Below, piece by piece: positions 1-64,000 of a DNA stretch of 64,000 nt (position 1 is its first letter; every line of letters starts with the position of its first letter). Location: contig NZ_KB893388.1 in NCBI RefSeq assembly GCF_000374085.1, forward strand, positions 62,001 through 126,000, in the 5' to 3' direction. Made by a program: the position numbers and the translations under genes. The notes beneath the pieces were generated by a model. The model saw only the letters and a program-made list of their open reading frames with translations. It did not search any database and was not told where the DNA came from. Source of the stretch: Spirosoma spitsbergense DSM 19989. GTDB taxonomy: Bacteria > Bacteroidota > Bacteroidia > Cytophagales > Spirosomataceae.

Positions 1-56
1 CCCGGAAACAGGCTGAGAGCAAAGCCATTGAACAGGGTTTTAAAAGCAATATATAG
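1..56 (+). CDS. ureB: Urease beta (or fused gamma-beta) subunit, 3' end only
   Basis: Reading from base 3, the frame gives a short tail ending in [10 protein letters not shown] and a TAG stop at 54-56. UreB C-termini typically end in a similar Gly-Phe-Lys stretch, and ureB normally lies directly upstream of ureC. The stop is 10 bases before the ureC ATG at 67, so the two are probably co-transcribed. In many Bacteroidota ureA and ureB are fused; this cannot be decided because the gene begins outside the window. Confidence 0.7.
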
Positions 57-66
57 ACAGACTACC

Positions 67-1788
67 ATGGCCTTTTCCATCAACCGGATAAAATACGCCA
101 ACCTGTACGGCCCAACTGTCGGCGACAAAGTACGGCTGGCGGATACCGATCTGATCATCGAGATCGAGAAAGACTACACCGTTTATGGCGACGAAGCCAA
201 GTTCGGCGGGGGCAAAACCATTCGTGATGGCATGGCACAATCGGCCACCGCTACCCGCGCTGAAGGGGTGCTGGACATGGTGATCACCAGCGTCATGATT
301 ATCGACCACTGGGGTATTGTAAAAGCCGATATTGGGCTGAAAGATGGGAAGGTCGTGGGTATCGGTAAGGCTGGAAACCCTGATACCATGGACGGTGTTG
401 ACTCCAACATGATTATCGGTGCCTCGACCGAAGTACACGGCGGGGCGGGCCTGATTGCCACCCCCGGTGGCATTGACGCGCACATCCACTTCATCTGTCC
501 CCAGCAAATCGACCACGCGCTGTTCAGTGGCATCACGACCATGATGGGGGGCGGAACAGGACCTGCCGATGGAACCAGCGCCACCACCGTAACGCCCGGT
601 GCCTGGAACATTCAGAAGATGCTCGAAGCTGCCGAGGCTTTCCCGATGAACCTGGGATTTATGGGCAAAGGAAACTGCGCCACCACTGCCCCCCTCGAAG
701 AGCAGATTGAAGCGGGGGCACTGGGCCTTAAAATCCATGAAGACTGGGGGTCAACGCCCGCCGTCATCGACGCATCGCTGCGGGTAGCCGACAAGTACGA
801 TGTGCAGGTAGCTATCCATACCGATACGCTGAATGAGTCGGGGTTTCTGGAAGATACTCTTAACGCCATCAATGGCCGGGTTATTCACACGTTTCATACC
901 GAAGGGGCGGGTGGGGGGCACGCCCCCGACATTATCAAAGCGGCCATGTACCCGTACATTCTGCCCTCTTCCACTAACCCGACGCGCCCCTACACGGTAA
1001 ACACCATCGACGAACACCTCGACATGCTGATGGTGTGTCATCACCTGGATAAATCCGTGCCGGAAGATGTCGCATTTGCCGATTCACGCATCCGGCCGGA
1101 AACCATTGCCGCCGAAGATATTCTGCACGATATGGGCGTGTTCAGCATGATGAGTTCCGACTCGCAGGCGATGGGCCGCGTGGCCGAGGTGATTACGCGT
1201 ACCTGGCAAACGGCCGACAAAATGAAGAAACAGCGCGGCTTTCTGCCGGAAGATGAAGCCCATAAAAATGACAATTTTCGGGTAAAACGCTACGTGGCGA
1301 AATACACCATCAACCCGGCTATTTCGCACGGCATATCCGAGTATGTGGGATCAATTGAACCCGGCAAACTAGCTGATCTGGTGCTGTGGAATCCGGCCAT
1401 GTTTGGGGCCAAACCCGAAATGATTATCAAAGGAGGGATGATTATCGCCAGCAGGATGGGCGACCCGAACGCGTCTATCCCCACCCCGCAGCCCGTCATG
1501 TACCGGCACATGTTCGGGGCTTACGGCAAAGCCCTGCACAAGACCTGCGCGACCTTCGTTTCGCAGGTTTCGATCGATAACGGCGTCGTGCCGCAGTATG
1601 GGTTGCAGAAGATGGTGCTGCCCGTAAAGAACTGCCGGACTATTGCCAAAAAAGACCTGATACACAATGATGCCACACCACAAATCGACGTGAACCCCGA
1701 AACCTACGAGGTTAAAGTGGATGGGCAGCCGATTACCTGCGAGCCGGTTTCCGTTCTCCCACTGGCGCAGCGGTATTTCCTGTTTTAA
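67..1788 (+). CDS. ureC: Urease alpha (catalytic) subunit
   Basis: Nickel-dependent catalytic subunit that hydrolyses urea to ammonia and carbamate; cytoplasmic, in complex with UreA and UreB. The 573-residue product has the full family length. Visible hallmarks are the metal-binding HIHF near residue 140, the motif GLKIHEDWG with the predicted carbamylated lysine K222, the [12 protein letters not shown] segment, and the flap and active-site motif MVCHHLD with catalytic histidine H326. The ATG at 67 (MAFSINR) is preferred over an upstream in-frame ATG at 28, which would overlap the ureB tail. It heads the ureC-E-F-(insert)-G-D cluster. Substrate urea could come from the purine pathway encoded just downstream. 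Confidence 0.97.
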
Positions 1789-1801
1789 CGTTGGCTGAAC
1801 G

Positions 1802-1826
1802 TTGACAAAGTTTAAAACTTTGTCAA
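1802..1826. repeat. Perfect 12-bp inverted repeat between ureC and ureE
   Basis: Two perfectly complementary 12-base arms (1802-1813 and 1815-1826) flank one central A. The stem is AT-rich and lacks a following T-tract on the plus strand, so strong termination is doubtful. It could be a weak attenuator, an mRNA-stability hairpin or a dispersed palindromic element. It sits 28 bases upstream of the ureE start. Confidence 0.6.
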
Positions 1827-1854
1827 AGATTAAACGGATAGCTCCAACCACTCC

Positions 1855-2364
1855 ATGCTCATTCAACAAAAACTTGGCCACATCGACACCATCACGCCCG
1901 GCAACCGAACCATCGACTGGTTACCGCTGGAATGGTACGAAACGGGCAAGCGAATTTTACGAAAACGTACCCGGTCCGGGCAGGAGGTGGCGTTGAAATT
2001 CCTGTCCGAAAATCCGCAGCTCACGCAGGGCGATGTCCTGTACGAAGATGCCCGGACGCTGATAGTAGTGGAGGTGCTGCCCTGCGAGGTGCTCGTTATT
2101 AAACCGGCAACCCTCTATGAAATGGCGTCGGTTTGTTACGAAATTGGTAATAAACACCTGCCGCTGTTTTATGATGATGGCACCGTTCTAGCCCCGTTCG
2201 ATGCCCCGCTGTTCCGGTTATTAACCGCATCGGGCTACACGGTAGCGCAACAGCAACGCAAATTGCTACAGCCCCTGAGGACGACGGTATCACCCCACGG
2301 CCATGCCAATGGCAGCGAAAGCCTATTCTCGAAAATCATGAAACTTACCACGCCCCCCGAATGA
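1855..2364 (+). CDS. ureE: Urease accessory protein UreE (nickel metallochaperone)
   Basis: UreE binds nickel and delivers it to the UreF-UreG-UreD complex during assembly of the urease metallocentre. The 169-residue product shows the family pattern: an N-terminal peptide-binding-like domain (to about residue 75) with RKRTRSG and GQEVAL, then a metallochaperone domain including YEIGNKHLPLF. The C-terminus has a short HGH but no long histidine tail, so storage-type nickel binding is unlikely. Its stop overlaps the ureF ATG by four bases (ATGA), indicating translational coupling. Confidence 0.92.
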   Translation: MLIQQKLGHIDTITPGNRTIDWLPLEWYETGKRILRKRTRSGQEVALKFLSENPQLTQGDVLYEDARTLIVVEVLPCEVLVIKPATLYEMASVCYEIGNKHLPLFYDDGTVLAPFDAPLFRLLTASGYTVAQQQRKLLQPLRTTVSPHGHANGSESLFSKIMKLTTPPE

Positions 2365-3047
2365 ACGCTGGTCTGTTACACCTCCTTCATCTGAGCGACC
2401 CGACCTTGCCCATTGGTGGCTATGCCCACTCGGCCGGGCTGGAAACGTATGTGCAGGCGGGTGTCGTACACGATGCCGCTACGGCAAAAGCGTTCGTAAC
2501 GGAAATGCTGTCGCAGAATCTACAATTCACCGATGCCGCTTTGGTATCGCTGGCCTACGAGGCAACCGAACAGAACGACTGGGAGGAACTGGTTCGGCTG
2601 GACGATGAATGCACAGCCGTAAAATTGCCCCGGGAGATTCGGCAGGCCAGCCAGAAACTTGGCACCCGATTACTGAAAATCTTTCAGCCCCTTTGCAATA
2701 ATGCCCTGGCCAGTCAGTATCGGGAGTCGATTCAAAAACAGCAACTTAGTGGGCACTACTGCCTCGTTTTTGGCCTGTATGCCTGCGCGTTAGGCGTACC
2801 AAAGGCGGATGCGCTGACTGGATTTTATTACAATGCGGCCGTGGGCATGGTCACCAACGGCGTGAAACTGATTCCGCTGGGTCAGCAGGACGGGCAGGAG
2901 ATTCTTTTCGGCCTGCACCCGCTGATTCAGGAACTGGTTTCGAACACGCTGCAACCCGACCGCACCCGGATTGGCCTGTGCTGCCCCGGTTTTGATATCC
3001 GCAGTATGCAGCACGAAGACCTGTATTCCCGGTTGTATATGAGTTGA
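2361..3047 (+). CDS. ureF: Urease accessory protein UreF
   Basis: All-helical UreF acts with UreD and UreG on apo-urease and is thought to gate GTP hydrolysis and nickel transfer. The 228-residue product has the typical beginning LLHLSDPTLPIGGYAHSAGL, a UreF signature, and a full-length C-terminus ending in RSMQHEDLYSRLYMS. It starts within the ureE stop codon and belongs to the same transcript. Downstream, the urease order is broken by two unrelated genes before ureG. Confidence 0.94.
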   Translation: MNAGLLHLLHLSDPTLPIGGYAHSAGLETYVQAGVVHDAATAKAFVTEMLSQNLQFTDAALVSLAYEATEQNDWEELVRLDDECTAVKLPREIRQASQKLGTRLLKIFQPLCNNALASQYRESIQKQQLSGHYCLVFGLYACALGVPKADALTGFYYNAAVGMVTNGVKLIPLGQQDGQEILFGLHPLIQELVSNTLQPDRTRIGLCCPGFDIRSMQHEDLYSRLYMS

Positions 3048-3049
3048 AA

Positions 3050-3547
3050 ATGATAGAAGGAACAGTAGACATCAGAAAAGCCACCCCGGCCGACCATGAC
3101 CAGATTTGGGAAATTATCCAGCCGGTACTTTTAACGGGCGATACATACGTTTTTGCCCCGGATTCGTCAAGAGAAAAGATGCTGGCTTACTGGTGCGGGC
3201 TGGATCGGCATACTTATGTGGCAACCATAAACGGCACGGTTGTCGGTACGTTTTTGCTTCGGGATAATCAGCCTGATCTGGGTTCTCACATCGCCAATGG
3301 ATCGTACATGACCTTAAAAACGGCATTCGGGCAGGGTATTGGCAAAGCCATGGGCGCATTCTCCATAGAGGAAGCAAGGCGACTTGGCTATAAAGCCATG
3401 CAGTTCAATATTGTCATCAAGAGTAACGAACGAGCAGTGCGACTTTGGCAAACACTGGGATTTACAATAATCGGCGAGATCCCCGACGCATTTAATCACA
3501 GGCAGAATGGCCTGACAAATGCTTATATTATGTACAGGAAGCTATAA
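3050..3547 (+). CDS. GNAT-family N-acetyltransferase
   Basis: Single-domain GCN5-related acetyltransferase of 165 residues, which would move an acetyl group from acetyl-CoA to an unknown amine. It shows the N-terminal IRKATPADHDQIWEII helix, the acetyl-CoA-binding strand and loop in the segment GQGIGKAMGAFSIEEARR, and the C-terminal AVRLWQTLGF motif. The ATG at 3050 is chosen; a TTG at 3044 would overlap the ureF stop. It has no known role in urease maturation and sits with the Mrr gene between ureF and ureG, so it is probably a passenger. Confidence 0.85.
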   Translation: MIEGTVDIRKATPADHDQIWEIIQPVLLTGDTYVFAPDSSREKMLAYWCGLDRHTYVATINGTVVGTFLLRDNQPDLGSHIANGSYMTLKTAFGQGIGKAMGAFSIEEARRLGYKAMQFNIVIKSNERAVRLWQTLGFTIIGEIPDAFNHRQNGLTNAYIMYRKL

Positions 3548-3577
3548 AGGGGAGTTTAACTATCTCACCATACCAGA

Positions 3578-4444
3578 ATGAAAGAACATTTCAATCTCAA
3601 ATACGACGAATTATTTAACCCAACCCTAACCGCTTTGCATAACCTTGGTGGTTCGGGATCAGTGGATGAAATGGAGGAGCAGGTCGCTGAGTTGCTGAAG
3701 CTGACTGATGAGCAGGTTAACGAGATACACAAAGGAAATACAACAAAACTGATGTATAGACTTGCCTGGGCACGCAATTATTTAAAACGCTATGGCCTAC
3801 TTGAAAACTCATCTCGCGGTGTATGGATATTAACGGAAGAAGGCCGCAAAACGAAATCGGTAGATAAAGAAAAAGTCAAACGCAAAGTTGGTGCTGATGA
3901 CAGGCAGGAAAGAATAACTAAAGCGAAGAACAAACAGGAAGAGTTTATAGATGAACAAGAGGAAAGCGCAGAGATTCTGAGAATCACATGGCAGGAAGAA
4001 GTTATCAATGAACTACAAAATATTTCGCCAAACTCCTTTGAAAGACTTTGCCAAAGGCTTCTAAGGGAATTAGGTTTCCAAAATGTGGAGGTTACTGGCC
4101 AAACGAATGATGGTGGTATAGATGGAAAAGGAATCTTAAGGCTTGGTGGGGTTTTGTCATTTCATGTAATTTTTCAGGCTAAGCGTTATCGGAATAGCGT
4201 TTCTCCTTCCATTGTCAGAGATTTTAGAGGGGCTATGGTTGGTCGTGCTGATAAAGGCTTAATCATTACTACGGGAACTTTCACAAGAGAAGCAAAAAAA
4301 GAAGCGCAACGTGATGGCGCCCCGCCAATCGATTTAATGGATGGAAATGACCTAGCCGAAAAGTTGAAAGAACTTGGGCTTGGAGTAGAAATTGAATTAG
4401 TAGAAAAGGTAAATATCAAGAAAGACTGGTTTAAGGCATTGTGA
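3578..4444 (+). CDS. Mrr-type restriction endonuclease
   Basis: Predicted DNA-cleaving enzyme of the Mrr family (type IV-like restriction). The 288-residue product begins with an Mrr-type winged-helix DNA-binding domain (about residues 1-90), followed by a charged linker, then a PD-(D/E)xK nuclease domain (about 145-285). Catalytic features are D178 and D182 in NDGGIDG and the QAK motif Q200-A201-K202. The gene is visibly AT-richer than the urease genes on both sides, which with its unrelated function suggests horizontal acquisition. It is co-oriented with the operon and 48 bases upstream of ureG, so it may ride on urease transcription. Whether it restricts modified DNA is not shown by the sequence. 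Confidence 0.88.
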   Translation: MKEHFNLKYDELFNPTLTALHNLGGSGSVDEMEEQVAELLKLTDEQVNEIHKGNTTKLMYRLAWARNYLKRYGLLENSSRGVWILTEEGRKTKSVDKEKVKRKVGADDRQERITKAKNKQEEFIDEQEESAEILRITWQEEVINELQNISPNSFERLCQRLLRELGFQNVEVTGQTNDGGIDGKGILRLGGVLSFHVIFQAKRYRNSVSPSIVRDFRGAMVGRADKGLIITTGTFTREAKKEAQRDGAPPIDLMDGNDLAEKLKELGLGVEIELVEKVNIKKDWFKAL

Positions 4445-4492
4445 GGTTGTCGTAAAAGGAAGATAACCTTCAAATTTTAGTATAATAAGCGA

Positions 4493-5128
4493 ATGACGAG
4501 AACATACGTGAAAATTGGTGTAGCCGGGCCGGTGGGGTCGGGGAAAACAGCCCTGATCGAGCGGCTATCCCGCCGGATGAGCCAGCAGTACAGCATTGGC
4601 GTGATCACCAATGATATTTATACTAAAGAGGACGCCGAATTCCTGACCCAGAACAGTCTGCTCCCGGCCGAACGGATCATCGGCGTTGAAACGGGCGGTT
4701 GTCCGCATACCGCCATCCGTGAAGATGCCAGCATGAATCTGGAAGCCGTCGAAGAAATGGCCCAACGTTTCCCGGATATTGAGATTATCTTCATCGAAAG
4801 CGGGGGTGACAACCTCTCGGCCACCTTTAGTCCCGATCTGGCCGATGTGACTATCTTCGTGATCGACGTGGCCGAAGGCGACAAAATTCCCCGCAAAGGC
4901 GGTCCCGGCATTACCCGTTCCGATCTGCTGATCATCAATAAAATCGACCTCGCTCCCTACGTCAATGCCGATCTGGGCATTATGGAGCGCGACGCCCGTA
5001 AAATGCGCAACGGCAACCCGTTCGTGTTTACCAACCTGATGAGCCTGGAAGGGCTGGATAGTGTGCTCGACTGGATACGCCGGTACGCCCTGCTAGAAGC
5101 GGTTGAGGAACCCCGGCTGTGGCGATGA
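4493..5128 (+). CDS. ureG: Urease accessory GTPase UreG
   Basis: SIMIBI-class GTPase that powers nickel insertion into urease with UreD, UreE and UreF. The 211-residue product carries the P-loop [10 protein letters not shown] near residue 11, the invariant [13 protein letters not shown] metal-binding motif, a Walker B-like [11 protein letters not shown], and the guanine-recognition NKIDLAPYV. Length and motifs are complete. The ureD start overlaps its stop (ATGA). A separate promoter cannot be excluded, since the Mrr insert and 48 bases separate it from the upstream urease genes. Confidence 0.97.
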
Positions 5129-5937
5129 AAGCCGAGCTGCATATCCAGACTGCCCGGCGTGATACCCGGACGTATCTGAAAAAAACCTACGTTACGCCAC
5201 CCTTCAACGTAGCGGATATCACCGAAGATAAACGGGCGAATCAGCTAACGTTGATGCTCATGAGTTCGTCGCCCGGCGTGCTGGACGGGGATGAGTATCA
5301 ATTGCAGGTCGATCTGGCCGAGGGATGTTCGCTGGAACTACAGACACAATCCTACCAGCGCCTGTTTACTATGAAACAGAGTGCAACGCAGCAGATGCGG
5401 GTTCAGATGGCTGCCGGATCGGCTTTCTGTTTCCTGCCACATCCCGTCGTACCTCATGCCCAATCCAGTTTTTCAACTGTCAACACCATTCACATGGCGG
5501 ATGGGTGCAGCCTTATCTGGGGTGAAGTGCTCACTTGTGGTCGTAAACTGAACGGCGAGGTTTTTCAGTTTTCCAACTACCACGCTATTACCCAGGTTTT
5601 CATCAACCAACGCCTGTGCATCAGGGAAAACCTGCTGATCGAACCAGCCACGATGAATCTGAAATCAATTGGGCAGATGGAAGGATTCACCCATCAGGCG
5701 AGTCTGCTGTATCTGAACGAACAGGGGCTGGTGCCTGCCATTCGGGAAGCGATAACGGGGTATCTGTCGCAACAGACTGGTATTCTGTTTGGTATTTCAG
5801 CCACGCCCGCCCCCGGACTACTCATCCGATTACTCGGCCAGCAGGGGGAGCAGCTTCATACGTGCCTGAAAACGGTTGCCCGGCACTTGCCCCAAACGAC
5901 GAAGAGCCAACCCGAATCCGTAGCTTATGTCATCTGA
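5125..5937 (+). CDS. ureD: Urease accessory protein UreD (UreH)
   Basis: Scaffold protein that binds apo-urease first and recruits UreF and UreG for metallocentre assembly. The roughly 270-residue product shows UreD hallmarks: [16 protein letters not shown], the strand-rich [28 protein letters not shown], and [14 protein letters not shown]. The ATG at 5125, overlapping the ureG stop, is preferred over the GTG at 5119. The 3' end overlaps the following permease gene by 11 bases, placing all of these in one transcription unit. Confidence 0.93.
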
Positions 5938-6628
5938 TTTGCTGCTACTGGTCTGGACCGCCATTACGGTTGCCCTGTTGCATACGGCTACCGGCCCCGA
6001 TCACTACCTGCCGTTCATTGCGCTGGGGAAAGCCCGGCACTGGTCACTGGCCCGCACCATCGGCTGGACGATGGTTTGCGGATGCGGCCACGTCTGGAGT
6101 TCGGTATTGTTAGGTCTGGGGGGCGCGGCTCTGGGCTGGTCGTTCGCCAGAGTGGGCTGGTTCGAATCGGTGCGGGGTGGCATGGCGGGCTGGGCCCTGC
6201 TGATTTTTGGGTTTATTTACGGCATCTGGGGCCTAATTCGTGCTTACCAAAACCGCCCGCACAAACACTTCGACCAGCAGCCCGGCGGTAATTTGTACGT
6301 ATTTGAGCACAACCACGGACAGATCGTTACCTCCGAAAACCGGCACAAAGTGACGCCCTGGGTGCTATTCGTTATTTTTGTACTGGGCCCCTGCGAACCC
6401 ATGATCCCATTGCTGTATGTGCCGGCGGCTCAGCAATCCTGGCGCGGTATGGTGTTGCTGGTCAGCGTTTATACCCTGTGTACCCTAACCGCCATGGTCG
6501 GTATGGTGCTGCTCGGTTACTATGGCGTGTCGCTCCTGAAAACCGAAAAACTCGAACGCTATATGCACGTGATGGCGGGTGTAACCATCTTTATCTGCGG
6601 AGCAGGTATGGTGTTTCTGGCCTGGTAA
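5927..6628 (+). CDS. UreH/NiCoT-like membrane permease, probable nickel transporter
   Basis: Polytopic inner-membrane protein of 233 residues with about six hydrophobic segments. Near residue 20 it has HTATGPDHYLPF, which resembles the His-x4/5-Asp-His signature of nickel/cobalt permeases and of UreH/TauE-like proteins. A hydrophilic loop with HKHFD and a later HNHGQ offers further metal-ligand histidines. It begins inside the end of ureD, so it is co-expressed with the urease maturation genes. Nickel uptake for urease is the simplest reading, but this is an inference from the motif and the context. Confidence 0.72.
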   Translation: MSSDLLLLVWTAITVALLHTATGPDHYLPFIALGKARHWSLARTIGWTMVCGCGHVWSSVLLGLGGAALGWSFARVGWFESVRGGMAGWALLIFGFIYGIWGLIRAYQNRPHKHFDQQPGGNLYVFEHNHGQIVTSENRHKVTPWVLFVIFVLGPCEPMIPLLYVPAAQQSWRGMVLLVSVYTLCTLTAMVGMVLLGYYGVSLLKTEKLERYMHVMAGVTIFICGAGMVFLAW

Positions 6629-6635
6629 ATTGAAG

Positions 6636-6681
6636 GGGAGGATGAATGATTCTCTTCAAGTCAAAATCATTCATCACTCCC
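6636..6681. terminator. Hairpin between the convergent permease and uricase genes
   Basis: Arms 6636-6651 and 6665-6681 pair over about 16 bases with a single bulge. The right arm overlaps the uricase stop codon. The position between two convergent genes suggests bidirectional termination; no long T-tract is present. Confidence 0.5.
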
Positions 6682-7519
6682 GTACCACTGTCCCCGTAAT
6701 GTAACCATACGGTTCGTCGGTGGCGATGAAGATTTCGTTGTTGTTCTCCATGCCGAATTGCTCCAGATTGAAAGGGATATGGTGCTTGTTGGGCATAATC
6801 AGGCTAATCTCGCCAACCACGTCATTCGCTTCCAGTACTGCCGACCCCATTGCCAGTAACGTTTGCTGAACCGATAGGCTCTTATGATGGGCAAAGGTTT
6901 TCAGCAGGGTCTCGCGGATACGGGTAAACAACGCCGTAAAGTCATGGTCTGTGTTGCTATACGTCCAGTTCGCTTCGCACTGCGTAGCCAGAATACGGTC
7001 GGACGTTTCTTTCAGGGTAGTATATTTATCCTTGATGTAGCCCTCGAAACCGGAGTCGGTTGTTTTTAGAATCAGCAGGTCTTTGATCCCCGATGTAACG
7101 GTGATACCGGCTGCTGTCTGCACAATAGTCGTCGTGTGCTTCTCAGCACCACCACCCGTGTAGGCATGGTGATGCGGCTCACCGTCGAAGGTCATCCGCG
7201 TCCAAGGGTGTTCAACGATATGAATGGTCGCCTGCGATACGGGCGGATTATTCGTGATAAAATAATTGGCCAGATACAGCCCGAATTCCTCGATCGACCC
7301 CGTAAAATGGGCCTTCGCCAGGGCATATACCGTATTTTTCTGGGTATCGGTGGGTAAGATATTCGCATTGTCGCCCAGGGTGTGGGCCGTGTCAAAATCT
7401 CCTTCCAGCGTTACATTGACCGAAATCTGCCGGAACTCATGATAGTCGAGATACCGAGTAATTTTGGACAGGTTGACGGCATTCTTGCCGTAAGCATTCG
7501 TTTTCAACGTAAGTTTCAT
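6674..7519 (-). CDS. uaZ: Uricase (urate oxidase)
   Basis: Cofactor-independent urate oxidase that converts urate, O2 and water to 5-hydroxyisourate and hydrogen peroxide. The 281-residue product has the tunnelling-fold family pattern: an early Lys and a Tyr-Gly-Lys stretch (TNAYGKNAVNLSKI), a DNANILPTDTQKNTVYALAK segment containing the catalytic Thr of the NxLPTDTQKN motif, and IHIVEHPWTRMTFDGEPH. It is transcribed away from the allantoinase gene, with 65 bases between start codons, suggesting a shared divergent control region. It supplies the first step of the pathway completed by the genes to its right. Confidence 0.95.
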   Translation of the reverse strand: MKLTLKTNAYGKNAVNLSKITRYLDYHEFRQISVNVTLEGDFDTAHTLGDNANILPTDTQKNTVYALAKAHFTGSIEEFGLYLANYFITNNPPVSQATIHIVEHPWTRMTFDGEPHHHAYTGGGAEKHTTTIVQTAAGITVTSGIKDLLILKTTDSGFEGYIKDKYTTLKETSDRILATQCEANWTYSNTDHDFTALFTRIRETLLKTFAHHKSLSVQQTLLAMGSAVLEANDVVGEISLIMPNKHHIPFNLEQFGMENNNEIFIATDEPYGYITGTVVRE

Positions 7520-7584
7520 GGTTGTGTGCGCTGTTTTGGCTAGTATTGACTCCTAGTATAGAAAATTATTTTCTATTTAGTCGC

Positions 7585-8928
7585 ATGATTGATTTTGCCC
7601 TCCGGGGAAATAAGGTTTTAACACCAACCGGTATCCGGCAGGCCGTTGTTCTGGTAAAAGACGGTCGGATTGCCGATGTACTGTCGGAACTGCCAGCCGG
7701 GTTTGACGCTGACGTTATCGAGATTCAGGATAGCGTACTGATGCCCGGCATTATCGACCCGCACGTGCACATTAACGAACCCGGCCGCACCGACTGGGAA
7801 GGTTTCGATACGGCTACCAAAGCGGCTATTGCCGGTGGCGTTACCACGCTGATCGATATGCCGTTGAACGCATCACCCGTAACGACCACCGCCGACGCCT
7901 TCGACCAGAAACTGGCGGCTACGGAAGGAAAGTTACACACCAACTGTGGTTTCTGGGGTGGCCTGATTCCGGGCAATACCAGCGAGATTGAGAAACTGAT
8001 TGCCAAAGGTGTACTGGGCTTTAAAGCCTTCCTGACGCACTCCGGCATCGATGAGTTTCCGAATGTAATGGAAGCTGATTTGCGCAAAGCCATGCCGATT
8101 ATTGCCCGACATGGCCTGCCCTTGCTGGTCCACTGCGAACTATCAACGAATGAAAAACTGGCTACGGGCGACGTCCGGTCTTACGCCAACTACCTGTCGT
8201 CGCGGCCCGGAGTGTGGGAGGATAACGCCATTGCGTTGATACTACGACTGTGTGAGGAATATAACTGCCGGACGCATATCGTGCATCTATCCTCGGCTAG
8301 TTCCATCGAACCCATCGCCGATGCAAAGCGAAGGGGCCTGCCACTGACGGTCGAGACGGGGCAGCATTACCTGTTTTTCAACGCCGAAACCATCCCCGAT
8401 GGGCAGACCCAATTCAAATGTGCGCCCCCCATTCGGGAGAAAGAAAATAACGATCGGTTATGGGCGGCTTTGCGCGAGGGTATCATTGATTTTGTGGCGA
8501 CCGATCATTCACCGGCCCCGCCCGATCTTAAACAAATGAAAAGCGGTAATTTTATGACTGCCTGGGGTGGGATTGCTTCGTTGCAACTATCCCTGCCCGT
8601 GCTATGGACAGCCGCCCGGCAACGCGGATTTGGTGTAGCTGAAATTGCCGGATGGCTGAGTGAAAAACCGGCTCAATTAGCAGGGGTATCGACCAGAAAG
8701 GGAACGATTGAAACCGGATACGATGCCGATTTAGTCGTCTGGAATCCGGAGAAATCCTTTACCGTTTTGGCCGATCAGTTGTACCACAAACATAAAATGA
8801 CGCCGTACCTGAACGAGGAATTATACGGGGTTATCGAACAAACGTATCTGGGTGGTGTACCCGTTTTTAGCCACGGATCGATCACGCAACTGAATGCTGG
8901 CAAGCGAATGTTAAAGGAACGGGAATGA
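7585..8928 (+). CDS. allB: Allantoinase
   Basis: Cyclic amidohydrolase that opens allantoin to allantoate. The 447-residue product contains the binuclear metal motif DPHVHINEPGRTDWEGF, a carboxylatable lysine K147 in LGFKAFLTHSG, the HCELS and THIVHLSSA histidines, and VATDHSPAPP with the catalytic aspartate. The ATG at 7585 (MIDFALRG) fits family N-termini; an in-frame GTG at 7522 would extend into the divergent promoter region. Its end overlaps the next gene by four bases. Confidence 0.95.
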   Translation: MIDFALRGNKVLTPTGIRQAVVLVKDGRIADVLSELPAGFDADVIEIQDSVLMPGIIDPHVHINEPGRTDWEGFDTATKAAIAGGVTTLIDMPLNASPVTTTADAFDQKLAATEGKLHTNCGFWGGLIPGNTSEIEKLIAKGVLGFKAFLTHSGIDEFPNVMEADLRKAMPIIARHGLPLLVHCELSTNEKLATGDVRSYANYLSSRPGVWEDNAIALILRLCEEYNCRTHIVHLSSASSIEPIADAKRRGLPLTVETGQHYLFFNAETIPDGQTQFKCAPPIREKENNDRLWAALREGIIDFVATDHSPAPPDLKQMKSGNFMTAWGGIASLQLSLPVLWTAARQRGFGVAEIAGWLSEKPAQLAGVSTRKGTIETGYDADLVVWNPEKSFTVLADQLYHKHKMTPYLNEELYGVIEQTYLGGVPVFSHGSITQLNAGKRMLKERE

Positions 8929-10169
8929 CTGATTACGTACAACGCGCCGGAGATATTCTTGCGAAAATCAACGATCTGGCCGCCATCAGTGAGGACGCGA
9001 CGGGTATAACCCGGACATTCGGTACCGATGCTTTTTTAGCGGGAAGGCAAAGGGTACAGGATTGGATGGAACAGGCCGGTTTGCCAACACGGGTCGATGC
9101 CATTGGGAATGTCAGAGGCCGGTTCGTGAGTTCGAACGAGGGGGCTAAAACGTTCGTGATTGCCTCGCATATCGACACGGTTGTCAACGCCGGGAAGTTC
9201 GATGGGCCGATGGGCGTGATGATGGGGCTGGACCTCGTTACGCGCCTGATCCAGTCTGGTAGAACGCTGCCGTTTCATATTGAACTCATTGCGTTCAGCG
9301 ACGAAGAGGGCGTCCGATTCCATACCACGTATCTGGGCAGTAAAGTGGTGGCGGGTTCATTTGATAACGCCCTGCTCGCTAAAAAAGACGCACTAGGCAT
9401 TACCCTGGCCGAAGTACTGCAAACGATAGGTACTGATCCTACGCAACTACTGTCCGATGCGCTGGCACCCGACGAGTGGCTGGGCTATTTTGAAATTCAT
9501 ATCGAGCAGGGGCCGGTATTGTACGAACGTCACGTACCCGTTGCGGTCGTAACGGCCATTGCCGGGCAGAAACGGGTAGAAATTGCCTTTGCCGGTATGG
9601 CTGGGCATGCCGGAACGGTACCGATGGACATGCGCCAGGATGCCTTGTGCGCAGCCGCTGAGTTTGTGCTGGCCGTAGAGCAATTTGCCCTCGTGCATAA
9701 AAACAATCTGGTGGCTACGGTGGGGAAACTGACCGTAGTGAATGCCGCCAGTAACGTCATTCCGGGTGAGGTAAGCTGTAGTCTGGATGTGCGGAGTAAC
9801 GATACTGATCTACTGGAAACCGCTTACCTGGCCCTGCACGAACTGGCGACCAGCATTGGTGCTAACCGGCTGATCAACGTGAACTGGAACCTGATTCAGG
9901 AAACCGCCCCCGTCCTGTGCGATACGGCTCTGACCGATTTGCTGGCTAAATCAATACGGGAAAGCGGCTATGAAGTAATTCCACTGGTGAGTGGGGCCGG
10001 GCATGATGGCGTGCCTATTTCGCCCGTTTCGCCCATTGCCATGCTGTTTGTCCGTTGTTTTAAAGGCATTAGCCATAACCCGCTGGAAAACGTTGAGTTG
10101 GCCGATATAGCCGCTACGCTCCGGGTTGCCGATACATTTCTTGATTCACTCCCTGAGCAATATTACTAA
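8925..10169 (+). CDS. allC: Allantoate amidohydrolase (M20 family)
   Basis: Metal-dependent hydrolase that converts allantoate to (S)-ureidoglycine, ammonia and CO2. The 414-residue product has the M20/Zn-carbamoylase layout: SHIDTVVNAGKFDGPMGVM with the metal His and Asp, FSDEEGVRFHTTYLGS with the Glu-Glu pair, FEIHIEQGPVLY, and a dimerisation domain with GMAGHAGTVPMDMRQDAL, then GAGHDGVPISP near the C-terminus. Beta-ureidopropionase or N-carbamoyl amino-acid hydrolase would look similar, but the position between allB and the ureidoglycine gene favours allantoate. It is translationally coupled to allB (ATGA overlap). Confidence 0.9.
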   Translation: MTDYVQRAGDILAKINDLAAISEDATGITRTFGTDAFLAGRQRVQDWMEQAGLPTRVDAIGNVRGRFVSSNEGAKTFVIASHIDTVVNAGKFDGPMGVMMGLDLVTRLIQSGRTLPFHIELIAFSDEEGVRFHTTYLGSKVVAGSFDNALLAKKDALGITLAEVLQTIGTDPTQLLSDALAPDEWLGYFEIHIEQGPVLYERHVPVAVVTAIAGQKRVEIAFAGMAGHAGTVPMDMRQDALCAAAEFVLAVEQFALVHKNNLVATVGKLTVVNAASNVIPGEVSCSLDVRSNDTDLLETAYLALHELATSIGANRLINVNWNLIQETAPVLCDTALTDLLAKSIRESGYEVIPLVSGAGHDGVPISPVSPIAMLFVRCFKGISHNPLENVELADIAATLRVADTFLDSLPEQYY

Positions 10170-10178
10170 CAAAACCAC

Positions 10179-10925
10179 ATGGAAATTTCTGCCCTTACCC
10201 GATCCGTCGTTAAACGCAATCACGCCGTTATCAGCCCCGACGGCTACATCAATAGCCGTGTACCTGGCTGGAAAAACTGCACCGTAAACGTCCTAATCAA
10301 TGAGCAGATGGGGGCAAACCTCTGTCAAACCCTCATTACCATGACCGAAACCGGCAAACTCACTGGCGTAACCCAAGCATCGCAACTGTTTTTCTACGTC
10401 ATCAGTGGTCAGTGTACAGCCACGGTAAGCGGGGAAAAACAGACGCTGACAGTAGGCCAGTTTGTGTATATTCCCATTGGCAACGACTATTTGATTGACC
10501 AGCCAGATGCCGGTACGCAACTGCTTACGTTCCATAAAGTCTATGAGAAGCTGGAGGGCTTTCCGGTACCGTTAGTACTATTCGGGGATGCGGCTAATGT
10601 AGCCGGGCCGATGTACCTAGGCGACCCGGCCCTGCGGCTACAGGTACTATTACCTGATGAACTGAGTTTCGATATGGCTGTCAATATTTTCACCTACGAT
10701 CCGGGTGGACACCTGCCGCTGGTTGAAACGCACATCATGGAGCACGGCCTCATTTATTTGCAGGGGCAGGGGGTGTACATGCTCGATAAGGATTGGTACC
10801 CCATCAAAAAAGGGGATTCGATCTGGATGGCTCCCTATTGCCAGCAGTGGTTCACGGCCATGGGGAAAGAGCCTGCGGTTTATATTTATTACAAAAACGT
10901 CAACCGCTTTCCAACTACTGTTTAA
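10179..10925 (+). CDS. allE: (S)-ureidoglycine aminohydrolase, bicupin
   Basis: Manganese-dependent bicupin that hydrolyses (S)-ureidoglycine to (S)-ureidoglycolate and ammonia. The 248-residue product starts SALTRSVVKRNHAVISPDGY, typical of the family. It contains two cupin barrels, the second with GGHLPLVETHIMEHGLIYL supplying the metal-binding His and Glu residues. It lies 9 bases after allC, so it belongs to the same operon. The product ureidoglycolate would next need a lyase to glyoxylate and urea, and no recognised lyase follows. Confidence 0.93.
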   Translation: MEISALTRSVVKRNHAVISPDGYINSRVPGWKNCTVNVLINEQMGANLCQTLITMTETGKLTGVTQASQLFFYVISGQCTATVSGEKQTLTVGQFVYIPIGNDYLIDQPDAGTQLLTFHKVYEKLEGFPVPLVLFGDAANVAGPMYLGDPALRLQVLLPDELSFDMAVNIFTYDPGGHLPLVETHIMEHGLIYLQGQGVYMLDKDWYPIKKGDSIWMAPYCQQWFTAMGKEPAVYIYYKNVNRFPTTV

Positions 10926-11011
10926 TGAGTGAAGAACCCTGCGGGCGTTCCCGCATGGATAAGGTACATAAGATTTTAGCAGTTGCAGTATTTACAAAGG
11001 ACCACTGTCCT

Positions 11012-11104
11012 TACCACCCCCGACCCCTCCTAAAACAGGAGGGGAGTGAAAAAAGGGTACGTCATTTAGTAGCCCCTCCTGTTTTAGGAGGGGTTGGGGT
11101 GGTA
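11012..11104. repeat. REP-like double hairpin, pair of GC-rich palindromes
   Basis: Two copies of a roughly 32-base unit face each other (11012-11044 and 11073-11104), matching as reverse complements with one substitution and one indel. Each copy also contains its own small palindrome, built from CCTCCT and AGGAGG around an A/T core. This BIME-like organisation is typical of dispersed intergenic elements. It lies in the 216-base spacer between allE and uraD and may attenuate or process the transcript. Confidence 0.75.
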
Positions 11105-11141
11105 AAGCCAATGATTTTATTTGTCATCCGTTTACTTACTC

Positions 11142-11645
11142 ATGACACTAACCGAACTAAATCAGTTGCCGGTTCTCCAACAGAAAACCGCCCTCACCAC
11201 CTGTTGCGGTTCGTCGGTTTGGGTAGACAGGATGGCCAGCCTATTCCCGTTTGAGACCGTCGAACAATTGTTCGGGAAGGCCGAAACCGTTTGGGAGGGC
11301 TGTTCTGAATCAGATTGGCGGGAAGCTTTCACGCATCATCCTAAAATTGGGGATATTGACTACCTGCGGGCCAGATTTGCCAATACGAAGGTCTGGGCAG
11401 CGGGTGAACAGGCAGGTGTTTCATCGGCATCGCAGCAGGTACTGGAAGACCTGGCCGAGGGAAACCGGCTGTACGAAGAAAAATTTGGGTATATCTTTAT
11501 CATCTGTGCCACCGGAAAATCGGCGGGTGACATGCTGGATAGCCTGAACGCTCGTCTGTCCCATTTACCCGAAGCCGAAATTCGGATTGCCATGCAGGAG
11601 CAGGGAAAAATAACTCTAATACGACTGGAAAAACTATTGGTATGA
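11142..11645 (+). CDS. uraD: 2-oxo-4-hydroxy-4-carboxy-5-ureidoimidazoline (OHCU) decarboxylase
   Basis: Decarboxylates OHCU to (S)-allantoin, the third step of urate breakdown. The 167-residue product is all-helical, with CGSSVWVDRM, FTHHPKIGDIDYLR (the HPKIGD active-site motif) and EEKFGYIFIICATGKSA, all family signatures. The ATG at 11142 (MTLTELNQL) is chosen over one at 11121. Its stop overlaps the next start (ATGA), coupling it with the HIU hydrolase that makes its substrate. Confidence 0.94.
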   Translation: MTLTELNQLPVLQQKTALTTCCGSSVWVDRMASLFPFETVEQLFGKAETVWEGCSESDWREAFTHHPKIGDIDYLRARFANTKVWAAGEQAGVSSASQQVLEDLAEGNRLYEEKFGYIFIICATGKSAGDMLDSLNARLSHLPEAEIRIAMQEQGKITLIRLEKLLV

Positions 11646-11977
11646 GCCCCGTAACAACCCATATTCTCGACACATCACGGGGGAAACCGGCCGTGGGCAT
11701 AGGTGTTATTTTGTCCCGGCAACAGCGCGAATGGACCGAGATGGCGCGTGGTATCACCAATGCCGATGGTCGGATTAGTGATCTGTTACCGACAGAAACC
11801 GTCCTTCCATCGGGTATTTATAAGCTGCGATTTGAGACGGGCGCGTACTTCTCCGGCCTTGATATTCCGGCGTTTTACCCCTTTGTCGAAATTGTGTTTC
11901 AGCTAACGACCGGCGAACATTATCATGTTCCCCTGCTCCTGAATCCCTTCGGCTATTCGACCTATCGCGGGTCATGA
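11642..11977 (+). CDS. uraH: 5-hydroxyisourate hydrolase (transthyretin-like)
   Basis: Hydrolyses 5-hydroxyisourate to OHCU, the step between uricase and UraD. The 111-residue product has the family N-terminus THILDTSRGKPAVGI with the catalytic His, an internal R-x-E-like strand in LRFETGAYF, a conserved HYHVPLLLNPFGYSTY segment, and the diagnostic YRGS C-terminus. No signal peptide is seen, so it should be cytoplasmic. It is coupled to uraD by a four-base overlap. Confidence 0.95.
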   Translation: MSPVTTHILDTSRGKPAVGIGVILSRQQREWTEMARGITNADGRISDLLPTETVLPSGIYKLRFETGAYFSGLDIPAFYPFVEIVFQLTTGEHYHVPLLLNPFGYSTYRGS

Positions 11978-12001
11978 TGTATTGACACTAAACCAGCAAC
12001 C

Positions 12002-13432
12002 ATGAAATTTACAATTCAGGAAAGCGATAAAACCCAGTTACTGGATACCCTGAAAACGGCCAACCTGGCTTTTCAGGCAACTTATCCCGGCGACAAACCC
12101 AACCGGCAACCGGTACACACCGTGTACGGCGGAGCGAATCTGTTCAAGTCGGATACCTGCATTCGCATGGGCGAAATTGCGTTAAATAACCTCCAGACCT
12201 ACGCGCCTAATTTCGGGGTGCTGGCCAATGTACTGCAACTACCCGGCTATGAACACCTGCCACCCGGTCTACAGGAAATTGCCGACCTCACAAATCGGCT
12301 GGATTCCCTGCCCGATACAGAGCGACGAAATGAACCGGCCTGGCTGGCCTATTCAGTTTACACTAAAATCAGGCAAAAACTCCAGACCGAAGCCGTTGAG
12401 GATTTTCGGATTGATTTTGAAGATGGCTTTGGTAACCGGCCCGACGATGAAGAGGATGCCACCGCTGTTCGGGCTGCGCTGGAAGTGGCCGAGGGCATGA
12501 AAAACAAAACCCTGTCGCCCTTTATCGGCATCCGCATCAAGCCCTTTACCGAAGATCTGAAATTTCGGGGCGTTCGTACGCTGGATCTGTTTCTATCGAC
12601 GCTGCTCGACAAAACGGGGGGTGTTTTGCCCGATAACTTCGTGGTGATGCTGCCCAAGGTTACTATTCCCGAACAGGTTGTTACGATTGTCCGGCTGTTT
12701 GAACTGCTCGAAAAAGGCAATAACCTGGCCCCCGGCACGCTACGAATGGAAACGATGGTGGAGGCCACGCAGATTGTGATGGACGAGGAAGGACGTAACC
12801 CGCTCATGCGCATCATCAGGGCCAGCGAAGGCCGCTGCATTGCCGCCCATTTCGGCACCTACGACTATACGGCTTCCTGCGGCATTACAGCCAAATACCA
12901 GACGATGGGGCATCCGGTTTGTGATTTTGCCCATCACATGACCAAAGTAGCGCTGGGCGGTACCGGCATCTTTCTGTCGGACGGGGCAACGAATGTCATT
13001 CCCATTGGTCCGCACCGGGGCGATAACCTGACGTTTGAGCAACTGGCCGAAAACCGGGCGTCGGTCCATCATGCCTGGCGGCTTGGGTTTAATCACACTA
13101 CCCACTCGCTCATCAATGGCTTTTATCAGGGTTGGGACCTTAACCCGGCCCAGTTGCCGATGCGGTATGCCGCCACCTATGCGTTTTTCCTGAGCAGTTA
13201 CGAAGACGCGGTTTTTCGCCTGAAAACATTTGTAGAACGGGCCGCTATTTCCACACTCACAAACGATATTTTCGACGATGCCGCCACCGGACAGGGTCTG
13301 TTAAACTTCTTCCTGAAAGCCATGAACTGCGGAGCCATCTCGGAAGAAGAAGCACTGACCACCGGCCTGACGCTGGATGAAATTCGCAGCCGTTCGTTTT
13401 ACCGGATTCTGGAAGGCCGACGCGCAAAATAA
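12002..13432 (+). CDS. DUF6986-type aldolase/citrate-lyase-like TIM-barrel protein in the purine cluster
   Basis: The 476-residue protein fits a family of unknown function related to the HpcH/HpaI aldolase, citrate lyase beta and malate synthase superfamily. Visible superfamily features are FRIDFEDGFG (D138, E140, D141), IGIRIKPF, VMLPKV, METMVEATQ with a probable metal-ligand Glu E250, and HFGTYDYTASCGI with Asp D288. It begins 24 bases after uraH and ends at a strong hairpin, so it is the last gene of the urate/allantoin operon. By analogy it may act on a C2 acid such as glyoxylate or on ureidoglycolate; this is inference. The family assignment rests on recall of the motif pattern. Confidence 0.72.
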   Translation: MKFTIQESDKTQLLDTLKTANLAFQATYPGDKPNRQPVHTVYGGANLFKSDTCIRMGEIALNNLQTYAPNFGVLANVLQLPGYEHLPPGLQEIADLTNRLDSLPDTERRNEPAWLAYSVYTKIRQKLQTEAVEDFRIDFEDGFGNRPDDEEDATAVRAALEVAEGMKNKTLSPFIGIRIKPFTEDLKFRGVRTLDLFLSTLLDKTGGVLPDNFVVMLPKVTIPEQVVTIVRLFELLEKGNNLAPGTLRMETMVEATQIVMDEEGRNPLMRIIRASEGRCIAAHFGTYDYTASCGITAKYQTMGHPVCDFAHHMTKVALGGTGIFLSDGATNVIPIGPHRGDNLTFEQLAENRASVHHAWRLGFNHTTHSLINGFYQGWDLNPAQLPMRYAATYAFFLSSYEDAVFRLKTFVERAAISTLTNDIFDDAATGQGLLNFFLKAMNCGAISEEEALTTGLTLDEIRSRSFYRILEGRRAK

Positions 13433-13463
13433 AACCGGCTGGCGCACAGGCGCCAACCGGTTT
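13432..13463. terminator. Strong hairpin ending the purine operon
   Basis: Arms 13432-13445 and 13450-13463 form 13 of 14 base pairs around a four-base loop. The stem ends in AAA/TTT, so it can work in either direction between the convergent DUF6986 and barrel genes. Confidence 0.8.
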
Positions 13464-13510
13464 GGTGATAGTTCTGTTCCTCACCGCCTGCCGGAGCAGG
13501 GTAAGGTTAG

Positions 13511-14200
13511 CTACCGTTTGTAGCGGCTGGGGTGTTCCCGGCCAACGCCAAAACTGTAGCCCAGAGCCAGCGTAAAGGTTGAATTTTGCAGGGAATTACG
13601 AGCACCCCACAGGTTGGGGAGGTTATTCTGTACATTATTCAGACCCAGTGTATAGCGGGCATCGATCAGAAAGTGCTGCCGGCTGCCGGTGCCCCAGTTG
13701 AGTTGAAACCCTCCGGCGGCACCCAGGTCCAGATCACTAAAATCATTCGTGTTATCGCCATTGATAACGGGGCCTGTTCCCTGAAGATAATCGCCTTTGA
13801 TTCGCTTGGCGTTCATTTTTATACCCAGCGACGGTCCGATAAAAATGTTGGGTCTGAAATTGCCGGATAAGGTCAGGAAATAGCGGGCCAGCACGGGAAT
13901 TTCGAGGTAATTGACGCGCTGGATAAACTTCAGTCGACCATCGTTATAACTCGTACCTCGCTGTGAGTACAGTACATCGGCTGAGATGCCAAAATGGTTC
14001 AGGGAGCTATACATTAAGAAGGCGCCAGCCGATAGGCCGGGGGTAAAATTCATATTATCCGCATTACCCCAGTAATTAGACAAATTCAAGCCGACACGAG
14101 GGCCTGCACTAAAGCGTTGTTGGGCGTAAACGGTTGATAAGCAGGAGGAAATGAGGATAAATGAAAAGATGGTGGAGCGTACTAGAGTTGCGCGAAACAT
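13511..14200 (-). CDS. PorT-like outer-membrane beta-barrel protein
   Basis: Secreted protein of 229 residues with an N-terminal signal peptide ending near VYAQ, then alternating aromatic/glycine beta-strands typical of the small Bacteroidota barrel family (outer membrane protein beta-barrel, PorT-like): RVGLNLSNYWG, FLMYSSLNHFGISADVLYSQRG, NYLEIPVLARYFL and a terminal strand FTLALGYSFGVG. It probably forms an 8- to 10-stranded barrel of unknown cargo. It lies downstream of the ECF sigma/anti-sigma pair, 93 bases away, and may belong to that regulon. Confidence 0.85.
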   Translation of the reverse strand: MFRATLVRSTIFSFILISSCLSTVYAQQRFSAGPRVGLNLSNYWGNADNMNFTPGLSAGAFLMYSSLNHFGISADVLYSQRGTSYNDGRLKFIQRVNYLEIPVLARYFLTLSGNFRPNIFIGPSLGIKMNAKRIKGDYLQGTGPVINGDNTNDFSDLDLGAAGGFQLNWGTGSRQHFLIDARYTLGLNNVQNNLPNLWGARNSLQNSTFTLALGYSFGVGREHPSRYKR

Positions 14201-14293
14201 AGATGAATTAATAGTTGATATGCCGGGTTAACGCCCGATGTTCCGCAAATGTTATAAAGAAATTGTGGCGAAGCGATAAAAAAGAAGGGTTTA

Positions 14294-14710
14294 TCAGGAA
14301 AGCAGCGGGTAGTCTCCAGAACGTGCAGGATACATGAACGTTGTTTTTTGGGGGGCAACCGGCGGTACTTTGGCGGGTTTTTGGGGAGCGAAATAGATAA
14401 AGTAAACGGCCACTGCCAGCATAAATAGAATGGCGGCTGTCGTGGTGGCAATCCAGAGGGGCCAAAGCCGTTTTTGCGTAGCCGATTCGTGGATGCGCTG
14501 GTGCAGGGCATCGCGTAGATCCGCCATTTGCTCGCTCATAGGGCCGGTTGCCAGACCAGTGGCGGTATGTTGCATTGCTTCCAGACCCGCCAGCGCATCG
14601 GCATAAAAAGGGTCTTCCAGCAGCAATCGCTCAACCCGGTGCCGGGCCGGACCTTTCAGCCTGCCTGCCTGGTAAGCCTGCAATTCATCGAACGTCAGTT
14701 GGTTATTCAT
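14294..14710 (-). CDS. Membrane-anchored putative anti-sigma factor
   Basis: Protein of 138 residues with a cytoplasmic N-terminus (TFDELQAYQAGRLKGPARHRVERLLLEDPFYADALAGL, quoted here only as a region covering about residues 5-43), a single transmembrane helix near residues 83-104 (LWIATTTAAILFMLAVAVYF) and a short periplasmic tail. The N-terminal pattern resembles zinc-free anti-sigma domains of Bacteroidota. Its start overlaps the stop of the sigma gene by four bases, the classic arrangement. It would hold the sigma factor inactive; the signal is unknown. Confidence 0.7.
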   Translation of the reverse strand: MNNQLTFDELQAYQAGRLKGPARHRVERLLLEDPFYADALAGLEAMQHTATGLATGPMSEQMADLRDALHQRIHESATQKRLWPLWIATTTAAILFMLAVAVYFIYFAPQKPAKVPPVAPQKTTFMYPARSGDYPLLS

Positions 14711-15312
14711 AAACTTTCTTTACGCATGCAAATTTTCATATTTCGGCGGCCATTTTGCAAAAAACTTTTTACCTGTTTCAACCCGAACCCCGACAGGTCG
14801 GCTATTTCCGTGTACGTTTTTCGCTCCAGATAAAATAGCGTAAGGCAGGTTTGCTGCTCGGCAGGCAGTGTTTTCAGGCAGGTTTCCATAAGCGTCAGAT
14901 CTGCCTCCTGGTCCAGCGGGTCGGTTTCATCGAATAAGAATGACGACACTGAGCCGTCTGCCAACTCCCCACTGGCATTGGTTACCAGTTGTGATTTGGG
15001 ATGGGCCTGATTTTTTCGCAGTTGCATCAGGCAATAGTTACGGGCCACACTATGCAGCCAGGGACCAAACTGCTGCACGTCGTGTTTGCGCAAGTCGGTT
15101 ATCAACTGCTCAAACAGATTCATAACGGCATCTTTTGCCTCCTCCTCATCGCGCAGGTAGTTGTAGCAAACGGCATAGATCAATTCCATGTGCTGTTCAT
15201 ACAACTCACCCAGAATAGCCAGATCGCCCGTAGCGCGATAGGCAGCCACATAATCGGCGGCATTGCTACGGGGTGGGGTAGGTCTGGATTTGCGAAACAG
15301 TGTCAAAAACAT
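14707..15312 (-). CDS. ECF RNA polymerase sigma factor
   Basis: Sigma-70 family, extracytoplasmic-function type, 201 residues. Region 2 is seen as LYEQHMELIYAVCYNYLRDEEEAKDAV and WLHSVARNYCLMQLRK split over residues 35-120; region 4 is LPAEQQTCLTLFYLERKTY followed by TEIADLSGFGLKQVKSFLQ. The acidic linker between regions 2 and 4 is longer than usual. It is followed by an overlapping anti-sigma gene and the barrel gene, suggesting a sigma/anti-sigma/target operon. Confidence 0.9.
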   Translation of the reverse strand: MFLTLFRKSRPTPPRSNAADYVAAYRATGDLAILGELYEQHMELIYAVCYNYLRDEEEAKDAVMNLFEQLITDLRKHDVQQFGPWLHSVARNYCLMQLRKNQAHPKSQLVTNASGELADGSVSSFLFDETDPLDQEADLTLMETCLKTLPAEQQTCLTLFYLERKTYTEIADLSGFGLKQVKSFLQNGRRNMKICMRKESL

Positions 15313-15454
15313 ACAGGGAGCCGCTCAGTATACGTAATGGATGCAAAATGTAGCTTCATTCCATAAGATGCCGGGTTATTTACTCAACATTCCTCCGAAA
15401 TATAACCGAACATCATCAACGCTTGTTATCTGTGGGTACTAACGCAACAACGGT

Positions 15455-15727
15455 ATGAAACGAATCCTGTTTATTGGTAGTATGCTCAGTATCGGTTTGC
15501 TGGTAAGTGCATCGGGCCAGAGTAACCCGTCGCCAGCAACAAAACCGCCAACCTCCACACCGAAGAATACCAGGCAGATAGATCCGGCGCAGAAGAAGCT
15601 AAGCCAGCAGGAACGGCGTAGAAAAGAAGCAGCTATGGACACCACCAAGCCCGCAAACAGGAAAGGTCGCCGACTCCGGCCTGATTCACTACGCCGGGGT
15701 GGAGTCACCAAAGTCGACACCGTTTGA
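15455..15727 (+). CDS. Small secreted basic protein, unknown function
   Basis: 90 residues: a signal peptide (MKRILFIGSMLSIGLLVSAS, cleavage near SGQ), then a low-complexity Pro/Thr and Lys/Arg-rich tail without recognisable domain. Codon use looks normal and the frame has a clear signal sequence, so it is probably real. The 142 bases upstream, toward the divergent sigma gene, hold its control region. No function can be assigned. Confidence 0.6.
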   Translation: MKRILFIGSMLSIGLLVSASGQSNPSPATKPPTSTPKNTRQIDPAQKKLSQQERRRKEAAMDTTKPANRKGRRLRPDSLRRGGVTKVDTV

Positions 15728-15845
15728 TGCTCCACCTTCTCGATCCTTCTTTTCGTGGATTAGCCTTTAGAATGGGGCAGGAAGTACAGGGGAGGGAATG
15801 CAGGTATAAATAAAGAGCAGTGCCCGGCTACCGGCTTCGCGGGGC

Positions 15846-15873
15846 AAAAAAAAACCGTTCGCAGCGCGAACGG
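15846..15873 (-). terminator. Rho-independent terminator of the minus-strand gene at 15913-16311
   Basis: Perfect 8-bp stem (15855-15862 with 15866-15873) and 3-base loop, followed on the minus strand by nine consecutive T (plus-strand A run 15846-15854). Confidence 0.85.
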
Positions 15874-15912
15874 GATTTCCGGATTTATCTTTTCTTACCT
15901 TAATCTTCTGTG

Positions 15913-16311
15913 TTAGCTGAAGTTTATTGTCCGCTTTTGGGTTTCGGTCGTCAGGCTCACCTGCCTGATAATACTCCCTTCATCCGATTTGATTTCCAGT
16001 GTGTACAGGCCATCCTGTATGCCACTTACATCGAAAAGCATGGCCGTTTTGATTTCCTTTCTGGCAACACAGTGGCTGAATAGCACGTGTTTCTTTTCAT
16101 CGAGCAGTTGCACATACACCAGGGTGGGAGCAACTTTCTCTACGGCTAATCTGATTTTACCCTGGTTGTTTACGTACACACTGGCATCGAACGATGCGGG
16201 CTTTTTGGGAGCTTCCGGATTGGCAAGCAGTGCGCTGACACTAAAAAGAAGTCCGCTTACTAAACTTTTGCTGCTGGCCAACAGGCTGGCCTGGCTGAGG
16301 AAATGAATCAT
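15913..16311 (-). CDS. Small secreted protein, Ig-like, unknown function
   Basis: 132 residues with a hydrophobic N-terminal segment (LVSGLLFSVSALLANPEAP) that could be a signal peptide, then a compact beta-sandwich-like domain: SVYVNNQGKIRLAVEKVAP, VYVQLLDEKKHVLFSH, DVSGIQDGLYTLEIKSDEGS. The G-L-Y-T-L-E-I pattern followed by a final strand recalls T9SS C-terminal or DUF3244-type domains of Bacteroidota. It is a single gene with its own terminator. Confidence 0.65.
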   Translation of the reverse strand: MIHFLSQASLLASSKSLVSGLLFSVSALLANPEAPKKPASFDASVYVNNQGKIRLAVEKVAPTLVYVQLLDEKKHVLFSHCVARKEIKTAMLFDVSGIQDGLYTLEIKSDEGSIIRQVSLTTETQKRTINFS

Positions 16312-16617
16312 GGCTTTATAGTTTATGTTGTTTACTGTTCTCCCTCTCTATGCCAAACTGTGTGCCATAATTATCAATTAATTGATAGTCAGTATTTTGA
16401 TTAGGTTTAGGGTTTGGTTATTTGTACGGAATCGGACAAGTGGTGTTCGGTAATGAACGTTTTTTTTTGTTTTCGCACGTACTGGAAGAGGAGCCGGTGG
16501 CGGGGCTGGACTCATCGGGTACAGGGGGTCAAAAAAAGAGGTTACCCGAAACGGTAACCTCTTTTTTTGCAATCGTCAGTGAGAAAAAACAAGCGATTGA
16601 TGGACGAAGCCGTCTTT
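16312..16617. other. Intergenic region with one strong bidirectional terminator
   Basis: 306 bases between two minus-strand genes. It is AT-rich near 16320-16460 and shows no frame with coding character. The only clear element is the hairpin at 16531-16568. Confidence 0.7.
16531..16568. terminator. Bidirectional hairpin terminator
   Basis: Stem of nine GC/AT pairs (16538-16546 with 16553-16561) flanked by a seven-A run on the left and a seven-T run on the right. It serves the S9 peptidase on the minus strand. Confidence 0.9.
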
Positions 16618-18957
16618 TTACCGCATCACATTCCTCGGATCGGGCTTCATCACGATCTGGAATTCGTGGGGTGGCTGGGCCCCCATCAGGTTTTTAACGA
16701 AATAATCCCAGCGTCGGCGGGTCATGTACGGCGTATAGCTGCCAAAGCCGTGGGCTGCATTCGGGAAAATGACCAGGTCGTAATCCTTATTGGCTTTCTC
16801 CAGAGCCTCAATCACCAGCAGCGTATTGGATGGCGGTACGTTATTATCCATCATACCGTGGGCCAGCATCAGTTTTCCTTTCAGGTTTTTGGCGTAATTC
16901 TGATTGGCATGGGCTTCGTAGTCGGAGTTCGCGGTCAGGCCGTCGTACCGCTCGCCCCAGTCGTCCTCGTAGTTGCGATTGTCGTGATTACCCGATTCGG
17001 AAATGCCGACCTTAAAGAAATCGGGGTACCTGAACATGGCCGTTGCCGTAGCGAATCCGCCCCCGGAATGTCCCCAGATGCCCACCCGGCTCGTATCCAT
17101 GTAGGCATACTGCTGCGCCAGTTGCCGGATGCCCGACACCTGATCCGGCAGCGTGTTCTCCGACATGTTGCCGTAGCTCATGTCGTGAAATTTTTTGGAA
17201 CGCAGCGGGTTACTGGCTCCTTCGATTTCGACCACAATAAACCCCAGTTCGGCCAGCGACTGGTTATCTTTCCGGGCCGCCGAAAAGCCCCAGCTACCCA
17301 CGCTGCCGCCCTGCGGACCCGGATAGATGTAGTCAATAACGGGGTATTTTTTGGTAGGGTCGAGGTTGGTAGGCGTGTACAGCAGTCCATAAATGTCCGT
17401 TTCTCCATCGTGCGCTTTTAGCTTAACGGGCGTTGGCGCATGCCAGCCAGTAGCCGTCAGTCGTGAAATATCGGCTTTCTCCAGCGTTAGTATGAGCTTG
17501 CCCGCTATGTTTCTCAATACACTCACGGGCGGGACAGTTGGCGTTGAATAGGTGTCTACAAAATAGGCACCGTCGGGTGAAAGGCTCACCTGGTGGTTTC
17601 CGGCTTCGGGCGTGAGCACTGCGAAGTTCTTTCCGTCAAATCCAATCTGGCAAAGCTGGGCGAAATAGGGGTTCTCCGGTTGACGCCCAACGGCCATGAA
17701 GAAGAGCATCCGCCTGGCTTCGTCTACTTTCAGCAGCCGGGTAACCACAAAGTCGCCCTTAGTAATCTGGTTTTTCACCTTGCCGGTGGCGGCATCATAT
17801 AGATACAGATGGCCCCAGTTGTCGCGTTCCGAGAACCAGATAAACTCATTGGTTTTGGGCAGATACCGCCAGTTGATGGCCCCCCAGCCCGATTCGTACT
17901 GGGTGGGTACGATCTCCTCAAAGACTTCCCGCACCGCCCCCGTTCTGGCATCGGCAATACGTACTTTCTCCTGTTTATGGTCGCGGGAAGTAGACACAAA
18001 TGCCAGTTGAGACCCATCTTCGGTCCAGTGTACATCATCAAATGTGCCGCTGCTGGAAATATCATCGCTCAGCGTAGCGCGGTGCGGGTCGGGGGGGATT
18101 TGCAATGTAATTACCTTCGGGTTATCGACCTCAATGATGACCCGCTGAATGGTAGGAATAACGGGATCGCCGGGGAAGGGGTATTTCCACTGTTTCAGCG
18201 TGGGCTTTCCCACATTGGTTGTCACAAGATACATATCGCTCACCTGCCGCTGGTCCTGCTTGAAGGTGGCAATCTTTTTGGAATCCGGCGACCAGGCCAG
18301 AATCGCCCGGTCGCTCGATTTCCAGCCCGCATTATCGGTAGCGTATCCAAAATCCTTGATGCCGTCGGTGGTTAGCTGGGTTTCTGCGCCGGTTTTCACA
18401 TCCCGTACCCACAAATTATGGTCTTTGATGTAGGCCGCTCGTTTCTTATCAGGCGAGAGCACTTCATTACCACTTTCACCCCGGCCCGGCCGCTGCTCGT
18501 CGGAGCTGGTTATGGGCGGGTTGGTGGTGTCGGCGGTGAGTTGGTCGTTTTGCGGGGTATACCGCCAGGATTTGCCCCCGGCCTGAAAAACGATGGATTG
18601 ATTATCGGGCGCAAAACTGATTCGCTGGAAGGGCAGGCGCGTCGCTTCGTAGGTTTTACCCGTCGCTTTCGACAGCGAAGCGGCCAGTTTTTGGGAGTCG
18701 AAAGCCGCCGTCTTCGTTCCTTTGGCGGGGTTGACCAGCATAAACTCACTACCGCTGGCTGTCATATTCCGGTACCAGAAACGGTTGTCGGGCAACCAGT
18801 TTGGGCGAACGGGTCCGTTGTCGATGAGTTGTTCGGCATTGGGGCCGAGGAACCGCTGGGCCTGTTCGTAATCTTTAGCCGTCAGCACCGGTTGCGGCTG
18901 TGCGTAGGCCGACACCAGCAGGGCAACGGGCAAAGCCGTCAATACAATTTTTAGCAT
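16618..18957 (-). CDS. S9 family prolyl oligopeptidase / dipeptidyl peptidase IV-like
   Basis: Secreted serine peptidase of 779 residues, expected in the periplasm. A signal peptide (MLKIVLTALPVALLVSAYAQ) is followed by a DPP-IV-type beta-propeller (about residues 100-500) and an alpha/beta-hydrolase domain. The nucleophile is S631 in WGHSGGGFATA; the other triad members are the Asp in MMDNNVPPSN and the His in NAAHGFGSY. The family releases N-terminal X-Pro dipeptides or cleaves after proline. It has its own upstream spacer (140 bases) and a strong terminator. Confidence 0.94.
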   Translation of the reverse strand: MLKIVLTALPVALLVSAYAQPQPVLTAKDYEQAQRFLGPNAEQLIDNGPVRPNWLPDNRFWYRNMTASGSEFMLVNPAKGTKTAAFDSQKLAASLSKATGKTYEATRLPFQRISFAPDNQSIVFQAGGKSWRYTPQNDQLTADTTNPPITSSDEQRPGRGESGNEVLSPDKKRAAYIKDHNLWVRDVKTGAETQLTTDGIKDFGYATDNAGWKSSDRAILAWSPDSKKIATFKQDQRQVSDMYLVTTNVGKPTLKQWKYPFPGDPVIPTIQRVIIEVDNPKVITLQIPPDPHRATLSDDISSSGTFDDVHWTEDGSQLAFVSTSRDHKQEKVRIADARTGAVREVFEEIVPTQYESGWGAINWRYLPKTNEFIWFSERDNWGHLYLYDAATGKVKNQITKGDFVVTRLLKVDEARRMLFFMAVGRQPENPYFAQLCQIGFDGKNFAVLTPEAGNHQVSLSPDGAYFVDTYSTPTVPPVSVLRNIAGKLILTLEKADISRLTATGWHAPTPVKLKAHDGETDIYGLLYTPTNLDPTKKYPVIDYIYPGPQGGSVGSWGFSAARKDNQSLAELGFIVVEIEGASNPLRSKKFHDMSYGNMSENTLPDQVSGIRQLAQQYAYMDTSRVGIWGHSGGGFATATAMFRYPDFFKVGISESGNHDNRNYEDDWGERYDGLTANSDYEAHANQNYAKNLKGKLMLAHGMMDNNVPPSNTLLVIEALEKANKDYDLVIFPNAAHGFGSYTPYMTRRRWDYFVKNLMGAQPPHEFQIVMKPDPRNVMR

Positions 18958-19097
18958 AGTTGATGTACGTTAGGGGCAATGACTTGCTGTATTGGTAAGA
19001 AACCGTAAAAATAACGAAATATGAACCGGATGGCTGAACCACAAGCTGCCAAATCAGCGAATGCCGGGGCATTATTGGCCCTGATTTCCTTCATCCA

Positions 19098-20324
19098 TTA
19101 CTTCTTGAAGGCAAGGGCCTTTACGGGCTGAATCCGGTTGACAACGATGGTGGGTATCCAGAGTACCAGCGCAATCAACAACACGGTGGCTCCGTTCAGG
19201 GCCAGAATGGTAGGCCAGTCCCAGACGATGGGCACGTAACTCATGAAGTAGTTTTTAGGGTCGAGGGGAATCAGCCTGAACCGGTCCTGGAGGAAGCAGA
19301 TCCCCAGCCCAACCACATTGCCAATCAATAAACCCCAGGTCACCATGTTCAGTCCCACGAAAACGAACATGCTCCGAATCAGTGAATTAGGACCACCCAG
19401 TGCTTTCAGCAACCCAATCATGGGAGTGCGTTCCATCATCAGTACGATCAGCACGGATACCATATTGAACGAAGCAACGAACGTAATCAGGCTGAGCAGG
19501 ATAACCATGTTCCGGTCCAGAAGGACCATCCAATCGAAGAGCGGGCGGTACTGGTCCGTGACGCGGGTGAGCCGCATATCGGGCGCCAGCACATCGAACA
19601 CACGGGCGGCTGTTTGCTCTACCTGCGCGAAGTCATTGACGAATATCTCGTAGCTCCCCACCGAATCGGGACCCCATTTATTGAGTCGCTGAATCAGCCG
19701 GATATCGCCCAGGGCTACGGTTTTATCCACTTCTTCCAGCCCCGTTTCGTAAATACCGACCACCGTCATCTTCCGGGCGCGGGGTGTATTGCCCAGAAAA
19801 TACAGCGGGATACTTTCCCCCACTTTCACCTGTAACTGATTGGCCATGTACTGACTGAGCAACAGTTGGGTGGAGCCGTTTCCCGTATCGGCCCCCACCA
19901 CCGGCACGGTGCCGGCCACCAGCGAGCCCCGAAACAGATTCCAGTCGTAGTCCTTTCCAACGCCTTTCAGCACCACGCCGGTCAGTTCCTCTTTCGTTTT
20001 CAGGATACCCGCTTTCTGGGCCACCGCCTGAATGTGCCGTACGCCGGGAATACGGGTGCTATCGCGGTACAGGGTGGTATTCAGGGGCAGGGCGGTGTCT
20101 TCGTACGACATGTTGTTGGTGAACTTGCTCACCTGCAAATGCGCACCGAACAGGAATATCTTTTGCTGAATGGTGTTTTTAAAGCCATACAATACGGCAA
20201 AGGCAACAATCAGCACGCCCAGACCGAGGGCAATGCTGGCGATGCCGATGCGGGTAACGGTGGCCGAAAAACTGCCCTCAGGCGCGTGGCGGACCTTTCG
20301 GGCCAGAAAAACAGGAACGTTCAA
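19098..20324 (-). CDS. ABC transporter permease, LolC/LolE-FtsX family
   Basis: Inner-membrane permease of 408 residues with the MacB/LolE architecture: a first membrane helix after VTRIGIASIALGLGVLIVAFAVL, a large periplasmic domain (about residues 50-270), and three C-terminal helices including ILLSLITFVASFNMVSVLIV and VFVGLNMVTWGLLIGNVVGL. The pattern MERTPMIGLLKALG is typical of the cytoplasmic coupling loop. It probably works in lipoprotein release to the outer membrane. The partner ATPase is not adjacent. Confidence 0.88.
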   Translation of the reverse strand: MNVPVFLARKVRHAPEGSFSATVTRIGIASIALGLGVLIVAFAVLYGFKNTIQQKIFLFGAHLQVSKFTNNMSYEDTALPLNTTLYRDSTRIPGVRHIQAVAQKAGILKTKEELTGVVLKGVGKDYDWNLFRGSLVAGTVPVVGADTGNGSTQLLLSQYMANQLQVKVGESIPLYFLGNTPRARKMTVVGIYETGLEEVDKTVALGDIRLIQRLNKWGPDSVGSYEIFVNDFAQVEQTAARVFDVLAPDMRLTRVTDQYRPLFDWMVLLDRNMVILLSLITFVASFNMVSVLIVLMMERTPMIGLLKALGGPNSLIRSMFVFVGLNMVTWGLLIGNVVGLGICFLQDRFRLIPLDPKNYFMSYVPIVWDWPTILALNGATVLLIALVLWIPTIVVNRIQPVKALAFKK

Positions 20325-20545
20325 CGTAGTTTGGTGTTTGTGGTTTGTCGTTTGCAGTGGCGTCGGCTACCATCAAGCGATAAACAAAATTTCAATTCGT
20401 AAAAGTAAGGCTTTATCGCAGTGCTTATTCTACGAATGATGCTTAGATTCTACTGTACAACGTCTTTTCTGCCTATTCCTTTGTGGTTGGAACGATAGAA
20501 AATACGGTAATTCTAACAGTAGGACAGCGATAGGAACGACTACCC

Positions 20546-20597
20546 ACACAAAAAACGACCGTCTTTGGGAAAACCCGAAGACGGTCGTTTTTTGTGT
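20546..20597. terminator. Very long bidirectional hairpin terminator
   Basis: Perfect 20-bp outer stem (20546-20565 with 20578-20597) continuing to a three-pair inner stem and AAAA loop, with A- and T-runs inside the arms. It terminates the 20612-23881 gene on the minus strand. Confidence 0.92.
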
Positions 20598-20611
20598 ATA
20601 CCAGTACTGAA

Positions 20612-23600
20612 CTACTGACAGATAATCTTCACCGTATGTGTCTGCTGTTGCTTGGTAGCCTGCAAAAACAGCATACCCGGCCCGGTTGATGGGTCCAGTT
20701 TAAACTGCTGCACTTCCTGGGCACTCGCCTGCTCAATGACCCGGCTCTCCAGCAACCGACCCCGCACATCCGTCAACCGCAGTTGCACTGGTTGTCCTTC
20801 GGCCCCTTTTATGAGCACCTGAACGGTTTCGTGGACGGGGTTTCCCAGTAGCTGAAGCGACAGGGTGGTGCCCGCTTCTTCGGCGGCTACGCGTGCCCGG
20901 CCGCAAGCCTGTTTGAGATCCCAGGTGTAGGTGACGACGTTGCCACTCTGGCGGGCCATGAGCGTGAAGGGCTGCACATCAGTAGCCGTACGGGAGTCCT
21001 TATCGACAAACTGGTTGGGGTTGGTGGTCCAGCCGGTAATGCCTGCAGCTGTGTACTCAATGGCAGTACCATTGCCCCCGACCGTGTTGAATCTAAAGGC
21101 ACCCGTAGCACAGTTGTAGGTAGGTTCAATGAGGGTCAGGCCCGTTGTTGGATTCCTGGACTTAAAGGTGAGGGTAAGATTGCGGGAAACTGGCAGATTG
21201 GGATACAAAGGATTAACAACGGTTATCGTTATGGGAAAACTTCCTATCCTGTTGTCCTTTGATCCAAATATGTATAAACCATACGTATTTAGGTCGTCCA
21301 GCAATCGAAAGTTATAATAAATGCCCGGTGGTAAGTTAGTTACGGTTTTCGACCAGCGCTCAATCGGATTTGATTGATCAGTCGTTACCTCACCAACTTT
21401 ATAATCAAAATACGTACTGACGAAAAAGGTTGTGTCAACACCAAACAACCGAATGTCATCTTTCTTACAAAACGCGCCAAAGTCAAATGAATAGCTGGTC
21501 GTTTTGCCGCTTTGAGTAGCCTGAATGGTGATAGGCTTCGGGTCATTGCGTAATCCCTGCTCAATAGTGCCGGTGTTGCTGGTGAGCGACGAACGGATTA
21601 TACCCGGTGCCTGGTAGGTAATGGTCGAGCCATCGCCCCCGGTAGTGTTGAACGTAATGGCCCCTGTAGCGCAGTTATAAGTGGGAGCCGTGAGTGCCAG
21701 ATTACCCGTTGTCGGCGGAGTTACACAGGCCCCGGATCGGTTGCTACAGAAACTGGCAAAGTCACCACCACCCGGTAAACCAGGATTAGAGGACATATCG
21801 ATATAGGCTCCTTTTCCACATAAGTTGGCCAATTCCACTGGAAAACAATCGCTTAATTGATTCTTATCAATACGCAGGTTTTGAAGGCGCGTTAAGTTGC
21901 CGAAACTAGCTGGTATCGAGCTCGTTAGCTGGTTGTTGTACAGAAGTAAGAATTGTATATTCGGTAAATTGCCTAAGCTGGCCGGGATAGATCCGCTCAA
22001 CTGGTTGTCATATAGATAGAGCGTAATGGCGTTTAGTAAATTACCTAAATTGGCGGGAATCGAGCCACTCAACTGATTCCTGGATAGATCGAAATAGTTT
22101 ACTCTGGCTAAATTGCCTAACGTGACGGGAATTGGTCCGCTAAGTTGATTATTGGGCATGTCAAAAACTTGAAGTCCGGGTAAATTCCCTAAACTGGCAG
22201 GAAGCGTACCGGCTAATTTATTACTACCTAAGCTGAGTCCAGTCACCCGGTTATTACCATCACAGGTTACGCCAAACCAGTTGCAGGGGCTATCGCCCTG
22301 CAACCAATTCGTTTTGTTGGTCCATCCCGGCCCGTTGGTGGCGTTGTACAGCTCTACCAGGATTGCCCGGTCATTATTGGGTTGTACGGGGGGATTGGTC
22401 CCGATTGGGCAGGTGGCCCTCAAATCGAATCTATACGTCACCGTTACCCCACTCTGGGTGGCGGAGAGGGTAAGGGGCTGAGCATCGGCGGCCTGCCGAA
22501 GGCCCGCATCCACAAACTGATTGGGGTTGGTAGTTGGTCCGGTAATGCCGGGGGCGAAGTAGGTAATGGTCGAGCCATCGCCCCCGGTGGTGTTGAACGT
22601 AATGGCCCCGGTAGTGCAGTTATACGTGGGTGCGATGAGAGTAAGTGCCTGCGTATTCGCTCTGGCCGCCTGCTTACGAACCCAGATAACAGTGTTGGTG
22701 CTGTTGTCCGTCCTGCCAGGGAAGTCGGGTGAATTAGTTGTACCGGAAATAAAGTAAGTTCCGTCCGGGTTTACTATAACTTTCCGGGCATAATCGTCGC
22801 CACGTCCCCCGCCTTTTTCCTGCCAGTCGATATTCAGTTCTGAATTGAATTTGGTAATCCTATAATCCCGCCCATTTCCGGCATAGCTATCCACTACAAT
22901 ACAGCCCCCATCGGGCGTGGGTTTGATGGATGTTCGATAAGAAGCGTTTTCTGGATACGTATCCGCCAGTCGGGTTGCCTTAATGACATCGAGGTTACGG
23001 TTTAGTTTCAGCACGGTTAACCCTGATAAACCGGTGTACGTACCCGTAGCGACATAGCCATCTGCCGTGGAGGCAAAGTCGAAGAATGTAGCGGAAGGGC
23101 TTCCGATGCGCTGCCATACGATGGTACCCTGCTCATCGACCCTGAAATTGTAGATTACGCTGAAATTTTTATCCGTACTACCCGTAATGCTTTTGGCAGT
23201 CGTCGTACTGTGAACCAGATAACCTCCTTCACTGGCTACGCTTACTCCCGGCAGACCAGTCAAACTGGTACTACCATCACCAAGGTATCTTTTTACCCAG
23301 GTTGTATTGCCATCTTTATCGAGCTTTAGTAGTAAAATATTCGAGAAGTTATCCGGGTTTAGCATACTGGCAATGGATTGAATCCCCGAAACCAGAAATC
23401 CTCCGTCAGGCGTTGCAATCAACCCACTCGCGCCATATGTATAACTACGGCTTGTGGGTAAACCCTGCAAGTCGAGATATTTTCTATAAATTACAGTACC
23501 CGTTGGCCCTATACGTTCCAGCAGCATTGGATCACCGCCCAAACTTTCTAAAACCAGAAAACCGCCATCTGACATTGCCTGTAAGTAATAACCATTCACT

Positions 23601-23881
23601 GAGTTAGAGTAGAGCGGGGTAGTCCACTCAACCGTACCTTCTGCGCTAAGTTTTGTGATAGATGAAGTTGAAGCAGTAGACACGATGGTGCATCCTCCAT
23701 CAGCAGACCGGACCAGGGAGACTGTGGGATCAGGTGCTGCATTCTGGTCAAGGATGCGCTGCCAGTTAACGGGTGGAATAGGGGACTGCGCCCGTGTATT
23801 CGTTATGAAGGCCAGCGTCAATGCTCCCATCAGGAGCAGGAGTCCGTAAAGACGAATGGGTAAATAGTACATCGTTTTCAT
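20612..23881 (-). CDS. T9SS-secreted protein with WD-like repeats, plant-type LRRs and triple repeat domain
   Basis: 1089 residues. A signal peptide (LYGLLLLMGALTLAFITNTRAQ) is followed by a propeller-like region with PDGGFLVSG-type repeats (about 50-390), then three copies of a roughly 75-residue module starting APTYNC-TGAI-FNTTGGDGS. Between copies 1 and 2 lies a leucine-rich repeat block with an LRR-NT-like cap (NKTNWLQGDSPCNWFGVTCD) and about six 24-residue LxxNxLSGxIPxxLGNL repeats of the plant-specific type. The C-terminus (LSLQLLGNPVHE, LTDVRGRLL, final VKIIC) is a type A T9SS sorting domain. An adhesive or binding role at the cell surface is inferred. The ATG at 23881 is chosen because it starts the signal peptide. 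Confidence 0.87.
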   Translation of the reverse strand: MKTMYYLPIRLYGLLLLMGALTLAFITNTRAQSPIPPVNWQRILDQNAAPDPTVSLVRSADGGCTIVSTASTSSITKLSAEGTVEWTTPLYSNSVNGYYLQAMSDGGFLVLESLGGDPMLLERIGPTGTVIYRKYLDLQGLPTSRSYTYGASGLIATPDGGFLVSGIQSIASMLNPDNFSNILLLKLDKDGNTTWVKRYLGDGSTSLTGLPGVSVASEGGYLVHSTTTAKSITGSTDKNFSVIYNFRVDEQGTIVWQRIGSPSATFFDFASTADGYVATGTYTGLSGLTVLKLNRNLDVIKATRLADTYPENASYRTSIKPTPDGGCIVVDSYAGNGRDYRITKFNSELNIDWQEKGGGRGDDYARKVIVNPDGTYFISGTTNSPDFPGRTDNSTNTVIWVRKQAARANTQALTLIAPTYNCTTGAITFNTTGGDGSTITYFAPGITGPTTNPNQFVDAGLRQAADAQPLTLSATQSGVTVTYRFDLRATCPIGTNPPVQPNNDRAILVELYNATNGPGWTNKTNWLQGDSPCNWFGVTCDGNNRVTGLSLGSNKLAGTLPASLGNLPGLQVFDMPNNQLSGPIPVTLGNLARVNYFDLSRNQLSGSIPANLGNLLNAITLYLYDNQLSGSIPASLGNLPNIQFLLLYNNQLTSSIPASFGNLTRLQNLRIDKNQLSDCFPVELANLCGKGAYIDMSSNPGLPGGGDFASFCSNRSGACVTPPTTGNLALTAPTYNCATGAITFNTTGGDGSTITYQAPGIIRSSLTSNTGTIEQGLRNDPKPITIQATQSGKTTSYSFDFGAFCKKDDIRLFGVDTTFFVSTYFDYKVGEVTTDQSNPIERWSKTVTNLPPGIYYNFRLLDDLNTYGLYIFGSKDNRIGSFPITITVVNPLYPNLPVSRNLTLTFKSRNPTTGLTLIEPTYNCATGAFRFNTVGGNGTAIEYTAAGITGWTTNPNQFVDKDSRTATDVQPFTLMARQSGNVVTYTWDLKQACGRARVAAEEAGTTLSLQLLGNPVHETVQVLIKGAEGQPVQLRLTDVRGRLLESRVIEQASAQEVQQFKLDPSTGPGMLFLQATKQQQTHTVKIICQ

Positions 23882-23964
23882 AAAATTGGGTTGATTTATT
23901 GGATTGACTGAATCAGGGGAAATGTTGGGTTTATTGAACAGGTAAGCTACCCGGGGTAGCCACT

Positions 23965-25263
23965 CTAAAGAGAACCAGCACAATCAAGCCGGTAAACCTT
24001 GTGCCGATGTTGCTGGAACTGACTGTCGAAGGTTGTTACGGAAATGTACAGGCTATCCGACGGGTGACGGGAAGAATTGACCAGCCGTACTTCATTTCTG
24101 GTGCCATCAAATTCGAGAACACGCAGCCAGGTTTTACCCGAATCCCTGGTGTACATCAGCAGGCTCTTGTCGTTGGCCGATAGGCAGCTATAGGATATGG
24201 CCCAGATTTCGGTGCCCGTTGCCGTTTGTCGGCTCACCATGTTCATAATGGGACTGCGCCGGTAAGGGTCGGGTAAAACATACCGCTCAAACTGGCGACC
24301 TGCTTCGGTGCGAACCATGAAATTCGTCCCGCCCAGATAGTCACTGCCAAATAGAACCGCTTCGTCCGTTTCAGCCATTGACATGTAGCCCCCCGTTTGG
24401 TGGTGATATTGGTTGAGCAACCGCCAACCGCTGTTTGGCTCGGTAGATTGGTTGTCGAAATGGTTTAGTGCGCTATTGATCCACGCTTGTTTTTTGTTGT
24501 CGCCATCCGTCAGAAACAGGGCATTAAGCAGGGTACTGTACCGCACCAGATGAATGTGCTTGTTTACTCCCTGCCGTAACAGAAAATCAGCGGTGTGCCA
24601 GGTGATTCCTGCATCGGTGGAGTAATAGAGATAAGCCAGATTTTGCCACGCGCGGCCATGCCATATCGAACCGTATTCCCCAATCAGCAGCGTGCCGTCC
24701 GGCAACTCGGTCATGCCGTTGTTGAACAGGAAATAGCTTATCGGGGTCGAGAGCTGTAACACTACATCAAACGACTGCCCCTGGTCATCACTCCGGTGGA
24801 TAGCCCCGTCGGAGCAAATGAAGAGGGTGTTCTGGCGATCGGTGAAAAACGACGTGACTGGCCTTTTGAACCTATGTACCAGAACGACGGACTGACTCTG
24901 ATCATCGCTGCGGTAGAGCGCGTTGGGGTCAGAAAAACAGCAACCCCACAACAGGCCAGTGGGCGTCTCGATGCAGTATTTCCAGTCAACGGCAACGGGC
25001 TGGATCGATAAACCCGGTACAATCTGCTGGTCCGGCCAGTCGCTTTTGTCGGTAAGAATGTGGTACGGAGCATCCGTGAACTTTAAGTATTGGTCGTGGA
25101 ATTGATACAGGTGAAGTCGGTGGATGACTTCCCACAGGGCGAAAGAGATCAGCTCCCGCTGCTTGCCAACCCGGCGGATAGCTTCCAGGAAATGCCACAG
25201 GTAAACTGGCCATTGAAGGCTGGGCTTTTTGAGCAAAGAAAAATAGCGTGATGAAACATCCAT
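23965..25263 (-). CDS. BNR/sialidase-type propeller protein, unknown function
   Basis: 432 residues. The body shows repeated SDDQGQSF, STDAGITW and TRDSGKTW motifs (Asp-box/BNR repeats), so it should form a beta-propeller like sialidases or photosystem-assembly-type propellers. Catalytic sialidase residues could not be identified. No signal peptide is evident at the chosen start (MDVSSRYFSLL), so it may be cytoplasmic. The gene follows the methyltransferase on the same strand after 31 bases, so the two probably form an operon. Cell-surface sugar modification would be a guess. Confidence 0.68.
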   Translation of the reverse strand: MDVSSRYFSLLKKPSLQWPVYLWHFLEAIRRVGKQRELISFALWEVIHRLHLYQFHDQYLKFTDAPYHILTDKSDWPDQQIVPGLSIQPVAVDWKYCIETPTGLLWGCCFSDPNALYRSDDQSQSVVLVHRFKRPVTSFFTDRQNTLFICSDGAIHRSDDQGQSFDVVLQLSTPISYFLFNNGMTELPDGTLLIGEYGSIWHGRAWQNLAYLYYSTDAGITWHTADFLLRQGVNKHIHLVRYSTLLNALFLTDGDNKKQAWINSALNHFDNQSTEPNSGWRLLNQYHHQTGGYMSMAETDEAVLFGSDYLGGTNFMVRTEAGRQFERYVLPDPYRRSPIMNMVSRQTATGTEIWAISYSCLSANDKSLLMYTRDSGKTWLRVLEFDGTRNEVRLVNSSRHPSDSLYISVTTFDSQFQQHRHKVYRLDCAGSL

Positions 25264-25294
25264 GGGTTTATGGGGGAGAATAGAAGGGGATGGG

Positions 25295-26137
25295 TTAAAC
25301 AGACTGCATGGATTCCGTGCGGTTAGCGACCAGCGTGTACATGAGGAGGGGCTTATCGTGCCGGGCAACATGCTGCCGATGGTAATTGATTCGAACGTCG
25401 CCAAAGCCAAGCGCGTACAGGAAGTCGTCAAGCCGTTCGGGGGTGAGCTGCCCCCCTGTTTCTTCGAACGGATCTACAGCCGCCAGCGATTCCGAAGCCA
25501 CGGGTGGCCCCGTAAACCGGTGGCGAATCTTACGCATTGTGGAAGTAGCCAGCCGCCCAAACAGACGATCGATGATTGGTGGACGGGTATTGTTCAGCAT
25601 AGCAGTAATGACAATCGTTTCCCGGGTGATGCGTGCAGCCTGTTGAAGGGCTAAAAGCGGATTACTGACGTGTTGCAGGATACTGCCAAAGGTGGTGATG
25701 TCTACCGGTTTAACCAGATCCGGAATAGCGAATAGGGTTCCTCGAACTAACTCGGCCCGTGAGTTCAACAGCCTGTGGCTCAACCGGTAGGCATTGTTGA
25801 TTTTACGAATTCGATTCCTTCGTTCGGAGATCAGGTCATTCGCTGCCTTGCCAGGGTGGGGAACGATAGCCAGGTCATCATTGGGCGAGAAATCATAACT
25901 GACCAGCGACGCTCCTTTCTTTTCCATATAGAAGGTAAGAAATCCGTTGGCTGTCCCCATATCCAGCACCCGTTTGTTGGTCACAATAATGTTTCCCAGG
26001 TACTCGTCAGGGGCATTCCGCAAGTCGATCTCACCCGGCATTTCGCCTAAGCCGGGTAAGTCGATAGTGTGGTAGAAGTGGTAATCATCGGGGGTAACTT
26101 TACGGCGAATGAGGTTGGACGGTTGAATGGCTGTCAT
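25295..26137 (-). CDS. SAM-dependent methyltransferase, class I
   Basis: 280 residues. The Rossmann motif I is VLDMGTANGFLTFYMEKKGA, followed by an acidic motif II in VSYDFSP and a post-motif FGSILQHVSNPLLALQQAARIT typical of small-molecule methyltransferases. The N-terminal FYHTIDLPGLGEMPGEIDLR resembles the TylF/tRNA-cmo5U-like DUF1698 group that modifies sugars or other small molecules. The substrate is unknown. The ATG at 26137 is chosen because the upstream extension has no family character. Confidence 0.85.
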   Translation of the reverse strand: MTAIQPSNLIRRKVTPDDYHFYHTIDLPGLGEMPGEIDLRNAPDEYLGNIIVTNKRVLDMGTANGFLTFYMEKKGASLVSYDFSPNDDLAIVPHPGKAANDLISERRNRIRKINNAYRLSHRLLNSRAELVRGTLFAIPDLVKPVDITTFGSILQHVSNPLLALQQAARITRETIVITAMLNNTRPPIIDRLFGRLATSTMRKIRHRFTGPPVASESLAAVDPFEETGGQLTPERLDDFLYALGFGDVRINYHRQHVARHDKPLLMYTLVANRTESMQSV

Positions 26138-26253
26138 ACTTTTGTTCGTTTGGATAGGGAGCGGAAAGACTGCTTTGACCGGGGATGAGGACGAACGAAC
26201 TGCTCCGAAACGGTTCACCAACCCGGTTTTGGTTATGTATCGGGCAAGGGATA

Positions 26254-26297
26254 AAAAGGTGAGTCAGAAAAAAAATATTTTTTCTGACTCACCTTTT
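26254..26297. terminator. Perfect 20-bp inverted repeat with A/T cores
   Basis: Arms 26254-26273 and 26278-26297 are exactly complementary around a four-base loop. It lies between two divergent genes, where no terminator is expected, so it may be an operator or cruciform-forming element. On either strand it would nonetheless act as an intrinsic terminator because of its T-runs. Confidence 0.7.
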
Positions 26298-26381
26298 CGA
26301 GGCTGTGCCTATCAATTAGCGACGGTAGAAAAAAAGGGGTTACGGAGTTGAGAATTATCTTCGTGGCTACACAATAGTCTT

Positions 26382-26969
26382 ATGGCAACCCGACAACTAC
26401 CCATTTACCCAACCGACCGGGACTTGTATGTTGCCCTCAGCCATCGGGAAGAGCGGGCGTATCAGTTTTTGTATGCTGAATCGTTCCCTGCCTTTCGGCA
26501 CTGGATGTTGGCAAACAGCGGCTCAGAGATGGATGCCGAAGATGCCTTTCAGAAAGGGCTGCTTAGTTTTCTGCTCAACATCGAAACCGGCAAATACCAG
26601 TTTCAGGAGGAGACCCGCGTCACCACGGTCGTATTCGAGTATTGTAAACGGGTGTGGCTGACTGAGTTGAAGTCGGCCCGTTTCAGAACGAAAGTTGCCA
26701 TGCCTGATGGATTCGATACCATCGATTCAACGGATGTTGCCACTGACCTGGAACGGCTGGACGTAGTAAATGCCGTGAGGCAGTCACTACAGCAACTCAA
26801 GGGCGATTGCAGACAGCTAATCGAGTGGTTTTACGTCGAGGAACTGTCATTACGGGATATTGCCCAGCGGCTTGGAATGAAAGAAACCTCCGTAAAATCG
26901 AAACGGTACGACTGCGCCGAAAAACTAAAAGCGTTTTACCAGCAAACCTCAATTCAGCGGGACTTATGA
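26382..26969 (+). CDS. ECF RNA polymerase sigma factor
   Basis: 195 residues with sigma-70 region 2 (ALSHREERAYQFLYAESFPAF, DAEDAFQKGLL) and region 4 (LQQLKGDCRQLIEWFYVEEL, SLRDIAQRLGMKETSVKSKR). It therefore directs core RNA polymerase to a specific regulon. The next gene starts inside its stop codon and encodes a membrane anti-sigma-like protein. The pair ends one base from the end of the kinase/caspase gene run on the opposite strand, which makes co-functionality possible but unproven. Confidence 0.92.
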   Translation: MATRQLPIYPTDRDLYVALSHREERAYQFLYAESFPAFRHWMLANSGSEMDAEDAFQKGLLSFLLNIETGKYQFQEETRVTTVVFEYCKRVWLTELKSARFRTKVAMPDGFDTIDSTDVATDLERLDVVNAVRQSLQQLKGDCRQLIEWFYVEELSLRDIAQRLGMKETSVKSKRYDCAEKLKAFYQQTSIQRDL

Positions 26970-27772
26970 ACTTGTCGGAAGAACAGTATGACATCATCGA
27001 AGCGTACCTGGCCAACGAATTATCGGCCAGCGACCGGGCTTCGTTTGAAGGCGACATACAAGCCGATGCCGAACTCAGCGCCGAGGTAGAGCGGCAGCGT
27101 ACCCTCCGGCTGGGGCTGCGGGCCCTGGGCATCGAGCAGGCACTAGTCAGGGCGAAAGCGCATTATCAGGCCACGTCCTCATCGCAAGCGGCTTTATCTA
27201 GCAGGGAATCGCCAATAATACGGCCACTCGTTCGGTTGCTGAACACCTGGCAGTATTGGGTTGCGGCCGCGTCGATTGTGTTGTTGCTTGGTGTAGGGTA
27301 TTATGCTTTCCAGCAGCAACTGGCACGGCGCGATGCGGTTGCCTATGCCGATAGTTTTGGTCCCGCGCCAACCGACCAGGTGATGAAAGGTTTTCCAACG
27401 GCTGCGTTCCCGTTGGCTGACCGCCCCCGGCTGCTCGACGCATTCAAAAACTATAAAGCCGGGAAATACGACCGGGTGATTGATCAGCTAAAAACACTGC
27501 CGGCTGATAAGCAGACGATTTACTACAAAAACTACTTTCTGGGATTAACCTATCTGGCCAACCGGCAACCCGCCGAAGCACTGCCGTTGTTGAACAGTGC
27601 ACGGATAGCTCCTGCACTCGCGCTCCGGCAAAAAGCTACCTGGTTTATGGCATTGGCTTACGTCAAAAACGGGCAAAAAAATAAGGCTTTGCCCGTGCTG
27701 AAACAAATCAGTACCGACAAAGCCAATCCATTCAACGCCCTAGCGCGTCAGGTACTACAAAAAATTGACTAA
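26966..27772 (+). CDS. Membrane anti-sigma-like protein with C-terminal TPR region
   Basis: 268 residues. An N-terminal anti-sigma-like helix set (LSEEQYDIIEAYLANELSAS, DRASFEGDIQADAELSAEVE) precedes one transmembrane helix near residues 95-115 (QYWVAAASIVLLLGVGYYAF). The periplasmic part has TPR-like helices (FKNYKAGKYDRVIDQLKTLP, NYFLGLTYLANRQPAEAL). The ATG at 26966 overlaps the sigma stop (ATGA); longer in-frame starts lie inside the sigma gene. TPRs suggest that the signal is protein binding in the periplasm. Confidence 0.82.
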   Translation: MNLSEEQYDIIEAYLANELSASDRASFEGDIQADAELSAEVERQRTLRLGLRALGIEQALVRAKAHYQATSSSQAALSSRESPIIRPLVRLLNTWQYWVAAASIVLLLGVGYYAFQQQLARRDAVAYADSFGPAPTDQVMKGFPTAAFPLADRPRLLDAFKNYKAGKYDRVIDQLKTLPADKQTIYYKNYFLGLTYLANRQPAEALPLLNSARIAPALALRQKATWFMALAYVKNGQKNKALPVLKQISTDKANPFNALARQVLQKID

Positions 27773-27773
27773 C

Positions 27774-29432
27774 CTATTGGTTGAAGAGTGCCTGTACTTC
27801 ACTGGCCGTTAGTGCCCGCTTGTAGATTCGAATGTCGTCCAGCGCCCCCAGGAAATAGTTCGGTAAATCGCGCGATTGAGCCCCGAATTTCAGGTCACCA
27901 CCGGGGCAGGTATCGAGCGTGTTTTTTGGTAAATCGTCCTTGGCGTACAACAGGGCATTGTCAAAGTACATCCGAACGGACGTACCACTGTATGTCATGA
28001 CAACATGGTGCCACTTGCTCAAATCCGGTCGGCCGGGAAACGTAAATGTCTGCCAGCCAACACCCGGCTGGCAGTTGCTGTTTTGTTTGATGTCGGTGTT
28101 GATGATTATCCCACCCGGGTCGGCCGTGTTCGGTCTAATCAGGGAGCTATACAACTCGGCTGTACCGTCGCTGAAACGCGACTTGTTGTATATCTGCATG
28201 GTTCGGATGACCGACGTCGGTTTGATCCAGATACTGACCGATAAGGCACTGGGGTTCAGTATTGTATTGTCGGGCATGTAGAAATAGTCGGTAGAGCCAT
28301 TCAGCAAAATAGCCGAGTTGGCTTTGCCCGTATGATCCGTCGTGAACGCAGGGCTGCCCACCAGTTTGACATGGTTGTTGTTGGCACTGGCATCCAGTAG
28401 TGATTGGTCGGTAAACGACACGGCGGCAACCAAATCCGTTGAGAGCGTGTCAACCTGCGTAATGAATGTCATGACATCGCCGTACCTGACCTCTCCCGAA
28501 GCCAGACGGGCGTAAACCCGGTAGTAATAGGTCTTGTTTGGCGTCAGATTGGCCAGGTTAACGGGTATATTGGCGTTCAGGGGTGGACCAGCAACCTTTG
28601 CAGTTGTTGCGTTGATGAGGTCCGGCAAACTATTCACCGATGAATAACAGATTCCATACTCCACCGCAGCCGGATTGCCCGTTTTATCAATCAGGAAGTT
28701 AACCGTGGCGGTTGAAACGCCCGGACTGGCCACACCGGTAACGATAGCAGGATACTGCCCCGTTGTAAACGATTGGGTTGGACTGCTGTAACCAGCCTGC
28801 CCTGAGGCATTGTTGGTAGCGTAGGCCCGAACGTAGTACAGCGTATTTTCTGTAAGGCCCGTTAGCGAGAAGGAAACGGGCGTGTTGAGCGCCACAGTCC
28901 CGGTCAGGTTTGCCACCTTGTCTTTGCCCACTTCTGGCTGTGGATTCGTTGAGGAGTAGCAAACGCCGTAGCTGGTAAGGGTGGCATTTCCAGTGCTGAT
29001 AACCGACATCCGCAGTACGGCACTGGTTTGGGTCACATCACTCACGGGCTGCAACGCTACCGTGGGCGCTACTGCATCCGTCGCACTAACCGTTTGCTGA
29101 AGCGTCGTTCCAATATCACAGGTGTTTGTTAGTGTCGCTTTTACGGTGTACGTACCGGAGGTCGGGTACGTATAACTAACTGTCAGGCCAGTGGTGACGG
29201 TTGTACTGTTGTTGCCGAAATCCCACACTACCTGGTCGATGGTGCCGCTGCTGTTGGTAATGGCACAGTCGATTCTGCGTTGCTGGGTCTGTATACTGAT
29301 TGTTCCCGAAGGCTGCGTACAGGCCCGCTTTGATTTTTTGCCGGGGAGTTCCCAGTTCTCACAACTCAGCAGTAGCGTCAGGCCAGTGCCGGTTAAAATA
29401 AAATAGAGTAAACAGGTTCGCAGATGATTCAT
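27774..29432 (-). CDS. Surface lipoprotein with PKD, FN3-like and LamG domains
   Basis: 552 residues. Signal peptide with lipobox (LLLSC, C24), then a PKD domain (about 45-125; VWDFGNNSTT, YTYPTSGTYTVKATLTN), two fibronectin-III-like repeats with YYVRAYATNNASG and YYYRVYARLASGE, and a C-terminal concanavalin-like LamG domain (about 345-550; SVSIWIKPTS, DDIRIYKRALTASEVQALF). It should be anchored at the outer membrane and bind sugars or protein. It is the last gene of the minus-strand run from 36659 and ends one base from the anti-sigma gene. Confidence 0.87.
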   Translation of the reverse strand: MNHLRTCLLYFILTGTGLTLLLSCENWELPGKKSKRACTQPSGTISIQTQQRRIDCAITNSSGTIDQVVWDFGNNSTTVTTGLTVSYTYPTSGTYTVKATLTNTCDIGTTLQQTVSATDAVAPTVALQPVSDVTQTSAVLRMSVISTGNATLTSYGVCYSSTNPQPEVGKDKVANLTGTVALNTPVSFSLTGLTENTLYYVRAYATNNASGQAGYSSPTQSFTTGQYPAIVTGVASPGVSTATVNFLIDKTGNPAAVEYGICYSSVNSLPDLINATTAKVAGPPLNANIPVNLANLTPNKTYYYRVYARLASGEVRYGDVMTFITQVDTLSTDLVAAVSFTDQSLLDASANNNHVKLVGSPAFTTDHTGKANSAILLNGSTDYFYMPDNTILNPSALSVSIWIKPTSVIRTMQIYNKSRFSDGTAELYSSLIRPNTADPGGIIINTDIKQNSNCQPGVGWQTFTFPGRPDLSKWHHVVMTYSGTSVRMYFDNALLYAKDDLPKNTLDTCPGGDLKFGAQSRDLPNYFLGALDDIRIYKRALTASEVQALFNQ

Positions 29433-29457
29433 GGGGGCGAAAAGATTGAGTGGATGC

Positions 29458-30390
29458 CTAAAACGTGTAGCTAACGGCCAGACCCCAGGATTGAGACGAG
29501 GGTTTCCAGCGCAGTGCATTGACCGGCGATTTAGGCTTCGGCTGGTGAATGAGTAAGTAAATCTCGGCTACAACCGCTACGGCTGCCACGCCCACGCAGG
29601 CTTTGAACAACCCGTTTTTTTGCTGGGCCGCTTCCGCAGCCGCATAGGCATCGGCATACTGACGATAACCAGCGGGGTTGTCGATGATGCCGGTATTGTT
29701 AGGGTCAACGGTCTGGCTAATCTGGCTCAAAGCGCCCAGTTTAGATTGGTAGTTGTTTCGCAGCAGCAACCCGTAGACACTCGCCCCAACAGCTACTGCG
29801 CCGGTAAAAAGCTTAAGGCCAGCGTGGTTGGCTGGTTTTTGTACGGAGACGGGTGCTTTTGGCTTCAGGTTTTCCTCGGCGTTGTGAATTTGAAGCCGCA
29901 GGGTTTCCTGCCTGGTCGTGTACTTGAGGGCTTCGGTGTACCGGTCTTTCGCTTCGGCCCATTTCTGCTGCGCGTACAACTGATTTCCTTCACGTTCATA
30001 GTACTCCGCCAGCCGCGCTTTGGTGCGCACATCATCAGAATTGAAAGCCAGTAACTCACCATAAAGACGGAGAACTTCCTGATTGTTACCCTGTTGCCGG
30101 GCTTCTTCTACCTGCTGGTTCAGTATCAGGCCGGTGATACTTTTTTCAATTTTGCCTTCAGCGTACGCATCGTTCTCGAAACCCGGTACTTCAAGGCAGT
30201 TTTGGTATTGCTGACGGGCTTTAAAGTAGTCGCCGGTTTTGAAAAACTCATCGCCCTGCTTTTTATAACGCTCATATTCTTCATCAACCACGGTAGTTGA
30301 CACAGGCGTCTGGGCCATTAATGACCGCAGCGGAAAGGTTGTTACAATAAGAAAAAACAGAAAGGTTGAGTAGGGTAGTAGTTTATGCAT
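29458..30390 (-). CDS. Secreted TPR protein with two membrane segments
   Basis: 310 residues. A signal peptide (LPYSTFLFFLIVTTFPLRSLMAQ) is followed by TPR-like helices (EEYERYKKQGDEFFKTGDYF, EREGNQLYAQQKWAEAKDRY), then a C-terminal part with two hydrophobic segments (LKLFTGAVAVGASVYGLLL, ACVGVAAVAVVAEIYLLIH) and a final strand ending in VSYTF. It lies 9 bases after the kinase gene stop and 25 bases before the lipoprotein start. It probably sits in the envelope as an assembly or binding platform. Confidence 0.75.
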   Translation of the reverse strand: MHKLLPYSTFLFFLIVTTFPLRSLMAQTPVSTTVVDEEYERYKKQGDEFFKTGDYFKARQQYQNCLEVPGFENDAYAEGKIEKSITGLILNQQVEEARQQGNNQEVLRLYGELLAFNSDDVRTKARLAEYYEREGNQLYAQQKWAEAKDRYTEALKYTTRQETLRLQIHNAEENLKPKAPVSVQKPANHAGLKLFTGAVAVGASVYGLLLRNNYQSKLGALSQISQTVDPNNTGIIDNPAGYRQYADAYAAAEAAQQKNGLFKACVGVAAVAVVAEIYLLIHQPKPKSPVNALRWKPSSQSWGLAVSYTF

Positions 30391-30399
30391 GTAGAGAAC

Positions 30400-32598
30400 C
30401 TATTGGGATTGATTGGTGCAGAGTTTTATTTGTTTTTGGACTTCTTTGGTGTCTTCGGCTGCCTGAGCCACCAGATACCAGTCTTTGGCCCCATCGTACG
30501 TGGCCCGGCCGTAGTAACTATCCCCTTTTTTCAGCGCGTACGTATAAGCATCGTTGGCTTTGCTGGTGTTGAGGTCGTGCTGTTTGGCCAGTTTCTCTGC
30601 CTCATTGAATGCCGAGATGGCTTTTGCTTTGTTGTTGCCGCGAGAGATGGCTTTCATGCCCTCTTCCATCAGCTGGTCATATACTTGCTGCGCTTCTTTC
30701 CTGGCGGCTTCGGCAACGGCCTTCGGGTCTGGTTCGGCTGCTTTTGCTGGTTCTGCTTTCAGTGGGTCAGGCACAACCGTATTGGGTGTTTCGGTTGGCA
30801 GGTCTGATTTCGGAACGGTTTGACCCGATTTTTGCCGGGCTTCGGTTGCGGTATTTTGAAGGGAGACTACATCCCGACGGGTTGGGTCGAGTAACAACGC
30901 ACTTTTTGTTAGCACCAGCGCCTGTTCGTAGTTTTTTTGCCGGTAGGCCTGCTGCGCTTTTTTTAGTGCCGCATCGATCCGCTTGTTCAGCACGGCCCTG
31001 GCATCTGTCGATGCGGGTGGTAACGGCTCTGGCACAGCGGTTATGCCTGCTTCTTTGACAGGGGCAGCAGTAACTGACGCAAAAGCAGTTGCCGATGAAT
31101 CGGTTGTTGGTTGGATATCAGTTGCAGGGGACGGGGTGCCATTCAGTGCCGTGTATAATACCGCCAGTCCGGCCAAAACGGCTACTCCCGGAGCTACAAT
31201 CCGCCACGGGAATGGCCGGGACACGGCAGTGATGGAGGGGGCTAAGGAACGGACATCAGTCGGTTCGGTTGGCACCACTACGCTGGGTGTAGTATGGGCA
31301 GGTGTAACGGGAGTGGGCTGTTCGATGCCTTGTTTGGGAGCGGTCGGCCGGGGCGTATCCACGTACATATCCGTTTCTGCTACCCCATAGATGTCCGTTT
31401 CTTCGGATTGCGAAGGTCGTGGCAGAAGCTGACCAAGGCATCGGGCTTTACCGTCAAGAGCCAGTTTGTTGGCAGGGGCTAGCCGCAGTACCTCATCAAA
31501 TTGCTTTTCTGCCTGCCTGGGTTGCTGACGTTCGAGTAACGAATCGGCCTGTCGTAACAGCACCGCTATCCACTGCTTTTCGATGGCTGCTTTGCACTGG
31601 TCAATACCCTGCTGCGCCCTGGGCTGGTTTTCCCGTTTGGCGAGTACCTGCTCGTATACGCCGAGTGCTTCATCGTACTGCCCCCGCTCAAACAGGGTTC
31701 CTGCCTCGGCTAATAACGTGTCAATCTGGTCCAGCAAATCAAGCAATTCGTCTTCCTTCCGAACCCGCTCGCGTATATCGCGAACCAGACACCGCCGAAT
31801 GATGCTACGGTATGGCTCGGCAATTTGCGCAAGGCTGTCAGGTAATTCGACGGTTACTATTTTCTTTTCAATTTCCCGCCGGACCGATTGTTCACTGCTG
31901 TTACGCTGGTCGACCCGGAACGGTTTTTCTCCGGTCATGATCTCGAATAGGATGACGCCGAATGCCCACAGGTCGAGATTGAAACTGACTTTGCTGCCTT
32001 CTATCTGCTCGGGTGCTTTGTAGGATGGCGTACCGCGTCCGTCACTCAAGTCGAAATCAGACCCGTCGAATTCCTCATCACTAACCAGTTTGCTCAACCC
32101 GAAATCGGCGATTTTAGGAATAAAGCATCCGGTACTGTCGCGGGAAATGAGGATGTTGGCCGGTTTAAAATCACGATGGACAATGTGGTGTTGATGCAGG
32201 TGACGAAGGCCCATCAAAATGCCTTTTGTCAGATCGTAAATCTGAGCGGGGGTCAGGTTCACATGGCGGAGGAGGTCGGCCAGATTGCCATCCGGGTAGT
32301 ACTTCATGATGGCGAAGTCGCTGACGCTGGTATCCGTTTCTAACCGGTAGCAGGCATCGTACCGGGCAATGTTGCTGTGACGCGGAACGCGTTGTGCCAG
32401 TTCTACTTCTGCCTTCAGCGACTTGCTGTCGTTTCCTTTAAATTCACTGATTTTTACGGCAACCCATTCTGTATCGATCTGGTCTTCTACTTTGATTACG
32501 CGTCCGTACGATCCACTGCCCAGCATAGCTCCTGCATCGTTGGGGCGAATCGGGTAGCGCCGTCTGAACGCTGAAAACGAAGTAAACGCTTGTGTCAT
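30400..32598 (-). CDS. Hanks-type Ser/Thr protein kinase with TPRs and a transmembrane helix
   Basis: 732 residues. The kinase domain (about 20-300) has the glycine loop LGSGSYGRVIKV, VAVK with K49, the catalytic loop HRDFKPANILIS with D143, DFGLSK, and an APE-like KAPEQIEGS. After it come TPR-like repeats (about 310-420), one transmembrane helix (PWRIVAPGVAVLAGLAVLYT) and a periplasmic part with more TPR and Ala/Lys-rich helices. It thus spans the inner membrane, kinase inside. It lies between the caspase-like gene upstream and the secreted TPR gene. Substrates are probably recognised by the two FHA proteins in the run. Confidence 0.93.
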   Translation of the reverse strand: MTQAFTSFSAFRRRYPIRPNDAGAMLGSGSYGRVIKVEDQIDTEWVAVKISEFKGNDSKSLKAEVELAQRVPRHSNIARYDACYRLETDTSVSDFAIMKYYPDGNLADLLRHVNLTPAQIYDLTKGILMGLRHLHQHHIVHRDFKPANILISRDSTGCFIPKIADFGLSKLVSDEEFDGSDFDLSDGRGTPSYKAPEQIEGSKVSFNLDLWAFGVILFEIMTGEKPFRVDQRNSSEQSVRREIEKKIVTVELPDSLAQIAEPYRSIIRRCLVRDIRERVRKEDELLDLLDQIDTLLAEAGTLFERGQYDEALGVYEQVLAKRENQPRAQQGIDQCKAAIEKQWIAVLLRQADSLLERQQPRQAEKQFDEVLRLAPANKLALDGKARCLGQLLPRPSQSEETDIYGVAETDMYVDTPRPTAPKQGIEQPTPVTPAHTTPSVVVPTEPTDVRSLAPSITAVSRPFPWRIVAPGVAVLAGLAVLYTALNGTPSPATDIQPTTDSSATAFASVTAAPVKEAGITAVPEPLPPASTDARAVLNKRIDAALKKAQQAYRQKNYEQALVLTKSALLLDPTRRDVVSLQNTATEARQKSGQTVPKSDLPTETPNTVVPDPLKAEPAKAAEPDPKAVAEAARKEAQQVYDQLMEEGMKAISRGNNKAKAISAFNEAEKLAKQHDLNTSKANDAYTYALKKGDSYYGRATYDGAKDWYLVAQAAEDTKEVQKQIKLCTNQSQ

Positions 32599-32630
32599 AC
32601 TGGGTGGATTTGCTACATATTTTGCCTTTA

Positions 32631-33401
32631 TCAAAGATACGCTAAAGGGAGATTATCTGAAAATCGGCCGTAGAAAATCGGCGTCTGTCTCCCCATCGTT
32701 CGCTTCGTTACCCGGGGCGATACGTATTGGTGTAACTCTTTTATCGTCACGACGCCATCCCCGTTGAGGTCGCCCTGACCACCGAGTCCCCTGAGCAGGT
32801 AATACGTAAACGCCCCGCCCGCCAGCCGACCATCTTCAACGGCAAACTGTGTCGACCGACTGGCCAGTATCATCGCTACGTTTGTGTCCTTCGTTCGGGG
32901 TTTTATCGCAGACGGAATCGACTTTTGACGGGTCAGGCCACCCGACAGGCAGGCATCGGCAATGCACAGCTTTGTTATTGCCTTGGCGTCGTGAAAACCT
33001 GCCTTGATAAGGCCATACGTGAGTATTCGAGTCAGTTGGCCGGGTTTGGCATCGTACGGAACGAATCCGTTGGGCAGGCCATGGCCCGAAAAATAAAGAA
33101 TGACCCGGTCGCTGGTACCTGCCCGCCGGAAAAGCGTCAGGGCCTGGTTAATGGCGGTTAAGGTTGCCTGCTTGTTTGTCAGCAGCCGTATGTGCGATTC
33201 GGGGACACTGCCGCCCGACTTACTGCGCAGGAAGGCGGCTACCTGCCGGGCGTCGCGATCCGAAAAGCGTAAGTCGCCCGTGCGGTAGGTTAGAGCCTGA
33301 TAGTCGGCAATGCCAACGACAACGGCGTAGGTTTGGCTGCGAGAGGAGGGTTGTGCGGCTCCCGTAATGAGCATCAGACCAAGTAAAACGTTAACTAGCA
33401 T
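32631..33401 (-). CDS. Caspase-like cysteine protease (C14) with an EF-hand-type loop
   Basis: 256 residues from the ATG at 33401 (another ATG is at 33416). After a signal peptide or anchor (LVNVLLGLMLITGAAQ) comes a p20-like caspase fold: YAVVVGIADYQAL, the catalytic His in YFSGHGLP (H107) and the catalytic Cys in IADACLSGG (C151). Near the C-terminus, DLNGDGVVTIKEL matches a calcium-binding EF-hand/dockerin loop. It starts within the last 11 bases of the PP2C gene, hence translational coupling. The envelope location indicated by the N-terminus is unusual for caspase homologues. Substrate unknown. Confidence 0.88.
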   Translation of the reverse strand: MLVNVLLGLMLITGAAQPSSRSQTYAVVVGIADYQALTYRTGDLRFSDRDARQVAAFLRSKSGGSVPESHIRLLTNKQATLTAINQALTLFRRAGTSDRVILYFSGHGLPNGFVPYDAKPGQLTRILTYGLIKAGFHDAKAITKLCIADACLSGGLTRQKSIPSAIKPRTKDTNVAMILASRSTQFAVEDGRLAGGAFTYYLLRGLGGQGDLNGDGVVTIKELHQYVSPRVTKRTMGRQTPIFYGRFSDNLPLAYL

Positions 33402-34209
33402 AACGGGGGGTGGCATGTACAAGTGAGGCCGGTTCGGTAACCGACACGTGGCTGACTCCAACAAGATGACCGGAGTAATTGTCTTTTGTTTTGTGGTGGC
33501 ATAAGGTAAGCAGGGCGTCCACTTTTTCCGCATCAGACAATCGCTGATTCAGCAGGTCTTCAAGCGTATGGTTATCAATTTGCTCCTGAACGCCGTCCGT
33601 ACAAATGAAAAAATAATCGCCGGGTTGAATGTCGGTCAGGCAGATACACTCAGCGGTAGCCCGGTTGAGGGCTTTGTCCGTATCACCAGCGCTGGCAGTT
33701 ACGGCGCGGCTGAGCCGGTTGCGCCAGGGGTGCGTTGCGGCCTGGGCTGCGGTGATGATGCCAGCCTCCACCATGTCGTTAACCTGCCGGTGATCGCTCG
33801 TCTGGAAAATAACCTTGCCGGCCCGAATCTGATACACCCGACTGTCGCCAAGGTGCGCTACCGTCGCTCCCTGTTCATGAAACTGCAGGAGCGCCAGCGT
33901 TGACCCCATGCGGTTGACCAACGGATGCCGATTCAGGAAATCCAGGTAAGCCCTGTAGGCAATGTCAAGGGCTGAACGCAGGTGGACTGAATCGAGAATG
34001 GGTGACCCCATAGACTCGATGTAGCCCGCTACCGCATCACAAAGCAACTGGCTGGCTACCTCCCCTTTGTCGGCTCCGCCCATGCCATCACAAATAATAA
34101 ACAGGGGTGTTTTCCCTCCGGTCCCGATCGCCGGGAACAGGGTATCCTGATTGACTGTCCGCTGGCCGATGTGTGAAAAAGAAACAGGCATTGTAAGGCA
34201 AATCTGCAT
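33391..34209 (-). CDS. PP2C-family serine/threonine phosphatase
   Basis: 272 residues, a stand-alone PPM/PP2C phosphatase. Motifs: NQDTLF, ICDGMGGADKGEVASQL with the metal aspartates, AHLGDSRVYQI, and FFICTDGVQEQIDN. No membrane segment, so cytosolic. It is separated by 3 bases from the upstream FHA gene and overlaps the caspase-like gene. It is the obvious partner to reverse phosphorylation by the kinase two genes downstream, as in other bacterial kinase-phosphatase-FHA circuits. Confidence 0.94.
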   Translation of the reverse strand: MQICLTMPVSFSHIGQRTVNQDTLFPAIGTGGKTPLFIICDGMGGADKGEVASQLLCDAVAGYIESMGSPILDSVHLRSALDIAYRAYLDFLNRHPLVNRMGSTLALLQFHEQGATVAHLGDSRVYQIRAGKVIFQTSDHRQVNDMVEAGIITAAQAATHPWRNRLSRAVTASAGDTDKALNRATAECICLTDIQPGDYFFICTDGVQEQIDNHTLEDLLNQRLSDAEKVDALLTLCHHKTKDNYSGHLVGVSHVSVTEPASLVHATPRYAS

Positions 34210-34212
34210 AAC

Positions 34213-34815
34213 TTACTGGGTTCGGTCAGGGTTGAAATCCATCGTAACTTTGTACGTCTCAAGCATGAGTGGGGGGATGGTGTAATGCGAAAGGCGGAAG
34301 CGGTCAATACCGCCCAGGGTTATTTCCTGATTGTTACCAACGTCAAGGCACTCGGTTTTTAGTAAAGGAATACCGTTGAGCAGAGTACCGTTCAGGCTGT
34401 ATTTCGTGGCTTGACCGGCCTCTTCGGTTGCCCCATCACATAGTTGATACCGCAGTTGGCCCGTCCATTTATCGAACACGACGGTCAGCGTACAATGTCG
34501 GCGGCTGATGTAGCACCGGCCATCGTGTACCAATCGACCCACCTGCACCGTACAGGAGTCCGCCGTACCAATCACATTCGGGCCAAACTGGAGCAGGTAC
34601 ACCGTTTCGGGGTCGTCAATGTTCATCAAATGGCCAAAAGAAGGCAGTCCCCTGACAATGTTTTCGTCGTAGTGATAGGCTGGCTGTAAGGGGTTTATGG
34701 CTCCGCAACCCACGTGTGAGCAGGTGATGGAACCCCGCTCAATATCCGTCGTACGAACCATAATCTTACGACCGCACTGCTGGCAATTTAGTAGCTTCAT
34801 CCTGAAACCGATCAT
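34213..34815 (-). CDS. FHA-domain protein with N-terminal zinc ribbon
   Basis: 200 residues. Starts with a CxxC...CxxxxC ribbon (LNCQQCGRK; ITCSHVGCGAIN), followed by an FHA domain (about 70-175) with YLLQFGPNVIGTADSCTVQV, ISRRHCTL and a degenerate NGTLLNG. FHA domains bind phosphothreonine, so it is a probable reader of the kinase product. The ATG at 34815 is used; a second one at 34800 is possible. It is 2 bases after the stop of the acidic-tail gene and 3 bases before the phosphatase. Confidence 0.85.
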   Translation of the reverse strand: MIGFRMKLLNCQQCGRKIMVRTTDIERGSITCSHVGCGAINPLQPAYHYDENIVRGLPSFGHLMNIDDPETVYLLQFGPNVIGTADSCTVQVGRLVHDGRCYISRRHCTLTVVFDKWTGQLRYQLCDGATEEAGQATKYSLNGTLLNGIPLLKTECLDVGNNQEITLGGIDRFRLSHYTIPPLMLETYKVTMDFNPDRTQ

Positions 34816-34817
34816 TT

Positions 34818-35804
34818 TTATTCGTCCATATCCTGCACATCCCCATCGTTGATGTAGGTATCATCAGCCGAGTCGTGCGAGGCTGTCTGGTACTGATTAT
34901 CATCATCATCCGTATCGTCGTCATCATCATCGTCTACCGTGTGCTCATCGGTGAATTCCTGGGACGCCGGGGCCGAGGCATCCGGTTCCAGAATCGAATC
35001 GACCACTTCTCTGGACATACTTTCTTCCAGGGCCTGGCTAAACTGATCATTGCTCAACACAATGGACTGGTCCAGGCGAACTACGGCGGTTAGTTCACCA
35101 TCCAGCGAATCATACCGGTAGACGGTGTCCAGTCCGTCGTCGCCCGCAGCATCGACTACTTTATAAATATGCCCGTCGGCGCTGTCCATCACCAACACAT
35201 CAATCACTCCGTCGTGGTTATAATCAAGGCCAATTACCCGTTGCCCGTTCAGGCTGCCTTCGATAGCGGTTGGTTCGGACGGTTGTTCCTCAGTAACAGT
35301 TTGATTGTCAGCAACAGCTTGATTGTCAGCAACGGGCTGGTGATAAACACGTATCGGTAATTTCTCGCCGGTTATCATCTCGGTGTATTCCTGCCGCTGC
35401 TCCAGCGACAGGCTGCCCCATTCATCTTTCTCGAAGGTGTTATACCAGTGGCCATGCCAGCCGAAAACCCCGCCCATGCCCACCTCATGACGGGCGGCCT
35501 CAAATGCCTGTTCGAACGACATGTCTTCGGTTACCTTACCGGCTACGTCTATGTCTTTCGGTAGCTGATTTGCTACGGGCGCCGTAGTCTCTACTGTCTC
35601 GGGTTCATTCCCGTGCGGTTTGGTAATGCCTATTATTTTCTGGCTGATGGCCCAGGCCGTGCCCCCCAGCAACAACGCTGCCGCTGAAATGCCTAACGCC
35701 TTTTTCTGCTCGACGGCTGGTCTTGGTTTGATGGAGGTAGAAGAGGGTGTGCTCATTGCGTATGTGTCGGTTAATAGGTCGGTAGAATCAGCAGGTTGTG
35801 ACAT
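34818..35804 (-). CDS. One-pass membrane protein with Ca-type loop and poly-Asp tail, unknown function
   Basis: 328 residues, no family recognised. A short cytoplasmic N-terminus precedes one transmembrane helix (ALGISAAALLLGGTAWAISQ, about 35-55). The extracytoplasmic part includes a WHGHWYNTFEKDEWGSLS segment, a D-x-N-x-D-G loop in GLDYNHDGVIDVLVMD (EF-hand or FG-GAP-like), and an extreme C-terminal acidic tail with a run of seven Asp, one Thr, then four Asp. The poly-Asp coding stretch is a GAT/GAC repeat liable to length change. Calcium binding is plausible. Confidence 0.75.
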   Translation of the reverse strand: MSQPADSTDLLTDTYAMSTPSSTSIKPRPAVEQKKALGISAAALLLGGTAWAISQKIIGITKPHGNEPETVETTAPVANQLPKDIDVAGKVTEDMSFEQAFEAARHEVGMGGVFGWHGHWYNTFEKDEWGSLSLEQRQEYTEMITGEKLPIRVYHQPVADNQAVADNQTVTEEQPSEPTAIEGSLNGQRVIGLDYNHDGVIDVLVMDSADGHIYKVVDAAGDDGLDTVYRYDSLDGELTAVVRLDQSIVLSNDQFSQALEESMSREVVDSILEPDASAPASQEFTDEHTVDDDDDDDTDDDDNQYQTASHDSADDTYINDGDVQDMDE

Positions 35805-35882
35805 AGCTCTAATAAAATAAAGATGGACGATACTGGTGAATAGAACTCGTCGGGAAAAGGTAAGTCAGGCGGAGGGAGTTTT

Positions 35883-36659
35883 TTACTTTATCCATATTGC
35901 CTGACAGCGTCGGCAGGTTTTCTGTTTCGCCAGAAAGTCCCATTCGCGCGTGCCGAAGGGGTCGCGGCACGTCGGATTCGGGCATCGGTATCGCTCCCGG
36001 TATTCTTTATCGATTATTTCTATTTTTTCTTCGGTCGACAGTAAAGTGGAGCATAAGGTGGGTAATAGCATGCTCAAACCCGCCCCCGACATAATTTGTA
36101 GTAGGGGCAGGGCCGATCCTCCGGTTGCCAATACCGAGCTTACGCCAATAATGGACGACAGGATAATGCTGCCGGTACGAACCATCTTCTCTCGATTCCG
36201 GCAGTCTTTGCGAAGCGTTGGATACTGCTCAAATACCCGCTTCAATTCGGCAAACTGAGTCGTAAAATCCAGTGGATTCTGGGTCGCTTCGGGCGAAGAA
36301 ACCGGGCGGGATTGTACCTGAGGAATCGTGTCCGGATTTTCAGGGGGCTCCGGCTTCTGGAAGTCCAGTAGTTGCTCAACCGTAAAAGGAATATCGGCGA
36401 GTTCCAGCGTGGTAGTGCGGTCTACTACCTTGCGCGTCAACCGGGTACCGTTCACAAACGTACCATTTTTGCTGCCGAGATCCTCCAGCAGGAAACTGTC
36501 CGGTGTACACTGAATTAAGCGGGCGTGCTGGCCGCTTATTCTACTGTTCGACAACACGATGGCGTTGTTCGTGCTACGGCCAATAGTGTACGAAGAAAGA
36601 TGACTTAGTTCCTCGATGAGTTGCTCAAATTGGCCTTCGTCATGATTTCTGGTAGTCAT
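35883..36659 (-). CDS. FHA-domain membrane protein with C-terminal zinc ribbon
   Basis: 258 residues. The FHA domain comes first (about 20-95): TIGRSTNNAIVL, ISGQHARLIQ, LEDLGSKNGTFVNG, all canonical phosphothreonine-binding elements. A proline-rich linker follows, then two hydrophobic segments (TGSIILSSIIGVSSVLATGG, LLQIMSGAGLSMLLPTLCS) and a C-terminal ribbon with CPNPTC...CRRC. The order FHA/TM/ribbon is the mirror of the other FHA protein (ribbon/FHA). It is the first gene of the run and lies downstream of a 667-base spacer that should carry the promoter. Confidence 0.88.
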   Translation of the reverse strand: MTTRNHDEGQFEQLIEELSHLSSYTIGRSTNNAIVLSNSRISGQHARLIQCTPDSFLLEDLGSKNGTFVNGTRLTRKVVDRTTTLELADIPFTVEQLLDFQKPEPPENPDTIPQVQSRPVSSPEATQNPLDFTTQFAELKRVFEQYPTLRKDCRNREKMVRTGSIILSSIIGVSSVLATGGSALPLLQIMSGAGLSMLLPTLCSTLLSTEEKIEIIDKEYRERYRCPNPTCRDPFGTREWDFLAKQKTCRRCQAIWIK

Positions 36660-37326
36660 CTATACGGGTAAAATTGATGTGAAACGCTGGTCAGAGGGCT
36701 TTGATTGTAGTAAGTGAAGGTTTCCTTTCCCAAAGGAAACGGTACCCTTTGAGTTGGATGGGACGTTTGCGGGACTTTTCGGCCCACCGGTGATTGTACC
36801 TATTGCGTTGAATTGAGATGTTGCGCCACCATTAATACGAGAACAATAAAAAGGATGTAGTCAAACTTATGCATTTGTAATCAGTCTGCAAAAGCCCTTT
36901 ACTAATAAGATGAAGAATGTCCCGAATACACCAAAAGATGTCCCAAATAGATAGGCGCCAGGTAGGACATTTATCCGGAAAATTGCCGCTTTAGCGGATG
37001 GGAATTGAGCTGAGTCGTACTGAACCAACCCATAATTTTGTGGAATTTGAGAGGGGTAGGGGCAGGATGTGTGACAGTTTACAATGGGTTAGCCTGGTTG
37101 AACAATGGCGGCTTTTTAGCCATGCGAACCCGTTGCGGGCAGATGGATACGACTACAATTTTGAGTCGATTGGTGGGAACAATGCGCGATAAGTCGTTTA
37201 TTCGGGCTTATTTGTTCCGGCCTGCTGCCTGATCCGGTTGAGGAGACAACGCTCATTTGGGTGAAAATAATCGTTCATTAACCTCAGACACAGGCTTATC
37301 TTTACGCCTGATTTACCAGTACTCGT
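36660..37326. other. Long intergenic region between divergent genes
   Basis: 667 bases with no convincing gene; short open frames on the plus strand at 36998-37232 lack family likeness or start signals. A perfect 9-bp hairpin with CCC loop is at 36720-36740, about 60 bases upstream of the FHA gene, and could be an operator or leader structure. No tRNA or riboswitch fold was recognised. Confidence 0.6.
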
Positions 37327-38523
37327 ATGCTTATTGTGAGAAAACTCATTGCTATTGGTTTCCTGCTCCTGACGGTCACCTGTCAGGCGCAAACCAGCCA
37401 AAAATCGGCCGATGCTGCCGTTCAGGTCGCATCTATCCAGACCGGTGCTGACCAGATGAACCTGTACCTGCCTGCGCTACAGGGTAAGCGGGTGGGTATG
37501 GTTGTCAACCACACCTCGCGGGTGGGTCGTTCGCACCTGGTCGATAGTCTGATGGCAAGGGGTATCACGATCAAAACTATCTTTGCCCCCGAACACGGTT
37601 TCCGGGGGCAGGCTACCGACGGCGAGAAAATCAGCAGCGAACGCGACCCCAAAACGGGTATTATGATTACATCTCTGTACGGTAAAAACTACAAGCCGAC
37701 CCCGCAGCAGATGGATTCGCTGGATGTGATTGTTTTTGATATTCAGGATGTGGGTGTCCGCTTCTATACCTTCATCAGTACCATGCAGTATGCTATGGAA
37801 GCCTGCGCCGACGCCAATAAACCCATGATTGTGCTGGACCGCCCGAACCCCAATGGCCATTATGTGGATGGACCGGTACTCGACCCGAAGTTCAAATCAT
37901 TCGTTGGTCTGAATCCCATTCCCGTTGCGTACGGCCTGACCATCGGCGAACTGGCCGGGATGATCAACGGCGAAGGCTGGCTGGCCGGGTCGAAAACCTG
38001 TGCGCTCACCGTAGTACCGCTCAGGAACTACACGCATAAAACGCCTTATACGCTGCCCATACCCCCGTCTCCCAATCTGCCTAACCAGCAGGCAGTTTTG
38101 CTGTATCCATCCCTCTGCTTTTTTGAAGGAACAGTGGTTAGCGTCGGGCGTGGAACGGACAAACAGTTTCAGGTAATCGGGTCGCCCTACACTAAGTACG
38201 GTCCCTATACATTTACGCCCGTCGACAAACCCGGTGCCATCAACCCACCGCTCGAAGGACAGCTTTGCTACGGCCTCGACCTGACGAACGTGTCTATCCC
38301 AAAAGACGGCTTGATGCTTAATTATTTCTTCGATTTCTTCAACCGTGCCTCTAATAAAAGCAAGTTCTTTCTGGCTAACAACGGCATCGACCGGCTGGCT
38401 GGCACCGACCAGCTCCGGCTGCAACTGCTGGCGGGCGTATCACCCGCTAAAATCCGCAAAAGCTGGCAACCCGCCCTGGATGCATATAAGGTGAAGCGAA
38501 AGAAATACCTGTTGTATAAATGA
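37327..38523 (+). CDS. namZ: Exo-beta-N-acetylmuramidase NamZ-like (DUF1343)
   Basis: 398 residues with a signal peptide (LIAIGFLLLTVTCQAQ) and a DUF1343 domain, now known as a glycoside hydrolase family that releases MurNAc from the non-reducing end of peptidoglycan fragments. Hallmarks: GKRVGMVVNHTSRV, IFAPEHGFRGQATDGEKIS, DIQDVGVRFYTFISTMQYAM, DRPNPNGHYVDGP and FFEGTVVSVGRGTDKQFQ. Secreted to the periplasm, probably for peptidoglycan recycling. The downstream guaA is unrelated and has its own promoter. Confidence 0.92.
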   Translation: MLIVRKLIAIGFLLLTVTCQAQTSQKSADAAVQVASIQTGADQMNLYLPALQGKRVGMVVNHTSRVGRSHLVDSLMARGITIKTIFAPEHGFRGQATDGEKISSERDPKTGIMITSLYGKNYKPTPQQMDSLDVIVFDIQDVGVRFYTFISTMQYAMEACADANKPMIVLDRPNPNGHYVDGPVLDPKFKSFVGLNPIPVAYGLTIGELAGMINGEGWLAGSKTCALTVVPLRNYTHKTPYTLPIPPSPNLPNQQAVLLYPSLCFFEGTVVSVGRGTDKQFQVIGSPYTKYGPYTFTPVDKPGAINPPLEGQLCYGLDLTNVSIPKDGLMLNYFFDFFNRASNKSKFFLANNGIDRLAGTDQLRLQLLAGVSPAKIRKSWQPALDAYKVKRKKYLLYK

Positions 38524-38588
38524 GCGAATGAGTGAATGAGTGACGCGGGCATCTTTCGCTCATTCATTCTTTCGCTCTTTCACTCTTT
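38522..38588. repeat. 8-bp tandem repeats in inverted arrangement (copy 1)
   Basis: Three GAGTGAAT-like octamers (38522-38545) are followed, after 11 bases, by four CGCTCTTT/CACTCTTT-like octamers (38557-38588). The second block is roughly the reverse complement of the first, so the transcript can fold. The repeat starts in the namZ stop codon and ends just before the guaA promoter. The same element is at 54781-54890. Confidence 0.8.
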
Positions 38589-38592
38589 GGCT

Positions 38593-38600
38593 TACCTTTG
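38593..38600 (+). promoter_or_regulatory. Predicted Bacteroidota -7 element of guaA
   Basis: TACCTTTG matches the Bacteroidota -7 consensus TAnnTTTG exactly, 17 bases before the guaA ATG, giving a short leader as usual in this phylum. A good -33 TTTG is not obvious; TTTCG-type words of the octamer repeat lie at the right distance. Confidence 0.55.
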
Positions 38601-38617
38601 CATTTTAGAGACCTACC

Positions 38618-40150
38618 ATGGCCACCGAACAGATTTTGATTCTGGATTTCGGTTCGCAATACACCCAACTTATCGCCCGTCGGGTGCGCGAACTGAACGT
38701 TTACTGCGAAATCCATCCCTATAATCACCTACCTGCGATTACGCCCGACATCAAGGGCATCATCCTCTCCGGCAGTCCGGCTTCCGTTCGGGATGCCGAT
38801 TCACCGGAGGTACACCTGGCTGCTTTCCGGCACAAACTACCCATTCTGGGCGTGTGCTATGGCGCTCAACTGCTGGCGCATACCAGCGGGGGAGAGGTGC
38901 AGGCGTCGGCCATCCGCGAGTATGGCCGGGCCAAACTTGGCACCGTCGAGGCCGGAAATCCACTCATGAAGGGCATCGACCCGCATTCGCAGGTGTGGAT
39001 GTCGCACGCGGATACGATAACAACGGTTCCTGCTGATTTCCGGATTATTGCCTCTACCGATACCGTGCGGGTAGCCGCCTTTCAGATAGCCGATGAACCT
39101 ACCTACGGCATTCAGTTTCATCCTGAAGTGACGCATTCGCTACAGGGTAAAACACTGCTCCATAACTTCGTTGTAGACATTTGCGGCTGTGCGCAGGACT
39201 GGACATCGGAGCTGTTCGCGGAATCGACCGTGGCGCAGTTGAAAGAAAAAATTGGTAACGATAAGGTCGTCCTTGGCCTGTCGGGTGGCGTCGATTCGTC
39301 GGTGGCCGCTATGCTGATTCATCAGGCCATTGGTAAGAACCTGTACTGCATCTTTGTGGATAATGGATTGCTGCGGAAAGATGAATTTTTTGGGGTGCTG
39401 GAGTCATATAAAACGCTGGGACTAAACGTAAAGGGCGTCGACGCGAAGGAGCAGTTCTACACCGCCCTGGCTGACCTGACCGATCCCGAAGCCAAACGGA
39501 AAGCCATTGGCAAAACCTTTATTGAGGTGTTCGACCAGGAAGCGCACCTCATCGAAGACGTATCATGGCTGGGGCAGGGAACCATCTATCCCGATGTTAT
39601 TGAATCGGTATCGGTCAAAGGACCATCGGCTACCATCAAATCCCACCATAACGTGGGTGGTCTGCCCGATTTTATGAAACTAAAAGTGGTAGAGCCACTG
39701 AATACGCTGTTTAAAGACGAAGTGCGGGCCGTGGGCCGGACTCTGGGTCTTCCCGAAGCCATTCTGGGTCGGCACCCATTCCCCGGGCCGGGGCTGGCCA
39801 TTCGGATTCTGGGCGATGTTACCCCCGAAAAAGTGGCCATTCTCCAGCAGGTAGATGCCCTTTTTATTGACGGACTGAAACGCGATGGACTGTACGACAA
39901 GGTCTGGCAGGCGGGAGCCATGCTGCTGCCCGTACAATCCGTTGGCGTCATGGGCGACGAACGAACCTACGAACGGGTCGTAGCGCTGCGGGCTGTAACG
40001 AGTGTGGATGGCATGACCGCCGACTGGGCGCATCTTCCCTACGAGTTCCTGGCCGACATTTCCAACGAAATCATCAATAGGGTGAAAGGTGTAAACCGGG
40101 TGGTGTACGATATATCCTCCAAGCCACCGGCCACCATCGAGTGGGAGTAA
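38618..40150 (+). CDS. guaA: GMP synthase (glutamine-hydrolysing)
   Basis: Converts XMP to GMP with glutamine and ATP in purine biosynthesis; cytosolic. The 510-residue product holds an N-terminal class I glutamine amidotransferase domain with catalytic C80 in GVCYGAQ and the His-x-Glu in [10 protein letters not shown], an ATP-pyrophosphatase domain with [15 protein letters not shown], and the C-terminal dimerisation domain ending in [10 protein letters not shown]. Full length. It has its own promoter and terminator, and thus is a single-gene unit. Confidence 0.98.
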
Positions 40151-40200
40151 GCGCAGCGCGTACAGAATCCCCTGCTGATTAACCGGATAAAGTAAAAAAA

Positions 40201-40228
40201 GCGGGTTGCCATGTGGCAACCCGCTTTT
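40201..40228 (+). terminator. Rho-independent terminator of guaA
   Basis: Perfect 10-bp GC-rich stem (40201-40210 with 40215-40224), four-base loop, followed by TTTT; preceded by an A-run that would let it work in reverse too. Confidence 0.9.
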
Positions 40229-40580
40229 CGACAGAGCTTCACTGATTCTTAATGGGTGAAAGGGAAGCGGAAAGCGAAGCAGGTATCATTAAGGAGTGTA
40301 AGTGCAAGTTGGTGAACATGTTAACGCAACTCTGTCAGGAAGTTAACCAAATCCAAAAATAAGGAAATAGTTTGCTATGTTCATGGGTAAACTGCCCAAA
40401 TCGGGTTTTTTATTGACGAAAGGGTGCTTTTTTCAAACGAAGTAAATCAGTTGGGGGCATGAAATGGCGCTGAGTCAGGTTCAAACTCCTCCTTACTGGT
40501 ACGAGTTGCCTACAATCCTTTCGTCCGGGCAGACGGTTTTTAGTTTGAATTGTTATGAGGAGAGTTAATCAGAGCACTCC
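40229..40580. other. Intergenic region with no recognised element
   Basis: 352 bases between the guaA terminator and the cysteine desulfurase. I see no coding frame, RNA fold or clear promoter consensus; it should contain the promoter of the desulfurase. Confidence 0.5.
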
Positions 40581-41732
40581 ATGAATTACCCGGCCTACTT
40601 CGATTACAACGCTACTACTCCTGTCGACCCGCTGGTGCTGGATGCCATGCTGCCTTACTTTGGCCCGCACTTTGGCAATGCCGCATCGCGTACCCACGTC
40701 TTTGGGGCCAAAGCCGAAGAGGCCGTTGACGAAGCCCGGCAGCAACTGGCCGACTTGCTGGAGGCCAACCCGAAAGAGGTAGTTTTCACTAGTGGGGCCA
40801 CAGAATCCATCAATCTGGCCCTCAAAGGCGTTTGGGAAGCCAGTCAGTATCGGGGACCAAACCGGCAGCCGGGTCATATCATTACCGTCAGTACCGAACA
40901 CAAAGCCGTGCTGGACACCTGCGAACACTTATCCCAATTGGGAGCCGAAATCACGTATCTCCAGCCTGCTTCTGATGGCCTGATAACAGCAAACCAGCTT
41001 GAAGCCGCCATTAAGTCCAACACCGTGCTGGTATCGGTCATGGCGGCCAATAATGAAACGGGCGTGCTGCAGCCCATTCAGGAAATTGGCGAAATCGCGT
41101 ACAAATACAACGTGCTGTTTCATACCGATGCCACGCAGGCCATTGGCAAAATGTCCCTGTCGTTTGCCAATAGTGCTATTGATTTGCTGAGTCTGTCGGG
41201 GCACAAATTTTACGGCCCCAAAGGCGTTGGCGCGCTACTCGTTCGCAACGGAGTTCGGCTTAGTGCCCAGCAGGACGGCGGACGGCACGAGCGGGGCCGC
41301 CGGTCGGGCACGCTTAACGTACCTGGCATTATTGGCATGGGCGAAGCGGCCCAACTGGCTCAACGCCATATGCTTACCGAAGCCAAACGGATTGTCACAC
41401 TCCGCGACCAGCTCGAAGCGGGTATCCTGGCTAATCTTGCCAACGTGTCCGTCAATGGCAGTAAGCAGCACCGGTTGCCCAATACGACCAATATCTGCTT
41501 TGCGGGGGTAGATGGTGAGTTACTGCTGTTGTTATTGAACGAGCTGGCTGTTTCTAACGGGTCGGCCTGCACCTCCGCTTCCACCGACCCCTCACACGTA
41601 CTGAGCGCTATGGGACTCTCCGATGATCTGGCCTACAGTTCGGTGCGGTTCAGTCTGGGGCGGTTCACTACCGAAGCCGAAGTGGAGGCCGCTATCCGGC
41701 ATGTTATAGCGGTCGTTGGCAAACTTTGTTGA
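40581..41732 (+). CDS. Cysteine desulfurase (IscS/NifS-like)
   Basis: PLP enzyme that takes sulfur from cysteine for Fe-S clusters, molybdenum cofactor or tRNA. The 383-residue product starts YFDYNATTPVDPLVLDAMLP and has FTSGATESINLALKG, the PLP lysine K209 in LSGHKFYGPKG, and the persulfide cysteine C330 in NGSACTSASTDPSHV on a short class-I-type loop. Its position close upstream of a molybdenum hydroxylase gene set may reflect the need for sulfuration of the cofactor or Fe-S clusters; this is inference. Confidence 0.93.
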   Translation: MNYPAYFDYNATTPVDPLVLDAMLPYFGPHFGNAASRTHVFGAKAEEAVDEARQQLADLLEANPKEVVFTSGATESINLALKGVWEASQYRGPNRQPGHIITVSTEHKAVLDTCEHLSQLGAEITYLQPASDGLITANQLEAAIKSNTVLVSVMAANNETGVLQPIQEIGEIAYKYNVLFHTDATQAIGKMSLSFANSAIDLLSLSGHKFYGPKGVGALLVRNGVRLSAQQDGGRHERGRRSGTLNVPGIIGMGEAAQLAQRHMLTEAKRIVTLRDQLEAGILANLANVSVNGSKQHRLPNTTNICFAGVDGELLLLLLNELAVSNGSACTSASTDPSHVLSAMGLSDDLAYSSVRFSLGRFTTEAEVEAAIRHVIAVVGKLC

Positions 41733-41872
41733 ACCATTTTGCCTGTTTCTACCTGAAAAGTTGCACAAACAATAATATAGTATAAAAAGGTGAGAAAGTT
41801 GGGCTATAATTAGTTGTGTTATAGGTAGATTGGCCCCGAATAGTCGTTTTATGACTATATTCTACTCCTTCT

Positions 41873-42331
41873 ATGCAACTTTCCGGAACCCATGTATTGA
41901 ATGCCCCCGTTGGCAAAGTTTGGACTATGTTGATGGATCCGGTGACTCTGGCCCGGATTGTCCCCGCCGTATCCTCCCTGGAACTGATTGACGACAACCA
42001 GTACAAAGCCCTTGCCGAAATTAAAATGGGACCCGTAAGCGGTTCCTTTTCGGGTAATCTGTCACTGCTGAACATTCGCGAAAAGGAAGGGTATAGTCTG
42101 CACGTCAAGCAGGCCAGCAAAATCGGTAATGCCGATGCGCTCATTAACATCGCGCTCAAATCCCTCGACGATGACCAGACCGAGCTCACCTTCGATGGCG
42201 ATGCCAGGCTGTCGGGCTTACTGGCCCGCACTGGTCAGCGGGTTATTTCGGGCGTTGCCAACACCCTCACCAAACAGTTCTTCGCCAACTTCGACGAAGC
42301 CCTTTCTAATGAAATGAATAGTGTAGAATGA
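41873..42331 (+). CDS. coxG: CoxG-like SRPBCC protein
   Basis: 152 residues of the CoxG/SRPBCC fold: MQLSGTHVLNAPVGKVWTML, DPVTLARIVPAVSSLELIDD, FDGDARLSGLLARTGQRVIS. In carboxydotrophs CoxG helps to anchor CO dehydrogenase to the membrane; in other Mo-hydroxylase clusters its role is unclear. It is the first gene of a coxG-S-L-M set. A promoter was not recognised in the 140 bases upstream. Confidence 0.85.
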   Translation: MQLSGTHVLNAPVGKVWTMLMDPVTLARIVPAVSSLELIDDNQYKALAEIKMGPVSGSFSGNLSLLNIREKEGYSLHVKQASKIGNADALINIALKSLDDDQTELTFDGDARLSGLLARTGQRVISGVANTLTKQFFANFDEALSNEMNSVE

Positions 42332-42400
42332 ATAATGGATAATGCGTTAGCGTCCTTTCCTGCATTGTTCATTTTACATTATTACCTCTTATCCATTCTA
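42324..42400. repeat. Imperfect inverted repeat in the coxG-coxS spacer
   Basis: A 12-base word at 42389-42400 is the reverse complement of the halves at 42324-42330 and 42337-42342, interrupted by a six-base insert. It overlaps the coxG stop and could fold in the mRNA. Confidence 0.45.
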
Positions 42401-42420
42401 AACCAGTAAAATAAATCCAT

Positions 42421-42951
42421 ATGCAAGTCGAGATTAACGTAAATGGAAAAGCCCGTAAGGCCGAGGTCGAAGATCGAACCCTGCTGGTGTATTTTCTCCG
42501 CGATACGCTGCAACTGACCGGCACCCATGTAGGGTGTGATACATCGTCGTGCGGAGCCTGTACGGTTCACCTCGATGGGGTAGCCGTGAAGTCGTGTACA
42601 CTATTGGCCGCTCAGGCCGATGGGTGTTCGGTAACTACCATCGAAGGAATGGCAAAAGACGGTGAGATGCACCCGCTTCAGGAAGGCTTCCGGGAGTGCC
42701 ACGGTCTGCAATGCGGCTACTGTACCCCCGGTATGATTATGACCGCTGCCGATTTGCTGAAACGAACCCCCAAACCCAGCGAAACCGAGATTCGGTTCGC
42801 CCTGGAAGGAAATATTTGCCGATGTACGGGCTACCACAACATTGTGAAAGCCATTCAGTGGGCCGCCGAAAACACCGCAGCTCCCATGCTGGCTGATAGC
42901 CATTTGTGGACGAATGATGTCGTTGTAGAGAAAGTAGTAGAAACGGAATAA
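42421..42951 (+). CDS. coxS: Molybdenum hydroxylase small subunit, two [2Fe-2S] clusters (CoxS-like)
   Basis: 176 residues carrying electrons from the Mo site to FAD. The plant-type ferredoxin cluster is bound by [15 protein letters not shown] with a downstream SC; the second, four-helix cluster by [14 protein letters not shown] and [11 protein letters not shown]. The C-terminal tail after residue 150 is slightly longer than usual. It forms a heterotrimer with the two genes that follow. Confidence 0.94.
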
Positions 42952-42960
42952 ACTAGTTTT

Positions 42961-43040
42961 CGGTTTGTTGTTTTGGTTTTCAGTTGGCTGATGGATAAGG
43001 ACTTACGTCAGTGTCTTCACAACCAAAAACGACAAACCAC
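42961..43040. repeat. Imperfect inverted repeat in the coxS-coxL spacer
   Basis: Left arm 42961-42980 and right arm 43021-43040 (G/T-rich facing C/A-rich) pair over about 17 of 20 bases. It fills the spacer between the coxS stop and the coxL ATG at 43072. Confidence 0.55.
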
Positions 43041-43071
43041 AAGCGGCAAATTTCAAACAAAAACTAAATCC

Positions 43072-45444
43072 ATGAGCAACCGTTATATTGGTGAATCCAT
43101 AAAACGCCGGGAAGATAAACGTTTTATCACCGGAAAAGGTCGGTATACCGATGATATCGTACTACCGGGCATGCTCCATGCCCACTTTGTACGAAGCCCC
43201 TACGCCCACGCCCGCGTCGTGGGCATCGACCTGGAAGAAGCGAAAGCCATGCCAGGCGTTATCGCCATTTATACCGGCGACGATGTAGCCGCCATCAACG
43301 GGGTGCCGTGCGGCTGGCAGGTGAATTTCCGCAATGGCGAAACCATGCGCGAGCCTAAGCACCCTATGCTGATTCCGACGGGTAGCACCGCCAAACATGT
43401 GGGGGATGCTGTAGCTGTGGTCATCGCCGAAACGAAAGATAGTGCTATTGATGCCGCTGAACTGGTGATGGTGGAGTGGGAGGAACTTCCCGCCGTGGCA
43501 GCACCTGCCGATGCCATTTTACCCGATGCGCCCAAAGTACACGAGCAGTTTCCGGATAATAAGGCGTTCGACTGGACATTTGGTAACCCCATTGAAGAGG
43601 TGGACGCGGCTATGGAAAAGGCCGCCCATATCACCGAACTGGAATTTATCAACCAGCGGGTAGTGCCCAACGCCATGGAACCCCGCGCTTACATTGGCTC
43701 CTACGACGAAACATCCGATAAATACACCCTCTACACTTCTACCCAGAACCCGCACCTGATTCGGTTGTTGATGTGCGCCTTTGTGCTGGGTATTCCCGAA
43801 CATAAAGTACGGGTAGTGGGGCCGGACGTGGGTGGGGGCTTCGGTTCAAAAATCTACCATTATACCGAAGAGGCCCTTGTTACCTGGGCGTCGAAACAAA
43901 TCGGTCAACCCGTAAAGTGGACCTCCGACCGGTCGGAAGCGTTCCTGACTGACGCCCACGGTCGCGACCACGCCACCAAAGCCGAAATGGGCTTCGATGC
44001 CGACGGAAATATTGTGGGACTGCGGATAAAGACGGTAGCCAACATGGGCGCGTATCTCTCCACGTTTGCGCCTGCCGTACCAACTTACCTGCACGGCACG
44101 CTGTTGCAGGGGCTGTACACGACTCCCAAAATCAACATCGACATGACGTGTGTGTTCACCCATACCGTAGCAGTCGATGCGTACCGGGGGGCCGGTCGGC
44201 CCGAAGCTACGTACCTGCTCGAACGACTGATGGATCTGGCTGCGCTCGAAATGGGCAGAGACCCCGCCGAACTCCGGTTCCAGAATTTTATTCCACCCTT
44301 TGATGGCGTAGAGCAGCCCGGCTACCAGACGCAGGTGGCTTTGCAATACGATTCGGGCAACTACGAGGCCGTATTGAAACGCGGGCTGGAGATGCTGGGG
44401 TATGAGAACTTCCGGGCTGAGCAGGCCGAAGCGGCCAAAACAAATAAAATCCTCGGCGTTGGCTTCTCAACCTACGTCGAAGCCTGTGGCATTGCTCCCT
44501 CGGCGGTGGTTGGTGCGCTAGGGGCACGGGCTGGCTTGTTCGAGTCGGCGCAGGTACGGGTACAACCCACGGGTAAGGTAAGCGTGTTTACCGGCTCACA
44601 CTCACACGGGCAGGGGCATGAAACGACCTTTGTACAGGTCGTGGCAGACAAGCTCGGTATCCCAATGGATGACGTTGACCTGGTACACGGCGATTCCGAT
44701 ACCATCGCGTTTGGTATGGGTACCTACGGCTCCCGGTCGCTGGCGGTGGGTGGGTCGGCCATCGTGAAAAGTATTGATAAGATTCTGGAAAAAGGGGCCA
44801 AAATTGCGGCTCACAAACTCGAATGTGCCGAAGGTGACCTGGAATACGCCGAAGGGAAATGGACGGTGAAGGGCACCGATAAATCCATCGGTTTCGGCGA
44901 TGTAGCGCTCACGGCCTACGTACCACACGTTTATCCGGCGGGGCTGGAGCCGGGGCTCGACTTTTCCAGTTTCTACGACCCGGCTAACTTTACTTATCCC
45001 TTCGGCTGCCACATTGCCGTGGTGGAAGTGGATAAGGAAACGGGTAAAGTAACCCTGAAACGCATGATTGCGGTGGATGACGTAGGCAACGTAATCAACC
45101 CAATGATTGTGGACGGACAAATTCACGGTGGTCTGGCGCAGGGAATTGGTCAGGCCTTGTTTGAAGGGACGATTTACGACGAGAACGGACAGTTGACCAA
45201 TGGCTCGTACATGGATTACTGCATGCCCCGCGCCGACGATCTGCCCATGTTCGAGACCGACCGTCAGGTAACCCCCTGCCCGCACAATCCACTGGGGGTA
45301 AAGGGAGCCGGTGAGGCCGGTGCTATCGGCTCGACACCTGCCGTAGTGAATGCCGTAATCGACGCGCTCTGGAGTGCCGGTCATAAACCAAAAGATATCC
45401 TGATGCCCCTCACCTCCGAACGGGTGTGGGAGGCCATGAATTAA
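43072..45444 (+). CDS. coxL: Molybdenum hydroxylase large subunit, form II CODH-like (CoxL family)
   Basis: 790 residues binding the molybdopterin-cytosine dinucleotide cofactor, xanthine-oxidase family. Visible: RYTDDIVLPGMLHAHFVRSP, GPDVGGGFGSK, the active-site loop AYRGAGRPE (370-378), GSHSHGQGHETTF and the catalytic Glu E748 in KGAGEAGAIG. True CO dehydrogenases have Cys in an AYxCSFR loop; here Gly373 stands in its place, so CO is not the expected substrate (form II). The ATG at 43072 (MSNRYIGESIKRRED) fits the family start; an earlier ATG at 42973 lies in the repeat spacer. Substrate could be an aldehyde or N-heterocycle. Confidence 0.93.
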   Translation: MSNRYIGESIKRREDKRFITGKGRYTDDIVLPGMLHAHFVRSPYAHARVVGIDLEEAKAMPGVIAIYTGDDVAAINGVPCGWQVNFRNGETMREPKHPMLIPTGSTAKHVGDAVAVVIAETKDSAIDAAELVMVEWEELPAVAAPADAILPDAPKVHEQFPDNKAFDWTFGNPIEEVDAAMEKAAHITELEFINQRVVPNAMEPRAYIGSYDETSDKYTLYTSTQNPHLIRLLMCAFVLGIPEHKVRVVGPDVGGGFGSKIYHYTEEALVTWASKQIGQPVKWTSDRSEAFLTDAHGRDHATKAEMGFDADGNIVGLRIKTVANMGAYLSTFAPAVPTYLHGTLLQGLYTTPKINIDMTCVFTHTVAVDAYRGAGRPEATYLLERLMDLAALEMGRDPAELRFQNFIPPFDGVEQPGYQTQVALQYDSGNYEAVLKRGLEMLGYENFRAEQAEAAKTNKILGVGFSTYVEACGIAPSAVVGALGARAGLFESAQVRVQPTGKVSVFTGSHSHGQGHETTFVQVVADKLGIPMDDVDLVHGDSDTIAFGMGTYGSRSLAVGGSAIVKSIDKILEKGAKIAAHKLECAEGDLEYAEGKWTVKGTDKSIGFGDVALTAYVPHVYPAGLEPGLDFSSFYDPANFTYPFGCHIAVVEVDKETGKVTLKRMIAVDDVGNVINPMIVDGQIHGGLAQGIGQALFEGTIYDENGQLTNGSYMDYCMPRADDLPMFETDRQVTPCPHNPLGVKGAGEAGAIGSTPAVVNAVIDALWSAGHKPKDILMPLTSERVWEAMN

Positions 45445-45450
45445 ACTACC

Positions 45451-46254
45451 ATGATAACCTACCCTTTTGAATACAAACGGGCCAGCAGCGTTGCCGAAGC
45501 GGTATCCATGCTGGCCGAGGGCGGAAAAGCCCTGTCGGGCGGACATAGTCTTATCCCCTCCATGAAACTGCGCCTGAACATGCCCGACGCACTGGTTGAC
45601 GTGGGCCGGATACCCGAACTTAAAGGTATTTCGATGGATGGCGACGAACTGGTGATTGGTGCCGGCTCAACCCACGCCGACATTGCCGACTCGCAACTGG
45701 TGAAAGAAAAACTATCGCTGTTTGCGGAAGGCGCAGCCCATATCGGCGACCCGGCCGTACGAAGCCGGGGAACCATTGGCGGCTCCTTGGCCCACGCTGA
45801 CCCCTCCGCCGATTGGCCCGCGCTGGTGCTGGCTGCCAACGCCACTATCGTGGTGACGGGCCCCAACGGGGAACGATCTATTCCGTCCACCGATTTCTTT
45901 ACCGGGCTGTTCAGTACCGCGTTGAATGACGATGAGCTTATAACAAAGATTCGGGTGCCGGTGTCGGCAGGCAGTAAATCGACCTACCAGAAATTTGCAC
46001 AGCCTGCTTCCCGCTACGCCCTCGTTGGCTGTGCGATTGTAAAACAGGCCGATGGGCAGGTGAGTGTTGCCTTCTCTGGTGTATCGGATGCTCCATTTCG
46101 GGATACGGACGTGGAGAAAAACCTGAACAGCGGCCAGGAAGCCGGACCCGTTGGTAAGGGGCAGTCCATTATGTCAGACAATTTTGCCTCGGAGAAATAC
46201 CGGGTACACCTGGCCAGTGTTTATTTGCAGCGGGCCTTAGAGGCCGTTGCCTGA
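45451..46254 (+). CDS. coxM: Molybdenum hydroxylase FAD-binding subunit (CoxM-like)
   Basis: 267 residues with the family N-terminus FEYKRASSVAEAVSML, the FAD-pyrophosphate motifs ALSGGHSLIPSMKLRL and RSRGTIGGSLAHADPSADWP, and a C-terminal CO_deh_flav_C domain. It receives electrons from CoxS and passes them to an acceptor. Located 6 bases after coxL, it closes the set. Accessory genes for cofactor insertion (coxD, coxE, coxF) are not in the window. Confidence 0.94.
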   Translation: MITYPFEYKRASSVAEAVSMLAEGGKALSGGHSLIPSMKLRLNMPDALVDVGRIPELKGISMDGDELVIGAGSTHADIADSQLVKEKLSLFAEGAAHIGDPAVRSRGTIGGSLAHADPSADWPALVLAANATIVVTGPNGERSIPSTDFFTGLFSTALNDDELITKIRVPVSAGSKSTYQKFAQPASRYALVGCAIVKQADGQVSVAFSGVSDAPFRDTDVEKNLNSGQEAGPVGKGQSIMSDNFASEKYRVHLASVYLQRALEAVA

Positions 46255-46273
46255 TCGTGTGTAATGAATTGGC

Positions 46274-46354
46274 ACGCGGATGACGCAGATTTAGGCGGAT
46301 AGAACGGATTTTTTTGCTATCCGTGTACTCCATCTATAGCTGAGTCATCCGCGT
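46274..46354. repeat. Dispersed-type inverted repeat after coxM
   Basis: Perfect 11-bp outer arms (46274-46284 and 46344-46354) and a 7-bp inner pair (46294-46300 and 46317-46323). Elements with this type of GCGGATGAC/GCGGAT word are dispersed in several bacterial genomes; here only one copy is in the window. Confidence 0.6.
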
Positions 46355-46449
46355 TCTCCTTGATTCTGTATTCACGTTTATTTTACCGTCAAACAGCATT
46401 GATAACAGTCAATGCTGGCTGGTGATTATCGGGTGACAGTTGAGGAAAA

Positions 46450-46497
46450 CGAAGAAGGTGCTGGCATCGAATTAATTCGATGCCAGCACCTTCTTCG
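46450..46497. terminator. Perfect 48-bp palindrome between convergent genes
   Basis: The 24 bases 46450-46473 are exactly the reverse complement of 46474-46497, with no spacer and the centre at AATT. Position between the convergent coxM and LytTR genes suggests a bidirectional terminator, though T-tracts are missing. Confidence 0.75.
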
Positions 46498-46514
46498 CAA
46501 GAAGCCGTAAGTCG

Positions 46515-46910
46515 TTAATTCACATTCAGTCGATAAGCAGCAAACTGCCGTCTTACCTGGCTCCACCGTCTGCGTGAAACGGGTAACACCTCGCCTGTGC
46601 TTAGATGAACCAGTCCGCCTGCATCAGTGCGCTCCAGCCGGTCGACGAAGAAACGGTTGACTACGCAGTTCCGATGGAGTCGGATGAACATCTCCGGTGG
46701 TAATTGGGGAGAATAATATTTAAGGGTACGGGGCATCAGCATACGTCGGCCATCGGTCCAGTTCAGCCAGCTATAGTTGGCAACGGCCTGGAGGTAGACT
46801 AAGTCAGTAACGGAAAAAAGTTGACGGCCCGTTTCCCGAAGATAGAGTTTGAGAAGAGGCCATTCTGTTGATGCGGAACGATTTGAAAAGGGTAAAGTAG
46901 ACGTTGACAT
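46515..46910 (-). CDS. Stand-alone LytTR-domain DNA-binding protein
   Basis: 131 residues from ATG 46910. Almost the whole protein is a LytTR DNA-binding domain: FSVTDLVYLQAVANYSWLNW, MPRTLKYYSPQLPPEMFIRL, HRNCVVNRFFVDRLER, GEVLPVSRRRWSQVRRQF. There is no receiver domain, so it may respond to expression level or to a partner. It lies 181 bases downstream of the hybrid two-component gene on the same strand. Confidence 0.85.
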   Translation of the reverse strand: MSTSTLPFSNRSASTEWPLLKLYLRETGRQLFSVTDLVYLQAVANYSWLNWTDGRRMLMPRTLKYYSPQLPPEMFIRLHRNCVVNRFFVDRLERTDAGGLVHLSTGEVLPVSRRRWSQVRRQFAAYRLNVN

Positions 46911-47091
46911 GAGCGCAGAGTATTTAGAGGATAATACTGATGCAATACTAAGTTTAATGTCTACCCTCACCCTGCTCATTTGTAACAAGAGCCATAAAAT
47001 TTGTAACATAGGATACCGCCACCCGCTGAATAGCGGGCAAAAGGCAGGGGAAAGTCGTTTTAAGTCAGGAAAAGGGGAGCAGTTACAGCGT

Positions 47092-50000
47092 TTATTGATT
47101 CCTGGCTACTTCGTCGCGGTGTTGATCGACATATTCAGAGGGGGTAAGGTGGTACTGTTCTTTAAATACTTTTGAAAAATAAGCTGCGGTATCGAAGCCA
47201 ACCCGATCTGCTGTTTCCGATACTGACACACCGGAAAGCAATAGTTCAGCCCCTTTCCGAAGCCGGATAACCCGAATGAGCTCAATGGGTGTCAGCCCGG
47301 TCATGACTTTTACTTTTCGGTTCAGGTGCATCCGGCTCATGCCCATCGCCATAGCCAGGGGTTCGACTCCGAATGTGGTATCGTCCAGCCGTTCTTCCAG
47401 CACACTGTAAATCCGGTTCATAAATTCATCCTGCGGATCCTTGCTGGTAGTAGGAAGGTTACCGGCTCCCAGGAGCTGGGTTCGGATATACTGGCGCGTT
47501 CGTGACTGGAGTTCCAGCCGGTTTCGGACGCGCCCCCGTAACTCGTCGACCTGAAACGGTTTGGCCAGATAGTCATCCGCACCCGCCATCAAACCCTCCA
47601 GCCGACTATCAACCGATGCTTTAGCCGTGAGCAGGATTATGGGTATGTGATTCGTGATGGGGTTACCCTTCAACTGGCGACATAATTCGTAGCCATCCAT
47701 TTCGGGCATCAACACGTCGCTGACAATAATATCAGGGCCATCGGCCAGGGCGGCTGATACGCCTAAACGACCATTGCTGACCCGCTTTATGCGGCCTTCC
47801 GTTTTCAGGGTAGACTGGATGTAGTCGGCCAGTTCGTCATTATCCTCTACCAACAGAATTCGGTACACTTTTTCATCGGCCGTGTCGGTATAGTCGGTGG
47901 TGGGTTCGATTGTGATACCCGCCGATGACGGTTCATTCGGTTTTATTTCTGCTACCAGACCGGCCCGGGCCTGTCGGCAGGGTAACTCAACCGTGAAGGT
48001 TGTTCCGTAGCCGGGCTGACTGTCTACCTGCACGGTTCCCTGCATCATCTCGACCAACTCTTTCACCAGGGCCAGGCCAATACCTGAACCACCGATAGCG
48101 CCTTCTGCCTGCGGGTCAATCTGGTAAAACCGGTCGAAAATACGCAGCAGTTTCTGATCCGGAATGACGGCACCGGTATTCTGAACAATGAGCTGTACCA
48201 AATCGCTGTTCATGGAATTGGCCACTGTCGGATCAATCGGAGTAGCTTTGACCAAAATACTTATCGAACCGTCCTCATCCGTAAATTTCAACGCATTCGA
48301 CAGCAGGTTACTCACTATCTTTTCAATTTTATCCGGATCGAACCAGTAATAAGGCTGCTCAAAGGTATTGGTCAACTGTAACCGAATCCGCTTCCGTTTT
48401 GCTTCTTCCATAAAGGAACCAACCGTGCGCTGGATAAACTCCGGCAAATCGGCGGGGGTAGGCGTTAACGTCAGGTTACCGGCATCGAGTTTGGCCAGAT
48501 CCAGTAACTCGTTAATAAGCCGCAGCAGACGGCTGGCATTGCGGTAGATGAGTGAAAGGCGGTTGTAGTAGGGCGAGTTGACCGAGTCCTGGATTACCTG
48601 TTCCAGTGGTGTCAGAATCAGGGTTAGGGGCGTTCGTAATTCGTGAGTGATATTGGCAAAAAAACGGCTTTTTACTTCATCCAGGTGTTTTAACTGCCTT
48701 GATTCCTGTTCCCGTAGTTTCAACTGCCCCTTCTGTTGCATACGACGGATACGAACCCTCAGAAACAGTACAATCCCGCCTGCCAGGAGCAACGCATAGC
48801 CCAGATAGGCCCACCAGGTTGCCCAGATGGGCGGTTTGATAACAATACCCAGTGAGTGGCTGTCTGGACTCCAGACCCCCGATGTGTTGGAGGCATTGAC
48901 AATGAACGTATATTGATTTGGGGGCAGGTTGGTATACGTAGCCGTCGATACGTTTCCACTATATACCCAGTCTTTGTCCAAACCAATGAGTTTGTACCGG
49001 TATTGATTTTTATGGCTTTGGTTGTATTCAAGGGCTGCGAAGTCGATAGATAAAAAATTTTGCCCGTTGGACAGGACTATTTCAGCCGTTTCATTAATGA
49101 CCTTCTGTAGGGGTGAATCCGGCATGGTAGCCGTGATCAGTTGATTATTGATGCGCAGGCCCGTCAGGGCTACTACTGCTTTTACCGGATCTTCCCGAAT
49201 CCGGGCCGGATTGAACACCGTGTAACCACCAATGCCGCCAAAAATCAGGCGGCCGTCGGGTAGCGCAACATCGTGAAACTGCTTGAATTCTTCACTCGGC
49301 AGTCCATCATCACTCATGTAACTTCGTACTTCGTAGGTGCGGGTGTCGAATCGGCATAAACCCCGGTTGGTACTCAACCATAGATGCCCCCTCTTATCGG
49401 TTTGGATGGCGTAGATAACGTTGTTGGATAAACCCTGCCCGATGGTGAATCGCTTAATCTGTCCCGTCATCTTATCCAGCCGGCAAAGACCCTCGCCGAA
49501 CGTGCCAATCCAGAGGAAGTTATATTGTATTGGGTCCTGTACCAGACACAGCAGCGAGTTACCCGGCAGAGACCGGGGATCAGCCGGTACACTATTCCAG
49601 TGAACCAGCCGCTTTTGGGACAGATCGGCCCGCAACAGTCCCTGGTTTTCGGTTGATAGATAAACACGCCCTCCATCAACGACCATCGCCGTAATGATAT
49701 AAGGGTGGTTGGGTGGTATGGGCAGTGGGAATGCCGTAAAACTTTTTTTATCGGGATTGTAGCGGACAACAGCCTGATTATCGGGCCCCAGCAAACCCCA
49801 AAGTTCACCCTGTGCTCCGGTCGCCATCGCTGTAAACCGTAAATCGCCGTTTCTGAGCCAGCGCGTTTCGATACCGGTAGGCTCTACGGGGGTGAAGGTT
49901 TGACGGGATGTGTCGTACTGATAAGGAGCGGTTTGCCGGCTACTTATCCAGAGCACACCGCGTCCGTCGAACTGATAACGGATACTGGCGGGTGGCTGCT

Positions 50001-51243
50001 GTCGGATGGACCCTGGAATGGCATCTTTGGAAATGGCCAGTTGCTGGGTCAGCCAGTCGGTCTGGAAATTACTGCTGTGTGGCCAAGTCTGGAACGGGCG
50101 TTTGTTTAAGTCGTATTTGATTACTCCGTCGCCGTTGAGGCCCAGCCAAAGGACATTGGTCCGGTCAACCAGCAGGGATATGGTCGAGAACCGGGCGAGT
50201 TTAGGCGATTGAAAGGACGGGCTCCCAAAGAGCGAAACCAGCCCTTTTTTGTCGGTATAGCGATTTTGATTGACGTAGTCGACACCGTGCGAGTCGGTAG
50301 CAAACAGGGGCAGGCCGGGTTCGTTCGGCAAATCGACTACCTGCCGAACGCGGCCACCTATGGGATCGAACAAGGCAAAATAGCCGGGAAAGCCCAGCAT
50401 TAGTTCGCCGTTTTTTCGTTCGTGTACCTGGTAAACCTCATTCTGGGGTAATCCCTGTTCCTGCTGAAAGGGCGTTAGCTGGTTAGTGGCGGGGTCATAC
50501 CGGAAAAGCCCCTCCTGCGTGGCTAACCAGACCCGTTTCCGACGGTCAATCAGCAAATTATGCAGAACATATTGACCCGTATCGCGCTGCAAAACCCGGT
50601 GCTGGTGCGAAATAGTCCCGTTGGCATTCAGTCGGAAAAAGCCATTCGTCTGGGTCGCTACCCAAACGTTTCCGGCGTTATCGGGCTGGATACCAACGAG
50701 TTTGTCCCGACCCAATGCCTGCCTGAACGCGCTGGTGCCGGAGATTCGATTCGACCGCTCCGTTACCGGGTCGAAATAGTCAATGTGGTTGTTCTCCGTT
50801 CGAATCCATAACTTACCGGTATTATCTTCCTTTATTTCATAGATGCTGCTAAAAGAAAGGGAGTAGGTCTGTTGGGGAATGTGGGTATAGATACGGAAGT
50901 GGATACCATCATACCGGCAAAGACCATCGCGCGTGGCGAGCCATATGAACCCCTGACGGTCCTGAATGATTGAACTGATAAACCCCTGTGGTAAGCCGTT
51001 TCGTACGGTAAGGTACTCCGGCTCTGGCATGCTGGCATAAACCCGGCTGGGCAGGGTAAGCAAGCCGGTAATTAGTAAACAAATCAGCCAGTTGCGGGAC
51101 ACCAACCGGTTGCGCAACTGGTCAGATAACCGAACTCCAGCGCAGGTATACCGAAGTAAACGTATACATGCAGGCGTCTCTGACCATTTTGCAAAACGTT
51201 CATCGACAAAAAAGTATGTATATTTCTCCGTTATGAGCTTCAC
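47092..51243 (-). CDS. Hybrid two-component system protein (propeller sensor, kinase, receiver, AraC regulator)
   Basis: 1383 residues from a GTG at 51243. Order: signal/anchor (NWLICLLITGLLTLPSRVYA), about a dozen Reg_prop propeller repeats, a Y_Y_Y domain, a membrane helix (WAYLGYALLLAGGIVLFLRV), HisKA with H867 in ITHELRTPL, HATPase_c (NLLSNALKF, GGSGIGLALVKELVE), a receiver with D1176 in SDVLMPEMDG, and an AraC-type DNA-binding end. All in one chain, as in Bacteroidota HTCS sensors of glycans. No SusC/SusD pair or glycosidase cluster is nearby, so the ligand is unclear. The true start may be downstream, because the 16-base gap to the divergent gene leaves no promoter room. Confidence 0.93.
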   Translation of the reverse strand: MKLITEKYTYFFVDERFAKWSETPACIRLLRYTCAGVRLSDQLRNRLVSRNWLICLLITGLLTLPSRVYASMPEPEYLTVRNGLPQGFISSIIQDRQGFIWLATRDGLCRYDGIHFRIYTHIPQQTYSLSFSSIYEIKEDNTGKLWIRTENNHIDYFDPVTERSNRISGTSAFRQALGRDKLVGIQPDNAGNVWVATQTNGFFRLNANGTISHQHRVLQRDTGQYVLHNLLIDRRKRVWLATQEGLFRYDPATNQLTPFQQEQGLPQNEVYQVHERKNGELMLGFPGYFALFDPIGGRVRQVVDLPNEPGLPLFATDSHGVDYVNQNRYTDKKGLVSLFGSPSFQSPKLARFSTISLLVDRTNVLWLGLNGDGVIKYDLNKRPFQTWPHSSNFQTDWLTQQLAISKDAIPGSIRQQPPASIRYQFDGRGVLWISSRQTAPYQYDTSRQTFTPVEPTGIETRWLRNGDLRFTAMATGAQGELWGLLGPDNQAVVRYNPDKKSFTAFPLPIPPNHPYIITAMVVDGGRVYLSTENQGLLRADLSQKRLVHWNSVPADPRSLPGNSLLCLVQDPIQYNFLWIGTFGEGLCRLDKMTGQIKRFTIGQGLSNNVIYAIQTDKRGHLWLSTNRGLCRFDTRTYEVRSYMSDDGLPSEEFKQFHDVALPDGRLIFGGIGGYTVFNPARIREDPVKAVVALTGLRINNQLITATMPDSPLQKVINETAEIVLSNGQNFLSIDFAALEYNQSHKNQYRYKLIGLDKDWVYSGNVSTATYTNLPPNQYTFIVNASNTSGVWSPDSHSLGIVIKPPIWATWWAYLGYALLLAGGIVLFLRVRIRRMQQKGQLKLREQESRQLKHLDEVKSRFFANITHELRTPLTLILTPLEQVIQDSVNSPYYNRLSLIYRNASRLLRLINELLDLAKLDAGNLTLTPTPADLPEFIQRTVGSFMEEAKRKRIRLQLTNTFEQPYYWFDPDKIEKIVSNLLSNALKFTDEDGSISILVKATPIDPTVANSMNSDLVQLIVQNTGAVIPDQKLLRIFDRFYQIDPQAEGAIGGSGIGLALVKELVEMMQGTVQVDSQPGYGTTFTVELPCRQARAGLVAEIKPNEPSSAGITIEPTTDYTDTADEKVYRILLVEDNDELADYIQSTLKTEGRIKRVSNGRLGVSAALADGPDIIVSDVLMPEMDGYELCRQLKGNPITNHIPIILLTAKASVDSRLEGLMAGADDYLAKPFQVDELRGRVRNRLELQSRTRQYIRTQLLGAGNLPTTSKDPQDEFMNRIYSVLEERLDDTTFGVEPLAMAMGMSRMHLNRKVKVMTGLTPIELIRVIRLRKGAELLLSGVSVSETADRVGFDTAAYFSKVFKEQYHLTPSEYVDQHRDEVARNQ

Positions 51244-51259
51244 AATTTAACTACCTGTT

Positions 51260-51718
51260 ATGCACATTATTCTTAAGACCCGGGTCAATCAGCCAATAGC
51301 AACCGTGTGGGCTGGATTTGATCGATCCCTGTTTGAACGCCTTTCTCCTGCCTTCCCGCCCGTAAACGTAATTCGGTTCGACGGATGTATGCCCGGAGAT
51401 GTTGTTCATTTGCAGTTAAATTTTATCCTTTTTCGTCAGAACTGGATTAGTACGATCATTGACCAGCAAACCAGCCCGGAGGAGATTTATTTTATCGACC
51501 AGGGTACTCAGCTTCCTTTTTTTCTGGGTTACTGGCAGCACAAACACCGGCTGCTACGCGCTATGGATGAACAAACCGGCAATGAGCAAACCATTATTGT
51601 TGATGATATTACGTTTCGCGGCCCTTTCCGCTTCTCCGATTATCTCCTTTATCCGGTATTATGGCTACAATTTGCGTGCCGAAAACCGGTGTACAGGCGG
51701 GTATTTGGTCAGGTATAG
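51260..51718 (+). CDS. SRPBCC-type ligand-binding protein, unknown function
   Basis: 152 residues. The start MHIILKTRVNQPIATVWAGF and the later FIDQGTQLPFFLGYWQHKHR and DDITFRGPFRFSDYLLYPVL suggest a START/SRPBCC helix-grip fold, similar to the cyclase/dehydrase-like group in Bacteroidota. No signal peptide or catalytic motif. It is divergent to the hybrid sensor gene with only 16 bases between the assumed starts. Confidence 0.68.
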   Translation: MHIILKTRVNQPIATVWAGFDRSLFERLSPAFPPVNVIRFDGCMPGDVVHLQLNFILFRQNWISTIIDQQTSPEEIYFIDQGTQLPFFLGYWQHKHRLLRAMDEQTGNEQTIIVDDITFRGPFRFSDYLLYPVLWLQFACRKPVYRRVFGQV

Positions 51719-51883
51719 ATTAAAAAATTTACATGAGTTATCCTACTGATTAAGTTGCATAATAAGGTAGGGAGATTTAGTAAGCAACAAAATGATGTAT
51801 TCGGCATGCTGCCAAACAGGTATTGACCGGATTGGCGGGTTGTTTTGACGCCGAAACAGTTTCAGGAAACGCCCGGATTCTTT

Positions 51884-51891
51884 TACATTTG
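51884..51891 (+). promoter_or_regulatory. Predicted Bacteroidota -7 element of the symporter gene
   Basis: TACATTTG matches TAnnTTTG, 27 bases before the ATG at 51919. It lies inside the longer open frame that begins at 51823, which supports the downstream start. Confidence 0.55.
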
Positions 51892-51918
51892 TTTAAAAAG
51901 GCTATTTATTTTTACTGC

Positions 51919-53163
51919 ATGAAACTTCCCAATCTGACAACACGCATTTTTCTGGGCATGGTACTGGGTATCGCCATTGGTTATTTTTTCCCGGACGATG
52001 GATCGGGCTTTTCGGGTACCGACCTGAATATCCTGTCCAAGATTTTTCTCCGGCTCATCAAAATGATCATTGGGCCATTGGTGTTTGCCACGCTGGTTGT
52101 GGGCATTGCCAAACTGGGCGACTTTGGTACGGTAGGGCGTATTGGGCTGAAAACACTGGCTTACTTCTATTTTGCCACCATTCTATCCTTAATTGTCGGG
52201 TTGCTGGTGGTCAATATTATGAAACCCGGCGAAGTAATGAGTCTGCCCCTGCCCGCCAAAGGTACGGATACGGGGGTGGAGGTTCAAAAACTGACCTTCA
52301 ATAACTTTATCGAACACATTGTTCCAACCAGTTTTATCGACGCGCTCGCCACCAACGAAATTCTTCAGATTGTGGTGTTCAGCATCTTCTTTGGCATTGC
52401 TGTCGGGGCTATTGGGGCGCAGGGGAAAATCATGATAAAGGCGCTCGATGCCCTTTCGCACATCATGTTTAAAGTGACGGGCTACGTTATGGCCTTCGCT
52501 CCCTTTGGCGTACTGGGGGCTATTGCGGCCGTAGTAGCCCGCGAGGGACTGGGTATTCTGGGCGGGTATGTGTATCTGATTCTGTGCTTTTTCGGCGGCC
52601 TGCTATTTTTTATATTCGTCGTTCTGGCGGTTATTTGTCTGGTAGCCCGGATTCCGTATCTGGCCCTGCTGCGCGAAATCAGGGCCCCTATTATCCTGTC
52701 TTTCAGCACGGCCAGTTCGGAGGCTTCGTTTCCGCAAACCATCGAAGCCCTGCGCCGGTTTGGCTGCTCCGAACGGATTATTTCGTTCGTTCTGCCCCTG
52801 GGATATTCCTTTAATCTGGATGGGTCCATGCTGTACATGACCTTCGCTACGGCTTTTATTGCGCAGGCGTATCATGTGCCGCTCAGCATCGAGCAGCAGA
52901 TAACGATGATGCTCACGCTGATGATTACCTCTAAAGGCATTGCCGGGGTGCCCAGAGCCTCTTTGGTCGTTATCGCCGGGACGATGTCGCTGTTCAACTT
53001 GCCCATCGAGGGGCTGGCCCTGCTGCTGGGAATAGACCAGGTACTGGACATGGGCCGTTCGGCAACGAGTGTGGCCGGTAATGCCGTAGCTACCTGCATT
53101 GTTTCCAAATGGGAGGGAGAATTCAGGACGCAACCCGTTGAAACGGACGAAGTTGCCGTTTAA
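51919..53163 (+). CDS. Dicarboxylate/glutamate:cation symporter (DAACS family)
   Basis: 414-residue inner-membrane transporter taking up C4-dicarboxylates or acidic amino acids with H+ or Na+. Hallmarks: LIKMIIGPLVFATLVVGIAK, the serine-rich FSTASSEASFPQTIEAL re-entrant loop, PLGYSFNLDGSMLYMTFATA, and the second loop SKGIAGVPRASLVV. About eight helices and full length. Start at 51919 (MKLPNLTTRIFLG) is chosen from family fit and the promoter. DctA versus GltP cannot be decided. Confidence 0.93.
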   Translation: MKLPNLTTRIFLGMVLGIAIGYFFPDDGSGFSGTDLNILSKIFLRLIKMIIGPLVFATLVVGIAKLGDFGTVGRIGLKTLAYFYFATILSLIVGLLVVNIMKPGEVMSLPLPAKGTDTGVEVQKLTFNNFIEHIVPTSFIDALATNEILQIVVFSIFFGIAVGAIGAQGKIMIKALDALSHIMFKVTGYVMAFAPFGVLGAIAAVVAREGLGILGGYVYLILCFFGGLLFFIFVVLAVICLVARIPYLALLREIRAPIILSFSTASSEASFPQTIEALRRFGCSERIISFVLPLGYSFNLDGSMLYMTFATAFIAQAYHVPLSIEQQITMMLTLMITSKGIAGVPRASLVVIAGTMSLFNLPIEGLALLLGIDQVLDMGRSATSVAGNAVATCIVSKWEGEFRTQPVETDEVAV

Positions 53164-53250
53164 TAAAATATAGCTTTGGTATGTACGGTTGATTTTGTAG
53201 GTTAGACAGTCAATTAGTAATCAATCGATTGTTCTACTCATAAACCCCGC

Positions 53251-53679
53251 ATGCCTGTGCAACCATCTTCGTATACCTCCGTTAGTACCATCGTAAAAGC
53301 CAGTCCATTGCAGCGGTTCATTGCCGTTTTTATTGACGGCATCGTCGCTTATTTGCCCGCGTGGCTTTTGCTCGTTGTTTCGTATAAATTAGCGATGATC
53401 GGCTACGTCATTGCCATTGCTTACCTACTCACCAAAGACGCGTTGCCCGAGACCGCTGGTTTTCTGGGTGGACAAAGTGTCGGTAAAAAGCTGATGGGTA
53501 TCAAAGCGATTAAAGAGGATACTGGAGCGAGTTTGGTGGGTGATTATGGCACCGCCATTACCCGGCAGGTATCGCTGATGATTCCATTTTTTGGTATTAT
53601 CGATGCCCTGATGGTGTTTAGCGATGACCGGAAGCGATTTGGCGATAAATGGGCGAAGACAATTGTTGTCAAAGTATAA
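53251..53679 (+). CDS. RDD-family membrane protein
   Basis: 142 residues with two hydrophobic stretches and the RDD pattern: LQRFIAVFIDGIVAYLPAWL (Arg and Asp of the family), GGQSVGKKLMGIKAI, and a C-terminal DDRKRFGDKWAKTIVVKV. Function is mostly unknown; some relatives support Na+/H+ antiport. It is a single gene with a terminator. Confidence 0.87.
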   Translation: MPVQPSSYTSVSTIVKASPLQRFIAVFIDGIVAYLPAWLLLVVSYKLAMIGYVIAIAYLLTKDALPETAGFLGGQSVGKKLMGIKAIKEDTGASLVGDYGTAITRQVSLMIPFFGIIDALMVFSDDRKRFGDKWAKTIVVKV

Positions 53680-53715
53680 AAAGCCTGATTAGGTATCAGC
53701 CTGTTTGGCTGAAAA

Positions 53716-53747
53716 AGTCCCACCCGCGCCGGTTGGGGCTTTTTTTA
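53716..53747 (+). terminator. Rho-independent terminator of the RDD gene
   Basis: GC-rich stem (53716-53725 with 53731-53740, one mismatch and a G-T wobble) followed by a run of T. Confidence 0.8.
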
Positions 53748-53860
53748 TGACCGCTTGTACTAGTGGTTGACTGTTCATCCGTAAATTAGTTGCCAATACA
53801 CGGGTGCCGTGTGTAGCTTGACCCACTGGTAATCGTTTCTCTGGTCTTATCCTAAGCTAA

Positions 53861-54778
53861 ATGACTAACAATATCCTTGAAACCCATCATATCGTTAAGC
53901 AGTATGCTGCCCACCGGGCATTGGACGATGTGAGTCTGGTTGTGCCCAAAGGCAGTATTTTTGGGCTGCTTGGCCCCAATGGAGCCGGTAAAACATCCCT
54001 CATTCGTATCATCAATCAGATTACGGCCCCCGATTCGGGCGAGGTGATTCTGGACGGTGAGCGACTCAAACCCGACCATATTAAACGCATTGGCTATCTG
54101 CCTGAAGAGCGGGGACTGTACAAAAAAATGAAGGTGGGCGAGCAACTGCTGTACCTGGCCCAACTGAAAGGACTCACCGAGAAGCAGGCGATGGATAAAC
54201 TGAAAATATGGTTTGTCAAATTCGATATCAAGACCTGGTGGGAGAAGCAGGTTCAGGACTTATCCAAAGGGATGCAGCAGAAAATTCAGTTCGTCGCTAC
54301 AGTCATGCACGAGCCAGACCTGATTATTCTGGATGAGCCCTTTTCCGGGTTCGACCCCATCAACGCTAACCTGATAAAAGACGAAATTCTGGAACTGCGC
54401 GATAAGGGCAAGACCATCATTTTCTCCACCCACCGCATGGAGTCGGTCGAGGAGTTGTGTGATTATATCGCGCTCATAAACCGTTCCCGTAAAGTACTCG
54501 ACGGGGCCAAGCGCGACATCAAGGAGCAATTTAAAACCCATACTTACCATGTTGAGTACCAGGGTGATTTAACGAATCTGCCAACGGCGTTCGAGGTGAT
54601 GAGCAGCCGCGAAACCGAGGATGGCTTTATCCGGGCCGACATAAAAATTCCGCCCGATGCTGCCGTTAATGACCTGGTCCGGCACCTGCTCGACCGGGTT
54701 GCCATTCGCTCTTTCGGCGAAAACATCCCCAGCATAAACGACATCTTTATTCAAACGGTAGGCGAGAATAATGATTGA
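53861..54778 (+). CDS. ABC transporter ATP-binding protein, NatA-like
   Basis: 305 residues. Walker A GLLGPNGAGKTSLIRI, signature QDLSKGMQQKIQFVA, Walker B LIILDEPFSGFDP, the H-loop FSTHRMESVEELCD, and a C-terminal DUF4162-like domain. It is the energy subunit of the exporter whose permease follows. The two genes are separated by the octamer repeat, 118 bases, but are surely one operon. Confidence 0.95.
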   Translation: MTNNILETHHIVKQYAAHRALDDVSLVVPKGSIFGLLGPNGAGKTSLIRIINQITAPDSGEVILDGERLKPDHIKRIGYLPEERGLYKKMKVGEQLLYLAQLKGLTEKQAMDKLKIWFVKFDIKTWWEKQVQDLSKGMQQKIQFVATVMHEPDLIILDEPFSGFDPINANLIKDEILELRDKGKTIIFSTHRMESVEELCDYIALINRSRKVLDGAKRDIKEQFKTHTYHVEYQGDLTNLPTAFEVMSSRETEDGFIRADIKIPPDAAVNDLVRHLLDRVAIRSFGENIPSINDIFIQTVGENND

Positions 54779-54780
54779 AA

Positions 54781-54890
54781 GAATGAAAGAGCGAAAGAGT
54801 GAAAGTGTTCTTCATTAGATGACTTTCGCTCAATCGCTCAATCGCTCATTCACTCAATCTCTCATTCACTCAATCGCTCTTTCACTCATT
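54781..54890. repeat. 8-bp tandem repeats in inverted arrangement (copy 2)
   Basis: Three AGCGAAAG/AGTGAAAG-like octamers (about 54782-54805) face eight consecutive octamers (54827-54890) of the pattern C-G/A/T-CTCA/T-A/T-T. The blocks are roughly reverse complements. The array fills the spacer between the ABC ATPase stop and the permease ATG; compare 38522-38588. Confidence 0.85.
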
Positions 54891-54896
54891 AAAACT

Positions 54897-56222
54897 ATGC
54901 ATACGATCTTCCTGATTATTAAGCGCGAATACCTGGTCCGGGTACGAAAAAAGTCGTTCATTATCATGACGATTCTCGGGCCATTACTCATCTTTGGCTT
55001 CTATGCTATCATTGGCTGGGCAGCGGTTAGCTCCATCAACCAGAAGAAAATTGCGGTCATCGATGAGAGTGGCCGCTTTGACGGGAAATTTAAAAATGAC
55101 GATGAAACGGCGTACTCCTTCCTGAAAGTACCCCTGGCAACGGCCAAAAAAACGTTCGTAAAGAACGATTATAACGCCCTGGTTTTTATTCCGAAAGACG
55201 TGATCGAACAGCCGAAAACGGTCCAGATTTTTGCCGAAAAGAGCGTTAGTCTATCCCTGCAAAGTAATATCGAACGGGATATTGCCAAAGAGATTGAAAC
55301 CATCAAACTGGGTGAAGCGGGTATTACCCAGAAAATTATTCAGGATGCCAAAGTCAACGTCGATGCACAGACGATTAGTTTGAGCGATGCCGGGGAGAAG
55401 AGCAGTAACGGTATCGTTACCACCATTATCAGTGGTTTTTGTGCCATCCTGATTTACATTTCCGTCCTCATTTATGGAACGCAGGTGATGCGGGGCGTAA
55501 TGGAGGAAAAAACGAGCCGGATTGTGGAGGTTATCATCTCATCGGTGAAGCCCTTTCAGTTGATGATGGGGAAAATTATTGGGGTAGCTCTTGTAGGGTT
55601 GACCCAGTTCATGCTCTGGATTGTGCTCACGGCCGGGCTGTTCACCATCGGCACCAGACTGATTGGGCAACCCAAAGAAAAAGCGACTTCGGCCATGGAT
55701 AGCCGGATGGGAGGGATGCCCGGCCAGGCTGATGTTCAGCAGAAAATGGCCAACGGGAACAACCCCGTTGCCGATGTGATGAAAGCCATCGACACGCTGA
55801 ATATCCCCCTGATTATTGGCTGTTTCCTGTTCTATTTTCTGGGTGGTTACCTACTGTATAGTGCCCTGTTCGGGGCCGTAGGAGCCGCTGTGGATAGCGA
55901 AACGGAGACGCAGCAGTTCATGTTTCCGATTATGATGCCCATCATTGCGGCCATTGCTTTCGCCCAGATTGCCGTACGTGATCCCGATGGGCCATTGGCG
56001 GTCTGGACATCCATGATTCCGTTTACCTCGCCTGTGGTCATGATGGTTCGTATTCCGTTTGGGGTGCCCGGCTGGCAACTAGCCATATCGATGGGATTAT
56101 TAGTAGTGGGCTTTATAGGCACCACCTGGCTGGCCGCCCGGATTTACCGCGTCGGTATCCTGATGTATGGCAAGAAAACCTCTTTCCGCGAACTCTCGAA
56201 GTGGGTGTTTTATAAGGGGTAG
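54897..56222 (+). CDS. ABC-2 type permease, NatB-like
   Basis: 441 residues. A first helix (FIIMTILGPLLIFGFYAIIG) is followed by a large extracytoplasmic domain (about 45-180) and five more helices including GIVTTIISGFCAILIYISVL and LIIGCFLFYFLGGYLLYSAL. The cytoplasmic motif MEEKTSRIVEVIISSVKPFQ is typical of NatB/ABC-2 permeases. Substrate could be Na+ or a drug. The ATG at 54897 is chosen because an earlier frame start at 54819 lies within the tandem repeat. Confidence 0.93.
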   Translation: MHTIFLIIKREYLVRVRKKSFIIMTILGPLLIFGFYAIIGWAAVSSINQKKIAVIDESGRFDGKFKNDDETAYSFLKVPLATAKKTFVKNDYNALVFIPKDVIEQPKTVQIFAEKSVSLSLQSNIERDIAKEIETIKLGEAGITQKIIQDAKVNVDAQTISLSDAGEKSSNGIVTTIISGFCAILIYISVLIYGTQVMRGVMEEKTSRIVEVIISSVKPFQLMMGKIIGVALVGLTQFMLWIVLTAGLFTIGTRLIGQPKEKATSAMDSRMGGMPGQADVQQKMANGNNPVADVMKAIDTLNIPLIIGCFLFYFLGGYLLYSALFGAVGAAVDSETETQQFMFPIMMPIIAAIAFAQIAVRDPDGPLAVWTSMIPFTSPVVMMVRIPFGVPGWQLAISMGLLVVGFIGTTWLAARIYRVGILMYGKKTSFRELSKWVFYKG

Positions 56223-56249
56223 AAAGAGGTTTATGGTATACGGTTTGTA

Positions 56250-56300
56250 GTTTACGGTGGGCTGATGCGAGATAAATACTTGTGTCAGCCCACCGTAAAC
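56250..56300. terminator. 16-bp hairpin between convergent genes
   Basis: Perfect 16-bp arms (56250-56265 and 56285-56300) with a 19-base loop; the arms extend imperfectly outward. It lies between the ABC permease and the minus-strand 980-residue gene. Confidence 0.65.
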
Positions 56301-56308
56301 CATATACC

Positions 56309-59251
56309 TTAAAATCCTATATCAAGTACCAGTGGCTGCACGATCCATTGCCCGTCGGTGACGCTGTAAATGGTGCGGAAGCCAGCCTCGAAGGGAATGC
56401 GGAACCGCAGCGCATTGAAAATGAACGACACATCCAGCCCCGTCGTCTGAAAATCGTGATGCTGGGTTTCATACCCGCGTAAACGCCCGTATACATCCCG
56501 TACTTCCACTGAACTCTGGCCCATTGACTGGTCGTAAAAAACGTTGGCTTTGATGCGTTGTACATACAGCCAGCGCCCCAGCGACCAATGCGTATCGGCA
56601 ACGGGAAAGCGGTATTCCACGCTACCCGCCTGAATCTGATCGTCGGTCAGATACAGTTTGCCGCGTGGGAAAAAGATTAGTGGACCAAAGGTATAAGTAC
56701 CCTTTACCTGTTGTTGATAGCCCCCCCGCAACCGTAAGGAATGGTGTTTCATCAGACCGGGGAAAAACAAATTTCCCTGAATGCCAATCTGTTCGGCAGT
56801 TAGTTTGCCACCGAAGGGCGTCGTCCGGTAATTGACGGAAATCGCTTGTCCCCAGCGCGGAGCAACGTCGCGCTTATTCTGCCGGAGCAGGTGAGAATAG
56901 CTAAACCCGTAGATGAGCGCACTGAGCGACCCCGCCGAACCAACTTCGGTGGGGTACCGAAAGGGGAGATCGTAGCCCGTTACCTGTAGGTAGTTGTAAT
57001 AAGCCGACAGGCTCATAGTCTGACTGTATTTGGAATTGGTCAGTTGTAGCGGCAACCGAAAACCAGCCGTTAACTGATTGTACTGCCAGCTATCCGACCG
57101 CAGACTGTCGAGGGGGAGGATCCTGTCGACGTATAGGGAGGTACGGCGAGTGCCGTGCTGGAAACTTAGGTCGATGATGGGATAAAGCCCCTGATAACTG
57201 AGCAGAGCGTAGGCGTTCCCGGCCCGCTCGGCCTGATTGTAGGTATAGCCCACGCCAATCTGGGTCGTACTCAGTAAATCCTGCGAACTCAGCCCTACCG
57301 ACAGGGCCTGCCCTGTACTGGCAACCGTTGGGCCCCAGCTGTAGACGTTGATGGCATTGGCCAGCCGCCGGAACCGACTCGCTTTGTACAGGGTATCCGT
57401 GGTGGCCGAATCCGCCAGAATAAGGCGACCCTGCGCGGCACCCGGTTCCAGTTTGGTCAGGGGGCCAAAGTACCGGATGAGCCGTTGCTCCTGCGCCGGT
57501 TCGGGCAGAAGTTTCCAGGTAGCGGGGGTTAGGGGCATTGTAGCAATACGGTAGCCGGTGGCCGAGAAATCGTCAAAAGCCAGCCGGTTTCCCGATGGCG
57601 ACACGGCAGCATGGTACCCCGCCAGCGGCCGCGACGTGACCTGAAACACCTGCTTTGACCGTACATCGACCGCATATACATTATCAATGCCCGACCGGGG
57701 CGAATTGTACAAAACGTAGTTGCCCCAGGGTTGGGGATGACTGATGTTTTCATTGGCCAGTGGGAGCAGGGCCCTATAGGTATCTGACTTTGTATCGATT
57801 TGCTCAATGGTTTTCTGGTTGTCTTTCAGCGTAACCGCCACAATCGTCTGGTTGTCTTCCGCCCATCGGGGGTGCTGGTAGAACACGTTATTGGGGTTGG
57901 CAATGGTTTTCAGAACGTTCCCCGTTTGGGCATCAAGTACCCGCAAAATGGTTTTTGATCGGTCGGTGTTATCCACAACCACCAGTTTTGTGTTGTCGGG
58001 GGAGAGCGTAGCCACCGTGTACCGGGCGCGGTGGGTGAGCCGGGTCAGTTTTCCGGTGTTGATATCGAGAATCCGGATATTGGAATAATTCCGCTGCCCC
58101 CAGCGCGGGTCGTAGCCAAACTCAATCCAGCATGCCTTGCTGGCTGTGGCCGAGAGCAGGTCCGGGTCATTCGGATAGCCCTGTACGTGTAGCGTTTTCT
58201 CGTATCCATTGCGGGACAAAACAACCAAACGAGGGGTATCGCCCAAGCCGCTTTTCACACACAGGATAGTCGAATCGGTCAGGAATTGGGGATGCCGGTA
58301 GTTGGTGAAAACGGGATGGGCGGTCGACTGTTTTTCGATTTTTCCCTTCGTAGGGTAAAGCGTTGCCGGGGTTAAACTCAGTCCTGTCTGTTGTTTTTGC
58401 CAGATTTCGGTCAGGTCGTCCATCGTTTTCCGGTACAGATCTTCCGTTCGCAACTGGGTTTCGTCTTTGATGCTGGCCGAAAAGGCAAACGGCCACGGAA
58501 ACCGGCGATAGTTGCGGGTAAGCACCCGGCTCCAGATATCGGGGCCATAGGTGCGCTTGAGGTAGGTGGTCAGAAAATAGCCCAGCACGTAGTGATTGGG
58601 TACGTTATCCCGGTAAGAACCGCCAACGGCTTTGGGATAGTTGAACGGTTTTCCCGCCAGCAGATTCGCCCGCATTCCCAAATCGAAATTGGGAATGCGC
58701 CCGCGTCCGCTACTACTCAGGAGCGTTTCGTTACTAACGGCGTCGCCCTCGGCAAACCAGTCGGGCACCGTCAGCAGGGGGAAGAATAAACCCGCGTTGC
58801 CCAGCGCGGTATATAACACCCGACCATAGCCCTGCAACGCCTTGTCGTTCTGAACCACGTGCCGGTATTCATGAACGGCCAGCAGATCGAGCCAGTTATA
58901 GGTACCCAGCTGAGCGGGGTCCTGGGGAGAAACGGCAAAAAACTCAGACCGGCGTGGAAACAGGGTAACAAACCCATTGCTAACGGTCGTCTGATTCTGA
59001 AGCAGTACCGATATTCGCCGAGGCTGTTTACCCAGTGATGCGCTGGCCGGTTCGTAGAGGCTTTCAAGCCTATTGGCCGTTCGCTGCGCGGTAGAATCAA
59101 GTCCGTTGGGATACAGCACCCGAAAGTGCGGAGTGGATAACCGGTACCAGTGCAGACTGGTTGGATTTTGATCGAGAACAGGCAGGGTTTGCGCGTTGAT
59201 AGCTACGGTTGTTAGCAGGCATTGAGCCGTCAGGAATAGTCTTCGTACCAT
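56309..59251 (-). CDS. Metalloprotease-propeller-outer-membrane barrel fusion protein
   Basis: 980 residues with a signal peptide (LFLTAQCLLTTVAINAQ). The N-terminal domain (about 30-300) has a zinc site HEYRH (H127, E128, H131) with a downstream Glu in WFAEGDA (E168), a gluzincin-like spacing. A TolB/WD-like propeller region follows (about 310-640; LSPDNTKLVVVDN, VSPSGNRLAFDDF). The C-terminal third is rich in alternating aromatic strands ending in PLVLDIGF, typical of an outer-membrane barrel (BamA/surface-antigen type). A membrane-anchored protease is inferred; substrate unknown. Confidence 0.78.
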   Translation of the reverse strand: MVRRLFLTAQCLLTTVAINAQTLPVLDQNPTSLHWYRLSTPHFRVLYPNGLDSTAQRTANRLESLYEPASASLGKQPRRISVLLQNQTTVSNGFVTLFPRRSEFFAVSPQDPAQLGTYNWLDLLAVHEYRHVVQNDKALQGYGRVLYTALGNAGLFFPLLTVPDWFAEGDAVSNETLLSSSGRGRIPNFDLGMRANLLAGKPFNYPKAVGGSYRDNVPNHYVLGYFLTTYLKRTYGPDIWSRVLTRNYRRFPWPFAFSASIKDETQLRTEDLYRKTMDDLTEIWQKQQTGLSLTPATLYPTKGKIEKQSTAHPVFTNYRHPQFLTDSTILCVKSGLGDTPRLVVLSRNGYEKTLHVQGYPNDPDLLSATASKACWIEFGYDPRWGQRNYSNIRILDINTGKLTRLTHRARYTVATLSPDNTKLVVVDNTDRSKTILRVLDAQTGNVLKTIANPNNVFYQHPRWAEDNQTIVAVTLKDNQKTIEQIDTKSDTYRALLPLANENISHPQPWGNYVLYNSPRSGIDNVYAVDVRSKQVFQVTSRPLAGYHAAVSPSGNRLAFDDFSATGYRIATMPLTPATWKLLPEPAQEQRLIRYFGPLTKLEPGAAQGRLILADSATTDTLYKASRFRRLANAINVYSWGPTVASTGQALSVGLSSQDLLSTTQIGVGYTYNQAERAGNAYALLSYQGLYPIIDLSFQHGTRRTSLYVDRILPLDSLRSDSWQYNQLTAGFRLPLQLTNSKYSQTMSLSAYYNYLQVTGYDLPFRYPTEVGSAGSLSALIYGFSYSHLLRQNKRDVAPRWGQAISVNYRTTPFGGKLTAEQIGIQGNLFFPGLMKHHSLRLRGGYQQQVKGTYTFGPLIFFPRGKLYLTDDQIQAGSVEYRFPVADTHWSLGRWLYVQRIKANVFYDQSMGQSSVEVRDVYGRLRGYETQHHDFQTTGLDVSFIFNALRFRIPFEAGFRTIYSVTDGQWIVQPLVLDIGF

Positions 59252-59509
59252 ACGGTTTCAAGGTACGATGAAAAACAGCGTTCCTATATACGCTCACGGA
59301 TAAATTTCGGGATGCTCTGACGAGTCAGGCTTCGGGAAAGCCAGCGTCGCCATCTACCACTTTGCGCATTTTACTACCGTAGTGCACGTAACGAAATGGG
59401 AAGGACAGATTTAGGCTGAGCCTATCCGTAGTGATTTACCAACCAAACGGCTCCATTTGTGTTTACTATCCGAATCCTGGTTGCAGGATCGGCTAACTAA
59501 CTCAACGGT

Positions 59510-59908
59510 ATGAATCGACTACTTGCCCTGTTTTTGCTGATAGGTGAATCAACCATCGCGCAGACAAAACCCGAAGTGTCCGTTCCGGCGGCCATCGTTT
59601 CGGTCATCGAAGGCCTGACCAGCAAACGGTTCGTGGCCGATACTGCTTTTGCTGCCCTGTCGAAGGAGGACCAGACCTTACTGGCCGAAGAACCTATTGC
59701 CAATTGGAGCCTGCTTCAGGAACCGAGCAAAGAAATGGCCTACTCCAACCTGATTGTGGGTACCCGTTCCTACCAGCTTGTTATCACCCGGCCACCAAAA
59801 TCGGACTACCCAACGGCTACCTTACTTCGGTACACAACCCCTAAATCGAAGCCCGAACCCATTGCCCGTGGCTCACTCCAGCCCAGGGCAGAGGAAAAAG
59901 CGAAATAG
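59510..59908 (+). CDS. Small secreted protein, unknown function
   Basis: 132 residues with a signal peptide (MNRLLALFLLIGESTIAQ). The remainder has helix-like IVSVIEGLTSKRFVADTAFA and a strand-like YSNLIVGTRSYQLVITRPPK, and a charged C-terminal tail. No family recognised. The frame has a good start and lies in a clear upstream spacer of 258 bases that separates it from the divergent fusion-protein gene. Confidence 0.6.
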   Translation: MNRLLALFLLIGESTIAQTKPEVSVPAAIVSVIEGLTSKRFVADTAFAALSKEDQTLLAEEPIANWSLLQEPSKEMAYSNLIVGTRSYQLVITRPPKSDYPTATLLRYTTPKSKPEPIARGSLQPRAEEKAK

Positions 59909-60099
59909 GACTTACCCATTCGCCATCTTTCTGAAAACCAGATACCATCTGCCAGCCATTCAGATATGGCTTGATTGGTTTGCAAATCGAAATCTTCAGC
60001 CACGGCGTTGTATTCAGTACTTCGTGAGAGCGAATCGTTTTTATGTGGAAAAATGATGGGGATAGAAACGGAAAGCTATTGATTGCTTCTTGCCGTGAC

Positions 60100-61221
60100 T
60101 TATTTTTCTTTGCTGCGCTGCGAAAAATCGTAGACCTTGATGGATGAACTTTGCTCGCTGCCTTTGTTGTAAAAAAACACGTACTCACCCGCCGGTACAT
60201 TCTGCTCAAAATAAACCCGGTATAAACCAGTGGCTATTTTCTTGAAACGAAAGGGAACCGTATTGCCGGTTACTCCGCGTTCGCTGGTGTACGCCGATGA
60301 CCGCCCGACGGTAATCTGACGACCCCGCCCGCTCGTATTGGCTTTTATCAGCACAAACTCATTGGGGCTGGATACGCCACTCCAGAAACCTTCGGCTACA
60401 TCGTCCATTTGTTTACGCGTGTCGTTGAACCGGAAATAAAACACGGGTCGGATGTCGTCAATGACGAAATTGGACGACTTGTTAGCCAGGCCCACCCGTT
60501 GAGTGGAACCACTGGCCCCGTTGGTATAACCGCCTAAAAGTGCTTCACCGAAAGAGCCGGATTTAGCCATGTTTGTGGTGGTAGATTCCAGCTCCATGTA
60601 CTCCCCTTTTTTTCTGAATTCTTCGTAAAAAATGCCAGGTTCCGGAAAAGTGGCCAGCGTAGGAACGGGTAAGTTTCCGGGGTGGGTAGCCGTTTCTGGA
60701 GTGGTTTCTTTGCTGAAGGCGGTACGGGAAATAGTTTTGTTTGCTGGGGTGGCGGCTACGGCTGGCGCTGGCTCAACTGAAGAAGCCGCCGGTGATGGGT
60801 TCATCATCAACCTAACGATTGGCTCCGGTATTTTAGCCGTTTTCAACTGAATCAGCCCGCTGGTGCTCAGGTCGAAATCGGTTTTAGTGTCCTGAATTTT
60901 CCGGGTGATGATGGGTCGGGAAATACCTCCCTGGTACAGGTTGACGATGTCATTATTGTGCAGCACATCCCGGTGCGTGGCTACTGACAGCATGACGTCG
61001 ATGAGTGCATCGGGTACGCGTTCCGTTTTTAAACGGAGCAGGCCAATGGTGGATAAATCGAATTTGTTGGGCGATGTGCGGATCTTGTCTTCAATAAGAC
61101 TGCGCGATAATTTCGCCTGCTGCATGGCCACAATGGACTCATTTGTCAGGGTTTCCTGGGCCAGAATCTTATGACAGGAGAAAAGAACGATGAGGAAAAA
61201 TAAACGGAAAAATGTGCTCAT
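60100..61221 (-). CDS. Secreted protein with duplicated 50-residue helical domain, unknown function
   Basis: 373 residues. A signal peptide (LFFLIVLFSCHKILAQ) is followed by two copies of a helical unit: LTNESIVAMQQAKLSRSLI...FDLSTIGLLRLKTERVPDAL (24-75) and LHNNDIVNLYQGGISRPII...FDLSTSGLIQLKTAKIPEPI (88-140). A Pro/Ala linker precedes a C-terminal beta-rich domain (about 200-370). Units of this type occur in several phyla without assigned role. It is downstream of the OmpA-like gene, 38 bases away, and likely in the same operon. Confidence 0.72.
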   Translation of the reverse strand: MSTFFRLFFLIVLFSCHKILAQETLTNESIVAMQQAKLSRSLIEDKIRTSPNKFDLSTIGLLRLKTERVPDALIDVMLSVATHRDVLHNNDIVNLYQGGISRPIITRKIQDTKTDFDLSTSGLIQLKTAKIPEPIVRLMMNPSPAASSVEPAPAVAATPANKTISRTAFSKETTPETATHPGNLPVPTLATFPEPGIFYEEFRKKGEYMELESTTTNMAKSGSFGEALLGGYTNGASGSTQRVGLANKSSNFVIDDIRPVFYFRFNDTRKQMDDVAEGFWSGVSSPNEFVLIKANTSGRGRQITVGRSSAYTSERGVTGNTVPFRFKKIATGLYRVYFEQNVPAGEYVFFYNKGSEQSSSIKVYDFSQRSKEK

Positions 61222-61259
61222 AAGCGTAAGGTTTAATGACAGTATTCTGATAATCAGTG

Positions 61260-62192
61260 TTATAAGGTGGGTAGTACAACCCAGTAAAACGTAACAACCC
61301 GCCGTCGGCGGTCGTTGGCGGCCAAACGGTCCGACATGCCACGTGGGATAGCTTCGCCCCGGCCCAGCACCGTTACACTGATGTCGAGTAAGTTGGCATT
61401 GGCTTGTTTTTTGGTGTCGATAAGGGATTCTAACAGGCTTTTTACGGCACTGGCCCGCAGTTCGGAAAGTTTCTGGTTCAGGTCGCTGCTGCTGGGATTG
61501 GCCACATTATCCTGTTGTTGCAGGTGCTGAACCAGATCCCGGTACAGGCGGCTACCCGGTTCTACGGGCGTGGCATCGGAGTAGCCCGTAACAATTATTT
61601 CACCTTTCAGACTTTTGAATGACTCTTTATACTTATCGGCAAACGTGAACAGTTTTTCCACGATGGGCCGGAAAAGTCGCTGCCCCTCTTTCACCTGTTC
61701 GGGTATCAGATGGTACTCGCCGGGCCGAAACAACGCTCCAATCTCCGATTTGCTGTAGGTTTCGCTACCCAGAAAATCAACGATGACTTCGGTTTTCTTT
61801 TCCAGGATCCGCATTACCGCTGCTGATTGGGTAACAGCTTCATTCGCATTTTTAATTATTTCATTTTCAGTGGCTTTTATTTGCCCTGCACTGTAGGCTC
61901 CGACGTGTTCCAGCTGGCTCTGTAACTTTTGGGCCGTTGTGGCTAGCTGCGTTCGTTCGGTGCTGACGTAGGTCTGGATTTCTGCGTTGGCCGATGTAGC
62001 GATTTTCCCCTCCTGCTCGGCTTTTGTGGCCTGTTCTGATAGCTTGTCCAGCGCTCTGTTGGCACTTTCCTGCGATTGAAGAGCAGTCTGCAGGGCCAGA
62101 GATGCCCGTTTTACTGCCACTGTATTGCGCGAACACCCCGACAGGGACAGTAATAGGCCAGCGAGTAAAAATATAGGTATTAGTTTAGGCAT
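61260..62192 (-). CDS. OmpA-like lipoprotein with coiled coil
   Basis: 310 residues. Lipobox LLSLSGC (C near residue 20), a long helical coiled-coil stretch (about 30-130; LQTALQSQESANRALDKLSE), then a peptidoglycan-binding OmpA-type domain with GEIIVTGYSDATPV, LSELRASAVKSLLESL and LGRGEAIPRGMSD...NDRRRRV. It probably links the outer membrane to peptidoglycan or spans the periplasm. It starts 4 bases after the stop of the upstream pseudo-kinase-like gene. Confidence 0.85.
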   Translation of the reverse strand: MPKLIPIFLLAGLLLSLSGCSRNTVAVKRASLALQTALQSQESANRALDKLSEQATKAEQEGKIATSANAEIQTYVSTERTQLATTAQKLQSQLEHVGAYSAGQIKATENEIIKNANEAVTQSAAVMRILEKKTEVIVDFLGSETYSKSEIGALFRPGEYHLIPEQVKEGQRLFRPIVEKLFTFADKYKESFKSLKGEIIVTGYSDATPVEPGSRLYRDLVQHLQQQDNVANPSSSDLNQKLSELRASAVKSLLESLIDTKKQANANLLDISVTVLGRGEAIPRGMSDRLAANDRRRRVVTFYWVVLPTL

Positions 62193-62196
62193 GGTG

Positions 62197-63093
62197 TTAC
62201 TGGTTTATTTCTGGATCGTCAATGAACAGGGGTTCACGGGATTTTATCTTCTTCATAGGGACCGACTGCCGGACCATTGCTTTAGGGCGCACGTTCGCCA
62301 GCCGGTTTAGCCGTTCCCGCAAGTAGGGTAAAGGTTTTAGGGAGTAGGCTGTTCGATACCATTCCAGCGCGTATTTTTTAGAGGCCGGGTCGCCGTTTTG
62401 CTGATGAGCCAGAATCGACTGCGCCCCCCGGCCCACGCACATCGTGTAAATCGAATCGACAGTTCGTTCGCGACCCGGTGTTCGGCGAAGGATTTCAAAA
62501 GCCATTCGGGCATCGGCGAAAATGGCGGGGTGCTTTTCGGCTGGAATCTTTTCCAGCAGACTCAACAGACGCACAGCCTGGGAAGCCGAAGGAGACGCCA
62601 TTGCCGATGCTGACTTTGCTACGCGTTCGGCTAGGGCTGGAGCTGTAGTAACCAGCGTGGCCTGGGTAATCGTATCGGCAGGGTCTACGGTGGTAGCTGG
62701 GGTGAGCGAAGCGCGGAAAGCCCGCCCATAAGCCAGTATCGGCTTTCGGTAAAAATACCCAACCAGTACAATTGCCAGCAGGAGTATAGTGATCAGAACT
62801 GAACGCAGCCAGTTGCTATTGGGTACGGCTGGTGATAGGGGAGTACCCGATGGCCCGGCCGGAACAGGCGCCGAAGGGGGCGCAGTTGGCCCGGTCGGTA
62901 CGACTTTAATCGGTGGACGATTATCGTTGAACCACTCGACTTGCCCGTCGGCGTGGAGCCGGGCAATGAGCGGCTGCCCCGTTTGTCGGTCCTGCACTGC
63001 CCAAACCTGCTGCCCCATTTGCGGCTCGAAGGATAATTCTTCTTTGAGCACGAAGCGGTTTTGTAGTACCGTATTGGGGGTTAATCGCTGCAT
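62197..63093 (-). CDS. Membrane protein with kinase N-lobe-like start, unknown function
   Basis: 298 residues. The first 46 residues (LQNRFVLKEELSF; QQVWAVQDRQTGQPLIARL) follow the beta1-beta3 pattern of a Ser/Thr kinase N-lobe, but the glycine loop is absent and Arg45 replaces the VAIK lysine; no HRD or DFG follows. A Pro-rich linker leads to one membrane helix (SVLITILLLAIVLVGYFY) and a C-terminal helical TPR-like part (KYALEWYRTAYSLKPLPYLR). So it is probably a non-catalytic derivative, not a kinase. It belongs to the right-edge gene run. Confidence 0.68.
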   Translation of the reverse strand: MQRLTPNTVLQNRFVLKEELSFEPQMGQQVWAVQDRQTGQPLIARLHADGQVEWFNDNRPPIKVVPTGPTAPPSAPVPAGPSGTPLSPAVPNSNWLRSVLITILLLAIVLVGYFYRKPILAYGRAFRASLTPATTVDPADTITQATLVTTAPALAERVAKSASAMASPSASQAVRLLSLLEKIPAEKHPAIFADARMAFEILRRTPGRERTVDSIYTMCVGRGAQSILAHQQNGDPASKKYALEWYRTAYSLKPLPYLRERLNRLANVRPKAMVRQSVPMKKIKSREPLFIDDPEINQ

Positions 63094-63231
63094 GGTCTTT
63101 TTGTTTGGGCGGGCCTTACTACTACCTGTTCTTCAATGCGTACCTCGTCCCTATTATTATTCATCTTTCCTGCTTGATAGCCTGGGGCGGGTTTTGGTAA
63201 CAGATGTAGAGTGAAAAAGTATTGCAACTGT

Positions 63232-64000
63232 CTAGTGGCTATCGTTCGTCAGTAGTCCCCGTTCCTGGTATTTGCCTGCTAAAGCCCAATAGCCCAGGAA
63301 GAGCATAGCGAGGATAAACAGATAAAACGTCAGGGTCAAAAACTGTGATGCACTGGGTACGTTTTGCGCCATTTGCTGTGAAAGCCGGTTGGCCTGTGGA
63401 ATAAAACCGTCCAGAGTAGAACCAACGGCCCCCATAGTGGCTTTCGCCTTCGATAGCTGGGAGAAAATACTATTTTCGTCCATAAACGCGACAACTGTCC
63501 CCAGTACCATAACCCCGTAGCCCACCACAAACCAGCGCCACTTTAGCCCACCCGCGCTGGTAATCAGCATAACCAGCGCAGACAGTACCACCATACTACC
63601 CAACGAGCTGCTTTTGATGGAGTAGGTAAGCCCTGCCATTTGCCCTAGCGAGGTGGACGAATCATAACCGATAACGGCATACGGGCTTAGCACGGCGTAG
63701 AGAACGAGTAGGGTAGTCAGTACGGCAGGCCAGTTTGGCACTTTCCGGAGTACACTGCCTAACTCGACCGGAGGGGCTGGCGTACGGGGCAGGGGCGTTT
63801 TCCAGAAATCAGGCATCGGTTGCCCCGTAACTGGCGATGTATCGGGTAGCGGGGCTTCAGTGGCGTGTGTTTGAAAGCCAGTGGGTTGCTGCACAACTGG
63901 TTCGGCTGAAAGGCTGACCAGCGGTCGTACGATACTGCTTTGCCCACTGGCTGGATAGGGAGCCAGATAAGGAACGGGTGCCGGACTGTCTGGCTGATTA
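63232..64000 (-). CDS. Four-helix membrane protein with Pro-rich N-terminus, 5' end outside the window
   Basis: The frame from the stop at 63232 remains open up to the window edge (at least 255 residues), so the start is outside; the GTG at 63894 is internal. The visible N-terminal part is Pro/Ser-rich and presumably cytoplasmic. Four helices follow: VLTTLLVLYAVLSPYAVIGY, LGSMVVLSALVMLITSA, WFVVGYGVMVLGTVVAFM and LTLTFYLFILAMLFLGYWAL. No family recognised. It is 138 bases upstream of the pseudo-kinase-like gene on the same strand. Confidence 0.72.
   Translation of the reverse strand, partial: NQPDSPAPVPYLAPYPASGQSSIVRPLVSLSAEPVVQQPTGFQTHATEAPLPDTSPVTGQPMPDFWKTPLPRTPAPPVELGSVLRKVPNWPAVLTTLLVLYAVLSPYAVIGYDSSTSLGQMAGLTYSIKSSSLGSMVVLSALVMLITSAGGLKWRWFVVGYGVMVLGTVVAFMDENSIFSQLSKAKATMGAVGSTLDGFIPQANRLSQQMAQNVPSASQFLTLTFYLFILAMLFLGYWALAGKYQERGLLTNDSH

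Follow-up and report, generated by a model that had tools for sequence, protein, structure and literature searches.

The threonine-phosphorylation circuit of type VI secretion systems uses kinase, PP2C phosphatase and FHA logic, as does the gene cluster analysed here, which lies in a 64,000-nucleotide stretch of DNA from Spirosoma spitsbergense DSM 19989 (the window, meaning that whole stretch). The VipB sheath gene (PF05943) of such systems has no match in this genome and was detected in an E. coli control, and membership of that circuit was rejected. A different likeness is to the type III-E CRISPR CASP system (Csx29, Csx30 and CASP-sigma), in which cleavage of an inhibitor relieves the sigma factor, as outlined in PMC10028731. 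Here too the gene for a caspase-superfamily protease is accompanied by those for an ECF sigma factor and its putative inhibitor, but the protease of the type III-E system is described as an RNA-activated TPR-CHAT protein, whereas the window encodes a single-domain C14 caspase, apparently exported, alongside a kinase, a PP2C phosphatase, FHA proteins and a membrane protein that we call ACID. The window caspase scores 16.3 bits against CHAT (cut-off 24), which sets it apart from the type III-E TPR-CHAT proteases.

The EACC1 and EACC2 systems likewise have a constant caspase, and EACC2 loci are often described with ECF sigma and TPR genes (PMC7159879, PMC8195603). The window caspase reaches 75.5 bits against the EACC1-associated caspase model NF047832 (cut-off 140), DUF1822, the EACC2 TPR gene, has no match in the ten proteins scanned, and neither a phospho-signalling core nor ACID is mentioned in the passages of the two papers that describe these systems. 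Metacaspase-sigma operons of Myxococcus and other bacteria also encode a caspase homologue with sigma-70 factors (PMC3501461); in contrast to the window, FHA and phosphatase are absent from the main text of that paper, and its operon section contains no ACID-like unit. The kinase-kinase-phosphatase (KKP) module resembles the cluster in that a single gene set supplies a PP2C, kinases and an FHA domain; it is described as a triplet of prophage genes whose kinases are joined to FHA and cold-shock domains, and the word caspase is absent from the main text (PMC11341870). We rejected assignment to KKP, in which the PP2C gene precedes a kinase with an FHA domain and another with a cold-shock domain, since the cluster has one kinase, separate FHA proteins and no cold-shock match. 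Assignment to a known defence system was rejected as well, the matches being generic or under cut-off.

Domain composition of the encoded proteins

Eight minus-strand open reading frames in the window are real and intact, and Pfam agrees with the domains that a preliminary description had assigned to them; its spacers of -11 to +78 bases fit provided that the caspase starts near 33401, the equivalent of the start in its orthologues. FHA1 (35883..36659; 64 bits) has an N-terminal FHA domain, a two-segment membrane hairpin at about residues 165-199 and a C-terminal zinc ribbon. Its pocket Arg, Ser and His are retained in 21/21 aligned sequences, and the two-segment hydrophobic stretch is found in 17/21 by the Kyte-Doolittle rule, with which hydrophobic segments were called. 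FHA2 (34213..34815; 29 bits) carries an N-terminal zinc ribbon and an FHA domain in which the Arg after Gly is replaced, by Thr in 14, His in three, Ile in one and Leu in one of 19 aligned proteins. Lacking the phosphate-binding Arg, FHA2 probably does not act as a canonical phospho-reader in the Spirosoma lineage; of the two FHA readers described previously, FHA1 is upheld but FHA2 probably is not.

The PP2C phosphatase (33391..34209; PP2C_2, 56 bits) has intact metal-binding motifs and no hydrophobic segment. The Ser/Thr kinase KIN (30400..32634, with a likelier start at a conserved Met near 32598; Pkinase, 167 bits) carries TPRs, one hydrophobic segment near residue 487 and an outer TPR-like part. 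As the kinase motifs HRDFKP and DFG and the phosphatase motifs CDG.GG, GDSR and CTDG are retained in 21/21 sequences, the two are predicted to form a Hanks-type kinase and PP2C pair with catalytic motifs intact. The caspase-like protein, CASP (ORF 32631..33533), matches PF00656 (Peptidase_C14) at 58.8 bits (cut-off 21.4) and contains an EF-hand-like loop; SGHG and, within D-x-C, both Asp and Cys are invariant in 35/35 aligned sequences, and by both domain and His-Cys dyad CASP is a predicted C14 protease. By analogy with orthocaspases (PMC6426788), it would be expected to cut after Arg or Lys. A plain hydrophobicity rule finds its N-terminal segment in just 11/20 proteins. Two Runella genomes encode PP2C and caspase as one protein, and the hydrophobic stretch that separates the two domains suggests that the caspase is located outside the cytoplasm.

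ACID (34818..35804, minus strand) is a single-pass membrane protein with no match to any Pfam family in its window copy; its best matches among PDB sequences have E values of 0.35 and 0.4. Its features are a short basic N-terminal tail with a conserved Thr-Asp, a GxGGxFxWHG motif, Asp-rich calcium-type loops and a C-terminal Y-x-N-[DN]. A single hydrophobic segment is present in 102 of 116 sequences, the acidic-Thr motif of the tail in 87 of 111, and the C-terminal motif in 77 of 116; the last of these has a rate of 0.007 in 22-residue stretches elsewhere. ACID appears to represent a new, previously unnamed family of membrane-spanning proteins.

Downstream lie a TPR protein (29458..30390), whose TPR match in Pfam is below threshold, and a lipoprotein (27774..29519) with Laminin_G_3, fn3 and PKD domains and the lipobox LLSC at ORF residue 53. 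The former had been described as secreted but is probably membrane-bound, because two further hydrophobic segments follow the signal (three segments in 20/21). Both genes were found in 0/57 loci outside the family and are lineage-specific accessories, a point on which the earlier proposal of envelope partners was overstated.

A conserved gene unit with its own sigma factor

The 7.5-Mb genome contains four FHA, two PP2C, three Pkinase and three caspase matches in total, so few that the eight genes do not form a run by chance; the window cluster and one paralogous cluster together hold 4/4, 2/2, 2/3 and 2/3 of these, respectively. The unit is larger than eight genes. Two convergent plus-strand genes overlooked in the preliminary description, together with their promoter, belong to it: an ECF sigma factor (26382..26969), which passes the family model TIGR02937 at 50 bits (cut-off 42.9), and an anti-sigma-like membrane protein (ORF 26807..27772, real start near 26966) with an outer TPR-like part. 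The latter scores 30.8 bits against NF052375, under the cut-off of 100; its assignment agrees with its position, its overlap with the sigma gene and its hydrophobic segment. The pair is convergent to the cluster in 19/21 loci.

An ECF-type promoter element, TACCTTTT-N10-TCTAT, lies 35 bp upstream of ACID (35840..35862, minus strand), another is upstream of the sigma gene (26290..26312, plus strand), and a divergent one (26239..26261, minus strand) precedes a methyltransferase gene (25295-26221); this gene or the adjoining one recurs near the sigma side in 5/20 relatives' loci. These three copies in the window compare with 0.01 expected by shuffling. In type-A loci the motif YACCTTTT-N10-YCBAT occurs upstream of ACID in 14/20 (an exact match is missing in the other 6/20) and upstream of ECF in 11/18, as against 1/153 for other cluster genes, 2/209 for remaining genes and 0/20 exact matches before FHA1. 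The pattern was derived initially from sequence ahead of ECF and afterwards recognised before ACID, with the spacing set after both had been seen, and the counts come from 20 type-A loci, some of close species; an earlier set of 26 loci included six of other subtypes (L075-L080). Two other cluster types have their own patterns (5/5 and 2/2, descriptive counts, as the patterns were written after viewing the same regions), so that promoter type shifts along with cluster type. Sequence gives good support for transcription of the operon starting at ACID, in Spirosoma and close genera, by the adjacent ECF sigma factor, which also seems to drive its own gene. The support is positional; the genome-wide motif count is near that of a reversed-pattern control (8 versus 4), as it is in a family sample of 150 relatives, and a large sigma regulon was rejected.

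All 21 loci (that of the window and those of 20 relatives) keep the order FHA1-ACID-FHA2-PP2C-CASP, after which come KIN and TPR; in one of them (L079) the caspase lies inside the PP2C frame. Genes were taken as longest-ORF calls, and an all-ORF scan recovered those hidden by an overlapping ORF, such as FHA2 in L064. The core of FHA1, ACID, caspase, zinc-ribbon FHA2, PP2C and kinase recurs with altered gene order in Bacteroidales and in one genome each of Saprospiraceae and Ferruginibacter. Among 57 loci outside the family that were found through ACID, FHA1 is present in 50, FHA2 in 53, PP2C in 49, KIN in 45 and CASP in 43, and 33 carry the complete core of six genes. ACID is necessarily present, as it served to find the series L081-L158, many members of which are cut by contig ends. 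Sigma genes occur in 1/57, and a LytTR regulator (40 of 57, by a model built from four loci with one gene checked in Pfam) usually heads the cluster in Bacteroidales in place of sigma. The caspase is absent from some clusters that keep the rest of the core; it was not found in 14/57 loci outside the family and 4/21 family loci, for which contig ends explain part only. A conserved unit of kinase, PP2C, membrane FHA, zinc-ribbon FHA and ACID, most often with an exported caspase-like protease, is well supported by sequence comparison: genera of the family share the gene order, and other orders of Bacteroidota possess the core.

Dense genome sampling lies within one family. The ACID profile was found in 5/395 phylum genomes and 8/395 class genomes (two of the 8 marginal), which may be lower bounds because no more than 4 or 5 candidates per genome were scored in the first look. 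A neighbourhood maintained by vertical descent only, within one species group, which had been named as evidence against a system, does not fit the locus: NamZ, GuaA and NifS, which flank FHA1 in the window, occur in 0/20 relatives' loci, and the core lies outside the family. Purely vertical descent of the cluster is also disfavoured by the mutual rejection of the cluster and GuaA trees (AU test); with 1000 replicates, a single marker and several weakly supported branches, this suggests, rather than establishes, transfer between genera.

Proposed mechanism and alternative explanations

We tentatively propose, at somewhat under even likelihood, that the unit is a trans-envelope phosphothreonine relay of Bacteroidota that governs an exported caspase, with its own sigma control in the Spirosoma lineage; the substrate and direction of signalling are what we infer. 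The conserved Thr of ACID's cytoplasmic tail would be phosphorylated by the kinase and dephosphorylated by PP2C, with FHA1 binding the phosphorylated form. ACID would transmit this state through the inner membrane, and on the far side its calcium-type loops and its C-terminal motif would engage the periplasmic caspase, which would then cut an envelope substrate. In the Spirosoma lineage the most economical substrate would be the adjacent membrane anti-sigma protein; its cleavage would release the sigma factor, amplifying the operon, by analogy with CASP-sigma release in type III-E CRISPR loci. As LytTR takes the transcriptional role in Bacteroidales, the output cannot everywhere be cleavage of an anti-sigma protein. 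Points against the relay are the replaced Arg of FHA2, the type-A loci without an exact promoter match before ACID, the motif counts close to the control, the caspase N-terminal segment seen in 11/20 proteins, the clusters lacking a caspase and the near absence of sigma genes outside the family. The fuller version, in which a cytoplasmic phosphothreonine switch controls the periplasmic caspase via ACID and the caspase makes the first anti-sigma cut, giving positive feedback in Spirosoma and close genera, is on the unlikely side. The earlier suggestion, in which a phosphothreonine circuit is linked to an exported caspase with ACID as partner, is partly supported; the conserved order, the recurrent core, the differing FHA1-side neighbours and the Runella fusion favour it, and the clusters in which the caspase was not found weigh against it.

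Alternatively, an envelope-stress ECF sigma factor freed by other proteases may induce the kinase/phosphatase/caspase set, which would remodel or recycle surface proteins, the anti-sigma protein not being a caspase target; candidate targets would be the LamG lipoprotein in the Spirosoma lineage and a BspA-type LRR protein in some Bacteroidales. This account, a serious possibility that falls clearly short of probable, is consistent with the sigma-type promoter upstream of ACID and ECF, the exported accessories encoded in the unit and the usual lack of a sigma gene in clusters outside the family. However, there are at least three layouts in which a caspase gene is next to sigma/anti-sigma genes, suggesting a closer tie, and the fusion of PP2C with caspase suggests that the caspase itself is what is controlled. 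It is improbable that the kinase/phosphatase switch restrains a caspase that kills the infected cell: conflict systems, whether known or predicted, employ caspases and kinase-phosphatase modules (PMC7159879, PMC8195603, PMC11341870), and both kinase and caspase draw PADLOC matches, but these are generic, NCBIfam models stay under cut-off (MAD6 at 124 of 460 bits, the EACC1 caspase at 75.5 of 140) and the caspase is apparently exported. That the genes share no function and are neighbours retained by descent within one species group would suit the one-family sampling and the rarity of ACID, but it is very improbable and largely refuted by recurrence outside the family, where gene order is changed, as well as by the varying FHA1-side neighbours, the fusion in Runella and the promoter type that tracks cluster type.

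The phosphothreonine relay, if it exists, would be a new kind of bacterial signalling system, built around an uncharacterised ACID family that occurs in Spirosoma, Bacteroides and Prevotella. To our knowledge, neither activator nor substrate is known for many bacterial caspase-like proteases. For one class of exported caspase the unit indicates likely partners: FHA proteins, a kinase with its phosphatase, a membrane linker and, confined to one lineage, a sigma/anti-sigma pair for which a candidate promoter is mapped. What switches a bacterial caspase on thereby becomes directly testable in culturable bacteria.

Organization and conservation of the gene run in the Spirosomataceae

ORF calling and a Pfam scan placed eight minus-strand genes at 27774–36659, with positions and domains as given in the preliminary description. 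The caspase-like protease (CASP) most likely starts near 33401, because its orthologues begin with a hydrophobic N-terminus at the matching point, while the Ser/Thr kinase (KIN) probably starts near 32598, at a conserved Met common to 21/21 aligned sequences. Two genes converge on the last gene of the run. One encodes an ECF sigma factor, scoring 50 bits with TIGR02937 (cut-off 42.9); the other encodes an anti-sigma-like membrane protein whose outer part resembles TPRs and whose score, 30.8 bits, falls short of its cut-off of 100.

The window caspase has matches in 78 of 150 family genomes, many through other caspases, and the acidic single-pass membrane protein, ACID, in 41 of the 150, representing 12 of 36 genera; close forms of both are present in 11 of 18 sampled Spirosoma genomes. 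Comparison of gene order with relatives, the check named beforehand, used 20 loci taken around the best matches, with the window added in counts of 21. The order FHA1-ACID-FHA2-PP2C, followed by the caspase and after it by the kinase and TPR genes, was found in 21/21, upholding the proposed conservation of the run in relatives that include Spirosoma, Larkinella, Fibrisoma, Runella, Rhabdobacter and Persicitalea. The caspase sits inside the PP2C frame in one locus (L079), and anti-sigma and sigma genes are convergent in 19/21. The NamZ, GuaA and NifS neighbours of the window occur in 0/20 relatives' loci; on the other side, its methyltransferase gene or the gene beside that one recurs in 5/20.

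Three loci (L048, L053 and L054) carry two adjacent ACID genes with FHA and PP2C but no caspase within the stretch; next comes a gene for a 1032-aa protein that, in the L048 scan, has PKD and a type IX secretion tail. The window encodes, at 20612–23983, a 1123-aa leucine-rich-repeat protein whose type IX secretion tail match is sub-threshold.

Distribution beyond the family

An ACID-based scan of named species genomes returned 142 related stretches. Retaining 80 of them gave 78 loci: 21 belong to Spirosomataceae and allied MAGs, and 57 lie outside this group, mostly in Bacteroidales (Bacteroides, Prevotella, Muribaculaceae and others), with one Saprospiraceae and one Ferruginibacter genome also represented. 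Conservation within a single species group is contradicted by the recurrence of all six core genes in 33/57 outside loci (FHA1 in 50, CASP in 43, FHA2 in 53, PP2C in 49 and kinase in 45, with the regulator gene LytTR in 40); the same six occur in 16/21 Spirosomataceae and allied loci (FHA1 20, CASP 17, FHA2 19, PP2C 19, kinase 20). LytTR-FHA1-ACID-CASP-FHA2-PP2C-KIN is the commonest outside order, and its variants are numerous. Of these loci, 1/57 has sigma and anti-sigma genes, and 0/57 have TPR and LamG genes of the window's types. Because profile searches gave 5 matches in 395 phylum genomes and 8 in 395 class genomes (two of the 8 weak, with internal stops), the module may be sparse outside the family or the searches may be insensitive, both being possible. 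In Bacteroides caecigallinarum (L101, 5633–16526), a LytTR gene heads a cluster that encodes several ACID-like proteins, along with a BspA-type LRR protein that is exported.

ACID, the FHA pockets and caspase topology

For ACID, a Pfam scan gives no family and a PDB sequence search no credible match. Its motif around GxGGxFxWHGxxYNT plus EW is invariant or nearly so in 50 aligned sequences. Among 116 distinct ACID ORFs, exactly one hydrophobic segment occurs in 102, a segment lies upstream of the motif in 103, and a strict Y-x-[ND]-[DNH] type motif falls within the last 22 residues in 77, the background elsewhere being 0.007 per 22-residue stretch; an acidic-Thr motif is present in 87/111 tails. 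From the sequence, the Asp-rich DxDxDG loops are read as candidate calcium-binding sites, and the basic residues preceding the hydrophobic segment as a sign of a cytoplasmic N-tail.

The claim of two FHA readers stands for FHA1, whose pocket Arg, Ser and His are kept in 21/21, but probably not for the zinc-ribbon protein FHA2 in this lineage, where no Arg follows Gly in 19/19 aligned family sequences; FHA2 from elsewhere has a GR pair within the first 130 residues in 51/53. In the Spirosoma lineage, FHA2 may act as a structural partner and not as a reader.

A single ORF joins PP2C to the caspase in two Runella genomes (521 and 534 residues), with both motif sets present and a hydrophobic stretch in between; if PP2C is cytoplasmic, the caspase would lie outside. 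The signal-like caspase N-termini agree with this probable outer location, although the N-terminal segment passes a plain hydrophobicity rule in only 11/20.

Genome content and an ECF-type promoter element

Pfam models detect 4 FHA, 2 PP2C, 3 protein-kinase and 3 caspase matches in the 7.5 Mb genome. Every FHA and PP2C match, together with two of the kinases and two of the caspases, sits in the window cluster or in a paralogous FHA1-ACID-like-FHA2-PP2C-CASP-kinase cluster (L041; contig C166, 2131–9042), where the PP2C protein is longer (576 aa) and the kinase carries Sel1 repeats; the concentration exceeds what chance would give. Within the reach of these models, no FHA or PP2C protein of the genome falls outside these two clusters, both of which carry a caspase. 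The third caspase (L042; contig C216, about 8859–15010) lies in a 617-aa ORF; genes for an ECF sigma factor and an anti-sigma-like protein come directly before it and one for a TPR-CHAT protein after it, making a third caspase-sigma layout.

ECF promoters comprise a -35-like block, a fixed gap and a -10-like block, an anatomy resembled by an element first seen by aligning sequence upstream of the ECF gene; its pattern was then met 26–46 bp upstream of ACID. YACCTTTT-N10-YCBAT occurs three times in the window against 0.01 expected from shuffling: before ACID, before ECF and, divergently, 18 bp before the ORF of a methyltransferase gene (25295–26221). In loci with a window-like (type-A) cluster (n=20), exact matches precede ACID in 14/20, ECF in 11/18, LamG in 1/20 and other genes in 2/209, both methyltransferase genes; there are none before FHA1 (0/20), FHA2 (0/17), PP2C (0/19), CASP (0/20), KIN (0/20), TPR (0/19) or anti-sigma (0/18). 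Two other cluster types, each with another ECF gene, have CTGACAT-N12-NYGGAT (5/5) and GTGACCT-N12-WACGAT (2/2) before ACID and also before kinase genes (2/8 and 2/2), patterns defined on the same sequences in which they were counted. Genome-wide motif counts are near control, so any sigma regulon would be small and local.

An ECF-type promoter element also precedes, in L067, a methyltransferase of a different family than the window's. Separate kinase genes near type-B clusters (L043, 3508–4932; L046, 14483–16396) have by eye a looser CTGACAT element upstream, not an exact match. A further window ECF sigma factor (14707–15312; Sigma70_r2 and r4) has a looser promoter-pattern match 18 bp upstream.

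Proposed mechanism and relation to known systems

In the mechanism we propose, the ACID tail would be phosphorylated and read by FHA1, docking would occur through the ACID C-terminus, and an envelope substrate would be cleaved. In the Spirosoma lineage, the most economical candidate substrate would be the anti-sigma protein, because at least three layouts place caspase genes next to sigma/anti-sigma genes and because the portions consulted of a report on a type III-E CRISPR locus describe a caspase-like protease that cleaves a sigma inhibitor (PMC10028731). Sigma genes are rare beside Bacteroidales clusters, and the general substrate would therefore be something else, perhaps ACID itself.

Caspase-sigma neighbourhoods are already known, as the consulted parts of the sources indicate, from Myxococcus and others (PMC3501461) and from EACC2 (PMC8195603). 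We class the window system within a known kind, in which a caspase is encoded alongside sigma factors and regulators. The parts are known elsewhere. Titles and abstract openings returned by searches of open-access literature contain no description of this gene combination; within that coverage, neither the unit nor the ACID family nor the sigma link is described.

We consider it unlikely that the system is new in kind and works by the full feedback loop, whereby a phosphothreonine switch would act through ACID on a periplasmic caspase that cuts the anti-sigma protein, freeing sigma and amplifying the operon. The sequence shows the unit with its intact catalytic residues, a caspase that probably lies outside, and a putative shared promoter. 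The gene run holds as observed; the system extends further, and has firmer support, than a reading of the sequence alone could reveal.
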